Below, piece after piece: positions 1 through 40,212 of a DNA stretch of 40,212 nt. Source of the stretch: a virus; the IMG/VR virus record IMGVR_UViG_3300031521_000016, positions 99,895 through 140,106 of that record. One strand, given 5' to 3'. The stretch's first letter is position 1; the number at the start of each line of letters is the position of its first letter. Below the pieces are notes generated by a model, which searched no databases, had not been told where the DNA came from, and saw nothing but the letters and a program-made list of their open reading frames with translations. Made by a program: the position numbers and the translations under genes.

Positions 1-320
1 TGGACATTTGTTATGCCAACTGCTCGTATACCCAATTCACATAGATTACTATTAAACAGTTCATTTGCTAATTTGCCCTTTTCACTGTTCAAAAACTCTA
101 TGTGACCGAATATTTTCATGTCTTCTGATGAAATATCAGTTATTGCATGTGTAGCATTACCTAAGTGTATTTCACAAGTGTCTGGATGTCCTAATTCACC
201 AATACATAGACTATTTTCTCTATTTAAGAATTTATCTATTGCAGTATTAACAGATTCTTCATTCACGTTATACCATCGTGTTGAATTAAAATCTGTAAGC
301 AAAACTTTATTTTTGTTCAT
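1..320 (-). CDS. Prohead-protease-like protein (gp21-related), 3' end outside window
   Basis: This reading frame has 106 codons inside the window and continues past its left edge. It starts at the ATG at 318-320, inside the 3' end of the upstream gene (14 bp overlap). Around residues 41-47 it carries GELGHPD. This is followed by HAITDISSEDMKIFGHIEFL and a G-K-L-A segment, the same order as in T4 prohead core protease gp21 (GEL-HP, then an interaction strand, then G-x-L-A). About 40 residues precede GELGHP, fewer than in gp21. Where gp21 has its Ser-containing GVSSRG, this protein reads GIRAVG, so the nucleophile may be absent and the protein could be a non-peptidase relative. The family fold is a fair call; activity is doubtful. 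Confidence 0.6.
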   Translation of the reverse strand, partial: MNKNKVLLTDFNSTRWYNVNEESVNTAIDKFLNRENSLCIGELGHPDTCEIHLGNATHAITDISSEDMKIFGHIEFLNSEKGKLANELFNSNLCELGIRAVGITNV

Positions 321-576
321 TTTGCAGTCTATCTATTTCTGCAGCAATAAGTGCTCCAGCAACTGTTAATTGTTCAATTTTAGTTTTGTTGACTATCTTT
401 TCTCTGAATTTAGTAGTCCATTGCCATGGCCATTCAAATATTTGTTGATCTATGCAGAACAAAGCGGCTTTAATAAGCTCGCCTTGTTTATAGTCTTCAT
501 CATTCTGAAGATTCCAATTGTGTTTTACAATCTGTTCTTCACGTTCTTCTGATATTAATTCGCTTCCCTTTTTCAT
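307..576 (-). CDS. Small conserved phage protein of unknown function
   Basis: This 89-residue protein begins with ELISEEREEQIVKHNWN, followed by a D-rich stretch and GELIKAALFCI, and ends with AGALIAAEIDRLQ. The pattern (I-x-E-E-R-x-x-Q-I, E/D-x-D, G-E-L-x-x-A-A, terminal A-x-E-I-D-R-L) is familiar from a widespread phage family usually left unnamed. Its biochemical role is not known to me. It overlaps the upstream gene by 4 bp (ATGA) and the downstream protease-like gene by 14 bp, so it is probably translated as part of the gp47-gp46 operon. Confidence 0.75.
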   Translation of the reverse strand: MKKGSELISEEREEQIVKHNWNLQNDEDYKQGELIKAALFCIDQQIFEWPWQWTTKFREKIVNKTKIEQLTVAGALIAAEIDRLQNEQK

Positions 577-956
577 AAATTTGTACCGTTTACTCTATCT
601 TCTATTTCATTCAATCTTTCATCTTTGACATACTTTATGCCATAGTGTGCACATAAATCTTTCAATGAAAAATAGATAGGGATATTATTTTCTTTTGCTA
701 CTTTTTCTTCTTCGTCTGCTCCACGACTTTTACCTGGTAGTCTTAGCATGCAATCTGCTACTTTTAACCATTCAAAATCCCATTGTAACCATTCATCATC
801 TGTTCTTGGATAAAACATGTGATGAAAATGTGCATAAAGTGGGTTAAAAGGCGCAAAACCTAACCTCGATAATTCTTCAAACTTATCTATTTGTCTTCTT
901 ACATTTAATGCTGAATCGCCTAATGTATAAGGACTTGCTACGTAAACTCTAATCAT
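573..956 (-). CDS. Nucleoside 2-deoxyribosyltransferase-like protein (DUF4406/DUF1937 type)
   Basis: This is a 127-residue Rossmann-like protein. It opens with the strand RVYVASPYT (residues 3-11) and has the central segment YPRTDDEWLQWDFEWL. It ends its core with LRLPGKSRGADEEEKVAKE and a final strand IPIYFS. This is the layout of phage proteins related to nucleoside 2-deoxyribosyltransferases, which move deoxyribose between bases or remove it from a nucleotide. The Glu in the GADEEE segment sits where the catalytic Glu is expected. The start lies 1 nt past the stop of gp46, so it is co-translated with the recombination genes. The substrate cannot be read from the sequence. It is one of three proteins of this superfamily in the window. 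Confidence 0.75.
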   Translation of the reverse strand: MIRVYVASPYTLGDSALNVRRQIDKFEELSRLGFAPFNPLYAHFHHMFYPRTDDEWLQWDFEWLKVADCMLRLPGKSRGADEEEKVAKENNIPIYFSLKDLCAHYGIKYVKDERLNEIEDRVNGTNL

Positions 957-957
957 A

Positions 958-2631
958 TTATTCTACTGCTTCTATTGTAAATGATGAGAAACCTTTACTT
1001 TTCTCGATTTCTATTTTATAGTCAAATTCTGTTGAAGTTAAAGGATAGTGAGAAATTACAAAAGTGTTCAATTCTAAATCTCTAACAGTTTCTCTTAGAA
1101 TCTTCAAAATATGATATATCCCATCTCCGTCGATTGATGAAAATATCTCATCTAAGAAAATTATGTTCATTCCCGGGTATTTCAACTTCATTAATTTCAC
1201 TATTGAAAGTAAAACTGCAAAGTCAACCTTTTTTGATTCACCGGTACTTAATGTGTCAGGACTAACTTCTATACCAAAATGTGATATATGTGAGTTAAAT
1301 TCTTCATCAAAAAGTATACGATGTTCAATACCAAGCATATTTATTAAACGTTGAATCTCAGTATTTAGAGAGGGTAAGATAGAACGAATTGCCATCTGTT
1401 TTATACCTTTTTCGCCAAGTATTTCATCTACTAATGAAAAGAAATTTACTTTCTTTTCAGACATGAATTTGTTTTTACCAGACTGTTGGATATTCATCTT
1501 TGCCTCTTCAGCGATCTTCTTAAGTGATTGAGTCTGTTCAGATACATCACTGCCATTCTCTAAGATTATTCTAAGCTCATTATTTACACCTTTCAACTGT
1601 GTTTCAGCAGATGAAAGTTGTTTCATTACTGAATTTTTAGCTTGATCTATCTTCTCGTAAATTCCGTCTATTCTGGTTTGATGTTCTCTTAATGCATCTA
1701 TTCGTTTTAGACATCCAGTAAGATTCTCTTCTATAACTTTCTGATTATCTTTGTGGAAATCAGTAGTTAAATCTGAAGCACAAACCGGACATTGAGAATT
1801 TTCATAGAGTTTAATTTGCTGTGTAAGTTCTTTTTTATACTGCAATTCACCTGATAGACTCTTATCTATAGCTCGTTTCGTTTCTTTAGCTTTCCCTATC
1901 TTGGAATTTATTTCACTTTCTTTTGCATGCGATCTATCAATATACTCTTCAAGCTTTATTTTTTGCTCTTTTAATAATTCAACTTTTTCACCTCTTGATT
2001 CCAAGATACGTTTAGCAAGATTATTCAATTCATCTTCAGAACTTTTAAGTGTTTTACCAAATGCTGTAGCAGTTGCTCCTAATTGTTCTATCTCATCTTT
2101 AAGTCGCTTGGTTTGCTGTTTAAGCAAGTCTCGCATTTTATTTAGAATCTGCAAACCGAATATCTTATCAATAATTGCTCGTTTATCAAAGTTTGACATT
2201 TTGACAAATGATTTGAAATCATTGATAGATAATGAAAGAGTATTAGAGAATACGTAAAATGGCATTTCTAATAGTTCTTCTTCTAAAAAGTCTTGAACAG
2301 ATCGTTTTCCAGCTTTATCGATGTGTTTACCGTCTAAGAATAGTCTGAAATATCCTGGCTCTAGTCCTCTTTCAATAGTAACCAAACCTCTTCGAGTCTG
2401 AAGATCAATTTTTATCTCTGTATGCTTATTTAATCGGTTCGGAATATCTTTCATCTTTTTAGTTTCAAGCTTTCCGAATATTCCGAACTTTATAACGTCT
2501 GATAATGTAGATTTTCCATGACCGTTCTTACCTACTACTAAAGAAAATCCTGCTTTATCTGGCATTTCTATAACTTGTAGCTTGTTGCCATAACTACCAA
2601 AATTTCTAAATTCACAACGTAATATTTTCAT
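958..2631 (-). CDS. 46: Recombination endonuclease subunit gp46 (SbcC/Rad50-like ATPase)
   Basis: The 557-residue product matches T4 gp46 in length (about 560). The Walker A motif GKNGHGKST lies at residues 34-42, after a typical N-terminal strand MKILRCEFRNFGSYG. Long coiled-coil arms flank a zinc-hook CPVC at 281-284. The ABC signature LSTGESKK is at 461-468 and Walker B IIFLDE at 490-495. With gp47 it forms the Rad50/Mre11-type nuclease-ATPase that resects DNA ends for recombination-dependent replication. Its ATG overlaps the stop of the unknown gene at 2628-3161, which separates it from gene 47; in T4 the two genes are close neighbours. All key ATPase residues are present. Confidence 0.97.
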   Translation of the reverse strand: MKILRCEFRNFGSYGNKLQVIEMPDKAGFSLVVGKNGHGKSTLSDVIKFGIFGKLETKKMKDIPNRLNKHTEIKIDLQTRRGLVTIERGLEPGYFRLFLDGKHIDKAGKRSVQDFLEEELLEMPFYVFSNTLSLSINDFKSFVKMSNFDKRAIIDKIFGLQILNKMRDLLKQQTKRLKDEIEQLGATATAFGKTLKSSEDELNNLAKRILESRGEKVELLKEQKIKLEEYIDRSHAKESEINSKIGKAKETKRAIDKSLSGELQYKKELTQQIKLYENSQCPVCASDLTTDFHKDNQKVIEENLTGCLKRIDALREHQTRIDGIYEKIDQAKNSVMKQLSSAETQLKGVNNELRIILENGSDVSEQTQSLKKIAEEAKMNIQQSGKNKFMSEKKVNFFSLVDEILGEKGIKQMAIRSILPSLNTEIQRLINMLGIEHRILFDEEFNSHISHFGIEVSPDTLSTGESKKVDFAVLLSIVKLMKLKYPGMNIIFLDEIFSSIDGDGIYHILKILRETVRDLELNTFVISHYPLTSTEFDYKIEIEKSKGFSSFTIEAVE

Positions 2632-3161
2632 AGTCCAAATTTTTTGCCAACAATAAATCCTCTTTTCTTATGTGTAAATTCTTCCCAGTTCATACCAGAG
2701 TTTTTCCAACTATCAGCTATTTCTCTATCAGCCAATTTGAACGATAGTATGTTATCGGGTAAGAATTGTGTCGCCATTAAGTCGATTCTCATACCCAGAT
2801 AACCATTCTCAAGATCGTTTACATCAGATAAAGATATATGATCTTCATTGTCTTTGATAATCATGGTGATTTCTATTGAATCACCAAAATCGAGGAAATA
2901 CCCATATAGTATGTGATTTCCTTTTCTCTGATAACGATGTTCATCATTTTCATTCATTGAACTTTGTCCTAGAATATTGTAGCCTATGTTATCTTTCGGT
3001 AAAAAACTAGCTATTATAGACATTCCATCATCTAAGTTTATTTCACGTTGCACATCTGGGGTAATGGACGTTTTTATGACATCATTTTTTCTATCTACAC
3101 CTCTTGTTCCAAATTTTTTAATCTGGGCTTCTATGTATAGTAACTGTTCTTGTTTAGTCAT
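2628..3161 (-). CDS. Unknown protein between genes 47 and 46 with C-terminal GKKFGL signature
   Basis: I do not recognise this 177-residue protein by function. It overlaps gene 47 by 8 bp and gene 46 by 4 bp, so it is tightly coupled to the Mre11/Rad50-like pair. Its last 30 residues run SWKNSG, then WEEF, then RGFIVGKKFGL. The tandem proteins at 36052-36552 and 36555-37031 end in the same way (W-I-x-SG, SF-(N/T)-(E/D)-W, RG-x-I-MGKKYGF). This suggests a shared C-terminal module in three otherwise different proteins. The body is rich in beta-type stretches and acidic residues, with no catalytic motif I can name. Confidence 0.85.
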   Translation of the reverse strand: MTKQEQLLYIEAQIKKFGTRGVDRKNDVIKTSITPDVQREINLDDGMSIIASFLPKDNIGYNILGQSSMNENDEHRYQRKGNHILYGYFLDFGDSIEITMIIKDNEDHISLSDVNDLENGYLGMRIDLMATQFLPDNILSFKLADREIADSWKNSGMNWEEFTHKKRGFIVGKKFGL

Positions 3162-4275
3162 CTAATATATTTTCATTTAGTACTGAATAGTGTAGTTTTT
3201 TGATTGTAGTTAGTAGTAAGTTCTTTAACTTTTCATCATGTGATGATGCATTAATAGCTTTTTCTGCTAATGTAAGTAAATCAAAATTTTCAACTTCACA
3301 TTCTTCACTGATAACGTAACCTTGATCATCAACATCTGAGGTACGCGGAATAAATTCTAATCGTCTATATGTATTCTCTAAATCTTCTGAAAAGGCACTA
3401 AAAGGGAAAAGCATAGACCATTTCGGGTGTACTAAAATGTCTACGAAATTGTTCATGAACATCTTGTTTATATCTTCTATTTCCATTTCTAAGACTTTTT
3501 CAAATAAGATTCTTACGAACTTAGGTGAATAATCGTTAGATGTAAATTCTTCAACATCAGTTTCGAAATCGAGTTTCCAAATTCCTTTATCGTTTCCTAT
3601 GTCAGATCTCGTTAGTTGATAGGGACATCCTACCATCCTGAAATTTCTGCTTAATTGTGAATAGTGAATATGACCACTATATACACGTTTAAACTTATTC
3701 AGTAAATCTAATTGTATACCACCTTCTGATGCAGTATATTTACCCATCTTTAAGCCTTTTACTTCTGTATGACAGAATAGATAATCTGCATTGTTACCTT
3801 CAATAGTAGCAATTTCGTCTTCTACAGATTTTCTCCATGGCATTAAAAGTAATCTTTTTCCACCAGCAATTATAACTTCTGGTTCTTCAAAGATAAAGAC
3901 ATTAGGAATCCATTTTAAGCTCTTACTTGAATTGACTTCATTGGAATCTTTTCTGTACAAATCGTGATTTCCCAGTATGATAACAACTGGCATAATCTGT
4001 GCTAATTTCTCAAAAATTGAAACAGCTTCATTCAGTACAAGTAAGTTTAAAGAATGTCTTGAATCGAATACATCTCCACAGTGCATAATAAAATCACCAG
4101 GTTTGTAGTCTTTAGTGATAAGTGGAATAAAAAAGTTATCGAAATAATTCTTTATTATATCGAGCCATTCAATGGATGAATTTCTAACACCTAGATGTGT
4201 ATCCGTTACTATGAAAGCTCGTTTTAACTCTGGAAGTCTTTTACGATGTTCATAAATATCAAAATTATGACTCAT
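3154..4275 (-). CDS. 47: Recombination endonuclease subunit gp47 (SbcD/Mre11-like nuclease)
   Basis: This 373-residue protein contains the full calcineurin-like phosphoesterase motif set: DTHLG at 25-29, GDVFDSR at 67-73, LGNHDLY at 101-107, CHTE at 168-171 and GHIH at 201-204. These residues bind the two metal ions of Mre11/SbcD nucleases. In T4, gp47 with gp46 degrades and resects DNA ends, supporting recombination and host DNA breakdown. It is slightly longer than T4 gp47 (339 residues). The start at 4275 overlaps the preceding small gene by 11 bp. Confidence 0.96.
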   Translation of the reverse strand: MSHNFDIYEHRKRLPELKRAFIVTDTHLGVRNSSIEWLDIIKNYFDNFFIPLITKDYKPGDFIMHCGDVFDSRHSLNLLVLNEAVSIFEKLAQIMPVVIILGNHDLYRKDSNEVNSSKSLKWIPNVFIFEEPEVIIAGGKRLLLMPWRKSVEDEIATIEGNNADYLFCHTEVKGLKMGKYTASEGGIQLDLLNKFKRVYSGHIHYSQLSRNFRMVGCPYQLTRSDIGNDKGIWKLDFETDVEEFTSNDYSPKFVRILFEKVLEMEIEDINKMFMNNFVDILVHPKWSMLFPFSAFSEDLENTYRRLEFIPRTSDVDDQGYVISEECEVENFDLLTLAEKAINASSHDEKLKNLLLTTIKKLHYSVLNENILDD

Positions 4276-4501
4276 ATTTTCGTATTGTTATTATGTATAG
4301 ATGTTTCCCAGATTCTTTATCTTTACGATTTTCACTGATATCTATTGGGAAACATAAACTTTTTTTATCTTTACCGACTATTATCGGTCCATGATTTCCT
4401 GAGTATTCATTTAGTTGTTCTGCAATCATTACAAATTCTTCAGTAAATTTTACTATCTCTTCTGTAAATGTTTCTTCATCAACGTATTTGAATTTTTTCA
4501 T
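4265..4501 (-). CDS. Hypothetical protein upstream of gene 47
   Basis: This 78-residue protein is unrecognised. It has an acidic, helical N-terminal half (EEIVKFTEEFVMIAEQLNE) followed by short beta-type segments and a terminal YIITIRKY. It starts 3 nt after the homing endonuclease stop and overlaps the start of gene 47. It therefore lies in the same operon and is likely translationally coupled to gene 47. Confidence 0.7.
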   Translation of the reverse strand: MKKFKYVDEETFTEEIVKFTEEFVMIAEQLNEYSGNHGPIIVGKDKKSLCFPIDISENRKDKESGKHLYIITIRKYES

Positions 4502-4504
4502 TTT

Positions 4505-5203
4505 TTATTTGTTCATTTTACAATTGCTAAAATGATGTCGTTGCATTGCTCCAGTCCCTCCTATTTTTCCACAATGTGGACATTCTATTTTAGCTTTCGG
4601 TTTACGCATATTCTGCTTATGTTCTTCCGTTAACTTTTTGCCAGTCATAGTAGCTATCATTTTTAGCTTTGTTGCCTCGGAAAGTTTTTTTCCTGACATT
4701 CTAGCAGATAGATTAGCTCTGAATTTATCACTTTTATTAACCCATGGTTTCTTAGTACCCTTTTGCGCCTCTGAAATATTCTTTCGATGTTCATCAGACT
4801 TTTGCACTCCTTTAGCAGCATTACTCATACGTTGTCTTGTTTCTAGAGTTCTTTCCCATTCAGCCATTTTTTTACGTGATTCTAATGTATAACGTTTCCC
4901 AGTGGTTCCAGATGAGTAAGATCCTCCTTTTGCTATATTCATGCACAATGAGTCTTCTAAAAGTTCTTCATTTACTATCTCCCTTTCTCTATCAGATAAA
5001 GATGATCTATCAGATAAAAATTCTAAGACTTCTTTAACATGATTATCTATTCCATATTTCTTCAGAGATCTGTATATATGCAGTCCAGAACCCATATATC
5101 CATCATCAAGATTAGATGTAGAATGCATGCCTATATAATATTTACCCGTGATATTGCAAGTTATTTTATAGATATAGTGATAACTATGTGGTTTTCTTGG
5201 CAT
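4505..5203 (-). CDS. Free-standing GIY-YIG homing endonuclease (Seg-like)
   Basis: The 232-residue protein opens with the GIY-YIG nuclease core: YIYKITCNITGKYYIGMHS at residues 10-28, then YMGSG, the helix with REREIVNEE, and MNIAKGG. The linker has repeated NUMOD3-like DNA-binding modules (SDEHRKNISEAQKG, SEATKLKMIATMTGKK, TEEHKQNM). The C-terminus is a candidate zinc finger CPHCG...HHFSNC. Such enzymes cut phage genomes lacking the gene and spread by repair. It sits between the gene at 5243 and the gene 47 operon with no intron signal visible, like T4 seg genes. Catalytic residues appear intact, so it may be active. Confidence 0.9.
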   Translation of the reverse strand: MPRKPHSYHYIYKITCNITGKYYIGMHSTSNLDDGYMGSGLHIYRSLKKYGIDNHVKEVLEFLSDRSSLSDREREIVNEELLEDSLCMNIAKGGSYSSGTTGKRYTLESRKKMAEWERTLETRQRMSNAAKGVQKSDEHRKNISEAQKGTKKPWVNKSDKFRANLSARMSGKKLSEATKLKMIATMTGKKLTEEHKQNMRKPKAKIECPHCGKIGGTGAMQRHHFSNCKMNK

Positions 5204-5242
5204 TTTTTATTCTATATATAAGCTTAAAGAACAAAATAAGCT

Positions 5243-5752
5243 CTAGAATAATTTTCGTTGTCCTCTCTTTTTTAGAATGCCGAATTTATTATCTAATTCT
5301 CTAACGAGGACTTCTCTGTATACCGCTGGGATATTTTCATAAAAAACTTCATAAGACATACTGAAATATTCTGCTATAATAGTAAAAAATTCAGTTTCTG
5401 TAAGTTCATCTTTTTTGAAACAATCCCTCATTGAAATATACAATCGTGGTATCATTTGTTTAGGAACTTTCTTTTTTGCTCCTAGAATAGTGCCGATTTC
5501 TGAAGTTTTGAAAAATGCATCAACTTTTTCCATATTTTGCATTTTCTCAAAATAGTTATTAGAATCATAATAACTTTCCATGTTGTTATCGATATACTCT
5601 TGATCTACTTTAGGAGGACCGTATTCTTCAAATTCTAAATTGCCTGTATTATAGTCATTTTGAAATATCTTGTCGGTCTTTAGTGGATTTACTCGTATAT
5701 CTTCTGCGGGTTCTTCATCCACAAAATCTTCTTCGAAAAGGGCCTTGCTCAT
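5243..5752 (-). CDS. Hypothetical acidic protein, 169 aa
   Basis: I do not recognise this protein with confidence. The N-terminal 60 residues are acidic and probably disordered (EEDFVDEEPAEDI). The C-terminal half is helical, with FFTIIAEYFSMSYEVFYENI, and ends in the basic tail KKRGQRKLF. It ends with a TAG stop, and its start abuts the stop of the phosphoesterase fusion gene. The helix with S-Y-x-x-x-x-x-x-E is faintly like T4 late coactivator gp33, and T4 places regulator gene 55 near gene 47. That is only a suggestion, since no sigma-like region is visible. Confidence 0.75.
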   Translation of the reverse strand: MSKALFEEDFVDEEPAEDIRVNPLKTDKIFQNDYNTGNLEFEEYGPPKVDQEYIDNNMESYYDSNNYFEKMQNMEKVDAFFKTSEIGTILGAKKKVPKQMIPRLYISMRDCFKKDELTETEFFTIIAEYFSMSYEVFYENIPAVYREVLVRELDNKFGILKKRGQRKLF

Positions 5753-6829
5753 TTATTGTAATTTTTTTATTGCAGCTTCTAATGTATCTTCTAACGTATT
5801 ACTGATTTCAAGTTTTTTAGCACGCATTCTTATGTAGCGTTCACCTGAAAATTCTGGTTCTATACCGACAGTTAAAGTTTCATTATTCCCTTTTGATAGC
5901 CATTCTGCTAATTCAAATCTTGTAGTTTGTGCATATGCTCTAGTTGGGTTAAAATTTTCTTGCTTAGCTAACCAAAAAAGTATTACACCTTTTTTATTTG
6001 CCATGTTTAGATGTTTTGTTTCCCAATTAACTTGTACATCATATTTGAATTCTCCAGCTTCATAATTTCGTCTAGGTGATGCAATTTGAAAAGTTTTGTC
6101 TCCTCTATTTGCATTCAACCAATCAATCGCTTTGGATTGCCAATCTGGAGCATCTTGGATTGGTCCTGCTAAGAATATCGTATATAAATTAGGATCGCCA
6201 GCAGTACCAGGAATAATAACGTTAGGTTTAGTATTAATATCTGTTTTTTCTAGTTTTAATGATGGTTTATATGTCATATTACATTCTAGTTCTCCTGCAA
6301 ATACGTTTTGATCATAAAACTTTTTAATACCGTTTATAGAAAATGCTATCTGGTCTTCTGATACTGGAGTAAAATGATTAGCATCGGTTCCAACATTTAT
6401 CATGTTACGTTGTACTTTCCATAGGCCGTGTATATGACCGACAATATTGAAAAAGTCTGGTCTACCATTTACTGGATAGTGGTTCATGTAACACGATTCT
6501 CCTTTTACACCTATGAATCCGTCTGATGCTACATATTCAAAATACTGTTCTAACAGAGCATCTGATACATCAAATTTTGCTGTTGCTGCTTCATCGTAAT
6601 TACCCTTTATGAGTATTTTACGACCATTGCAGAGCTTCATTTTGTCAAGTCCTGCTTTAGATAATGCTACATCACCTATTACGATTACATAGTCATCTTT
6701 TGTTACTAATTTGTTCCAATTTTCTATGATGTGGTTATCCACTTCTTCTTTTGTCTTGAAAAGAATATCTCTTCCGAATAGATTTAATCTATCGTCATCA
6801 AAATGTAAGTCACTTGTAAAATATCTCAT
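5753..6829 (-). CDS. Fusion of YfcE-type metallophosphoesterase and nucleoside 2-deoxyribosyltransferase-like domain
   Basis: The 358-residue product has two enzyme-like domains. Residues 1-170 form a calcineurin-like phosphoesterase: SDLHF at 6-10, IGDVAL at 51-56, KGNYDE at 75-80, NHYP at 116-119 and GHIHG at 131-135. The usual GNHD reads GNYD, so a normally invariant His is Tyr. Residues 215-330 resemble nucleoside 2-deoxyribosyltransferases: FLAGPIQ at 219-225, a middle W-x-x-x-A-I-D-W, SPRRNYE, and TRFELAEW near 303-310 with the likely catalytic Glu. A fusion suggests successive steps on one nucleotide, for example removing phosphate and base, but the substrate is unknown. It overlaps the upstream gene by 4 bp. 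Confidence 0.88.
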   Translation of the reverse strand: MRYFTSDLHFDDDRLNLFGRDILFKTKEEVDNHIIENWNKLVTKDDYVIVIGDVALSKAGLDKMKLCNGRKILIKGNYDEAATAKFDVSDALLEQYFEYVASDGFIGVKGESCYMNHYPVNGRPDFFNIVGHIHGLWKVQRNMINVGTDANHFTPVSEDQIAFSINGIKKFYDQNVFAGELECNMTYKPSLKLEKTDINTKPNVIIPGTAGDPNLYTIFLAGPIQDAPDWQSKAIDWLNANRGDKTFQIASPRRNYEAGEFKYDVQVNWETKHLNMANKKGVILFWLAKQENFNPTRAYAQTTRFELAEWLSKGNNETLTVGIEPEFSGERYIRMRAKKLEISNTLEDTLEAAIKKLQ

Positions 6830-7269
6830 TTTATTTTTCCTTTTTCAAATTTATCACTCTCTAAGTATACCAGAGATGTATAGAAATCATCCATTACATT
6901 CCCCATTAATGAATTAAAGTAATTATGGTTTATACTTCCGGTTTCATTCTGAATATTGGCTTTAACTCCATCATCGTCAATTTCAAAAATTCTATACTTA
7001 TTTGGATCAAGCTTTGGAATAATATGATATTCCTCATCATCGGCATCTATTTTTGGATTGCTTTGTACTGCATGTGCCAAGATGCCGTTATTTAATGCAT
7101 ATAGAAGAAACATATCTACTGAATCAATTATGCAATTGTCATTTTCTAAAAGAAAATTGTACATTCTATTCTTTTCGTCTTCTATTTTATCTGCAAAAGT
7201 CAAAGAATTATTGAACCATTTTACTGTCTTGCCAGATGAAACATCTCCTATCTCAAATCGTATTTTCAT
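6826..7269 (-). CDS. Hypothetical protein, 147 aa
   Basis: This protein is not recognised. It is acidic, with a central helical segment SVDMFLLYALNNGILAHAVQ and a D-rich stretch DADDEEYHIIPKLDP. It overlaps the SLOG-type gene upstream by 17 bp and the phosphoesterase fusion downstream by 4 bp, so it is an integral member of the operon. No signal peptide or membrane segment is evident. Confidence 0.75.
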   Translation of the reverse strand: MKIRFEIGDVSSGKTVKWFNNSLTFADKIEDEKNRMYNFLLENDNCIIDSVDMFLLYALNNGILAHAVQSNPKIDADDEEYHIIPKLDPNKYRIFEIDDDGVKANIQNETGSINHNYFNSLMGNVMDDFYTSLVYLESDKFEKGKIK

Positions 7270-7849
7270 GTTCTTCTATTTTAATCTTACCGTTAATCAT
7301 TTTAATATCGTGTATTGTCTTTGAGTAGCAATCTACAATTGCAAATTGTCCGTTACTCTGTATTTCTCTGGTTCCTATACCAGCAAAGTTTTTAGTTAGT
7401 GAAGGGGTGTCACATTCTATGAAATGCTTGCTTGCAGAAGAAAAAAAGTACCATTTAGAATCTGACTGATTAAATACGTATGTTGGATGTTCAACTATTA
7501 TTGACATTGCAACTGCCCAACCAGTACCACCTCCTACAATATTTGTATTCAAATCTAAGCTATTTGCTATAGCAAATGTAGCTTCAGAATACTTTATTTG
7601 ACACCAATTTCTTGCTAACAAATTCATATAGTTGTCTGGCCTACGATGAAGAATACTATTAGCTTTCTTTACCATTGCTTTACCTTCAATGAAATCTGCA
7701 GTGTTTATCTCAAAGTTACCAAATGGAGTTTTTGTATTGAGATAATAGTGATTGATATTATCGGGTAAAAGACCAGCTTTTTGGCCTATTTGATCCCATG
7801 CTCTATCAGAACCGATTGCTCCTCCTGAATGTAAAACAAAATTATTCAT
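7253..7849 (-). CDS. SLOG-type nucleotide-binding protein (YpsA/YspA-like)
   Basis: The 198-residue protein begins with LHSGGAIGSDRAWDQIGQKAG. This is the glycine-rich nucleotide-binding start shared by the SLOG superfamily (DprA, LOG, YpsA relatives). It continues with HRRPDNYMNLLARNWCQI, the A-x-x-A-x-A-I segment and VGGGTGWAVAMSI, then YVFNQSDSKWYFF, and ends its core with FAGIGTREI. Related proteins bind or hydrolyse nucleotide ligands, and phages often carry them next to other nucleotide enzymes. The exact ligand is unknown. It overlaps the zincin gene upstream by 8 bp. Confidence 0.72.
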   Translation of the reverse strand: MNNFVLHSGGAIGSDRAWDQIGQKAGLLPDNINHYYLNTKTPFGNFEINTADFIEGKAMVKKANSILHRRPDNYMNLLARNWCQIKYSEATFAIANSLDLNTNIVGGGTGWAVAMSIIVEHPTYVFNQSDSKWYFFSSASKHFIECDTPSLTKNFAGIGTREIQSNGQFAIVDCYSKTIHDIKMINGKIKIEEHENTI

Positions 7850-8372
7850 AGAGAATAGTTCGAATTTTAGTTGCTAAAAAAGATTGTCTGTCAAATGCAT
7901 CTATTTCCCATGGTCTATTTTCATAAGCTATAATATGCCCGTCATAAATTGAATCATTCCATAATACTAGCATATCATTTTTTATGATCAGATTTTTATT
8001 TCTGTATTGTGAGACGTGTATAAGTTCATGGGATAGTACATCTATAGATTTTTGTCTGCTATAATCACGAATATAGATATAGTATGAGCCGCTGAATTCT
8101 ACTACGTATGCATCAAATTCTATGCCCGCTTCTGTATTATTAGTAGACATTGGCAAAATTACAACATTCAAGTTTTTTAGATTCAGTGACTTGAGGCCTG
8201 CATAGACGATAGTATCTAAATACTTTTCTTTAGTACCATTTACTATCGTATTTTCTGTATCTATTGTTACTTTATTGAAGTATTTTTCTTTGGCTGTTAT
8301 AGCCAAATATAGCAGGTAAATTGAAAGTATCGATAATAGAACTATCGATATGATTATTAAAGTCTTTTTCAT
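7842..8372 (-). CDS. Membrane-anchored zincin-like metalloprotease
   Basis: This 176-residue protein starts with Lys residues followed by one long hydrophobic segment (residues 4-25, LIIISIVLLSILSIYLLYLA), so it should be anchored in the inner membrane with its body outside the cytoplasm. Residues 115-119 read HELIH, a zinc-binding HExxH motif inside DVLSHELIHVSQY. A downstream RPWEIDAF (153-160) offers Glu156 as a possible third ligand, as in gluzincins. It overlaps the stop of gene 41 by 1 nt. A cell-envelope protease in a replication operon is unexpected. It could act in superinfection exclusion or envelope modification; the target is unknown. Confidence 0.7.
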   Translation of the reverse strand: MKKTLIIISIVLLSILSIYLLYLAITAKEKYFNKVTIDTENTIVNGTKEKYLDTIVYAGLKSLNLKNLNVVILPMSTNNTEAGIEFDAYVVEFSGSYYIYIRDYSRQKSIDVLSHELIHVSQYRNKNLIIKNDMLVLWNDSIYDGHIIAYENRPWEIDAFDRQSFLATKIRTILYE

Positions 8373-9682
8373 TATAGCCCTCCTTCGATAATTTGTGAGT
8401 TCAAATCTTCCAATATTCGCATATAATCGTAGTTGATAGTAAATCGTTTCTTAGAACCTTTATATCCTTCATCTCTATTTACAAGATTTTTGAAATAATA
8501 TTCATTATTCATTAACATCATACTATCTTGAATAATACCGAACATTGAGTCGACCGTGTGTATAAGACCAGCAGATTCAGAAATTTGTTCAATTGTAACA
8601 TCTGATGCATCGTATGCACCTCTATTAAACTGAGTAGCTGTCAAAATAGTCCAGTTATTTCTCATTGCCATGGCACGTAAATCTTCAGCAATCTGTTTAA
8701 TCTTCATATAAGTATTTTCCGTATTTGGATTTCTCCAGTTACGCATAATATTTATATAGTCGAGAACTATCAGCTTAAACTTTATGCCTTTTAGTTCTTC
8801 CATTCTTTTTAGCCAATTTTCAACGTCTATAACGGAAGCAGTTGATGTAGGAAACTCTTTTACTTTCAAAGCTCCAGGTGTACCAAACATACTATTTGAT
8901 GACACATTGGCAAGTCTTTTCTTTATTTCTGCACCGTCTTCAGCTATAGTTGCATATTCTTGCATTTTAATTCCTAATAGATTAGCACCCAATCTCTTGA
9001 TTACTTTTCTATCTGCCATCTCAAATGAAATATATGCTGTGTTATATCCATTTCGTACACCTTGTGAAGCTAAATTGGCTAACCAAATTGACTTACCAAT
9101 CTTAGGCTGTCCAGCTAATACGATTAAAGTTTTTGGAGTATAACCACCACCTAGAACTGTATCGATATACTCGTATCCAGATGAGAACGTTTCATTCTTA
9201 AATTGTCTGTGTGATTCAGGATTTGAAAAATCCAAACCTTCATCAAATTTAAAGTCTACATTATTTCTATCTGATATGATAGATTTTGCAGTCTGTACTA
9301 CATCTTTTACGTTTTCAGTATCTACTTTTGCAGTCTTAAGATATTGTACCAAATCTATAACAGATGCATCTAGATTTTTATATTCTATCCATGCTTCTGC
9401 TGATTCTGCAAGCCAAGTCTCTTCATATTGAGACATGTTAATCTCATATATAGCATCAATACGTTCATTTGGCAATCTTTCATCTAATCCCTTTAGTTTT
9501 GCAAGTTCTTTTATCTGAGATGCCGTTGGAGCTTTATGATACCGTTCTCTAAATTCTTTTCGAATATCGAAAACCTCTTTTAATGCTGGTATAGAAAAGA
9601 AGCGTGAAGATACAATTCCTTCTAATTCAGGACGTTGATCTATATAGTGATAAAAAATTTTTTCTAAATGTTGTGATTGCAT
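8372..9682 (-). CDS. 41: Replicative DNA helicase gp41 (DnaB-like)
   Basis: The 436-residue protein has a DnaB/gp41-type layout: an N-terminal helical domain (1-150), then a RecA-like core beginning GYEYIDTVLGGGYTPKTL. Walker A is AGQPKIGKS at 190-198, Walker B LIVLDY at 304-309, and the sensor-like ATQFNRG at 349-355. It unwinds DNA ahead of the fork as a hexamer and normally partners a primase, which is not in this window. It is about 40 residues shorter than T4 gp41. A 42-bp gap separates it from the upstream small gene. Confidence 0.95.
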   Translation of the reverse strand: MQSQHLEKIFYHYIDQRPELEGIVSSRFFSIPALKEVFDIRKEFRERYHKAPTASQIKELAKLKGLDERLPNERIDAIYEINMSQYEETWLAESAEAWIEYKNLDASVIDLVQYLKTAKVDTENVKDVVQTAKSIISDRNNVDFKFDEGLDFSNPESHRQFKNETFSSGYEYIDTVLGGGYTPKTLIVLAGQPKIGKSIWLANLASQGVRNGYNTAYISFEMADRKVIKRLGANLLGIKMQEYATIAEDGAEIKKRLANVSSNSMFGTPGALKVKEFPTSTASVIDVENWLKRMEELKGIKFKLIVLDYINIMRNWRNPNTENTYMKIKQIAEDLRAMAMRNNWTILTATQFNRGAYDASDVTIEQISESAGLIHTVDSMFGIIQDSMMLMNNEYYFKNLVNRDEGYKGSKKRFTINYDYMRILEDLNSQIIEGGL

Positions 9683-9724
9683 ATCTTATTGTTTATAAAC
9701 CTTTTAGTGATGGGTTGAAAGAGT

Positions 9725-10009
9725 TCAAAATATATCGTTAAATGTATGTGAAATTAACGTATAGTATTTTCTTTTTCCGGCTCCAATTCGTTGTTTCAAA
9801 AAACCTTGAACTACAAGTGAGGTTAATAATTTGTCGATTTCATCTTCTTCTAGTTTCTTCTTAAATGCAGGTTTCATTCCTAGATCGGACCATTCTTCTG
9901 TCATTCTGCCTCTTTCATGTAGAAATGAGCATATATCGAAAAGTGCATCTTCTTCAGTAGGATAATACTCTGTAAGATGATGCACATTATATTTGTATTT
10001 TATTTTCAT
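9725..10009 (-). CDS. Hypothetical protein, possible winged helix
   Basis: This 94-residue protein was not recognised. The C-terminal half (EIDKLLTSLVVQGFLKQR, then GKRKYYTL) looks like the recognition helix and wing of a winged-helix DNA-binding fold, and the N-terminal half has a helix DALFDICSFLHERG. This is a pattern-based guess. It lies just upstream of gene 41 and 2 nt after the next gene's stop, in the same operon. Confidence 0.7.
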   Translation of the reverse strand: MKIKYKYNVHHLTEYYPTEEDALFDICSFLHERGRMTEEWSDLGMKPAFKKKLEEDEIDKLLTSLVVQGFLKQRIGAGKRKYYTLISHTFNDIF

Positions 10010-10011
10010 TG

Positions 10012-10320
10012 TTAAAATGGTAAATTATTGTCGTCAGGTTGTTCTTTTTCCCATTTCCATTCTATCTTAGTAACTGGGAATGGCATAACTTCTCTCCAAA
10101 TTGGTTCATAAAAATAGATTCCTTCTGCGAAACCCCATTCAAACATGAAATATTTTCTATCGGATTCACGTTGTACTATGACTGTTTGCCATTTACTATC
10201 AGGATCAAGTTTGCATGTTTCAATGTATTCATATACATCGCCATCTACTATCCAATGTCCATATGACTTTGCATAATCATCAATGTTATGCTTATCTACA
10301 TGAAATATTTCTCGTTTCAT
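10012..10320 (-). CDS. Hypothetical protein, 102 aa
   Basis: This protein is unrecognised. It is rich in aromatic residues (W at several places, FEWGFAEGIYFYEP) and mostly beta-like, with no membrane segment. Its start lies 2 nt after the neighbouring gene's stop at 10323. It belongs to a run of four small genes between uvsX and gene 41. Confidence 0.7.
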   Translation of the reverse strand: MKREIFHVDKHNIDDYAKSYGHWIVDGDVYEYIETCKLDPDSKWQTVIVQRESDRKYFMFEWGFAEGIYFYEPIWREVMPFPVTKIEWKWEKEQPDDNNLPF

Positions 10321-10322
10321 GG

Positions 10323-10541
10323 TTACAAGTTATTTACTAGGTCTTCTAGTTGTTGTGGTAATGGTTCTCTACTATTCAATAACTCAAAACAAATTTCAGG
10401 TGATTGAGAAGCTACAATGAATGTGTAATAGTCATTGCTAAAATTGGGTTTTTCAGCAATTGCTCGTAGCAATTCTTCTTTTATCTCTACAGCTTTAGAT
10501 GGAGAGACATTAGGTAATCTAATAATCAGTATAGGTTTCAT
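10323..10541 (-). CDS. Hypothetical protein, 72 aa
   Basis: This small protein is not recognised. It shows an alpha/beta pattern: a strand PILIIRL, a helix SKAVEIKEELLRAIAEK, a strand YTFIVAS, then a helix ending in EDLVNNL. It overlaps the upstream gene at 10538-10798 by 4 bp. A function cannot be assigned. Confidence 0.65.
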   Translation of the reverse strand: MKPILIIRLPNVSPSKAVEIKEELLRAIAEKPNFSNDYYTFIVASQSPEICFELLNSREPLPQQLEDLVNNL

Positions 10542-10798
10542 ATTTGATCATATATTTTTGGGTTTACAATTATCCGGGATTGCCCAGATTCATGATAGAT
10601 GTGAGCAAGTTGATTAAGAACTATGATGTCTGAGTCGTAACCTTCATCATGAATCTTTTCAAAAGCTTCTATTAACTCTTCTTTATCTTGTGCATTAGGA
10701 ACGATTATTTTAAATTGCGTCCACTGTACATTCTGATATTCTTCTTTAGTTAATGGTTTATTGTCTTTTTTTAATTTGTAATCACTATATTTTCTCAT
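10538..10798 (-). CDS. Hypothetical protein, 86 aa
   Basis: This small alpha/beta protein is unrecognised: a strand FKIIVPN, a helix KEELIEAFEKIHDEG, a strand SDIIVLNQL, and a C-terminal RIIVNPKIYD. It is the first gene after the uvsX terminator, about 5 nt beyond the hairpin's T-run. It is therefore expressed either by read-through or from an overlapping promoter. Confidence 0.65.
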   Translation of the reverse strand: MRKYSDYKLKKDNKPLTKEEYQNVQWTQFKIIVPNAQDKEELIEAFEKIHDEGYDSDIIVLNQLAHIYHESGQSRIIVNPKIYDQI

Positions 10799-10803
10799 AA
10801 TGT

Positions 10804-10840
10804 AAAAGTGGTGCTAACCGTTTTGATTAGCACCATTATT
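10804..10840 (-). terminator. Rho-independent terminator after uvsX
   Basis: A perfect 9-bp stem TGGTGCTAA/TTAGCACCA (10809-10817 and 10827-10835) has a 9-nt loop. Read on the minus strand it is followed by CTTTTAC, and it starts just after the uvsX stop. The plus-strand side also has a T-rich tail (ATTATTTTT). Confidence 0.75.
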
Positions 10841-10841
10841 T

Positions 10842-12104
10842 TTATTCTGCTGATTCTTCTTCGTTTTCTGAATCATCTCCTAATCCAAGTTCTTCAGCTA
10901 AGTCATCCTCATCTGATACATATTTAGGCAATTCAAACATTGGTTTAATGATCTCGTCATCTAACTTATGTAGAATCTCATCAGGCCATACCTCTGCTCT
11001 AAAGATACCTGAACCTTTAATCGTTTTACCCAAATGCTTTACTGCAAAAGTATTAGCTTTTGGATCAGCTTCGTAAATGTAGTTTCCGGTCTTTGTACGT
11101 TCGATTTTAGGTTTTCCTCTGTACATTTTAGGAGTTACACCGTCTTCTTCAAAAATAGGAGTTTCGATAATTTCTTCGATAAGTTTACCTCTTCCTATTC
11201 CGCAACATTCCCATGTAGCATAGTTCTCAAGACCTACGTAAGGATTCATACCTTTGTAGAATGAAATATGGAACTTAACTGCAATAGGTTTTGCAAATCT
11301 GTTCTTGAAAGGTTTCGATGTAACAATGATACCAGTTTTTGAAGCAACTTCTGCTCCGGCATCTGCTCCTGAATCATCCTTCAATTGTGCTTTTCCTAGT
11401 TGCAAAATGATAGAAGCATTATAGATTGCTCCACCACCACCAGAAATGATCTGAGATGGGAAATAAGAACCTACTGCATCATAAGTGTGATTTGTCATGA
11501 TAAGTGGAATCTTAAATTCAGCTAGATCTGTGGTTATAACGCGGAACATTGAACGTAGATTTTGTTGTTTAGTCATATCTCGTTTGTCTGAACCTGAAAG
11601 CGCATCATTAGATTCTTTTTCTGTTGCAAGGTTACCTAATGAATCGATAACGAACATGATCTTTGGTAGTTCTAAACCTTTTTTCTTTTGTTCTCTTAAA
11701 GTTGCACATAGATTCATAACGATATGTCTTGTATGCAAAACAGTTTTTAGAGGTTGGTAACGAACTTTAGATGGATCGATACCGAAGTTTTCCATTGTAC
11801 CCATATCGATAGCGGTTTCAGAGTCACCGTATATGACATAATACCCCATTTTAATAGCTTCTCGTACTACATTTAGTGCCAAGAATGTTTTACCAGTTCC
11901 AGAAGGGCCGGTAAACATTATACCTCTATTTCCTGGAGCTCCTTTGAATAATGATCCACCGATTTGCGCATTTAATACATAATTGCCTGTTGGAATCCAC
12001 TCACTAATTTTAGAAAATTCATTCTCGGTCATTACTGATCCGAGGCCATCGACTTTAGACATTGCCTTGTCTAAATCGTCAAATGAAAAAGTTCCTTTTG
12101 CCAT
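10842..12104 (-). CDS. uvsX: UvsX recombinase (RecA-like)
   Basis: The 420-residue protein has the RecA/UvsX core: Walker A GPSGTGKT at 66-73, the acidic GDSETAID segment at 93-100, Walker B IMFVIDS at 149-155 and the TNHTYDAVG region. A strongly acidic C-terminal tail (DEDDLAEELG...ENEEESAE) follows, as in many RecA-family proteins. T4 UvsX (391 residues) forms filaments on single-stranded DNA and drives strand invasion for recombination-dependent replication. It has its own unit: about 170 bp of non-coding DNA upstream and a terminator downstream. The leader is A-rich (AATAATAAAGATTAA) without a Shine-Dalgarno motif. Confidence 0.97.
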   Translation of the reverse strand: MAKGTFSFDDLDKAMSKVDGLGSVMTENEFSKISEWIPTGNYVLNAQIGGSLFKGAPGNRGIMFTGPSGTGKTFLALNVVREAIKMGYYVIYGDSETAIDMGTMENFGIDPSKVRYQPLKTVLHTRHIVMNLCATLREQKKKGLELPKIMFVIDSLGNLATEKESNDALSGSDKRDMTKQQNLRSMFRVITTDLAEFKIPLIMTNHTYDAVGSYFPSQIISGGGGAIYNASIILQLGKAQLKDDSGADAGAEVASKTGIIVTSKPFKNRFAKPIAVKFHISFYKGMNPYVGLENYATWECCGIGRGKLIEEIIETPIFEEDGVTPKMYRGKPKIERTKTGNYIYEADPKANTFAVKHLGKTIKGSGIFRAEVWPDEILHKLDDEIIKPMFELPKYVSDEDDLAEELGLGDDSENEEESAE

Positions 12105-12213
12105 TTAATCTTTATTATTTTAGTATTACTTTTAGAGTAGATAATCAATAAGTTCTTTATAACCGAAAAAGTTGCCACCATTGAATATATAAGAAAAGAT
12201 GTTTTAAAACATA

Positions 12214-12237
12214 TGCATCAAAACTTTTTATGATGCA
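12214..12237. promoter_or_regulatory. Perfect inverted repeat in the divergent uvsX/lipoprotein intergenic region
   Basis: TGCATCA (12214-12220) and TGATGCA (12231-12237) form a perfect 7-bp inverted repeat with a 10-nt spacer. It lies between two divergently transcribed genes (uvsX starts at 12104, the lipoprotein at 12278). It has no T-run, so an operator or leader hairpin is likelier than a terminator. The rest of 12105-12277 is AT-rich, with an additional short palindrome GTTTTAAAAC near 12200. Confidence 0.4.
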
Positions 12238-12277
12238 GGCTAATAATTATGATTAAACATCAAAAAATAAAACGAAA

Positions 12278-12568
12278 ATGAAAAAATTAACTATTTATGC
12301 AATGTCTTTGATTATCTTATCTGGATGTGCATTTAATCAAAAGAATTCTCCTAAAGAAGTCACTTTAACTAGCAAAAATTACGCTATTAATGACAAAGAC
12401 AAAATCATGCTAATAGATTCTACTTGCTATTCATATGAAAATATGTCAGCAGTTATTTTTCCTGGGAAAAAACGTGGAATTGCAATTGAAACACATGATA
12501 GTGTAGGAAATGCAATGGTTGTTACAGTAATAACAACTGAATCAGAAAAATTACTTGTTATGCGATGA
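12278..12568 (+). CDS. Small lipoprotein
   Basis: This 96-residue protein has a classic lipoprotein signal: MKK, a hydrophobic stretch LTIYAMSLIIL, then the lipobox LSGC with Cys17. The mature part is about 80 residues, has no known motif, and is beta-rich (VTLTSKNYAI, MVVTVITTE). It is one of only two plus-strand genes in the window and forms a single-gene unit with its own terminator. Phage lipoproteins commonly act in the envelope to block superinfection or aid lysis; that role is inferred here. The leader is A-rich (AAAAAATAAAACGAAA). Confidence 0.8.
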   Translation: MKKLTIYAMSLIILSGCAFNQKNSPKEVTLTSKNYAINDKDKIMLIDSTCYSYENMSAVIFPGKKRGIAIETHDSVGNAMVVTVITTESEKLLVMR

Positions 12569-12590
12569 AATCAGTAGAAATACACACTAT

Positions 12591-12632
12591 AAAGGGAGAG
12601 TCAATTATAAAAATTTGACTCTCCCTTTTTTT
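12591..12632 (+). terminator. Terminator after lipoprotein gene
   Basis: An 11-bp GC-containing stem GGGAGAGTCAA/TTGACTCTCCC (12594-12604 and 12615-12625) is extended by AAA/TTT pairs and has a 10-nt loop. It is followed by seven T residues on the plus strand. It separates the lipoprotein gene from the convergent minus-strand gene ending at 12631. Confidence 0.9.
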
Positions 12633-12852
12633 AGACTTCAACTATATTCGATTGGAAGTTATTTATGACTTTTTGCCTCCATTTTTGTAAGTTATCGATT
12701 TGTTCATCGAATTCTGCAAAAAACTCGGTAGATTCTGAAATTTTTAAGGTCATATCGTTTTGTACAATACAATTAAAACATGACATTTTACTCATTATCG
12801 ATTTATATTCGTTAAATAAGTCTTCTGTATCGTGTACGTCTATTACTTTCAT
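12631..12852 (-). CDS. Hypothetical protein, 73 aa
   Basis: This protein is unrecognised. It is mostly helical, with one Cys-x-x-Cys-like pair (SCFNC) near residues 24-28 and no further Cys, so a metal site is possible but unsupported. It lies 4 nt downstream of the deoxyribosyltransferase-like gene and is the last gene of its operon. Its stop codon overlaps the plus-strand terminator's T-run. Confidence 0.65.
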   Translation of the reverse strand: MKVIDVHDTEDLFNEYKSIMSKMSCFNCIVQNDMTLKISESTEFFAEFDEQIDNLQKWRQKVINNFQSNIVEV

Positions 12853-12856
12853 GTTG

Positions 12857-13270
12857 CTATTTCTTTCTAAATATCAGTTCACTTTCTTCATTATTTACAA
12901 AATCTGCAATATCTTTGAATTTTGTGAAATATTGACCACCATTTGTTTGTACCATTTTTCCTACCTTTGTCAAGCTCTTATGTTGATCTGAATCAAATTC
13001 TAACTCACCATAGTCACCAAAGCAAAAAATTGTCTTTTCTGGGCGCTTATTTGAGTCATCAATAACTTCTGCTATTGAGTACACTCCTTTCATTTCTGGT
13101 GTTATAACATATAAACAAAAATCGCAAGATTCACGTTCTCTTAATTCTTCTTCATAAGCTTCTTCTGTCCATTCTTCTACTACTGGATTAAAGTAGTCTA
13201 TTTTTAGCATGGGAATTAACTCGTCACGCCATGTACTGTCATTGCAGGTACCTCCTAAAAATACTCTCAT
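12857..13270 (-). CDS. Nucleoside 2-deoxyribosyltransferase-like protein
   Basis: This 137-residue protein starts with the strand VFLGGTCND (residues 3-11), followed by WRDELIPML and the FNPVVEEW segment. CDFCLYVITPEMKGVYSIAEVID then carries the likely catalytic Glu (residue 68), and EKTIFCFG follows. This is the pattern of stand-alone deoxyribosyltransferase-like domains found in phages and bacteria. The likely chemistry is base exchange or hydrolysis of a deoxynucleoside or nucleotide. It overlaps the upstream gene by 4 bp. It is one of three members of the superfamily here, the others being at 573 and in the fusion at 5753. Confidence 0.8.
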   Translation of the reverse strand: MRVFLGGTCNDSTWRDELIPMLKIDYFNPVVEEWTEEAYEEELRERESCDFCLYVITPEMKGVYSIAEVIDDSNKRPEKTIFCFGDYGELEFDSDQHKSLTKVGKMVQTNGGQYFTKFKDIADFVNNEESELIFRKK

Positions 13271-13497
13271 ATTTCTCTATTTATCATTTTTTCAAAATTT
13301 TCTTTATACTGTTCTCTATCTGCTTCTGATTCGAATGTCATAGGAATCAGATCGGGTTCTCGTCCTTCACGTAAACTATCTATCATTTCTTCATTAATAG
13401 TCTTTCTTATTTCTCTAGCTAATACAGTAGATAGTACGTCACCTACATCCATGCCGTAATGTGTAAATTGTTCTTCCATGTCATATCGTATCACCAT
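13267..13497 (-). CDS. Hypothetical protein, 76 aa
   Basis: This small charged helical protein is unrecognised (VGDVLSTVLAREIRKTINEE, then SEADREQYKENFEKM). It overlaps the deoxyribosyltransferase-like gene downstream by 4 bp and begins immediately before the stop of the 48-residue gene upstream. Confidence 0.65.
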   Translation of the reverse strand: MVIRYDMEEQFTHYGMDVGDVLSTVLAREIRKTINEEMIDSLREGREPDLIPMTFESEADREQYKENFEKMINREI

Positions 13498-13644
13498 TTA
13501 CGTGGTGACAAGGTTTTTTCCATTGTAGCTGTCTAAAATTTCAAGTTTTAGTTTTTTCGCTTCTAATACTTTTCCCTTTGTCTTTAGACGATCATATTCT
13601 TTCCAACGTTCATCGTCGGATATTTTAAGCTTCTTCGTTTTCAT
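13498..13644 (-). CDS. Very small basic protein, 48 aa
   Basis: A 48-codon frame fills an otherwise empty gap. It starts with ATG at 13642-13644 in a TAATG overlap with the upstream stop, and its TAA stop (13498-13500) directly abuts the next gene's ATG. The product is Lys-rich and helical (MKTKKLKISDDERWKEY, then KGKVLEAKKLKLEIL). The exact fit between neighbours and the start/stop coupling argue that it is real. Its function is unknown. Confidence 0.7.
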   Translation of the reverse strand: MKTKKLKISDDERWKEYDRLKTKGKVLEAKKLKLEILDSYNGKNLVTT

Positions 13645-13961
13645 TAGAATAGCCGTAAAGGGTCTTTAAAATCTTTAAACTGGTCTGGAGCTACATAGTA
13701 CATGCCTATTTTATAGTCAGCATAAGAAACTGTCTTTAGTTGATAATAGACTTTTATCGTATCGTCATCTGGTATCATCCAGAAATAAAAATAAGGGACG
13801 TTTGTGTCCTCTATTTTATTTCCAAATTTACTGTGAAGGTTTGGAATTATCTGTGATTCAGAAAACTCTACATAAGCTCCTCTACCGCCATGTACTACTC
13901 TGGTAAATTCATGAGCAAATAAATTGCCATTTATTGTGATTAATTCTTGTTTAGTGCTCAT
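13644..13961 (-). CDS. Conserved hypothetical phage protein, 105 aa
   Basis: The 105-residue product has VHGGRGAYVEFSESQI near residues 23-38, a pattern I associate with a conserved but unnamed phage family. VPYFYFWMIPDD and VYYQLKTVSYADYKIGMYYVAP follow. It appears mostly beta-stranded and cytoplasmic. It overlaps the glycosyltransferase gene upstream by 4 bp and the 48-residue gene downstream by 1 nt. Confidence 0.7.
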   Translation of the reverse strand: MSTKQELITINGNLFAHEFTRVVHGGRGAYVEFSESQIIPNLHSKFGNKIEDTNVPYFYFWMIPDDDTIKVYYQLKTVSYADYKIGMYYVAPDQFKDFKDPLRLF

Positions 13962-15226
13962 TGTAAGTTAAATAAGTTACGACCAAACTTTTTATTGAAT
14001 TTTCTTGCCATTTCAGTGGTTAGATACTGTTTTCGAGATTCATCTTCTGTATCTAATGTCTGACTACCAAGATGGGTTACAGATGATGTCGATATCAAAT
14101 AGTGTTTTATACCGGAATTCAATAACTGTTCTCTATAGCTATCGTCAGCACACCAAAATTCAAAATCTTCATCGAAACCACTTATTTTATCCCAAACTTT
14201 TCGTTTTAGACAGATACACCATCCACTGATATGTTTTCCAGTTTCATATCCCATGATTGCTCCATACATATCTCTTTGTAGAAGATTTTTTGGACATTTA
14301 GGTGACATACTATCATATCCATATTTGAGCAATTGAGTAGCCCATGAATCGTTAAATATCAAGTCATTATTACATACACAAACGTATTCACTTTTGCCTT
14401 CTGCAATTCCTATATTAGCAAACTTGTTATAGTTAAACTTGCCTTCTGGGTGAATAGTTTTTACTTTATCGTAAGTAACACCCTTTATAGATTCTACAAC
14501 TATTACATTGAATAATCCTGCTCTATCTGAAGCATATAGACTTTTAATGCAGTCTTCAGTTAATTTCTTAAATGCATCAGTTTTTGCATAAGACAGTATG
14601 ACAATGTCTATAGTACTATTATCATATTCGACTATCTTATTTTGTATGATGTTATCTGTATCAATAGGCTCCATTGTCAATTCTAACTCATCATACGAAA
14701 ATTTGAAAAAATAGAGAGCTTCATAGATATTAAACTCTGTACGAATTTTACTTTTTACGTATGTAATATAGTCGGGGCGATTTACAGCATTCTTTACTAT
14801 GTCACGTTTTATGCACATTAAATGATTAGGTGATCCGTATAATGATACTACCTTATCGTTCACTATTTCTTCTTTGAGCTCTTCATTATCATAGTTCATC
14901 GATAAGAAACATGGTACTATTTCATCTTCATTTATATGCTGATCTATGACAAAGTTTATAACGTCAACATCTTTAGAAGTGGCATCGTACAAAGAAGCAA
15001 TATAGTTATCTGATACATCATCATTATCGTCAATAAATGCTACATATTTCCCAGTAGACATTTCTACTAATTGTCTACGCTTCTTACTTATTTCAACACG
15101 CTGATTGTCTAAGAGACAGATTATTTCAACGTCTTTATATTGTTCAGCCTGATCAGAGATTTTCTGTATAAGAGTAAGTGTATTTGCTTTTGACGTTATA
15201 CTACATACTAATATTGATAGTTTCAT
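13958..15226 (-). CDS. Two-domain GT-A family glycosyltransferase (GT2-like)
   Basis: I place the start at 15226 (MKLSILVCSITSKANTL) because this ATG overlaps the upstream stop as ATGA and begins directly with the first strand of a GT-A fold. A frame to 15298 exists but would overlap the upstream gene by 76 bp. The 422-residue product has two GT-A-like domains. The first has YVAFIDDNDDVSDNYI, with a DxD-like cluster. The second begins IDIVILSY and has CVCNNDLIFNDSW, GWCICLKRKVWDKISGFDE and WCADDSYREQL, typical of GT2 enzymes. It could glycosylate virion, host surface or modified DNA bases; the acceptor is not evident. Confidence 0.85.
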   Translation of the reverse strand: MKLSILVCSITSKANTLTLIQKISDQAEQYKDVEIICLLDNQRVEISKKRRQLVEMSTGKYVAFIDDNDDVSDNYIASLYDATSKDVDVINFVIDQHINEDEIVPCFLSMNYDNEELKEEIVNDKVVSLYGSPNHLMCIKRDIVKNAVNRPDYITYVKSKIRTEFNIYEALYFFKFSYDELELTMEPIDTDNIIQNKIVEYDNSTIDIVILSYAKTDAFKKLTEDCIKSLYASDRAGLFNVIVVESIKGVTYDKVKTIHPEGKFNYNKFANIGIAEGKSEYVCVCNNDLIFNDSWATQLLKYGYDSMSPKCPKNLLQRDMYGAIMGYETGKHISGWCICLKRKVWDKISGFDEDFEFWCADDSYREQLLNSGIKHYLISTSSVTHLGSQTLDTEDESRKQYLTTEMARKFNKKFGRNLFNLQ

Positions 15227-16095
15227 TTCTTCTTTTTCAATTTCTCTTTTAAAATATCGCTTAAATATACTAAAAGATTGTATTTTCTTTCGTCCCATTT
15301 TATCATTCTGTATATAAGAGGTTGTTCTTCAAATGAAGAAACTGCAATATTTTTATTGAGTACATAACGTCTTCTCATATGAACATCAACCACAGTCTCT
15401 ATATCTTCAGCTTTATCTTTATCTTCTATTACTGCTATTACGCCATTGTACACAGAATTCTCAGAATATTTTACACCCATGATTATTGGTGCGTCCATCT
15501 TTGCATATAAATCTACAATAACGGATATACCATGTATATTTCCTATTACTTCAGTTCCACTGAACTCGGTAGAATGTGTTGTGTTATAGTTAAAATTAGT
15601 ATGACCTTCTATTATACATGCAGATTTTTTTGATACGATAACGAAATCGGCCAATTGTTGAGTATCTCTTAGTATTTTTTGTCTACACTTATGTATCTCT
15701 TTTACTATATCGTAAGACGTTACTATCTGAGTACGTGGTTCATACTTAAACCACTTGAATAATTTAGCTTGTGTCGGTGTAAAATTTCTTCTATATGAAT
15801 CTTCTGATAATCTATACAATTCTTGACCAATACGTTTTTCAAAATATGAATCCATTTCGGTTAGAATTACATGACTCACTTTTTGCTCCGGTATGATACC
15901 CATTCTAGTAAGATTGTTATAGTCAGTTTCGTGTATGACAGTATCAACTTTATATGGCTGCAGTTTAATGAGCTTAGATTTAATTTCTAACATTAACTGT
16001 GCATATTTGTAATTATACGCCCTATATATTGCTTCGTATCTGTTTAGATTACGAGGGTTTTTTTTTACACAAACAAAATCTGATAGTTTTTTCAT
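15223..16095 (-). CDS. Hypothetical protein, 290 aa
   Basis: I do not recognise this protein with confidence. It has a basic N-terminus and C-terminus (EKLKKKK) and a central ADFVIVSKKSACIIEG. Further on are GNIHGISVIVDLYAKMDAP and IIMGVKYSENSVYNGVIAV. The order strand, G-x-I-x-G-I-x-V-x-V-D-x-Y, then I-x-G-x-K is vaguely like the late half of HK97-fold capsid proteins such as T4 gp23. The rest does not fit, so this is only a hint. It is coupled to the glycosyltransferase downstream through ATGA and to 16095-16343 upstream by 1 nt. Confidence 0.75.
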   Translation of the reverse strand: MKKLSDFVCVKKNPRNLNRYEAIYRAYNYKYAQLMLEIKSKLIKLQPYKVDTVIHETDYNNLTRMGIIPEQKVSHVILTEMDSYFEKRIGQELYRLSEDSYRRNFTPTQAKLFKWFKYEPRTQIVTSYDIVKEIHKCRQKILRDTQQLADFVIVSKKSACIIEGHTNFNYNTTHSTEFSGTEVIGNIHGISVIVDLYAKMDAPIIMGVKYSENSVYNGVIAVIEDKDKAEDIETVVDVHMRRRYVLNKNIAVSSFEEQPLIYRMIKWDERKYNLLVYLSDILKEKLKKKK

Positions 16096-16343
16096 TAGTT
16101 CATTCTTATTTTTTTCTTATTAACTAACGTATCTCTGAATAATACAGCAGAACTTATAACGTCTTCAAATTCCATAGTTTGCCACACTACTAATGATTGC
16201 ATAAATTCTACATCATTTGCCTCATCTCTGAGTACTGGATCGCCATCTTCTGCATCTATCAAAGATATTCCGTGTTTGTGTAATTCTAAAACTATTCTTG
16301 CATACTTATCGAATGCATCCTCAAATCTTATTTTTTCACTCAT
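16095..16343 (-). CDS. Hypothetical protein, 82 aa
   Basis: This small acidic helical protein is unrecognised (FEDAFDKYARIVLELHKHG, then FEDVISSAVLFRDTLV). It overlaps the gene upstream by 8 bp and the 290-residue gene downstream by 1 nt. It is one of three small genes between 43B and the glycosyltransferase operon. Confidence 0.65.
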   Translation of the reverse strand: MSEKIRFEDAFDKYARIVLELHKHGISLIDAEDGDPVLRDEANDVEFMQSLVVWQTMEFEDVISSAVLFRDTLVNKKKIRMN

Positions 16344-16590
16344 CCTTTAATTGTAATTTAGTATTCGCAATAGATTCTTCATTTATTACGATTTCATCTT
16401 CATACATGAAACCTTCACAGTCATGCTTATATGCATGCATAACTTCTGCATTTTTCTTGCACTGATCTATTGCTAGTTCACATGCTTCACGCATTGCAGC
16501 AATAGCATCTTCGACTTCAATATTATTGTTCCAAATCGATCCATTAGCTTTTAAGATTTCTCTTAAGTTTATTTCAATCTTTGTATTCAT
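16336..16590 (-). CDS. Hypothetical protein, 84 aa
   Basis: This acidic helical protein is unrecognised (VEDAIAAMREACELAIDQCKK, then YEDEIVINEESIANTKLQL). It overlaps both neighbours (17 bp upstream, 8 bp downstream), which supports co-translation in the 43B operon. Confidence 0.65.
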   Translation of the reverse strand: MNTKIEINLREILKANGSIWNNNIEVEDAIAAMREACELAIDQCKKNAEVMHAYKHDCEGFMYEDEIVINEESIANTKLQLKDE

Positions 16591-16945
16591 TTTCTGTAAA
16601 ATTCTTTAATGATTCATCATTCATTGTCTCAATAGGATATTTCATAATATATGCATCCATTATGATCTGTCTTCTGCTTGCTGCCGCCATAGATTCATAA
16701 TTGTCTACACGATAAGATTGTAACCAAGCATCTTGGGTTTCTCTAACTTCTCTTACTATGTCGTAAAATTTTTCAAGTTCTTCATCATTATCGAATTCTA
16801 ATGTAAATGAACCATCATCGATTATATTAATCTTCTTTACGATGCCATCCTTTGAATGTTCTTTTATAAACTTTTCATACTCTAAACGAGTAGTTTTTGC
16901 TATTTCGTTTAGAGCTGCAGTCTTTTCAGATATATACGCTTTCAT
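16574..16945 (-). CDS. Hypothetical protein, 123 aa
   Basis: This charged helical protein is unrecognised (AALNEIAKTTRLEYEKFIKE, a short beta pair FTLEFDN, then FYDIVREVRETQDAWLQSYR). Its ATG overlaps the stop of 43B as TAATG, so it is translationally coupled to the polymerase half. Confidence 0.7.
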   Translation of the reverse strand: MKAYISEKTAALNEIAKTTRLEYEKFIKEHSKDGIVKKINIIDDGSFTLEFDNDEELEKFYDIVREVRETQDAWLQSYRVDNYESMAAASRRQIIMDAYIMKYPIETMNDESLKNFTENEYKD

Positions 16946-18126
16946 TAGAATAATTGTGTTGATGTTACAAGTTTTGCACTAATAGCTGAGAAGCCCATAG
17001 CTTCGACGAATCTATTTAATGGAGATATGATAGACTTGTTAAATTGAATATCGTGGTCGATAGGAGGTGCAATTTCTATTGGGAACTGCCCAGGTTGAAA
17101 AGCAAATACATTTTCTTCGTCACGTTTACCTTTTGCCACATAGTACTTAACTTTATCACCAGTTCTAATCAAAGGATATTTCCTTTTATACTTCGAGTTT
17201 GATACTGTAAAGTTATAGATAGCTGCAGCTCTAACGTGAATTGGACATCCTTTTTCTAGTACAAGTTTTTCTTTGTCTTGTAGTACAAACTTTTCATAAT
17301 CTCCAATTGAAGATGCCATAGAAATCTCTTCGATATCTTTAAGCTTATATTCTTCTTTATGTTTACGCAGAATACTTGTAAATTCACTGATAGAAAAATC
17401 ACGTTTCTTGTCTAAGATATATCTTAACATAGACATTAATGTAGTTCTAACGTAAATAGATGAAGAAGATTGAACAATTTCTACACCTTTTGCTGTTATA
17501 TGACTTAAACTGTCAATATCGATACCTGGGTCTTTCCATATTGGATCATATACATACTTCTTTTTTCCTAACCAAATACCTGATGCTGATATTGCTTCAA
17601 GTTCAAAGTTTTGAATATTTGTAGTTCCTGATTTCTTGGCATATAGTTCAAAACACATGTTTAGATATTCCTTTAAGAATATGTCATATATTCTTTTTAT
17701 GAAATCGGTTGGAGAACCTGGCCAGTTGCATTTTGATATGATCTCTTCGAATACAACATAATTTGAATCCGTATCGATATAGAGAACTGGAGCTAAATCT
17801 ATTTTTTGTACTTCAGTTATGCCGAGTTTTTCATGCAATTTAGTATCAAGATGCCAAAACTCCATAAAGTATCTGTTGATTACCTTTTCGGAATATTTGA
17901 TTAAATCTTGGCCTTGTAAAGTAACAGCTTCTGCTACTGCAGTATTATAGAAGATAAACCATGGTGAACCAGTGGCTCCATAAACTGAATTAATGAAAAT
18001 CTTTAAAGCCTGTTCACGGTTCATGTAGAAATTGGCTAAATCTTCCATTCTCTCTATTTCCGCTTCGAGTTCTTGTTTTGTTACGTTATTTGGGTCTATC
18101 TGACACCATTTTAAGTTTTCTATCAT
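16945..18126 (-). CDS. 43B: DNA polymerase gp43, C-terminal half (43B: fingers, palm end, thumb)
   Basis: This 393-residue protein carries the second half of a family B polymerase. Motif B is REQALKIFINSVYGATG (37-53), motif C YIDTDS (116-121), and the KxY-type motif KKKYVYD (188-194). The thumb follows, ending TSTQLF, a plausible clamp-contact tail. It lacks the exonuclease domain and motif A, which are in 43A at 29758-31140. The N-terminus (TKQELEAEIERMEDLANFY) continues the fingers helix broken at the end of 43A, so the two products must associate. Together they make 853 residues, against 898 in T4 gp43. A tRNA-like RNA lies 54 bp upstream. Confidence 0.96.
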   Translation of the reverse strand: MIENLKWCQIDPNNVTKQELEAEIERMEDLANFYMNREQALKIFINSVYGATGSPWFIFYNTAVAEAVTLQGQDLIKYSEKVINRYFMEFWHLDTKLHEKLGITEVQKIDLAPVLYIDTDSNYVVFEEIISKCNWPGSPTDFIKRIYDIFLKEYLNMCFELYAKKSGTTNIQNFELEAISASGIWLGKKKYVYDPIWKDPGIDIDSLSHITAKGVEIVQSSSSIYVRTTLMSMLRYILDKKRDFSISEFTSILRKHKEEYKLKDIEEISMASSIGDYEKFVLQDKEKLVLEKGCPIHVRAAAIYNFTVSNSKYKRKYPLIRTGDKVKYYVAKGKRDEENVFAFQPGQFPIEIAPPIDHDIQFNKSIISPLNRFVEAMGFSAISAKLVTSTQLF

Positions 18127-18180
18127 TGTAAATTATTTTTCTCTATAGTTTTAGAGGGTAATTCATAAGGTTCATTATCG

Positions 18181-18291
18181 GTGCTATAACTAGACTCGAA
18201 CTAGTAGTTTTGGAGTTTCCAAATTGGTATATTCCTAGAAATTATATGTTGACTATAAATCCCGTTATTCAACTTTCACCACATATAGCAC
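18181..18291 (-). ncRNA. tRNA-like structured RNA, 111 nt
   Basis: Read on the minus strand, the ends pair as GTGCTATA/TATAGCAC (8 bp). The 3' side directly follows a tRNA-type T-arm: stem ACTAG/CTAGT with loop TTCGAGT. Before it is a hairpin TTTGGA/TCCAAA, like the long variable arm of class II tRNAs. The D and anticodon arms do not fit well. One candidate arm is TTATA-GTCAACA-TATAA (anticodon CAA). An alternative folds GTTGA and ATAA with TTAT and TCAAC into one longer hairpin. The element is about 25 nt longer than a class II tRNA and has no encoded CCA. It could be a degenerate or interrupted tRNA, or a tRNA mimic. It begins 2 nt after the stop of 18294-19256. Confidence 0.55.
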
Positions 18292-18293
18292 TG

Positions 18294-19256
18294 TTACTTA
18301 TTTCGTTTTCCAAAATATGCATTTAAACTTTCGCCCTTCATACTTCTGCCGCCTTTCAGACTTTGAATATCTTCATTTTCAAATGGATCGATTAGATAAT
18401 CTAAGTTCAGACCAGCTTTTTCGTAGAAAAAGTCATCGTATCTATCTCCCCAAATATTGAAGAATACATTTATGATACCGCCCATGTAAATAGATTTTTT
18501 ACCCATTGCTTTTATATGAGTGCCTAAGAACATTGAATATGAAGCGCATGATAAGAATGCGATGTCAAAATCGATCTCTTTAATATCGTTCAGTATACGT
18601 TGACACTCTTCGTGCCAATTATTTGTTGAAATATTGAGACTTTCTTTTGTATCAGATGGTGTGCTGTAAGTTATAGGTGTGTTATAAGTCAACAATTCAA
18701 TATTAGGGAATTGATAGTTTAAATAAAGTTTGTCAATTCTCTCGAATTGATACTGTATACTTTTAGAAAAAGGACTTATTATGAGAATTTTCTTGTCTTT
18801 GCCCCAAATGGAGAATGACTGTAGAAATGGCTTAATCTGTTCGATGAATGCGTATTGATACTTATCTTTTCCTATAGACATGTACTGTAAGAAGTTTTTA
18901 TCTTCATGATTAAAGTTTCTTGTTTCAAACTGATATATGAGATGACTTCCTGCATATGACATATCGTCTCCATCTTTGTAGAATGATATCATATCTTCGA
19001 GATATTTTCGGAAATTCTCTTTCCGCTCATCATGTGAACCAAAATCGAAATACCCATTATAATGTCTTACAACGTCTAGTTTATGTTCTAACCATACTGG
19101 ATTATCTATCAGATTTTTATTACTGAAATATTCTACTATAGCCATATAGTCCGAGCCTCCTATTCTACTGAAAAAATAGGGTCTATCTTTTGACATCAAT
19201 GTCGTAAAATTTTCTATAGCTCTATCTGTATTGTAATCATTATAAATGTTATCCAT
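18294..19256 (-). CDS. GT-D-type glycosyltransferase-like protein
   Basis: The 320-residue protein starts with a helix followed by PYFFSRIGGSDYM (27-39), which resembles the S-x-x-R-x-G-D-G-E nucleotide-sugar site of GT-D fold transferases. A Rossmann-like middle has KKILIISPFSKSI. The C-terminal half has DFDIAFLSCASYSMFLGTHI and KAMGKKSIYMGGIINVFF, the usual end of this family, where a sugar nucleotide is handled. It is preceded by its own terminator-promoter module (19290-19332). The acceptor is unknown. With the GT2-like gene at 13958, it makes two glycosyltransferases bracketing the 43B operon. Confidence 0.72.
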   Translation of the reverse strand: MDNIYNDYNTDRAIENFTTLMSKDRPYFFSRIGGSDYMAIVEYFSNKNLIDNPVWLEHKLDVVRHYNGYFDFGSHDERKENFRKYLEDMISFYKDGDDMSYAGSHLIYQFETRNFNHEDKNFLQYMSIGKDKYQYAFIEQIKPFLQSFSIWGKDKKILIISPFSKSIQYQFERIDKLYLNYQFPNIELLTYNTPITYSTPSDTKESLNISTNNWHEECQRILNDIKEIDFDIAFLSCASYSMFLGTHIKAMGKKSIYMGGIINVFFNIWGDRYDDFFYEKAGLNLDYLIDPFENEDIQSLKGGRSMKGESLNAYFGKRNK

Positions 19257-19289
19257 GTTTTTTCTTTTATAGAAACTTTACCACTATAA

Positions 19290-19306
19290 TTCTGTGAACA
19301 CACAAA
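19290..19306 (-). promoter_or_regulatory. Candidate promoter element, copy 1
   Basis: On the minus strand this 17-mer reads TTTGTGTGTTCACAGAA. A copy at 31634-31650 differs at only two positions. Both lie at the downstream edge of a terminator hairpin, 33-41 nt upstream of a start codon, and are followed by similar AT-rich text (ATAxTG..TAAA.TT.CTA). A promoter or activator-binding box is the simplest reading. Confidence 0.45.
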
Positions 19307-19332
19307 TGGCCACTAGAACTTAGTGGCCATTT
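19304..19332 (-). terminator. Terminator hairpin after the gene at 19339
   Basis: A perfect 12-bp stem AAATGGCCACTA/TAGTGGCCATTT with a 5-nt loop lies just after the stop of the gene at 19339-19641. On the minus strand it is followed by TGTGTGTT rather than a pure T-run. Confidence 0.75.
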
Positions 19333-19338
19333 ATTTTG

Positions 19339-19641
19339 CTATCCTACGATTACGCTTAAATTATAAGATGTTTCAGACAATGAAGTATTAACGTTCTCTA
19401 TTCTATATGCTAAAGAATGTAATGCCTCCATAAAATTATTCGAATTAACGGTCTCAATAGGAGCCATTGCTCCTCGTAAATCTTTCAACATAGCAACTTT
19501 ATCGCTGATATTAATAGCTAATTTTTCATTTGTTTCAATAGCATAAACTAAACGATTTACCAATTTAACAAATTCTGGTAATTCTATTTCGGCATTTTCT
19601 TTCAATTGTTTAGTATTCTGTGTTCCAGTTTGATTATTCAT
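19339..19641 (-). CDS. Hypothetical helical protein, 100 aa
   Basis: This protein is unrecognised. After a polar N-terminus it is predominantly helical (LPEFVKLVNRLVYAIETNEKL, then ISDKVAMLKDLRG, then FMEALHSLAYRIENVNTSL), suggesting a small coiled coil. It lies 16 nt downstream of the sliding clamp gene and ends at a strong terminator, so it is probably co-expressed with the clamp. Confidence 0.7.
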   Translation of the reverse strand: MNNQTGTQNTKQLKENAEIELPEFVKLVNRLVYAIETNEKLAINISDKVAMLKDLRGAMAPIETVNSNNFMEALHSLAYRIENVNTSLSETSYNLSVIVG

Positions 19642-19657
19642 AGTAAGTAAAGTTTTT

Positions 19658-20389
19658 TTATTCTACTTTTCCGATAGCGATAGTACTATCTGATTCTAAT
19701 GATTTGAAAATAACTTTGTTTTCAAGAATGAAAACTTCACTATCTTCTTTATCTACGAATCCAAAGTGTGTCTTATAAAAGGTGATAGTTGTATCTTCTT
19801 TTACAGTTACACCTGGCAAATTCAAATCAAAAGCTTTACCTGCGAAAAAGATTTCTCCTCCTGTTGAGTAAATTTTAAGACTGTCATTATCAGAGTCAAT
19901 AGAACATAATGAAGAGATTTTAGTAAGTGTATCTTTATCGATACGGAAACTGAAAATAGCTGATGAAGTATCAGTAATTTTAGCTGCCAAGTCTTTATCG
20001 ATATACTTGAATAGAGAAGGACTGGCACTTGGAAAGTTGAATTTCAAACTCTTATTGTAAATCTTAAGCTGTGTAGCAGTTTCTTCACCACCGACTTTTT
20101 CAGATGTTACCTCGAATTTTACATCATTTTCACCAAGATGCTTGAATGTCTGAATAAAATTATCTACCGCAAACATACCGATTTTTACATCAGTAGCTTT
20201 TATAGGATTGAAAATTTCGGTCAAATCAGTTGATGAAATTTTTACAACAGCTTTATCTGGTGTATGAGTTTTTGCAATAAACTTGTTATTGCTGATTTCT
20301 AAGAGAAGAGTTTTCTCTATCGATGAGAACCTCTTCAAATATGCGGAGAAGTTCGCAGTAGAATGTAAATCTAAGATTTGTTTTGACAT
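19658..20389 (-). CDS. 45: Sliding clamp gp45
   Basis: The 243-residue protein has the size and texture of a T4 gp45 clamp (228 residues). It is a series of beta-alpha-beta units: MFAVDNFIQTFKHLGENDVKFEVTSE in the first half and IFSFRIDKDTLTKISSLCSIDSDNDSLKIYS in the second. It ends with KVIFKSLESDSTIAIGKVE. The trimeric ring tethers polymerase to DNA and, in T4, also activates late transcription. The clamp loader genes 44 and 62, next to 45 in T4, are not visible here. The assignment rests on overall pattern rather than a catalytic motif. Confidence 0.85.
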   Translation of the reverse strand: MSKQILDLHSTANFSAYLKRFSSIEKTLLLEISNNKFIAKTHTPDKAVVKISSTDLTEIFNPIKATDVKIGMFAVDNFIQTFKHLGENDVKFEVTSEKVGGEETATQLKIYNKSLKFNFPSASPSLFKYIDKDLAAKITDTSSAIFSFRIDKDTLTKISSLCSIDSDNDSLKIYSTGGEIFFAGKAFDLNLPGVTVKEDTTITFYKTHFGFVDKEDSEVFILENKVIFKSLESDSTIAIGKVE

Positions 20390-20425
20390 GTGTTATACGT
20401 TTTGCTTTCTAAATTTCTTTAATCT

Positions 20426-20758
20426 TTAGATTGTAGTAGTGGTTTCTAAAGGTTCGGTCGGAATTGGATCGATTACTAATGATTCAATAACTGTATCGAA
20501 TGCCACATACGGATCAGCACAATTATTATTCTTATAAAGACTTTTTTCAGAAGTTTTCACTCCTCGTCTTGTCGATGGAAACACTTCTAATGTATTTCCA
20601 TATAATGGCATAAAATAGGACACGATTACATAGTAACTTTTTTCTACTTGAAATACCCATGCTTTTACACGTGTACTGGTATCTACTGTATGTAAGTTTT
20701 CTCTTATCGATAGTATTTTTTCATCTCTCGTTGGTAATGCTTTGACTTTTTTCGCCAT
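20426..20758 (-). CDS. Hypothetical protein, 110 aa
   Basis: This protein is unrecognised. It is basic at the N-terminus (MAKKVKALPTRDEK), mainly beta-like in the middle (VKAWVFQVEKSYYVIVSYFM), and Thr-rich at the end. The start at 20758 overlaps the upstream gene's 3' end by 38 bp. No other Met is suitably placed, so I accept the long overlap. Confidence 0.65.
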   Translation of the reverse strand: MAKKVKALPTRDEKILSIRENLHTVDTSTRVKAWVFQVEKSYYVIVSYFMPLYGNTLEVFPSTRRGVKTSEKSLYKNNNCADPYVAFDTVIESLVIDPIPTEPLETTTTI

Positions 20759-21152
20759 TTTCTATTGGGTTTTTAATTTTTTGTATTTCATCTCTTATAT
20801 TTACACACTTTTCATACTCTTCTTTTTCAAGATAATATTTGAGCATATCTTCAAGTGTTCGTAATTTTGCTTCATCTGTTACTGGAGTTATAGATAGATT
20901 TGTATCGTCATAAAATGCTGGGTTATTATCTATAAAGTAAGTATCATATGCAATGTCCATTAAATAACTATCCAGCTCTTTTCGCACTTTCGCTGAAAGA
21001 AACTCGATAGGCATGTATAGAAAAATCGATATATCTTTTCCGCTATTCTTTGCATCAAAAAAGGCGTTTTCAACTTGTTCCTGATGCATTTTCATTATAT
21101 CATCCTTTCCCATACCTTTGTCATCATCTTCTGAGTAATCGTCGTTAAACAT
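20721..21152 (-). CDS. Hypothetical protein with UVR-type motif
   Basis: This 143-residue acidic protein contains LEDMLKYYLEKEEYEKCVNI followed by RDEI near residues 102-126. This fits the UVR motif (L-x-x-x-M-x-x-x-L-x-x-x-x-Y-E-x-x-x-x-x-R-D-x-I) that lets UvrB bind UvrC and occurs in other adaptor proteins. The N-terminal part has a disordered acidic start and DISIFLYMPIEFLSAKV. It probably mediates a protein-protein contact, possibly with repair factors; this is inferred. It lies upstream of the clamp gene. Confidence 0.72.
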   Translation of the reverse strand: MFNDDYSEDDDKGMGKDDIMKMHQEQVENAFFDAKNSGKDISIFLYMPIEFLSAKVRKELDSYLMDIAYDTYFIDNNPAFYDDTNLSITPVTDEAKLRTLEDMLKYYLEKEEYEKCVNIRDEIQKIKNPIENGEKSQSITNER

Positions 21153-21173
21153 AATAGTCGTTTAAATAATACC

Positions 21174-22592
21174 TTAATCTTCAGATTCTGGTTCCTCAAC
21201 ATCTTCTGGTTGAATACCGAATACTTCTATGCCATCAATTTCATCTTCTTCTCCCATAAATAAATCCACTGATCTATTTTTTACTGATTTACTCTTTTGT
21301 GGCATAACAGATTTCATCTGTTCATATAAAGCACTTATCTTTATTTTATTTGCTTTCTCGTCAGAAATTTCTTTCAGAGTTTCTTTAATTCTAGTCTGAG
21401 TACGTTTCAAACTTTCTTGTGAAAGATCACGTAAAACAATTCGTTCTAGTCTTGACTTTATCTTTGAAACGTATTGTTCTAAAAAGACATCTATTTCGGG
21501 TTCTGGACGTTTTTTAGCTAACATGAACTTTAAATAATCTTCTTTGGCACTAAGGAATGCCAATTCATCAGTATACAATGAAAGATCGTAATCAGAACGT
21601 AATAGTCTTACATATTCTCTATGAACTTTGTATTCATTCAGATAATCAGTTATGTCAGAGTATTCTACTACAGTACCGTCTTTAACAAAGACTAATGTTT
21701 CTGTAACGATTAGTTTTGTCATCTTGACTGTACGTGTCTTAAATTCTTCCCAATCTACACCACCTTTGTGTTTGAGTGTAATGTCTATGATATCAGAACT
21801 ATCGTTCTGTATAGAAAATTCTGCTTTACTGTTATTTGTATAATTTGAAAGCTTCTTGATGAAAGATTCATATTTCATCATAGGTGGAATTTCAGTTATA
21901 CGTACAGTCTTCAGTTTTTCATCGATTTCTGAATTACCTTCTAACAGCCAAGATTTGTTTCCATCTCCGAATTTTGAAACTTTTCCAGTAAATCCTTTGA
22001 AAAAAGGTGTAAGATCAGCTTTCTTATTGTTATCTAAGAATTTTTTAAGTTCTTCAAGGTTTCTCGATAATACAGTAGTTTTGTAACCTACTGCAATACC
22101 CATAATATTCGTGAGAAGTCCAATAGGAATTTCAACTTTTAGCCATTCCCATTGATCGTTATCGTTCTTAGAGTTTAAGACCGTATTCTTACTTATTATT
22201 TCACTAATGAGTGAGTTCATCTTTACTGATGTATACCTTGCAGCTGAAGCTTCTGGATTCACAGGCGTTCCAAAGAAACCATCGCCGAAAAGTAATTGTT
22301 CTCCACATGCAAATGGTCTTGCTATTTTATTTATTGCACCTTGTAATGATGCATCACCGTGGTGGTATCCGTCTGATATACAAGAACCTACGAGTGAAAT
22401 AGTTTTATTGAACGTTTTAGGAGCATTCATTAAGATTACACGTTGCACATTTGTTAATGCATCATAAAATCCTGGAATACCTCTATGCTCTAATACATAA
22501 AGAGCATAATTTCTAAAGTTAATATCTATTTGCTTCGATATGGTAAGTGGAAATTCCCGTGTATTCCTTTGTATTTCTATTTTTTTTGCCAT
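21174..22592 (-). CDS. 52: DNA topoisomerase II medium subunit gp52 (GyrA/ParC-like)
   Basis: The 472-residue protein matches T4 gp52 (442 residues). It has the breakage-reunion domain with YHHGDASLQGAI (76-87), FFGTPVNPEASAARYTSVKM with catalytic Tyr120, and the IPIGLLTNIMGIAVGYKT region. A coiled-coil tower and an acidic C-terminal tail (EDVEEPESED) follow. It cuts and rejoins DNA in the T4-type topoisomerase with gp39. It lacks the beta-pinwheel C-terminal domain of gyrase, as T4 gp52 does. It is the first gene of its unit: a terminator and a candidate promoter lie immediately upstream. Confidence 0.96.
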   Translation of the reverse strand: MAKKIEIQRNTREFPLTISKQIDINFRNYALYVLEHRGIPGFYDALTNVQRVILMNAPKTFNKTISLVGSCISDGYHHGDASLQGAINKIARPFACGEQLLFGDGFFGTPVNPEASAARYTSVKMNSLISEIISKNTVLNSKNDNDQWEWLKVEIPIGLLTNIMGIAVGYKTTVLSRNLEELKKFLDNNKKADLTPFFKGFTGKVSKFGDGNKSWLLEGNSEIDEKLKTVRITEIPPMMKYESFIKKLSNYTNNSKAEFSIQNDSSDIIDITLKHKGGVDWEEFKTRTVKMTKLIVTETLVFVKDGTVVEYSDITDYLNEYKVHREYVRLLRSDYDLSLYTDELAFLSAKEDYLKFMLAKKRPEPEIDVFLEQYVSKIKSRLERIVLRDLSQESLKRTQTRIKETLKEISDEKANKIKISALYEQMKSVMPQKSKSVKNRSVDLFMGEEDEIDGIEVFGIQPEDVEEPESED

Positions 22593-22615
22593 ATTTATTA
22601 TTTAGTTGTTTATAG

Positions 22616-22625
22616 ATAACAAAAA
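22616..22625 (-). promoter_or_regulatory. Candidate promoter element shared with gene 39
   Basis: The minus strand reads TTTTTGTTAT, 23 nt upstream of the gp52 ATG. The same decamer lies 22 nt upstream of the gene 39 ATG (26087-26096). Both are followed by a similar AT-rich leader containing TAAATAAT. The overlapping TATTTTTG also fits the Bacteroidota -7 box pattern TAnnTTTG. Confidence 0.4.
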
Positions 22626-22644
22626 TATGATGTTCTAGAAAAGA

Positions 22645-22673
22645 AAAAGGAGCTATTTTAGGTAGCTCCTTTT
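22645..22673 (-). terminator. Terminator after the ferritin-like gene
   Basis: An 11-bp stem AAAAGGAGCTA/TAGCTCCTTTT with a 7-nt loop lies 20 bp downstream of the gene ending at 22694. On the minus strand it is followed by TTTTTC. It separates that gene from gp52. Confidence 0.85.
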
Positions 22674-22693
22674 ATTATTGTCAAACAACTATG

Positions 22694-23065
22694 TTATTGT
22701 AATGTTAAAAGATATTTTAATTTGTCTATAAGAGCTTTAATCTCATCGACGATATTGGATATTTCGGTATCAACTTGTTTATCTAATCCGCAAGACCAAA
22801 TTTCTAAAGAAAAGAAATTCTGTATGTCAATAAAGAATACATTTATCTTCAAATTACTGTAATCTGATACCTGAATAGAATCAATACCTCCAAGTGAAAT
22901 TCTACCATATTTTCCTTGTATAGCTTCAATTAATCTATCGATTACTGAGTCTACATCTTCATAGAATGAACCAAATGCCATATGCTCTGCATATCTCATT
23001 GTTTGCCAGTGTAAAATTCTCGTTTCTGCTTGCAGCTGTAAGCATTTCAAGACGATTTTTTTCAT
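22694..23065 (-). CDS. Ferritin/Dps-like phage protein (DUF5856-like)
   Basis: The 123-residue protein contains ILHWQTMRYAEHMAFGSFYEDVDSVIDRL. This corresponds to a Dps-like helix pair: His near 19 in L-H-W-Q-T, His28, and Glu/Asp at 36-37, followed by EAIQGKYGR. Small T4-like phage proteins with this pattern are known as DUF5856 and resemble the first half of ferritin-like bundles. Metal binding or oxidant protection is possible; no experimental role is known to me. It is the last gene of the gene 39 unit and is followed by a strong terminator. Confidence 0.75.
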   Translation of the reverse strand: MKKIVLKCLQLQAETRILHWQTMRYAEHMAFGSFYEDVDSVIDRLIEAIQGKYGRISLGGIDSIQVSDYSNLKINVFFIDIQNFFSLEIWSCGLDKQVDTEISNIVDEIKALIDKLKYLLTLQ

Positions 23066-23076
23066 TTCATTTTAAG

Positions 23077-23925
23077 TCATTTTAGCTTATTGATATATTT
23101 CAACTTGTTGTTGTATATCTTATTTGTTGTAATATTTGTGTCCTCTATTTTACCGTCGATATCATTCTGAAGTTTTATGTCAGATTGTTTGAAACGCATA
23201 TCTTGATTAGCGACTACTGCTTTAACTTGTGCCACTGTATGTAATTTAGTAGCTTGTAAAACTAAATCATCTACTGGTGCATCATTATAAAGATCACAGG
23301 CTTCTAAGTAATTGTCTAAGATTACATTAAGATTATTCTCATTAGGAATTTCTATTGTACTATGAAAAGTTTCTTTGCCATTAATAGTGGTTGTTACAGT
23401 AATTCCTGATATTCTATTATGAGGAACTCTAACGATATAGCACAAAACAGATGTCATATCGTCATTTGGTTGTGTAGATTTTATATCGAATACGTAGTCA
23501 CCGTCTTCTTTACGAATAGCTGAAACTTTTGATACACTCTCTGATGCTTGAGCAAATAAGTGAAATTTCTCACATAGCTCTTTCGGATTATAGGGATTGT
23601 GTATTGCATTATCATCTACCATTTCTGATTCTTTAATAGCATAGATGAAATTCATTACTTTTTTAATGATCACTTCGTCTGTACTATTATCGCAATTTAT
23701 CGTATGTTCATTACCATTTCTTACAACTTCTATAATAGAAGATGATAGATTGCAAGTAACTTTTAACATGTCTCCACTTCGAGTTTCAAATGAAAATGTA
23801 CGAGAATCTGCTACAGACTTAATACTTGAAACATGTTCTGTATCTTCCGATGTAGCAATTAATCCATGTATCTTCTCGATAAGCTCTTGAATTTTAAAGT
23901 GCTCGAACAATACTGTAAATCTCAT
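23077..23925 (-). CDS. Hypothetical protein, 282 aa
   Basis: This protein is unrecognised. It appears to contain two similar segments. The first has a helix FKIQELIEKIHGLI followed by strands SIKSVADSRTFSFETRSG. The second has a helix ELCEKFHLFAQASESVSKVSA followed by EDGDYVFDIKST. This suggests an internal duplication. The C-terminus is Lys/Asn-rich. It lies downstream of gene 39 and two tiny genes, joined by ATGA overlaps. Confidence 0.75.
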   Translation of the reverse strand: MRFTVLFEHFKIQELIEKIHGLIATSEDTEHVSSIKSVADSRTFSFETRSGDMLKVTCNLSSSIIEVVRNGNEHTINCDNSTDEVIIKKVMNFIYAIKESEMVDDNAIHNPYNPKELCEKFHLFAQASESVSKVSAIRKEDGDYVFDIKSTQPNDDMTSVLCYIVRVPHNRISGITVTTTINGKETFHSTIEIPNENNLNVILDNYLEACDLYNDAPVDDLVLQATKLHTVAQVKAVVANQDMRFKQSDIKLQNDIDGKIEDTNITTNKIYNNKLKYINKLK

Positions 23926-24047
23926 TTCTTTCTCTTTTTTAATCGAGCTCTGTATAGCTCTTCTCTTGGAAGTATATCGTTAAGGAGTATAAGTTTAGCT
24001 CTTCTCATCTGTTCCTCTATTGTTATTCCCGTAATAATAGTCCTCAT
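23922..24047 (-). CDS. Very small basic protein, 41 aa
   Basis: A 41-codon frame starts with the ATG at 24045-24047 inside an ATGA overlap with the upstream stop. It ends with TGA at 23922-23924, overlapping the next gene's ATG the same way. The product is MRTIITGITIEEQMRRAKLI, then LNDILPREELYRARLKKRKK, helical and strongly basic at the end. Perfect coupling on both sides supports it as a real gene. Its function is unknown. Confidence 0.7.
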   Translation of the reverse strand: MRTIITGITIEEQMRRAKLILLNDILPREELYRARLKKRKK

Positions 24048-24292
24048 TTTTTCAATTGTGAAATTGAATCTTGGTCTACTACATAATATGACTCATCATA
24101 TTCTCCCATATTACCACTAAACTGTGTAATACGTTTAAGTTTGACAGCTTCTGCTACATCAATAAGTGCTTGATTGTATGCATCTTTTTGAACTAGCTCT
24201 ATCAATATAGTAGCTTGATTAGTATCTAAACTTACAAGAGGTAAGAAGAACTGAGGTGTTTTCATATGATTATATATCAGTTTTGCAACCAT
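24044..24292 (-). CDS. Hypothetical protein, 82 aa
   Basis: This protein is unrecognised. It has a hydrophobic patch FFLPLVSLDTNQATILIELV, a helix YNQALIDVAEAVKLKRI, and a polar C-terminus. It starts within the last codons of gene 39 (16-bp overlap), so it is translationally coupled to the topoisomerase subunit. Confidence 0.65.
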   Translation of the reverse strand: MVAKLIYNHMKTPQFFLPLVSLDTNQATILIELVQKDAYNQALIDVAEAVKLKRITQFSGNMGEYDESYYVVDQDSISQLKK

Positions 24293-26064
24293 TTTTTACG
24301 TAATCCAGCATTTGAACCGAATGCAATGTCCATCATCTTACTGCTGTTTTTGTCTTCTGTGATCTTTAAGAGTCTCATATCTCCGAATACATGTTCCCAA
24401 TCTTCACGTGATAATGATCCCAATCCTTTTAGATATCGTACAGCAGCAGGTTTTTTCAACCTAGAATATGCTTCGAATTCTTTCATTGTGAAAAAATACT
24501 TCTTCTTTTTTGCTTCATCTACTGATAAAAGAGGGGTTTGCAATATGAATAGTTTCCCTTGTAGGATAACGTTTGGAAACCATTTGAAGAATAAGTTTAT
24601 GACCAAAGATGCAATATGACCAAGACCATCAGGGTCAGCATCTGCTGATATGACGATTCTTTCATATTTACAGTTCCTATCGTTATCAGGTTCGATGCCT
24701 AAAATGTTCATCAAATCTATGATTTCCATGTTAGATGTCAAGTCTGATAATCTTCTAGCATTTTTTATCTTTCCCTTTAATGCATACACTGCATCAATTT
24801 TAGGGTCTCTTTTCTGTAAAATTGAACCCATAGCAGAACCTCCTTCTACAATATAGAGATTCTTTGTTTTCATAGAAGGTGGAAAATACTTATCTGATAT
24901 TTTAGACTTTTGAACACGTTTCTTAGTTTTCAAGTTACGCATATCTGAATCTCTTTCTGCTTCTGATATTTTACGTAAAATGTTATCGTAAATAGATGAG
25001 TTTCTAATTTCTCTTTTTATTCCAGGGAAGAAATTCTTTTCGAGGAGTGGAGATAATTCATTTCTAGAAGTAACAAATCTTGTCTTATTTTGATCACCGA
25101 AACTTACATATTTAGGTGGAAGATTTAACATGATAAACGATTCGTAAAATCTACCAGCTAATGGATTTTCATATACACTATTTACGTGGTCGAGTAATAT
25201 ACGTTGGTGAATTCCTGTACATTGTGCACTGTTAACAAAAGATACTGATCCACCTTGTGGATAACTTTCCCATAAGAAGAATGATCCGTATCTGTTTTCT
25301 ACAGTGATAACGTCATCTGGTAAAAATTTGGCATTAACGTCAAGTGGTTGATCGTCATAGAAACAAAGAAACTCTAGGTTGCTTATTTCCGGGTCATGCT
25401 TTTTCAAAAACTGTTTGAATAGCATGAGAGTATGAATATATTCTTTATCCCATTTACAATTTTTGAACTTATCTTTACGAGGAGTAAAGGAAATTACAGT
25501 TCCGGTTTCATCTTTGGGCTTCTTTGGTGTATTAACAGTATTAACGCTTATGAATTTTTCCCAAGTTTGTTCGTATATCTCTTCAGCATTAACTGTTCTG
25601 ATAGTAAAGTTATCGGCTAACATATTAACTACTGATGCGCCTACACCATTTGTTCCGAGTAAACTTTCAGCAGTTGTGTCATTATAGAAATTCGAACCTG
25701 CTCTAAGCATAGTCATTGCAGTTTCTACGTTTGATACTCCAGTTTTTTCATTTAGATGGGAAGCATTTATAAAACCACCTCCTGTATCTACTACTTTTAC
25801 ACGATTATCTTTACTGTAGAAATGAATTTCGATTCGCTTCATGAGACCTTTTTGACGTTTAGCTTCATCGAATGCATTATCGAGAATTTCATTCATCATT
25901 TTGTAAAATCCTACTGATATTTCTTTTATATCGTTTATGATCTTATCGTCTCTTACTATTTGTACTTTCTCTTCTGACGCTTCAAGAGAACCCACATACA
26001 TGGTAGGTCTAGTTAAAACGTGTTCAAAATCTGATAATGCAATAATTTTTTTATTCGCAGTCAT
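24277..26064 (-). CDS. 39: DNA topoisomerase II large subunit gp39 (GyrB/ParE-like), unsplit
   Basis: The 595-residue protein has the GHKL ATPase motifs NEILDNAFDEA (58-68), VVDTGGGF (91-98) and GTNGVGASVVN (137-147). These are followed by the transducer and a TOPRIM domain with IVEGGSAMG (405-413) and SADADPDGLGHI (473-484). It covers what T4 splits into gp39 and gp60, so this phage keeps the undivided form. The TOPRIM Glu and DxDxD-type acids are kept, but the usual EGDSA reads EGGSA. It powers strand passage with gp52. A hairpin and a candidate promoter lie upstream, and the leader is A-rich without a Shine-Dalgarno motif. Confidence 0.96.
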   Translation of the reverse strand: MTANKKIIALSDFEHVLTRPTMYVGSLEASEEKVQIVRDDKIINDIKEISVGFYKMMNEILDNAFDEAKRQKGLMKRIEIHFYSKDNRVKVVDTGGGFINASHLNEKTGVSNVETAMTMLRAGSNFYNDTTAESLLGTNGVGASVVNMLADNFTIRTVNAEEIYEQTWEKFISVNTVNTPKKPKDETGTVISFTPRKDKFKNCKWDKEYIHTLMLFKQFLKKHDPEISNLEFLCFYDDQPLDVNAKFLPDDVITVENRYGSFFLWESYPQGGSVSFVNSAQCTGIHQRILLDHVNSVYENPLAGRFYESFIMLNLPPKYVSFGDQNKTRFVTSRNELSPLLEKNFFPGIKREIRNSSIYDNILRKISEAERDSDMRNLKTKKRVQKSKISDKYFPPSMKTKNLYIVEGGSAMGSILQKRDPKIDAVYALKGKIKNARRLSDLTSNMEIIDLMNILGIEPDNDRNCKYERIVISADADPDGLGHIASLVINLFFKWFPNVILQGKLFILQTPLLSVDEAKKKKYFFTMKEFEAYSRLKKPAAVRYLKGLGSLSREDWEHVFGDMRLLKITEDKNSSKMMDIAFGSNAGLRKKWLQN

Positions 26065-26086
26065 AATTATTTATTTGTATTGAAAT

Positions 26087-26096
26087 ATAACAAAAA
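26087..26096 (-). promoter_or_regulatory. Candidate promoter element shared with gene 52
   Basis: The minus strand reads TTTTTGTTAT, 22 nt upstream of the gene 39 ATG and identical to the decamer upstream of gene 52. Between element and start is a leader containing AATAAATAAT. The rest of the 145-bp gap is AT-rich with no other feature except the hairpin at 26164. Confidence 0.4.
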
Positions 26097-26163
26097 ATGA
26101 ATATGCGTAAACATTTTTGTAATTCAAATTTTTATATTCAGAACATTAAAATGGTTCATATGA

Positions 26164-26192
26164 CATTGGGAGAATTATTAATTCTCCCAATG
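26164..26192 (-). terminator. Strong hairpin after the gene at 26210 (terminator-like)
   Basis: A perfect 12-bp stem CATTGGGAGAAT/ATTCTCCCAATG with a 5-nt loop lies 18 bp downstream of the gene ending at 26210. There is no T-run on either strand. It may terminate poorly, or act as a stabilising or processing hairpin at the unit's 3' end. Confidence 0.6.
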
Positions 26193-26209
26193 TATTTCAT
26201 AACGTGTTC

Positions 26210-26683
26210 TTATTTACTGTAAACAAGAAAGTGATCATTTAAATCAACTACTCCTTTTCTTTTTCGTAGTCCGTATTTTTTCACATCTCCAATAGCTTCT
26301 TCTATTTCCTTTGTGTCAATATATCTATCATTATTTAATGATGCTATTGCATAGAATATATCGGCAGTTTTAGCCATGTCATCAGAATCGATTTCTAGAA
26401 ATTCTTTTACCCATTCTGCATCATCTACTTCACGTATTTTTCCGTGTTCAAGAGTATAAATGCCTAATTCTTCTCCGTCATCGTCTTGTAATATAATCTG
26501 AAAATCAAAGTCTGGAAATTTCCCTTTCATAATTTCCAATGTACTGTCGACAAATTTATAGTTCACGACATCAGAAACTGTAGCAGAGAATTTAGTTGTG
26601 ATATATGACTTTGGTGCTTGAAAAGCTTCATTTATAAAAGCCTCGAAGAGCTTAACATGTTTCATAGTATTTCTTTTTTTCAT
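26210..26683 (-). CDS. Putative capsid-targeted internal protein A
   Basis: The 157-residue product begins MKKRNTMKHVKLFEAFINEA. The segment LFEAFINE matches the recurrent aromatic-x-x-aromatic-(I/V/L)-x-E pattern of this region and resembles the T4 internal-protein capsid-targeting peptide. T4 gp21 cleaves after (I/L)-x-E, so cleavage after FINE is predicted. A second ATG at 26665 would give MKHVKLFEAF, closer to the other members. The ATG at 26683 overlaps the upstream stop as ATGA and is kept here. The body is acidic alpha/beta with no known motif. Confidence 0.75.
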   Translation of the reverse strand: MKKRNTMKHVKLFEAFINEAFQAPKSYITTKFSATVSDVVNYKFVDSTLEIMKGKFPDFDFQIILQDDDGEELGIYTLEHGKIREVDDAEWVKEFLEIDSDDMAKTADIFYAIASLNNDRYIDTKEIEEAIGDVKKYGLRKRKGVVDLNDHFLVYSK

Positions 26684-27519
26684 AAATTAACGTCTAGCTC
26701 TCTAATTTGTTCACCTTTTTCTTTGATGACTTTACCAATGTTTGTTATATTGACAGTATCATACCACAAAGGCGTTTTGGTCTTGCTATTCAATGATACG
26801 TACAGTCCATTTAAACCTACATATTGAACCAAAGATTTTCCATCGTATTGGATTCTATTCGCAATAAGATTTCCGTCTTTATATGACAGTCTATAGAGAT
26901 CATCATTAAGCTTGACCATGTTAGAATTTGTCTCTTTACGTTCAAGATTATTTACACCTTTGATATATGCAGCGTATAGATTTCGTTTACCGTTATCTAA
27001 TTTATTGCCGTATATTAGTACTACACCTCCAGTTGTATAACTTACACTTTCTAATAAATGATCGTAAGTATCTAACGCTCTGATAATCTTTTTATTTCCT
27101 TGATATTCACGTCTAATAGACTTTGAAATTTCAAGATTCATTTTCACGAGCAAATCTCCTGATTCCCATGATTGGTCAGTATCACCAATATCTTCTGGTT
27201 TAAAGTCACTTGCCCATGCCATAATAGCTTCATCATCTACATCTTCATACTCTTCTTCATCATCTCTATCGCGTACAGCTTTTAGAGTATATTTATGAAG
27301 TTCTTCATCAGCTATATACGCAGCATAAAGTTGATGATCATCTAAATTTTTAAGGATAGCAAGAGACTTGTAATCACTTACTACAACTTTAAATTTTATA
27401 CGATCAGCATTCTTTTTGTCCTCTATCCAATCTTCATCTCTTGAAAATTCAATTTCGGGTTCTAACCATGGCTCATCATGTTTTTCTGAGATGAAGTTAT
27501 CGAATGTTTTAAGTTTCAT
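26680..27519 (-). CDS. Putative capsid-targeted internal protein B
   Basis: The 279-residue protein begins MKLKTFDNFISEKHDEP. FDNFISE fits the same targeting and cleavage pattern as its neighbours, with predicted processing after Glu12. The body is acidic in its first half (DRDDEEEYEDVDDEAIMAW). It is beta-rich in the second half (VVLIYGNKLDNGKRNLYAAYI, GLNGLYVSL). No enzymatic motif was found. It overlaps the upstream gene by 11 bp and the next gene by 4 bp. Confidence 0.75.
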   Translation of the reverse strand: MKLKTFDNFISEKHDEPWLEPEIEFSRDEDWIEDKKNADRIKFKVVVSDYKSLAILKNLDDHQLYAAYIADEELHKYTLKAVRDRDDEEEYEDVDDEAIMAWASDFKPEDIGDTDQSWESGDLLVKMNLEISKSIRREYQGNKKIIRALDTYDHLLESVSYTTGGVVLIYGNKLDNGKRNLYAAYIKGVNNLERKETNSNMVKLNDDLYRLSYKDGNLIANRIQYDGKSLVQYVGLNGLYVSLNSKTKTPLWYDTVNITNIGKVIKEKGEQIRELDVNL

Positions 27520-27805
27520 TATAATGAAAAAATTTGTCGAATCTTATTAGTTGATAATGCGAGCCATGTTCTGGATAGATGAATACTCCAGATTTATTGA
27601 CCATAATAACATCGTAGAAATTAAATTCTATCTTTTCTGGTACCATATCTCTTATAGTACGAACACATGAACATTTATGACCTAATACACCACAGTGATT
27701 ACCATGAAGTATAGTTACTAGCTTAGTTTTCAGCTGTTCATCAGTTAATAGAAATAAATCTTCAAATATGCTTTGTCCACACTCGGCATCTTTCAAATCT
27801 TCCAT
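27509..27805 (-). CDS. Hypothetical protein, Cys/His-containing, 98 aa
   Basis: This protein is unrecognised. It has HGNHCGVLGHKCSCVR near residues 34-49, giving a cluster of Cys and His that could bind a metal. A helix FEDLFLLTDEQLKTKLV precedes it and a beta-type C-terminus follows it (FYDVIMVNKSGVFIYPEHG). It lies between two members of the putative capsid-targeted set but lacks their N-terminal peptide. Metal binding is inferred. Confidence 0.68.
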   Translation of the reverse strand: MEDLKDAECGQSIFEDLFLLTDEQLKTKLVTILHGNHCGVLGHKCSCVRTIRDMVPEKIEFNFYDVIMVNKSGVFIYPEHGSHYQLIRFDKFFHYNET

Positions 27806-27810
27806 AGTTG

Positions 27811-28053
27811 TTACGAATTGCGTATCATGTCAACGAATACTGTGTATCTATTTGTTTCTTCTCCTTCTTTACCGTCTGGTGATTTAAATGAATATTTGAC
27901 TAATACATCTGGTGTAATTGCATTTGCATCAATGTAGATATCCTTAACAGATAATTTGCTGCCTTTTTTCGAAACATACATTTTGCCTGATTCTATTAAT
28001 CCAAATCCCTCTGTTTCATAGAGCTTGCCTATGTTATTTGCGTAAGTTTTCAT
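27811..28053 (-). CDS. Small protein, possible weak capsid-targeting start
   Basis: The 80-residue product begins MKTYANNIGKLYETEGF. MKTY and the following L-Y-E recall the T4 internal-protein start (MKTYQEFIAE), but the spacing differs from the other members, so inclusion is tentative. The body is a short beta-type domain (KMYVSKKGSKLSVKDIYI, VLVKYSFKSPDGKEG). It begins 15 nt after the stop of 28069-28902. Confidence 0.65.
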   Translation of the reverse strand: MKTYANNIGKLYETEGFGLIESGKMYVSKKGSKLSVKDIYIDANAITPDVLVKYSFKSPDGKEGEETNRYTVFVDMIRNS

Positions 28054-28068
28054 TCGTATTTTTATTTT

Positions 28069-28902
28069 TTATTCTTCGTCTTCGTCTTGAAGCATTTGAG
28101 CTGCCATAAAGATGTCTTTTAATAGATCGATGTCTTTTATGTCTCTTCTTTTTGCATATTCTTCACATTCTTGGTATGAATCTGGTAATTCAGCACCATA
28201 GAAATCGAACATGTCTTGTGCCATATCGTCTATATCATCTTTTGATTCAAAAAGATTATCTACGATAAAGTAATCTAAACTTTCATTTTGTTTAGAGCCT
28301 GATGCAAGTTCAGTATTTTTCTTTAACCAGTTAAGTGCTCTACCTGCACTATATTTTAGAATCTTTATGAATTTTTCTGCCATTTCATCGATAGTAAAAT
28401 CAGTATCAGCTTTCAGTTTATAACCATAATCATTGTCATTAACTTTGATGAAATACTGATCGTTTTTAACCCCGACTGGTACTACTTTAAATTCTTTTAC
28501 AGATTCTGATTCATTAAGCAGTTTCAATATCTTTTCAAGCTCTATCTTTTTACCGAATAGTCTTGAAATCTTACCTACTATTGCCCATTCACCTTCAATG
28601 TTTTCAATTTTATATGACTCGGTAAGTGAAGGAGAACTTTTAGCTTTCCATGCTGAATCTAATTGTTTTTTAGCATCAGTTACTTTAGTGCTATCTACAT
28701 TTAGTCTTTTAAACCATTTATCTTCACCGTACTTTTTATCTAAGAGAGCTGATACCTGATCATCTGACATAGCAGATGTTATACCCAACTCAGCATCCTT
28801 TTTTATATCTATCCTGTACTGATCTCCAGTACTAGGAATGAGGATTACATTAACAAATTCTGCTTCATTAATGTAATCCTCATATAACTTCACATATCCC
28901 AT
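28069..28902 (-). CDS. Putative capsid-targeted internal protein C
   Basis: The 277-residue product begins MGYVKLYEDYINEAEFV. LYEDYINE-A is an excellent match to the shared targeting/cleavage pattern, with predicted clipping after Glu13. The body is charged, with a beta-like first part (VNVILIPSTGDQYRIDI) and a helical, very acidic C-terminus (DDIDDMAQDMFDFYG...LQDEDEE). Acidic bodies are common among phage internal head proteins. No catalytic motif was recognised. Confidence 0.75.
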   Translation of the reverse strand: MGYVKLYEDYINEAEFVNVILIPSTGDQYRIDIKKDAELGITSAMSDDQVSALLDKKYGEDKWFKRLNVDSTKVTDAKKQLDSAWKAKSSPSLTESYKIENIEGEWAIVGKISRLFGKKIELEKILKLLNESESVKEFKVVPVGVKNDQYFIKVNDNDYGYKLKADTDFTIDEMAEKFIKILKYSAGRALNWLKKNTELASGSKQNESLDYFIVDNLFESKDDIDDMAQDMFDFYGAELPDSYQECEEYAKRRDIKDIDLLKDIFMAAQMLQDEDEE

Positions 28903-28947
28903 TGATATAATTTATTTTGAATATATATCTTGCTGTGCAAATTGTTG

Positions 28948-29451
28948 CTAAAGAAGAATAACTGTTGTATCTACTCCTTTTTCGACTAGTTCATCTTTTA
29001 TAATTTGTTCGATGATATCCCAATTTCCACCTGCTAGGCCTGCTCCTATTTTTGGTAGTTGTACACTGTAATTTTCATACAATGCTTCTTGACAGATAGT
29101 TTGCATTCCTTTTCGAATTGCATCATATCTAATTGGAGCATTTCCAAATTCATCAAAGCCAATGCTTCTTTGACCCAGAATATTTACTATATACCCTTCA
29201 TCGATTTTTACGAATTGAGCTTCTCCAAGTTTCCATTCTACAGGTAAATCTCTATCGTCTACATAAGATATTCCTAGAAAAGAGGTATTGTACCATCTTC
29301 TATATTCTTCTCTTGATTGTGGATATCTATTTGCAAGTGGAATAACGAAACCAGCTCCCCAACCTCCAATATCGTTGCAACAATGAGTAATAATTACTCT
29401 TTCAGAAAGAGGTAATGTTGCATCACCTGTAATGTATTTAAGTTGATTCAT
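28948..29451 (-). CDS. Macro-domain protein (ADP-ribose binding/processing)
   Basis: The 167-residue protein is a single macro domain. It starts with LKYITGDATLP and has VIITHCCNDIGGWGAGFVI (18-36), which supplies the N-D and G-x-G-x-G ADP-ribose contacts. It continues with a NILGQRS segment and VQLPKIGAGLAGGNWDII near the end. This pattern is closest to Poa1p/ALC1-like macro domains, which bind ADP-ribose, hydrolyse ADP-ribose 1''-phosphate or remove ADP-ribose from macromolecules. In a phage it may counter ADP-ribosylating or NAD-consuming defences or clear RNA-repair by-products. It is flanked by short AT-rich gaps of 45 bp on either side. Confidence 0.9.
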   Translation of the reverse strand: MNQLKYITGDATLPLSERVIITHCCNDIGGWGAGFVIPLANRYPQSREEYRRWYNTSFLGISYVDDRDLPVEWKLGEAQFVKIDEGYIVNILGQRSIGFDEFGNAPIRYDAIRKGMQTICQEALYENYSVQLPKIGAGLAGGNWDIIEQIIKDELVEKGVDTTVILL

Positions 29452-29497
29452 ATAGAATGTGTTTATTTTAAAATAACAAATCTTTATTCTGAATAAA

Positions 29498-29761
29498 CTA
29501 TTCTACCAATTTCTTTTTATACACATCAAATCTATCTATATGTCGTGGAAGCTCGCTAGTCAATAGTTTGAATAAACTGTATACTCCTGCTTCGTATGGT
29601 TCAAGATACGTTTTGCCTAAATTTTTGTAATAGACTTCCAAAAATTGTTTTGTACCGTAACATGGTATGGCACAGAGTGCTCTTGCTTCATCTTCCGATA
29701 AAGTAAGAGTCACTGTTAATTTCAATTCAGATGTTGATTTTATGCTTGAAGTTTCCATCAT
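29498..29761 (-). CDS. Conserved small phage protein, 87 aa
   Basis: The 87-residue product has LTVTLTLSEDEARALCAIPC, then YGTKQFLEVYYKNLGKTYLE, then PYEAGVYSLFKLLTSELP. I know this arrangement (beta strand, E-A-R-A-L, FL-x-x-YY-x-x-LG, E-x-G-x-x-SLF) from a common but unnamed phage family. Its ATG overlaps the stop of 43A (ATGA), so it is coupled to the N-terminal polymerase half. Confidence 0.75.
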   Translation of the reverse strand: MMETSSIKSTSELKLTVTLTLSEDEARALCAIPCYGTKQFLEVYYKNLGKTYLEPYEAGVYSLFKLLTSELPRHIDRFDVYKKKLVE

Positions 29762-31140
29762 TTTTCCTTTAGTAATTGTTTTAGTTGATCAACTTCTTTT
29801 TCTATAGCAAATCCACATTTTTTAGCTTCTTTACGTAATCCATAAAAGTTAGCAAGCATGGCTCTCATTAATGAATCTTTAGAATTATCGAATACTGCAC
29901 CTGAAGCAGTTTTGATCCAATTTTTGTCTTCTGGAATATCTATTCCTTTTCCCATAAATGATTCTGGAGATATATTCCATTGTCTCATAGTAGAAGGATA
30001 TAGTGATGCAAAGTCAAAAGTAGCTAAATATTGAAATAGTCCTTTTTTAGGGTCTTTTACATATGCACCTTCAAATGATTGATCTTTCGATCCTTTTTTC
30101 ACTTCTGCTATAACTCTTTTTCGTTTGTAGAACTCTCTAATCATGATAGCTTCTGTCATCCAAATCGGTGAGAATGCTTTTTGAGATTCTACTTGTGTAA
30201 CATTTCCTAACATTAAGAAAGTTTGAAGAGTCTTAATTTTTCTGTCAATTTGATACACCAAGTAAGTATCGACAGCATTGTAAAACATGTAAGTTTCTGG
30301 ATCGTTATGATACAAATCCATAAGTGATCCGTTATATTGAATTTTCTGAATACCCAATACTGCTTTACCTACGGTGTCAAGTTTAAAGTTATCTTTAATC
30401 TTTACTACTCTATCCCATTTCTTATACAAGTCCAAATAATCGACAACGATTTTATGCTGTGGTAATTGATCGTCGCCTTTCATTGTTCTACTTGGTGAAC
30501 ATGTAGAAGGATCAATATTCAATCTTTTACATCTGTTAATCAAGAACTTCCAGTCAAAGTTTATAAAGTTCCATCCTGTAATAAGTGGGGCTTCTCTGAA
30601 CCATTTACCGAATAATGTTATCAGTAATTCAGACTCTGATTTGAAATGAATATATTGAATTGATGCATTTGGATCGTAATCTTTTAAATGTTCTCTATAT
30701 CGTCTTTCGATATTCTGTTGTTGCTGAATAGTTAACTCTTTTGTTCCAAGTACAGTAGTGGCACCTCTTGAATTTACTAATGCTACTGCGGTAACTTTAG
30801 TAGCTGCTATAGCAGGATCGGGAAAATCATCTTCAACTTCAACCTCGATATCACAAAACCATGATTCAGGAGCATTAAATTCGTATATTTCTTTCAGATA
30901 TTCTGGACCTAAAGCAGTCATAAATTCTTCAATTCTGAATCTATTTAGCCAGTTAGCTCTAGTTTTCTTTACGGGCTTACCATCCCATGTATGATAGTAA
31001 GGATCTGCTCTTTCGGAACCTGCTAGTTCCCATTTGTACTTTTCAGTTCGTGGAATAGCAATATCTTTAAATGCTACTTTACCGTCTTTACCGAAATGTG
31101 ATACTCTTAATGTATCATTTATTTGTTCTATATCGATCAT
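29758..31140 (-). CDS. 43A: DNA polymerase gp43, N-terminal half (43A: exonuclease and palm start)
   Basis: The 460-residue protein has all three 3'-5' exonuclease motifs of family B polymerases: WFCDIEVE (94-101), WNFINFDWKFL (190-200) and FYNAVDTYLVY (286-296). It continues into polymerase motif A, DFASLYPSTMRQWNISPES (376-394). It then stops in the fingers, after LANFYGLRKEAKKCGFAIEK and a short helix LKQLLKEK. Motifs B and C are absent and are encoded by 43B at 16945-18126. The break falls at a helical, surface-exposed point, so a two-chain enzyme is plausible. No frameshift or intein motif is visible at the end; the stop is a clean TGA overlapping the next start. Confidence 0.96.
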   Translation of the reverse strand: MIDIEQINDTLRVSHFGKDGKVAFKDIAIPRTEKYKWELAGSERADPYYHTWDGKPVKKTRANWLNRFRIEEFMTALGPEYLKEIYEFNAPESWFCDIEVEVEDDFPDPAIAATKVTAVALVNSRGATTVLGTKELTIQQQQNIERRYREHLKDYDPNASIQYIHFKSESELLITLFGKWFREAPLITGWNFINFDWKFLINRCKRLNIDPSTCSPSRTMKGDDQLPQHKIVVDYLDLYKKWDRVVKIKDNFKLDTVGKAVLGIQKIQYNGSLMDLYHNDPETYMFYNAVDTYLVYQIDRKIKTLQTFLMLGNVTQVESQKAFSPIWMTEAIMIREFYKRKRVIAEVKKGSKDQSFEGAYVKDPKKGLFQYLATFDFASLYPSTMRQWNISPESFMGKGIDIPEDKNWIKTASGAVFDNSKDSLMRAMLANFYGLRKEAKKCGFAIEKEVDQLKQLLKEK

Positions 31141-31148
31141 CTTAAAAA

Positions 31149-31592
31149 TTATTTAGTACCTGTTGAACCGAAACCACCTGCTCCTCTTTCTGAAGATTGG
31201 CCTGCATATAATTCTGCGAGTGAAGTAGATTCTTCTATATCGTCATATGCAACATCTAATAAAAGGAATTGTACAATTTTATCTCCAGGTTCTATTGTTA
31301 TTGGCGAATCTGATAGATTTGTAAGATGTAAATGTACTTCACCTTCATAATCTTCATCTACTACACATGCACCTACTTGTAATTTCTTTTTAGTAGCAAC
31401 ACCAGATTTGTTGAATGCAACAAGTGCTTTACCAGTTGGAACATTTACATGTATTCCACTTGGAATATTTATGTCTTTGTGTGGAAATACTACTACAGGG
31501 ATGAAATCATTAGGCACAAAAAAATCTAATCCAGCGGATTGTTTAGTACCACGACGTGGTGTTTTTACGTCTTTTACTTTAAATATCTTCAT
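31149..31592 (-). CDS. dut: dUTP pyrophosphatase (trimeric dUTPase)
   Basis: The 147-residue protein carries the dUTPase motifs: AGLDFFVP (20-27), NKSGVATKK (61-69, in place of the more usual GRSS/GRSG), CVVDEDYEGEVHLHL (76-90), EPGDKIVQFLL (101-111) and the C-terminal ERGAGGFGSTGTK (135-147). It converts dUTP to dUMP and diphosphate, keeping uracil out of phage DNA and feeding thymidylate synthesis. The substitution in motif 2 still keeps the Ser. It starts 42 nt downstream of a terminator-promoter module and lies 8 nt before 43A, so both are probably expressed together. Confidence 0.96.
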   Translation of the reverse strand: MKIFKVKDVKTPRRGTKQSAGLDFFVPNDFIPVVVFPHKDINIPSGIHVNVPTGKALVAFNKSGVATKKKLQVGACVVDEDYEGEVHLHLTNLSDSPITIEPGDKIVQFLLLDVAYDDIEESTSLAELYAGQSSERGAGGFGSTGTK

Positions 31593-31633
31593 ATATTAAT
31601 CATTTTGCCTTTTTAGTAATTTTATTCAATATG

Positions 31634-31650
31634 TTCTGAAAACACACAAA
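31634..31650 (-). promoter_or_regulatory. Candidate promoter element, copy 2 (dUTPase/43A unit)
   Basis: The minus strand reads TTTGTGTGTTTTCAGAA, matching the copy at 19290-19306 at 15 of 17 positions. It begins at the foot of the terminator hairpin at 31649-31675 and lies 41 nt before the dUTPase ATG. Confidence 0.45.
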
Positions 31651-31675
31651 AGGGACACTGGATTAGTGTCCCTTT
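31649..31675 (-). terminator. Terminator after the gene at 31727
   Basis: An 11-bp stem AAAGGGACACT/AGTGTCCCTTT with a 5-nt loop is followed on the minus strand by TTTTGTGTGTTTT. It lies about 50 bp downstream of the stop at 31727. The intervening stretch contains a weaker CCTCT/AGAGG pairing. Confidence 0.85.
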
Positions 31676-31726
31676 CTTGAAAAAGCCCTCTAAGTGTGCA
31701 TCAAAATGAGAGGCATAGAAAGCGTT

Positions 31727-32212
31727 TTATGATTTTTTGAATACCAATTTAGCTTTTGTAGATAAACCTGTCAAAAGTTTTGCCAATTCTTTACCTGGCT
31801 CACCAAGTTCTCCATCTTCTAATTTAAGAAGAATTCCTTTTAGTATTAAGTAAGATACTCCACCTATTACAGCACCTGCTGCGGTAGCGGTTAATGCAAC
31901 CAGCGAATTTGTCAATAGACTAGTTAGAGCAGCTACATCTTCATTAGCTTCTACTTCTACTTGTTCACCTTTACTTGCTAATTCTTTAATCCAAGAAGCA
32001 AATTTCTTACCTTTATCTCCAAGTTTTCCTGCTTCAAGTTGTTTGAATGCTTCATTAGCAGACTTTGCAGCAGCAATTGATATACCAGCAGCAGCTGTAC
32101 CAGTAACAATACTCTTAATAATTGGAACAACTTTGTCAACTAACGCGCTTTCATTAAGTGCTTCGTTATTAAGATTTTCATTTACGAAATCATCGTATCT
32201 TTTAATTTTCAT
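31727..32212 (-). CDS. Putative capsid-targeted protein D with two hydrophobic segments
   Basis: The 161-residue product begins MKIKRYDDFVNENLNNEA. YDDFVNE fits the shared capsid-targeting pattern (V in place of I/L). The mature part is Ala/Gly/Leu-rich, with two hydrophobic segments: about residues 26-48 (VVPIIKSIVTGTAAAGISIA) and 111-133 (LVALTATAAGAVIGGVSYLIL). Each is followed by a similar G-K-L/GEL-x-x-x-G-K-x-(F/L)-A-x-(W/L) stretch, suggesting an internal duplication. A virion-internal, membrane-inserting protein could act during DNA entry; that is inference. A structured RNA region precedes it. Confidence 0.8.
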   Translation of the reverse strand: MKIKRYDDFVNENLNNEALNESALVDKVVPIIKSIVTGTAAAGISIAAAKSANEAFKQLEAGKLGDKGKKFASWIKELASKGEQVEVEANEDVAALTSLLTNSLVALTATAAGAVIGGVSYLILKGILLKLEDGELGEPGKELAKLLTGLSTKAKLVFKKS

Positions 32213-32318
32213 TTTTTGTAACTTTTATTTTGTTATTTCAGAACTTTTGCCGACGATGAATACAATAATTATCGGATCATTTAGTGGTAAAGTATGCTAT
32301 TTAAGACTTAGATAATAA

Positions 32319-32404
32319 ACCCAATCTCGTAAATTGGGTACGCATCTTAAGGCAATGCGATTGAGAGAACAAGTCTCATGCCACGTCCTTTACTCTTTGA
32401 GTAA
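32319..32404. ncRNA. Four-hairpin intergenic RNA element
   Basis: Four hairpins follow each other: ACCCAAT/ATTGGGT (32319-32339), CGCAT/ATGCG (32341-32359), TGAGA/TCTCA (32362-32378) and TTACTC/GAGTAA (32390-32404). An alternative pairing GGCA/TGCC encloses the third hairpin and competes with the second. The region separates minus-strand genes, so it would lie in the leader of 31727-32212. No tRNA fold or known riboswitch was recognised. On the minus strand the last hairpin is followed by TTATTAT and might end transcription weakly. The remaining leader to 32213 is AT-rich. Confidence 0.45.
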
Positions 32405-32415
32405 TGACAATTAAA

Positions 32416-32652
32416 TCAGAGCTCTACGAATTCTATTGGAACTTTAATTTCCCAAGCAGTAGTTTCGTATGTCTTATATGTTTTACTCCAATCTTTCAGA
32501 TTGATTACACGTTGTACTGCTACTACATAAAGCGGTGTTACGCTAAATGTAATTGTTCCACCTCTTACATTGACAACTTTTCTGTTTATCAAAGTCAAAT
32601 CTTCTTCAAGAAATGGAAAATGTTCTTTTGTTATCGTTGCTCTCAGTTTCAT
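32416..32652 (-). CDS. Hypothetical protein, 78 aa
   Basis: This small beta-rich protein is unrecognised (KVVNVRGGTITFSVTPLYVV, then TAWEIKVPIEFVEL). Its ATG overlaps the last nucleotide of the upstream gene's stop. It ends 12 bp before the four-hairpin RNA element. Confidence 0.65.
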   Translation of the reverse strand: MKLRATITKEHFPFLEEDLTLINRKVVNVRGGTITFSVTPLYVVAVQRVINLKDWSKTYKTYETTAWEIKVPIEFVEL

Positions 32653-33131
32653 TATGATATAGGTGCTATGCCTGATCCTTCTTTACTAGCTTTACCAGTT
32701 AAGTTTTGACCGTGGCCGTTTTGTGTGTTATTATCGTGAGTTTTGTAATTGATAAGTTTCAAGAATCCTTCAAAGTCATAAATTCTACGTTCATGTTTTG
32801 CTTTCTTCTCAAGTGGCAACTTAAATGTAGAAGGTGTGAATCTAGGATATTTCTTTTCAGCCTTTTCGATACCTGGAGTTCCTCCTTGATAATCGTCTGG
32901 AGTTAATCCTTCATTCATCGATTCCAGAAATTTTTCAGCGGCAAATTCAATAGCTTCTGTTACTTCTTCTGGTAGTCCTTCATGTTTTGTTCCAGCCATT
33001 CTTTCTAATTCTTCTTCTGACATTGAATCAGCTAAAGCTTTTATTCCTTTTGGACAATCTTTGGATTCTCCTCTTTTACATGCTAGTGCCCATCCGAAAA
33101 GACGTTGTTGAGATTTTGATTTACTTGGCAT
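32652..33131 (-). CDS. DUF3008-like protein
   Basis: The 159-residue product starts MPSKSKSQQRLFGWALACKR, then GE, CPKGIKALADSMSEEELERM and AGTKHEGLPE. This matches the small DUF3008 family (S-K-S-x-x-Q-Q-R-x-x-G-x-A-L-x-x-K-R-G), which is frequent in T4-like phages and of unknown function. A C-terminal extension of about 90 residues includes FLESMNEGLTPDDYQGG and a GNG/GQN-rich tail. L-E-S-M-N-E looks like a possible internal protease site, but this is weak. Its neighbours are putative internal head proteins. Confidence 0.75.
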   Translation of the reverse strand: MPSKSKSQQRLFGWALACKRGESKDCPKGIKALADSMSEEELERMAGTKHEGLPEEVTEAIEFAAEKFLESMNEGLTPDDYQGGTPGIEKAEKKYPRFTPSTFKLPLEKKAKHERRIYDFEGFLKLINYKTHDNNTQNGHGQNLTGKASKEGSGIAPIS

Positions 33132-33167
33132 CTTAGTTAATATTTTTATTTGTATGGTATCTCTCCA

Positions 33168-33704
33168 CTATAATTGTCGAATTATGAGTTCTTCATCTGC
33201 TATAACATCAAATTCTGGTCGAAGTATAGTGAGTAACATTCCGAGAATATTCTTCTTTAAATCTGGAAGTAAAGTCGTCTCATCAAATTTCATACCGGCA
33301 GACTTAAGTGCAACTCTAGTAATTTTCAAATCTTCTAGTGAAACAGCAAAGTCTGTACTTTCTTTATCATAATCATTAGGGTTATTATTATCAAACTCAG
33401 GTTGTCCCTTATATTTAACAATAAAATGCACTTCTAATTCATATTCTTGGTTATCGATTGCTACTTGTATGTAATAAGTACATTTCGATTCTTTTTCTTC
33501 TTCTTGAGTTTGCAAATTCAGGAAAACTGGCCATGAACGTTTTTCCTGCATAAAGACTATATTGTCCTGTTCTCTATCAGGCATTACAAATTTTGAATAG
33601 TTTCTGTTGATTTCACTAGCTACCATTGATACAGTAGATGAATCACTCATGATATTCTTTTCTGCTTCTGCTAAATAATCTTTATACGATAAAATTTTTC
33701 TCAC
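33168..33704 (-). CDS. Putative capsid-targeted internal protein E
   Basis: The 178-residue product begins MRKILSYKDYLAEAEKN. YKDYLAE-A is a strong match to the shared targeting and (I/L)-x-E cleavage pattern and closely parallels T4 MKTYQEFIAEA. The mature part is mixed alpha/beta (CTYYIQVAIDNQEYELEVHF, then FAVSLEDLKITRVALKSAG) with no motif I can name. It is flanked by two other proteins of the same N-terminal class. Confidence 0.75.
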   Translation of the reverse strand: MRKILSYKDYLAEAEKNIMSDSSTVSMVASEINRNYSKFVMPDREQDNIVFMQEKRSWPVFLNLQTQEEEKESKCTYYIQVAIDNQEYELEVHFIVKYKGQPEFDNNNPNDYDKESTDFAVSLEDLKITRVALKSAGMKFDETTLLPDLKKNILGMLLTILRPEFDVIADEELIIRQL

Positions 33705-33741
33705 AATTATCTTTTAATTTCAAACTATATATCAACATGCA

Positions 33742-34170
33742 CTAAAATGTTGCTGAATGTAATACTTCTTGCATCATACTATCTTGTGCATTATATCCTT
33801 TTCTTGCAATAGTGAATTTCTGTAAAGCAGGTGTGACAATTGTTATTCTATCTGCTCTGAATAATCTCCATCCTGGTACTAATCTAGGGTTTATTTTCCC
33901 AGATCTACTGTATCCTCTGATCAGCCATGCTCTTACGAGTGTATTCCCATGTTTATCTACGCCTATAGCATAAGGTTCTATAACTCTTATACCGGGAAGT
34001 ATCTTAGAATTCGGTTCACCTCTATAATCAATTGTACATACAAATTTATTCGTTACTGCATCATTCAATTTTGTCATGTTTGATCCATAGTCTTCATTTA
34101 TTTGCATATCGTAAGAATTTGAATTTACGAACTCATTTATAAATTCATCATAGTCTGCTACATGTTTCAT
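33742..34170 (-). CDS. Putative capsid-targeted WYL-like protein F
   Basis: The 142-residue product begins MKHVADYDEFINEFVNS, with YDEFINE matching the shared targeting/cleavage pattern. After about 45 residues it has a compact beta domain: KFVCTIDYRGE, GIRVIEPYAIGVDKHGNTLV, RAWLIRGYSRSG, then GWRLFRADRITIVT. This resembles WYL domains, which bind nucleic acids or nucleotides and modulate regulators. There is no DNA-binding helix-turn-helix. If packaged, it could be delivered into the host at infection as an early effector. It ends with TAG and overlaps the upstream gene by 4 bp. Confidence 0.78.
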   Translation of the reverse strand: MKHVADYDEFINEFVNSNSYDMQINEDYGSNMTKLNDAVTNKFVCTIDYRGEPNSKILPGIRVIEPYAIGVDKHGNTLVRAWLIRGYSRSGKINPRLVPGWRLFRADRITIVTPALQKFTIARKGYNAQDSMMQEVLHSATF

Positions 34171-36023
34171 ATATTCTGATCTTTTAAATCTTTACGTAAT
34201 TTATAGTAGTAGTTATGTACTATAGGCGGACAAATTGACTTAAATGCATGATAGTCATCTCCTCTTAATGCTTTAAGTGGTATTTCTGTACCAAAATAAT
34301 CTTGTGCATCTACGTATTCAGGTTTCATTCCTGTTTGCATTACAAAGTCATTATAGTAGTTTTCTTCTCCGCAAAAGTGTGTAGGTAAACATTCTCTAGT
34401 CTTTAATGCCGAATCGATTTCTGAATAGTCAGGTCTTGTACATAAGATTAATCCTTCTAAATAGTCTTTGTTATTATTTAAGAAATCTGAAGATAGACTC
34501 TTATAAGTATCTAATGTTGTGAAAGGGTTACCTATCATTACAAGAAATGTCTTCTGATTAGTACGTTCTTTCATATCTCTTAATGCAGTTACTATCCCAT
34601 TATGATAAGGTGCAGTTTTCGAAACCATAACCGATACTGATTTTCCACCATTTGGTAATGAAGGAGAACTTAAATTTTTCAGTAGTGTAATAAAAGATAC
34701 CTCTTTCTCGACAGTTTTTTCTGCTGGAGTTTCTGCTACTGGAATATTTTCAAGAGGTTGAGTGCCTTGGAATCCATCTTCGTGAATACGTATCCCATAT
34801 TCTTCCCATCTGTCACTTTCACTTGACATGAAAATATCTCTGAAATCATTAAAAGCTAAAAGACTTTCAGATATTCCAATGTTGATATAATCAGCTATTT
34901 TATCAACTAACTTATTATGATACCAAATAAGCTCTTGTTTAAAGAATCCGAATGGTTTCTTTTTATGTGTTCGCATAGAAGCTAGCATTATCTTAAATAA
35001 ATCTCTATTCAAAGAGCTTTTTCTAAGTAACTCTACAGCTTCATTGTTTTTTACAAAATTGAAGTTTACACCAGCTTCTGCTCTAGTAAGGAATGCTGGC
35101 ATTTCAAAATCTATTTCTCCACTAAAATTATTCTTGTAATAAGAAGATTTGCAAAATGATACAAATGCACGAGAAATGAATTCGATATATCTATCTTCAA
35201 ATGTCTTCTGCTTTAAGTCTATTTTACTGAAATTTAAAGTCTGGAAAAATTCTTGGAACATTACAAGCGTTAAACTGTAAATATCAGAAGGTTTATCGTC
35301 TTTCTTATCTACCTTCTCATTTTGATACACTGGATTCATAATCTTCAAAGGATTTTCTCCATCAAATTTGAATACTAATGCTTCAATGTCTCTATCAAGG
35401 GTGTTTTGCATGAATGATTTTCCCATGCCTGGAACTAATACATTCAAGAAATATGCAGCGAAGTTTTCAATTTTAAATTTTTTCAGAATCTCATCTTGTG
35501 GAGTATTCAGATAGTCTAAAATTTTATCTAATTGTTCTTTGTTCAACTTTCCTTTGAATAAAATAGGAGAAGGTTCAACTTCTAAATAATCAGCCCATTT
35601 ATTCAACGTTTCTTTATCGGAAATTATATCGATTACTTTACCATTCGGATCTCTTACTGTGATATCTGTCAGAACTAAATTATTCTTTGGCATCCTTTCG
35701 TATGCTGTTCTGACAGGATTTAAGTTTGGGAAATATTCAAATCCAAATCTCCAACCAGACGGAATGCCGGCTAATTTCTCATCAGTAAAAGATGAGAAAT
35801 GAGAGATTGCTTTCTCATAATATCTTGCAAGTGTTCTATCTATTTTCGTAATAGGAGCAGAATCATTTCTTTTGAAAAATTTGAATTCATCGGCATCATT
35901 CAACTCTGCAGAAAAGCGTGAACCGTCAAGCTGTTCTTCACATGTTAAGTCTTTATCTAATAATTTTTCTACATATTTAGGATCTTTTTTATAAAGATCG
36001 TATAAATGATTTATACCTGCCAT
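34167..36023 (-). CDS. Ligase-like nucleotidyltransferase fused to degenerate adenylyltransferase-like domain
   Basis: The 618-residue protein has two nucleotide-handling folds. Residues 1-235 resemble ATP-dependent ligases: EEQLDGSRF (29-37) for motif I, WRFGFEYF (91-98) for motif III, EALVFKF (214-220) for motif IV and LKIMNP (226-231) for motif V. The attacking Lys of KxDG is Gln31 (CAG codon). A helical middle follows. The end (about 460-618) resembles NMN/nicotinate adenylyltransferases: APYHNGIV (471-478) for the HxGH site with the second His missing, and IPLKALRGDDYHAFKSICPP for the ISxTxxR end. Both active sites look altered, so binding or a changed reaction is likelier than standard ligation. 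NAD metabolism or RNA repair is a guess. Confidence 0.8.
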   Translation of the reverse strand: MAGINHLYDLYKKDPKYVEKLLDKDLTCEEQLDGSRFSAELNDADEFKFFKRNDSAPITKIDRTLARYYEKAISHFSSFTDEKLAGIPSGWRFGFEYFPNLNPVRTAYERMPKNNLVLTDITVRDPNGKVIDIISDKETLNKWADYLEVEPSPILFKGKLNKEQLDKILDYLNTPQDEILKKFKIENFAAYFLNVLVPGMGKSFMQNTLDRDIEALVFKFDGENPLKIMNPVYQNEKVDKKDDKPSDIYSLTLVMFQEFFQTLNFSKIDLKQKTFEDRYIEFISRAFVSFCKSSYYKNNFSGEIDFEMPAFLTRAEAGVNFNFVKNNEAVELLRKSSLNRDLFKIMLASMRTHKKKPFGFFKQELIWYHNKLVDKIADYINIGISESLLAFNDFRDIFMSSESDRWEEYGIRIHEDGFQGTQPLENIPVAETPAEKTVEKEVSFITLLKNLSSPSLPNGGKSVSVMVSKTAPYHNGIVTALRDMKERTNQKTFLVMIGNPFTTLDTYKSLSSDFLNNNKDYLEGLILCTRPDYSEIDSALKTRECLPTHFCGEENYYNDFVMQTGMKPEYVDAQDYFGTEIPLKALRGDDYHAFKSICPPIVHNYYYKLRKDLKDQNI

Positions 36024-36051
36024 TTTTTCTTATTTTATTATGATTTATATA

Positions 36052-36552
36052 TCAAAATCCGTACTTCTTTCCCATAATCATGCCTCTAAATGCATGTCCA
36101 CCTCTTATTAGCCATTCATTAAAGCTTATGTCTTTTCCTATCCCTGAATGAATCCATTTTCTAAATTCTAGATTTTGAATAATATCAGTGAATGGTTTAA
36201 CGAGTTTTATTATATCTTTTTCTGCAGCTGATCCATAAAATGGATGTGGATCAGGTATAACTTTACCATCCTTTAATATCGATAATACCCTTTCTGAATT
36301 AGAAATCGTCTTACCGTTTTCATCATATTGATATACTTCTACTTGTACAATAGTATGATCTGTATAGATATATGCTCCATTAAATTTAACTTTGAATTTA
36401 TGTTTATCATCTAATTCTTGTTCTAAAATAATAGCACTATCTTTTGGTACAACATTAGTAAAATTGGACTCTACATAAGAAAACTTAAATTTATCTTCAA
36501 GTATAATTTTTTTATACGGTTTTAGCTTATTGTCAGCTTCTGGTTTATTCAT
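36052..36552 (-). CDS. Tandem paralogue 1 with C-terminal GKKYGF signature
   Basis: The 166-residue protein is a clear paralogue of its upstream neighbour at 36555-37031. Both share IILEQEL/TILEQAL, KF(K/R)VKF, VKPFTD-x-IQNLE, RKWI-x-SGI and the end RG-x-IMGKKYGF. The fold seems to be a beta-rich domain followed by helices. The C-terminal 35 residues also resemble the end of the unknown gene between 47 and 46 (2628-3161). Only 2 nt separate the two genes, indicating tandem duplication. Function is unknown. Confidence 0.8.
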   Translation of the reverse strand: MNKPEADNKLKPYKKIILEDKFKFSYVESNFTNVVPKDSAIILEQELDDKHKFKVKFNGAYIYTDHTIVQVEVYQYDENGKTISNSERVLSILKDGKVIPDPHPFYGSAAEKDIIKLVKPFTDIIQNLEFRKWIHSGIGKDISFNEWLIRGGHAFRGMIMGKKYGF

Positions 36553-36554
36553 AT

Positions 36555-37031
36555 TTAAAATCCATATTTCTTTCCCATAATCCTACCTCTAAATGTATGA
36601 CTACCTTTCTTTACCCAATCAGTAAAACTTACTTCTTTAGCTATACCAGATTGAATCCACTTTCTAACTTCTAGATTTTGTATAGCATCAGTAAATGGCT
36701 TAACTAATCTTATCATATCATTTGATGTCTCAAATTTGCATGATGGATCAGATGTGACTTTGCCGTCTGCTGATATGATCAGATCTCTGTCAGAGTTGGG
36801 ATATATCTGGCCTCCTTCATTATAATGAACCAAGTAAAGTTCTACAACTGTGTGACCATCTATGTATATTTTAGCTGCAGAAAATTTAACTCTAAATTTA
36901 CGTCTATTATGATCTAACGCTTGTTCTAAAATAGTAGCAACTTCTCTAGGCACTGCATTAATAGTACTTGCTTCTATACAGAGAAATTTAGTATTGTCAT
37001 TAAGTATAAGCGGTTTACCTTCTAAAAACAT
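36555..37031 (-). CDS. Tandem paralogue 2 with C-terminal GKKYGF signature
   Basis: The 158-residue protein is the partner of 36052-36552. Matching blocks are AVPREVATILEQALD, RKFRVKFSAAKIYIDGHTVV, RLVKPFTDAIQNLEVRKWIQ, SGIAKEVSFTDW and RGRIMGKKYGF. The copies differ mainly at the N-terminus, and identity is highest at the C-terminus. It begins 15 nt after the methyltransferase stop. Its function is unknown; the conserved C-terminal tail suggests binding to a common partner. Confidence 0.8.
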   Translation of the reverse strand: MFLEGKPLILNDNTKFLCIEASTINAVPREVATILEQALDHNRRKFRVKFSAAKIYIDGHTVVELYLVHYNEGGQIYPNSDRDLIISADGKVTSDPSCKFETSNDMIRLVKPFTDAIQNLEVRKWIQSGIAKEVSFTDWVKKGSHTFRGRIMGKKYGF

Positions 37032-37046
37032 AGTTTCTTCTATATA

Positions 37047-38249
37047 TCAAAATAGTGCTGTTATCTCTTTAGATTTTAGTTGTTCTAATTCAATCTTTTG
37101 TTGAATATTATCTTGATGCAAAAACTTTACACCAGAGTCTTCTAACTCTCCATTTATGTATTTGATAACTTCAGTAGTCCAATCTGCAGAAGTCATAGAG
37201 GGCACGTTTTGAAAAATCTTACCTGGTGCTTCTGTTGGTATTTTCATATCGATAGGAAGACCCATAAGATGTGCTAATTCTCTATATGTCATAAATCTAT
37301 CTTCAAATGGGTGGATCATATTCATTCTAGCTCCTGTCAATGCTCCTGTATATTCGGCTGGTATAAATGGACTGAAATCCCAATAGTTCTTTCCGATCTC
37401 TCTTTTATGTTTAGCATGTTTAGCTCTATTATAAGCCTCTTCAGAATAATCATCACTATTCTTCACGAATTCTAAATAGTCATCTATTTTACCGCTTAAT
37501 AGTACTACATCCATTAACGATTTTCCCATTTTTAGTACATGTGAACGCCAGTCGTCTCCATGTTCATGTCTAAGCCACTGATATAGCGGATCTTTAACTA
37601 GAGCTAAAGTTTTAGTTTCAACTTCATCTGTATCTAGCCAAGCAACGGGCATTTGCATAAAATATTCTTTAAGTGTAGGTAATGCTCTACTGTACCAATT
37701 TAGAATAGGAGCATTTGTACCTTTCCAGAAAAAGTAAAATGTACGTTGTCTTTTCTGTGGAACCCCGTGCAATGTACTAGAAGTTCTAAGTAATGACATA
37801 GAATATCCATTACGTTCACTTATTTCTCTTAAACGTTCAGCTACGGGTAATCCAGTAACACCATAAAGAGCTGGAGCATTTTCTCCCCAAAATACTTTCG
37901 GTTTTATCTGTTCAAGAACAAACTCAGCAGTCTTATACATCCATTCATTTTGGGGAGCATTAGCACCTCTAGATGCAGCAGAATTTAATTGAGAAAGACC
38001 AGCACAAGGACATAATGCACTGATAAAATCAACTTCAGGTAATGAAGTATCTGTAGGTAACAGATTAGTCTCAGGATCAATAGTGTGATAAGGTACTTCA
38101 GGCATGTAATCTGTAAGAATCTTATCGTTTCCTAAGAATGGAGGGTAACTGAGAATGAACTCTGGTTTTTGACCGTGTGTGGCCTTCTGTGCTCCTAAGA
38201 TCATACCGCCGATAAGCGGTACTATAGCTGCATATTTAATTTCTCCCAT
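37047..38249 (-). CDS. DNA (cytosine-5) methyltransferase
   Basis: The 400-residue protein has the C5-methyltransferase motif order. A glycine-rich SAM site is near the N-terminus (VPLIGGMILGAQKA, 10-23). The catalytic ALCPCAGLSQLNS (78-90) has Cys in the PC motif, followed by ENAPAL (123-128, usually ENV) and PQKRQRTFYFF (164-174, the Q-x-R-x-R motif). The target-recognition region is followed by FMTYRELAHLMGLP (near 320) and the closing helix. It would methylate cytosine in phage DNA, probably to evade restriction; no cognate nuclease is present. It is the first gene of its minus-strand unit, divergent from the endolysin across 165 bp of AT-rich DNA. Confidence 0.9.
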   Translation of the reverse strand: MGEIKYAAIVPLIGGMILGAQKATHGQKPEFILSYPPFLGNDKILTDYMPEVPYHTIDPETNLLPTDTSLPEVDFISALCPCAGLSQLNSAASRGANAPQNEWMYKTAEFVLEQIKPKVFWGENAPALYGVTGLPVAERLREISERNGYSMSLLRTSSTLHGVPQKRQRTFYFFWKGTNAPILNWYSRALPTLKEYFMQMPVAWLDTDEVETKTLALVKDPLYQWLRHEHGDDWRSHVLKMGKSLMDVVLLSGKIDDYLEFVKNSDDYSEEAYNRAKHAKHKREIGKNYWDFSPFIPAEYTGALTGARMNMIHPFEDRFMTYRELAHLMGLPIDMKIPTEAPGKIFQNVPSMTSADWTTEVIKYINGELEDSGVKFLHQDNIQQKIELEQLKSKEITALF

Positions 38250-38394
38250 GAATATGGTTTATTTTAAGTTATTAGATGTCTGTTGAAAAAGTTTAGACAT
38301 ATCTGTACATGTATCATATAAAAACAACTATACAATATCAATACGATATGTTTCTAATTCATACATTGTTTTCATATTGAATAGATATATAAAT

Positions 38395-38402
38395 TATAAA
38401 TA
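38395..38402 (+). promoter_or_regulatory. T4-late-like promoter box TATAAATA
   Basis: An exact TATAAATA lies 12 nt upstream of the endolysin ATG. This octamer is the sole core element of T4 late promoters, read by gp55-sigma with gp33 and clamp. I saw no other exact copy in this window. The background is AT-rich, so chance is possible, but placement before a lysis gene fits late expression. Confidence 0.5.
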
Positions 38403-38414
38403 AAACTAAATACT

Positions 38415-39056
38415 ATGGCAGAAACATTAAAAATCGATAAACTGAAGGGTATTATTCCTGATTCAGTTTTAGCAGAAATTCCAATAACAGCTGAAAAGTT
38501 CAATATAACAACTAATCTAAGATTAGCACATTTTTTATCTCAATGTGCTCATGAAAGTGGTGGTTTTTCAGTCGTAAAAGAAAATTTAAACTATTCTGAA
38601 GATAGAATGGTACAGATATTCAAACATGACTTTGACGTTAATCATGATAAAGTAATATCTGATTCAGAAAAGAAAAAAGCTAAAGAGTTAGCAGGACAAC
38701 CAGATAAGATAGGCAATTTCGTATATGCTAATCAGAATGGAAATGGAAATGAAGCAAGTGGAGACGGATACAAATATTCAGGAAGAGGATATATCCAACT
38801 TACAGGAAGAGTCAACTATGCAGAATTTGATAAATTAGTCACTGAAGACATCATGGAATCTCCAGGATTAGTAGCTACTAAATATCCGTTATCATCTGCA
38901 GCTTTTTATTTCAGTAAGAACAATCTGTGGAAAATATGCGATCAAGGTGCTACAAATAATGTAGTAATACAATTAACTAAACGTATAAACGGTGGTACGA
39001 TTGGACTAGATGATCGATTGGCAAGATTTAAAAAGTATTATGACATACTCAAATAA
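38415..39056 (+). CDS. GH19 (chitinase-class) endolysin with EF-hand-like insert
   Basis: The 213-residue protein has the glycoside hydrolase 19 core: LSQCAHESGGF (41-51, catalytic Glu47), VVKENLNYS (53-61, Glu56), NGNGNEASGDGYKYSGRGYI and QLTGRVNYAEF, ending LTKRINGGTIGLDDR. Phage GH19 enzymes cleave peptidoglycan for lysis. Residues 74-85 read DVNHDKVISDSE, matching the 12-residue EF-hand calcium loop (acidic at 1, 3, 5, 9 and 12), inserted where relatives have a short linker. There is no signal peptide, so export would need a holin, which I do not see. It stands alone on the plus strand behind a late-type promoter box. Confidence 0.93.
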   Translation: MAETLKIDKLKGIIPDSVLAEIPITAEKFNITTNLRLAHFLSQCAHESGGFSVVKENLNYSEDRMVQIFKHDFDVNHDKVISDSEKKKAKELAGQPDKIGNFVYANQNGNGNEASGDGYKYSGRGYIQLTGRVNYAEFDKLVTEDIMESPGLVATKYPLSSAAFYFSKNNLWKICDQGATNNVVIQLTKRINGGTIGLDDRLARFKKYYDILK

Positions 39057-39092
39057 AAAGGGACGGAAATTAAATTTCCGTCCCTTTGTTTT
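39057..39092. terminator. Bidirectional terminator between convergent genes
   Basis: A 13-bp stem AAAGGGACGGAAA/TTTCCGTCCCTTT (39057-39069 and 39075-39087) directly follows the endolysin stop. It has TTTGTTTT on the plus side and CTTTTTATTT on the minus side. It serves both the endolysin and the convergent gene ending at 39091. Confidence 0.9.
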
Positions 39093-39972
39093 AGATATTA
39101 TCTAGTTCAATAAGAATACTATCTTCTGTTATTTCAGAAGCTTCTTTACCTATCGTTTTTATGATTGTATCTAAAGTAAGATCACAATAGTCATCTATCC
39201 AATCATCTATGAAATAGAGGTTTCTAGAGTTTTTTATTACACCGAACAGAATAGGATCTTTTTTCTTTTCTTTTTCTGCATTAGTATCAGCACTTGCCGA
39301 TCCGAGAGGATCGTAATGTAATATGACATAGTTGTCGAAGACATTTAATGTATCAGCGGCCTTCTTCTTTTTTGAAACAGACTCAGGAATAACTTTTACG
39401 AAATTCTTGATATACGTTAGACATAATCCAGTTCTATATTTATCGTGAACAGAAGCTTTACTATGAAAAGCTACAATATCTGCTTCTGTTAAATATTTCT
39501 TACCATATTTTGCTACACTTAATGTCAATTCATATTTTAGAGTTTCCGCAAATGCTTCAATCTTTTCTACTAGTGCCACTTGATTATTATCTTTCGCATT
39601 CTGTAGTACAGTATCATATTTATTCAGAACTTCCTCAATAGTGGATTTTTCAAGCTCACGTACATTATTCTTGATCGAATCGAAGAATGACTTGATATGG
39701 TTAAACTTCGATATTTTATGCAGTTTAGCATCAAAATTATGTCCATACATTTTTCTGTAGAGCCATATCTTAAACTTCAGATATACCGTAGGAGCATTGG
39801 CATAGAGATACTTGAGATACTCCAAATGTGAATCTTCAGTTAATCTATTTACATTTGAAGATATAACTCCCCAAGTATTTACTGATGTAGGATTTTCTCG
39901 ATCTTTATACTTCGGTAAATTGAAATCGACTTCTATGTTATTTAGAAGTGTTATACGATTATTTGCTATCAT
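39091..39972 (-). CDS. Hypothetical protein, 293 aa
   Basis: I do not recognise the function. The protein is basic and helical in its first two thirds (YLKYLYANAPTVYLKFKIWL, then FFDSIKNNVRELEKSTIEEV). It has a Lys-rich loop SKKKKAADTLNVFDNY and a second EKEKKKDP. It ends in a beta/alpha part ILFGVIKNSRNLYFIDDWID with DDYCDLTLD. The terminal part could be a small ligand-binding fold. It overlaps the upstream gene by 14 bp. Confidence 0.75.
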   Translation of the reverse strand: MIANNRITLLNNIEVDFNLPKYKDRENPTSVNTWGVISSNVNRLTEDSHLEYLKYLYANAPTVYLKFKIWLYRKMYGHNFDAKLHKISKFNHIKSFFDSIKNNVRELEKSTIEEVLNKYDTVLQNAKDNNQVALVEKIEAFAETLKYELTLSVAKYGKKYLTEADIVAFHSKASVHDKYRTGLCLTYIKNFVKVIPESVSKKKKAADTLNVFDNYVILHYDPLGSASADTNAEKEKKKDPILFGVIKNSRNLYFIDDWIDDYCDLTLDTIIKTIGKEASEITEDSILIELDNI

Positions 39973-40212
39973 CTTTATCTGGTAAAACTGTTAAACTTAA
40001 AATCTTTATTAATTCTTCACGTTTTATATCGGACACATATTCTATTTCGATACCGTCGAAATCCGGTACTGCTTCCTTTTTCCAAGGACTAGGAAAATAA
40101 AGCTTATGACTATCACCTTTAGAATCTGTAGCTTCTATAATTGTCGTTCCGCCATCTCTGTATCTAGAAAAAGAAGTTATTTTCCATTCTTGAACAGACT
40201 TATCTATCACTA
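39959..40212 (-). CDS. Hypothetical protein, start at or beyond window edge
   Basis: The frame is open to the right edge. The only candidate start inside is a GTG at 40208-40210, giving 83 residues, so the true start may lie outside. The visible part is beta-rich and acidic at the end (ITSFSRYRDGGTTIIEATDS, then KLYFPSPW, then ILSLTVLPDKDDSK). It has no known motif and overlaps the gene at 39091-39972 by 14 bp. Confidence 0.6.
   Translation of the reverse strand, partial: VIDKSVQEWKITSFSRYRDGGTTIIEATDSKGDSHKLYFPSPWKKEAVPDFDGIEIEYVSDIKREELIKILSLTVLPDKDDSK

Follow-up and report, generated by a model that had tools for sequence, protein, structure and literature searches.

A T4-type capsid-targeting peptide, predicted from sequence, on unrelated clustered proteins of a large phage

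A cluster of proteins with a common N-terminal peptide

The window analysed here is a stretch of 40,212 nucleotides, positions 99,895 to 140,106 of the IMG/VR record IMGVR_UViG_3300031521_000016. Six proteins encoded on its minus strand at 26210-34170 share the N-terminal pattern M-x(4-5)-[FY]xx[FY][ILV]xE, hereafter the tag. An earlier note on this DNA had listed six such peptides, and we found every one of them where it had been placed. The genes of the region are listed below, with scores from the tag profile described further on; the arrow marks the predicted cut.

26210..26665, minus: tagged protein; tag MKHVKLFEAFINE↓A at 26627-26665; 34.0 bits, top of 240 ORFs
26680..27519, minus: tagged protein; tag MKLKTFDNFISE↓K at 27484-27519; 19.2 bits
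27811..28053, minus: 80-aa protein MKTYANNIGKLYE, named by the earlier note and passed over by the tag profile
28069..28902, minus: tagged protein; tag MGYVKLYEDYINE↓A at 28864-28902; 27.3 bits
31727..32212, minus: tagged protein; tag MKIKRYDDFVNE↓N at 32177-32212; 20.0 bits
32652..33131, minus: DUF3008 protein, untagged, between tagged genes
33168..33704, minus: tagged protein, GTG start; tag MRKILSYKDYLAE↓A at 33666-33704; 12.6 bits
33742..34170, minus: tagged solo WYL-like domain; tag MKHVADYDEFINE↓F at 34132-34170; 16.7 bits
34167..36023, minus: ligase-like protein, untagged, flanking the tagged cluster

The ORF at 26210 can be extended to 26683, and since its tag follows an internal ATG the gene is likely 26210-26665. 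The 31727 protein has a V where the T4-type site has L or I, and a further site, LNE↓S, follows at residue 21. Two hydrophobic stretches are visible in it by eye, and it gives a weak SseC-like match under the Pfam cut-off. A single-sequence fold of the 28069 protein was unusable (mean pLDDT 39.3), and a search of IMG/VR with the 28069 and 31727 proteins returned only 100% copies as relatives. The ligase-like gene is a conserved neighbour in the record LR756500 and has matches in a number of island loci. A protein resembling the DUF3008 one (MPSTSVKQRAFF, by eye) occupies the same slot in LR756500.

We called 240 ORFs by script on the whole 140,106-bp contig and used them as the search set. The pattern [FY]xx[FY][ILVM]xE occurs 20 times in these ORFs, 9 of the 20 near a start codon. 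When only the longest start was considered, 7 ORFs had it at residues 4-7, where chance gives a mean of 0.14 and a maximum of 3 (2000 shuffles); random internal windows, used as a control, gave a mean of 0.28 ORFs and a maximum of 3. A tag profile trained on other phages ranked nine contig ORFs at 34.0 to 10.8 bits, with the next ORF at 3.0 bits. The best of 1330 decoys scored 6.2 bits, and none reached the level of the nine. These comprise the six window proteins and the ORFs at 45249-46814, 55590-55970, and 1326-1778 of the contig; in the tag of the 1326-1778 ORF the Glu is missing. The ORF at contig position 83296, one of the nine with the pattern near the start, is not in the profile's 24 best. 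The 27811 protein, which had been counted with the cluster, is also absent from these 24 and is not supported as a member. Hence, the six genes lie where they had been reported, but 26210-34170 does not bound the set, as three further profile-picked ORFs lie elsewhere on the contig. The claim that the rest of each protein is unrelated to the others was borne out: similarity among the tagged bodies is not significant (best E 0.14), and none matched another ORF of the contig at E 0.01.

Conservation of the tag and the predicted cut site

The logo was built from 164 tagged proteins, after exclusion of the 77 of 241 that matched the bait. Its regex-free columns K, [HYN], [IVL], K, E, and N are conserved. 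Past the Glu, P1' holds 0.78 bits and the following positions 0.04-0.26 bits per column (22 columns). Conservation thus stops at the predicted cut (n=164). Over all 241 tags the P1' residue is A in 74, S in 49, G in 25, K in 19, and N in 17. A, S, or G therefore occupies this position in 148 tags; of the 241, however, 77 fit a bait that itself demanded A, G, V, D, or E at P1'. In the window it is A, S, or G in three of the six and K, N, or F in the other three.

Second (I/L)xE(A/G/S) sites at residues 14-30 are enriched in tagged proteins, with 32 in 3856 positions versus 51 in 13168 untagged ones (Fisher 0.0014). The major capsid proteins (MCPs) of the loci L089, L100, and L088 and of LR756500 have LINE↓[SA] near the N-terminus. 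Tags of unrelated bodies resemble each other more when they come from one contig (0.495) than when they come from different ones (0.400; maximum of 500 label shuffles 0.459), and wobble codons differ within one genome.

Tagged islands in related phages

The contig represents part of the genome of a T4-like phage that is kin to uncultured phages of 462-735 kb. Among 80 loci fetched with the tag, 225 of 1048 ORFs are tagged, and the densest locus has 15 of 21. The bodies of 210 tagged proteins fall into 143 families; 16 of 731 same-contig tagged pairs have homologous bodies, and one body may bear differing tags in different phages. Tagged bodies in the relatives include RimK-like ligases (RimK ATP-grasp), cytidylyltransferases, a MoxR ATPase (AAA), and KTSC; the MoxR homologue of LR756500 is without the tag motif. 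The Pfam scan covered 145 tagged representatives, alignment A1 having omitted 44 of 189, mostly short ones, and at most about 32 of the 145 had a match at E 0.001, in 26 families. The matches to PADLOC were scattered and weak, spread over 11 families with a single member each and a best E of 2.1e-4. At the DNA level, the tag pattern has 16-23 matches in each of four huge-phage records versus 1-6 in the reversed control. Lak-A1 showed no tag excess, with 6 matches versus 5 in the control and 67 head-region ORFs checked by eye. One consensus-tag protein (L098), used as a query against the phages collection, matched nothing there.

In L089 and L100 the gene order is portal, tagged gene, protease/scaffold, MCP. 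The tagged gene of L088 adjoins the MCP, some genes separate the tagged genes of L054 from the portal, and the portal-protease-MCP stretch of LR756500 has no tagged gene. A gp21-type prohead protease was found in LR756500 and, by BLAST, in L089 and L100. In our contig (G000), which is a fragment, neither gp21 nor gp23 exceeded the Pfam cut-off. Nor did gp23 in the two records behind L010 and L211, one a near-identical contig extending ours and the other a further contig from that sample. None of 28 ORFs labelled as replication, packaging, head-shell, or sheath is tagged. We considered a basic payload and rejected it, since the tagged bodies of the relatives carry the same net charge as untagged ones (p 0.75).

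The solo WYL-like protein

The body of the 33742 protein starts at about residue 30, after a further site, INE↓D, at residue 26. It scores 21.7 bits against Pfam WYL, just under the cut-off of 21.8, and 5 of 14 members match at E 0.01. The 20 best Foldseek PDB matches of its model are WYL regulators, although the top one, 7qfz, reaches only E 1.5e-3, and the closest solved folds are those of BrxR, PafBC, CapW, and DriD. Unlike these, it is tagged, and its 142 aa leave no space for their DNA-binding domain. WYL-domain proteins in four huge-phage records are untagged, and 37 of 38 WYL relatives have a start like MKLYNTFKSLILE. We tried reading these relatives as a second tag dialect, but a pattern search of four of their records gave no other convincing start. 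We dropped this reading because it rests on one protein per genome.

Comparison with known systems

The T4 peptide that the earlier note had cited, MKTYQEFIAEA, is correct for IPII and IPIII. In these proteins (MKTYQEFIAE↓A) the spacing, [FY]xx[FY][ILV]xE, is that of the window tags, which differ in having two to three extra residues ahead of the first aromatic. In the targeting sequence of IPIII, residues 4 and 7 serve targeting and residues 8 and 10 processing (PMC9026906). IPI, IPII, and IPIII (Straboviridae) likewise combine a short N-terminal peptide ending in (L/I)xE with unrelated bodies. T4 has three internal proteins, against the 16-23 pattern matches in each huge-phage record; the large relatives also differ from T4 in their runs of tagged genes, in enzyme-like bodies, and in lacking the basic bias of the T4 proteins.

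The jumbo phage PAU, whose host is now placed in Sphingobacterium, offers another dialect: its tagged cluster is gp131-gp164, and 14 of 54 ORFs examined start with MK[TS][LI]xxL[YF]E or near it. These ORFs lie around the portal, protease, scaffold, and MCP genes, two are annotated as internal capsid protein, and their packaging is likewise only predicted. In phage P1, the N-terminal signal of DarB carries the protein, and a reporter, into the head; unlike the tag shared here, the Dar N-termini yielded no consensus in that study (PMC9024508). Phages of the SPN3US type are reported to have many head proteins that are cut by the prohead protease and then ejected (PMC5694885, PMC10052503). SPN3US belongs to another phage group. 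We know of no 13-residue tag common to its ejection proteins.

Capsid targeting and alternative explanations

Taken together, these sequence comparisons strongly support capsid targeting by the tag. The peptide is very probably a T4-type capsid-targeting sequence (CTS) whose form, M-K-x(2-3)-x-[FY]-E-x-F-[ILV]-N-E↓[ASG], is specific to the lineage, and the cluster is then one of the islands of internal-protein genes in a large T4-like phage. This reading, which the earlier note had advanced for a set of head-packaged, injected proteins, agrees with the T4 spacing, the end of conservation, the unrelated bodies, the presence of tagged genes within the head operon in certain relatives, and the (I/L)xE↓(A/S/G) sites of the capsid proteins. 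It fits less well with the absence of a basic bias and with the P1' residues in three of the six window tags. Also weighing against it are the lack of gp21 and gp23 above the cut-off in our contig, the location of the tagged genes of LR756500 and L054, the result for Lak-A1, and the untagged MoxR and WYL proteins. During head assembly the tag would attach to the scaffold core inside the prohead, and the protein behind it would be enclosed once the shell is built around that core. A cut after the Glu by the prohead protease (gp21 homologue) would free the body inside the head, from where it would exit with the DNA at infection and act on the host. We found no virion proteomics of these phages in the open-licence literature searched. 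That literature yielded no paper on capsid targeting in huge phages, and the titles and first lines of abstracts of its jumbo-phage papers told of no shared tag.

The tag might instead route proteins elsewhere in the infected cell, to a replication compartment, a nucleus-like shell, or the membrane. The tagged genes in the window and in LR756500 do sit amid replication genes (polymerase, dUTPase, ligase-like) and not head genes. However, the portal, protease, and capsid genes of LR756500 are of T4 type, the (I/L)xE site that closes the tag is of the kind cut by T4 gp21, and the labelled core ORFs, replication included, are untagged. A nucleus-type compartment was rejected on a search of 6 records for PhuZ-type tubulin, as opposed to chimallin, which found no such gene. 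We thus consider another destination unlikely.

Common descent deserves still less credence. Divergence is rapid in phage genes, and the few homologous same-contig pairs show that paralogous bodies do occur; the proteins might therefore descend from a single family that expanded and drifted apart everywhere except in the first 13 residues, which would have no function of their own. Yet the families to which the bodies have matches (RimK ATP-grasp, cytidylyltransferase, AAA, KTSC, WYL) are unrelated, the body families are numerous, and the same body bears differing tags across phages. It is just as improbable that the peptide is a by-product of codons serving expression, as a translation start, mRNA signal, or recombination spot. 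The tag does lie at the extreme 5' end of genes, where common ends could aid gene shuffling, but within a single genome the synonymous positions change and the encoded residues do not, and the residue classes are conserved up to the Glu and no further.

Implications for large phages

The tag is a new dialect, and a new scale, of a known principle. If it is a CTS, the first 13 residues name candidate injected proteins of uncultured large phages from sequence. In T4, Ip1-3 act against type IV restriction, each inhibiting its own enzyme (PMC12373910), which would make the tagged proteins prime candidates for counter-defence and host takeover. The low share of Pfam matches among them points to a large pool of uncharacterised functions. 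The tag might also allow the loading of foreign proteins into large-phage heads. More tentatively, and with somewhat more doubt than confidence, we suggest that a portable head-import code, with dialects that differ between lineages, serves large T4-like phages (probably infecting Bacteroidota) to pack their virions with arsenals of ten to twenty or more different proteins, delivered at infection. The payload would be partly enzymatic: RimK-type ligases may modify ribosomal proteins, cytidylyltransferases and a MoxR ATPase would be carried along, and solo WYL domains could compete for the signal or the partner of the WYL regulators that control BREX and CBASS defences.

Occurrence of the N-terminal peptide in the contig

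The earlier note described six neighbouring minus-strand proteins of the window beginning with one kind of peptide, and all six peptides were found at the positions it gave. We define this tag as [FY]xx[FY][ILV]xE near the start and call the remainder of the protein the body. Across the whole contig (G000, 140,106 nt), 240 ORFs were called in stretches, and [FY]xx[FY][ILVM]xE occurs 20 times in them, 9 of these near the start. Among longest ORFs, seven carry the motif at residues 4-7, where shuffling predicts 0.14 and sampling of internal windows 0.28, with a maximum of 3 in 2000, and the 26210 protein is an eighth carrier when counted from an internal ATG. A position-specific profile of the tag, trained on loci of other phages, was then run on the 240 ORFs and 1330 decoys. 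Nine ORFs scored 34.0 to 10.8 bits, the tenth 3.0, and the top decoy 6.2. The nine are:

Window, minus strand, 26210, 26680, 28069, 31727, 33168 and 33742: the six tagged proteins
G000 45249-46814: MoxR-like AAA+ ATPase
G000 55590-55970: 126-aa protein
G000 1326-1778: 150-aa protein, with the targeting part but lacking the Glu

A seventh window protein that the note had included, 27811, fell outside the 24 best scores. The six bodies are unrelated to one another, as the note had stated. The Glu is followed by A in 26210, 28069 and 33168, and by K, N or F in the other three.

The window, which makes up the final 40,212 nt of this IMG/VR record, encodes T4-type replication genes, as read from translations and homology to LR756500, an uncultured 462-kb phage. 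The portal of the contig, outside the window, is closest to that of the same phage (LR756500.1, 43.5% identity), followed by 540-735-kb uncultured and Lak phages, and then by Tenacibaculum PTm1 and PAU. The contig is apparently part of a larger phage genome, since neither gp21 nor gp23 exceeded the family cut-offs in it and a near-identical contig (G001) continues beyond its right end. The latter has one further tagged gene past the right edge of the window, MKLLKFNEFLNE.

Distribution in related phages

In LR756500.1, 23 proteins in 686 ORFs have the motif at the start, mostly as MKYI/MKFI..Y..F..E, and 22 of the 23 motifs occupy residues 4-7 when the longest ORF is taken (shuffles 0.58, maximum 5). 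Matches to a DNA pattern of the tag, relative to a reversed control, were 23/2 in LR756500, 19/3, 18/6 and 16/1 in records 504, 502 and 501, 6/1 in G000, 2/0 in PAU, 2/0 in T4 and 1/1 in PTm1; some matches are not genes, because the pattern admits two out-of-frame spacings, and the T4 internal proteins (IPs) are missed because their peptide is shorter ahead of the first aromatic residue. Lak-A1 showed no excess (6 matches vs 5 in the reversed control). Searching IMG/VR with a stricter pattern gave at least 120 stretches. Among the 80 loci listed, 71 had at least one tagged ORF by the ORF-level rule, and 225 of the 1048 ORFs were tagged, which is not a genome-wide rate since the loci were selected by the tag itself. 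The densest of these loci have 15/21, 13/29 and 10/22 tagged ORFs, and 165 of the 225 tagged ORFs have an immediate neighbour that is also tagged.

Anatomy of the tag

We built a logo from 164 of 241 non-redundant tagged proteins, excluding the 77 that matched the pattern used to fetch the loci. Its consensus is M-K-[HYN]-[IVL]-K-x-[FY]-E-[ED]-F-[ILV]-N-E. Information falls to 0.78 bits at the position following the Glu (S, A, K, N, G) and to 0.04-0.26 bits per column over the following 22. The conserved unit thus stops at the predicted cut. In all 241 tags, the next residue is A in 74, S in 49, G in 25, K in 19 and N in 17. Residues 14-30 are enriched in a second (I/L)xE(A/G/S) site (32/3856 positions in tagged vs 51/13168 in untagged proteins, Fisher 0.0014; vs 15/11964 at residues 30-80 of tagged proteins, 3e-10).

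The third codon positions of the tag differ within single genomes, and the bodies of 210 tagged proteins sort into 143 families of at most 9 members. Over eight free positions, the tags of unrelated bodies have a similarity of 0.495 on the same contig (710 pairs) and 0.400 between contigs (25,912 pairs; maximum of 500 shuffles, 0.459), while those of homologous bodies on different contigs reach 0.477 (129 pairs). As tags are more alike within than between contigs, genomes tend to have a dialect of their own.

Tagged bodies

A Pfam scan of 145 of the 189 tagged representatives revealed 26 families at E 0.001, including RimK (1.8e-36), sugar-transfer ATP-grasp (3 members), cytidylyltransferase-like (3), KTSC, cREC, Tlde1/YkuD and AAA_5. 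PHROGs added cytidyltransferase (4) and ribosomal protein S6 glutaminyl transferase (3). No basic bias of the tagged bodies was found. The ligase-like neighbour of the window cluster (34167-36023) is similar in its C-terminal part to three tagged cytidylyltransferases, and has a weak, below cut-off match to DNA_ligase_A_M. A tag is present on the MoxR ATPase of G000 and on those of two IMG/VR stretches, L087 and L050, which are alike; the LR756500 homologue (MSFKNFTQYSEH) lacks this motif. Iyer et al. proposed that the jumbo-phage MoxR-vWA pair acts in virion assembly (PMC7824862), and a tag on MoxR would fit a location in the head.

The 33742 protein has relatives on 38 other contigs (35-41% identity), besides one 100% copy, and they match only from residue 24-37 onward. 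Of these 38, 37 have a MKLYNTFKSLILE-like start, and no other convincing protein with such a start was found in the records of four of them. An AlphaFold2 model is of low confidence up to residue 30 (block means 46, 48, 55), with block means of 91, 91, 78, 90, 87 and 84 over residues 31-90. Its top PDB matches by Foldseek are the WYL regulators BrxR, PafBC, CapW and DriD (E 1.5e-3 and weaker). A similar domain occurs in four huge-phage records as part of larger, untagged proteins, hence the tag is not tied to the body. As a guess, a lone WYL domain that enters the cell together with the DNA might compete for the ligand of WYL defence regulators by titration.

Other features of the contig

A C-terminal peptide is common to 23 of the 240 ORFs, which end in [FY]G[FLM], mostly as RGxxxxxKFGF (shuffles 0.18, maximum 2). 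In LR756500, about 15 proteins have a different C-terminal peptide, like NADDFGFFDN (regex 17/686; shuffles 3.2, maximum 10), and 9 of the proteins with such an end also bear the strict N-terminal tag. The C-terminal peptide looks lineage-specific, given its few matches in IMG/VR (19 stretches vs about 6 expected by our own estimate). Homology to LR756500 identifies a gp43-like family B DNA polymerase that is split into two parts about 12 kb apart; that of LR756500 is also in pieces, with an intein-like sequence, identified by eye, adjoining the C-terminal piece. The features are:

Window 2628-3161, 36052-36552 and 36555-37031: ORFs with the C-terminal [FY]G[FLM] peptide
Window 29758-31140 and 16945-18126: parts of the DNA polymerase
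Window 28948-29451: presumably a macro (ADP-ribose) domain protein; LR756500 homologue, 30%
Window 38415-39056, plus strand amid minus-strand genes: what we take to be an endolysin-like protein; 55% identity to a plus-strand LR756500 gene
G000 18258-23617 (stretches L002/L003): ABC transporter operon with ATPase, permease, an OmpA-domain protein of 602 aa and two further genes

The ATPase, permease and OmpA-domain protein of this operon are 62-73% identical to those of LR756500 and the two other genes 40-47%, for 25-50% in most shared genes.

Comparison with capsid targeting in T4

The T4 peptide given in the earlier note is correct, as IPII and IPIII do start MKTYQEFIAEA. According to the review PMC9026906, the first 10 residues of IPIII are enough for packaging, residues 4 and 7 act in targeting and 8 and 10 in processing, gp21 cleaves after L/I-x-E, and targeting is possible without processing. 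These functional residues (Y4, F7, I8, E10) share their spacing with the motif of the window proteins.

Gene order points in the same direction in some relatives. In the slot of T4 genes 67/68, L089 and L100 carry a tagged gene, flanked by the portal and the protease/scaffold genes and situated upstream of the capsid gene; in L088 one lies directly ahead of the capsid gene. LR756500 speaks against such a link, as it has no tagged gene between portal, protease and capsid. In these four, the capsid protein has LINE|(S/A) near its N-terminus, and the corresponding sites are KLNE|S in PAU and QITE|S in PTm1; all of these are putative cleavage sites. None of 28 ORFs labelled portal, protease, capsid, terminase, sheath, polymerase, helicase, recombinase or gp46-nuclease is tagged. 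The jumbo phage PAU infects a Sphingobacterium host (PMC3738902). In 31.5 kb around its portal, protease, scaffold and capsid genes, 14 of 54 ORFs begin MK[TS][LI]xxL[YF]E or near it, and two of these proteins are annotated as internal capsid proteins. In G000, two small portal-adjacent genes (90213-91140; L006 14213-15140) begin MRIKKYKEFNED and MGYKKIKTFDGFTMLAEG. They occupy the position of T4 genes 67/68 and may bear a looser variant of the tag, but the profile scores of both proteins are not above the decoys.

The principle is already known from the T4 capsid targeting sequence; for its dialect and lineage here, for how many genes carry the tag and for the enzymatic payload, we found no description in the open-licence literature searched. 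The lack of gp21 and gp23 over cut-off in G000, the K, N or F after the Glu in three proteins, the missing basic bias and the lack of excess in Lak-A1 count against a capsid targeting sequence and leave room for doubt, although none of them is decisive; targeting in T4 can occur without processing. Of the sequence features of internal proteins bearing such a sequence, the short N-terminal peptide and the unrelated bodies were found, and the basic bias was not. With high probability, the peptide functions like the capsid targeting sequence of T4.
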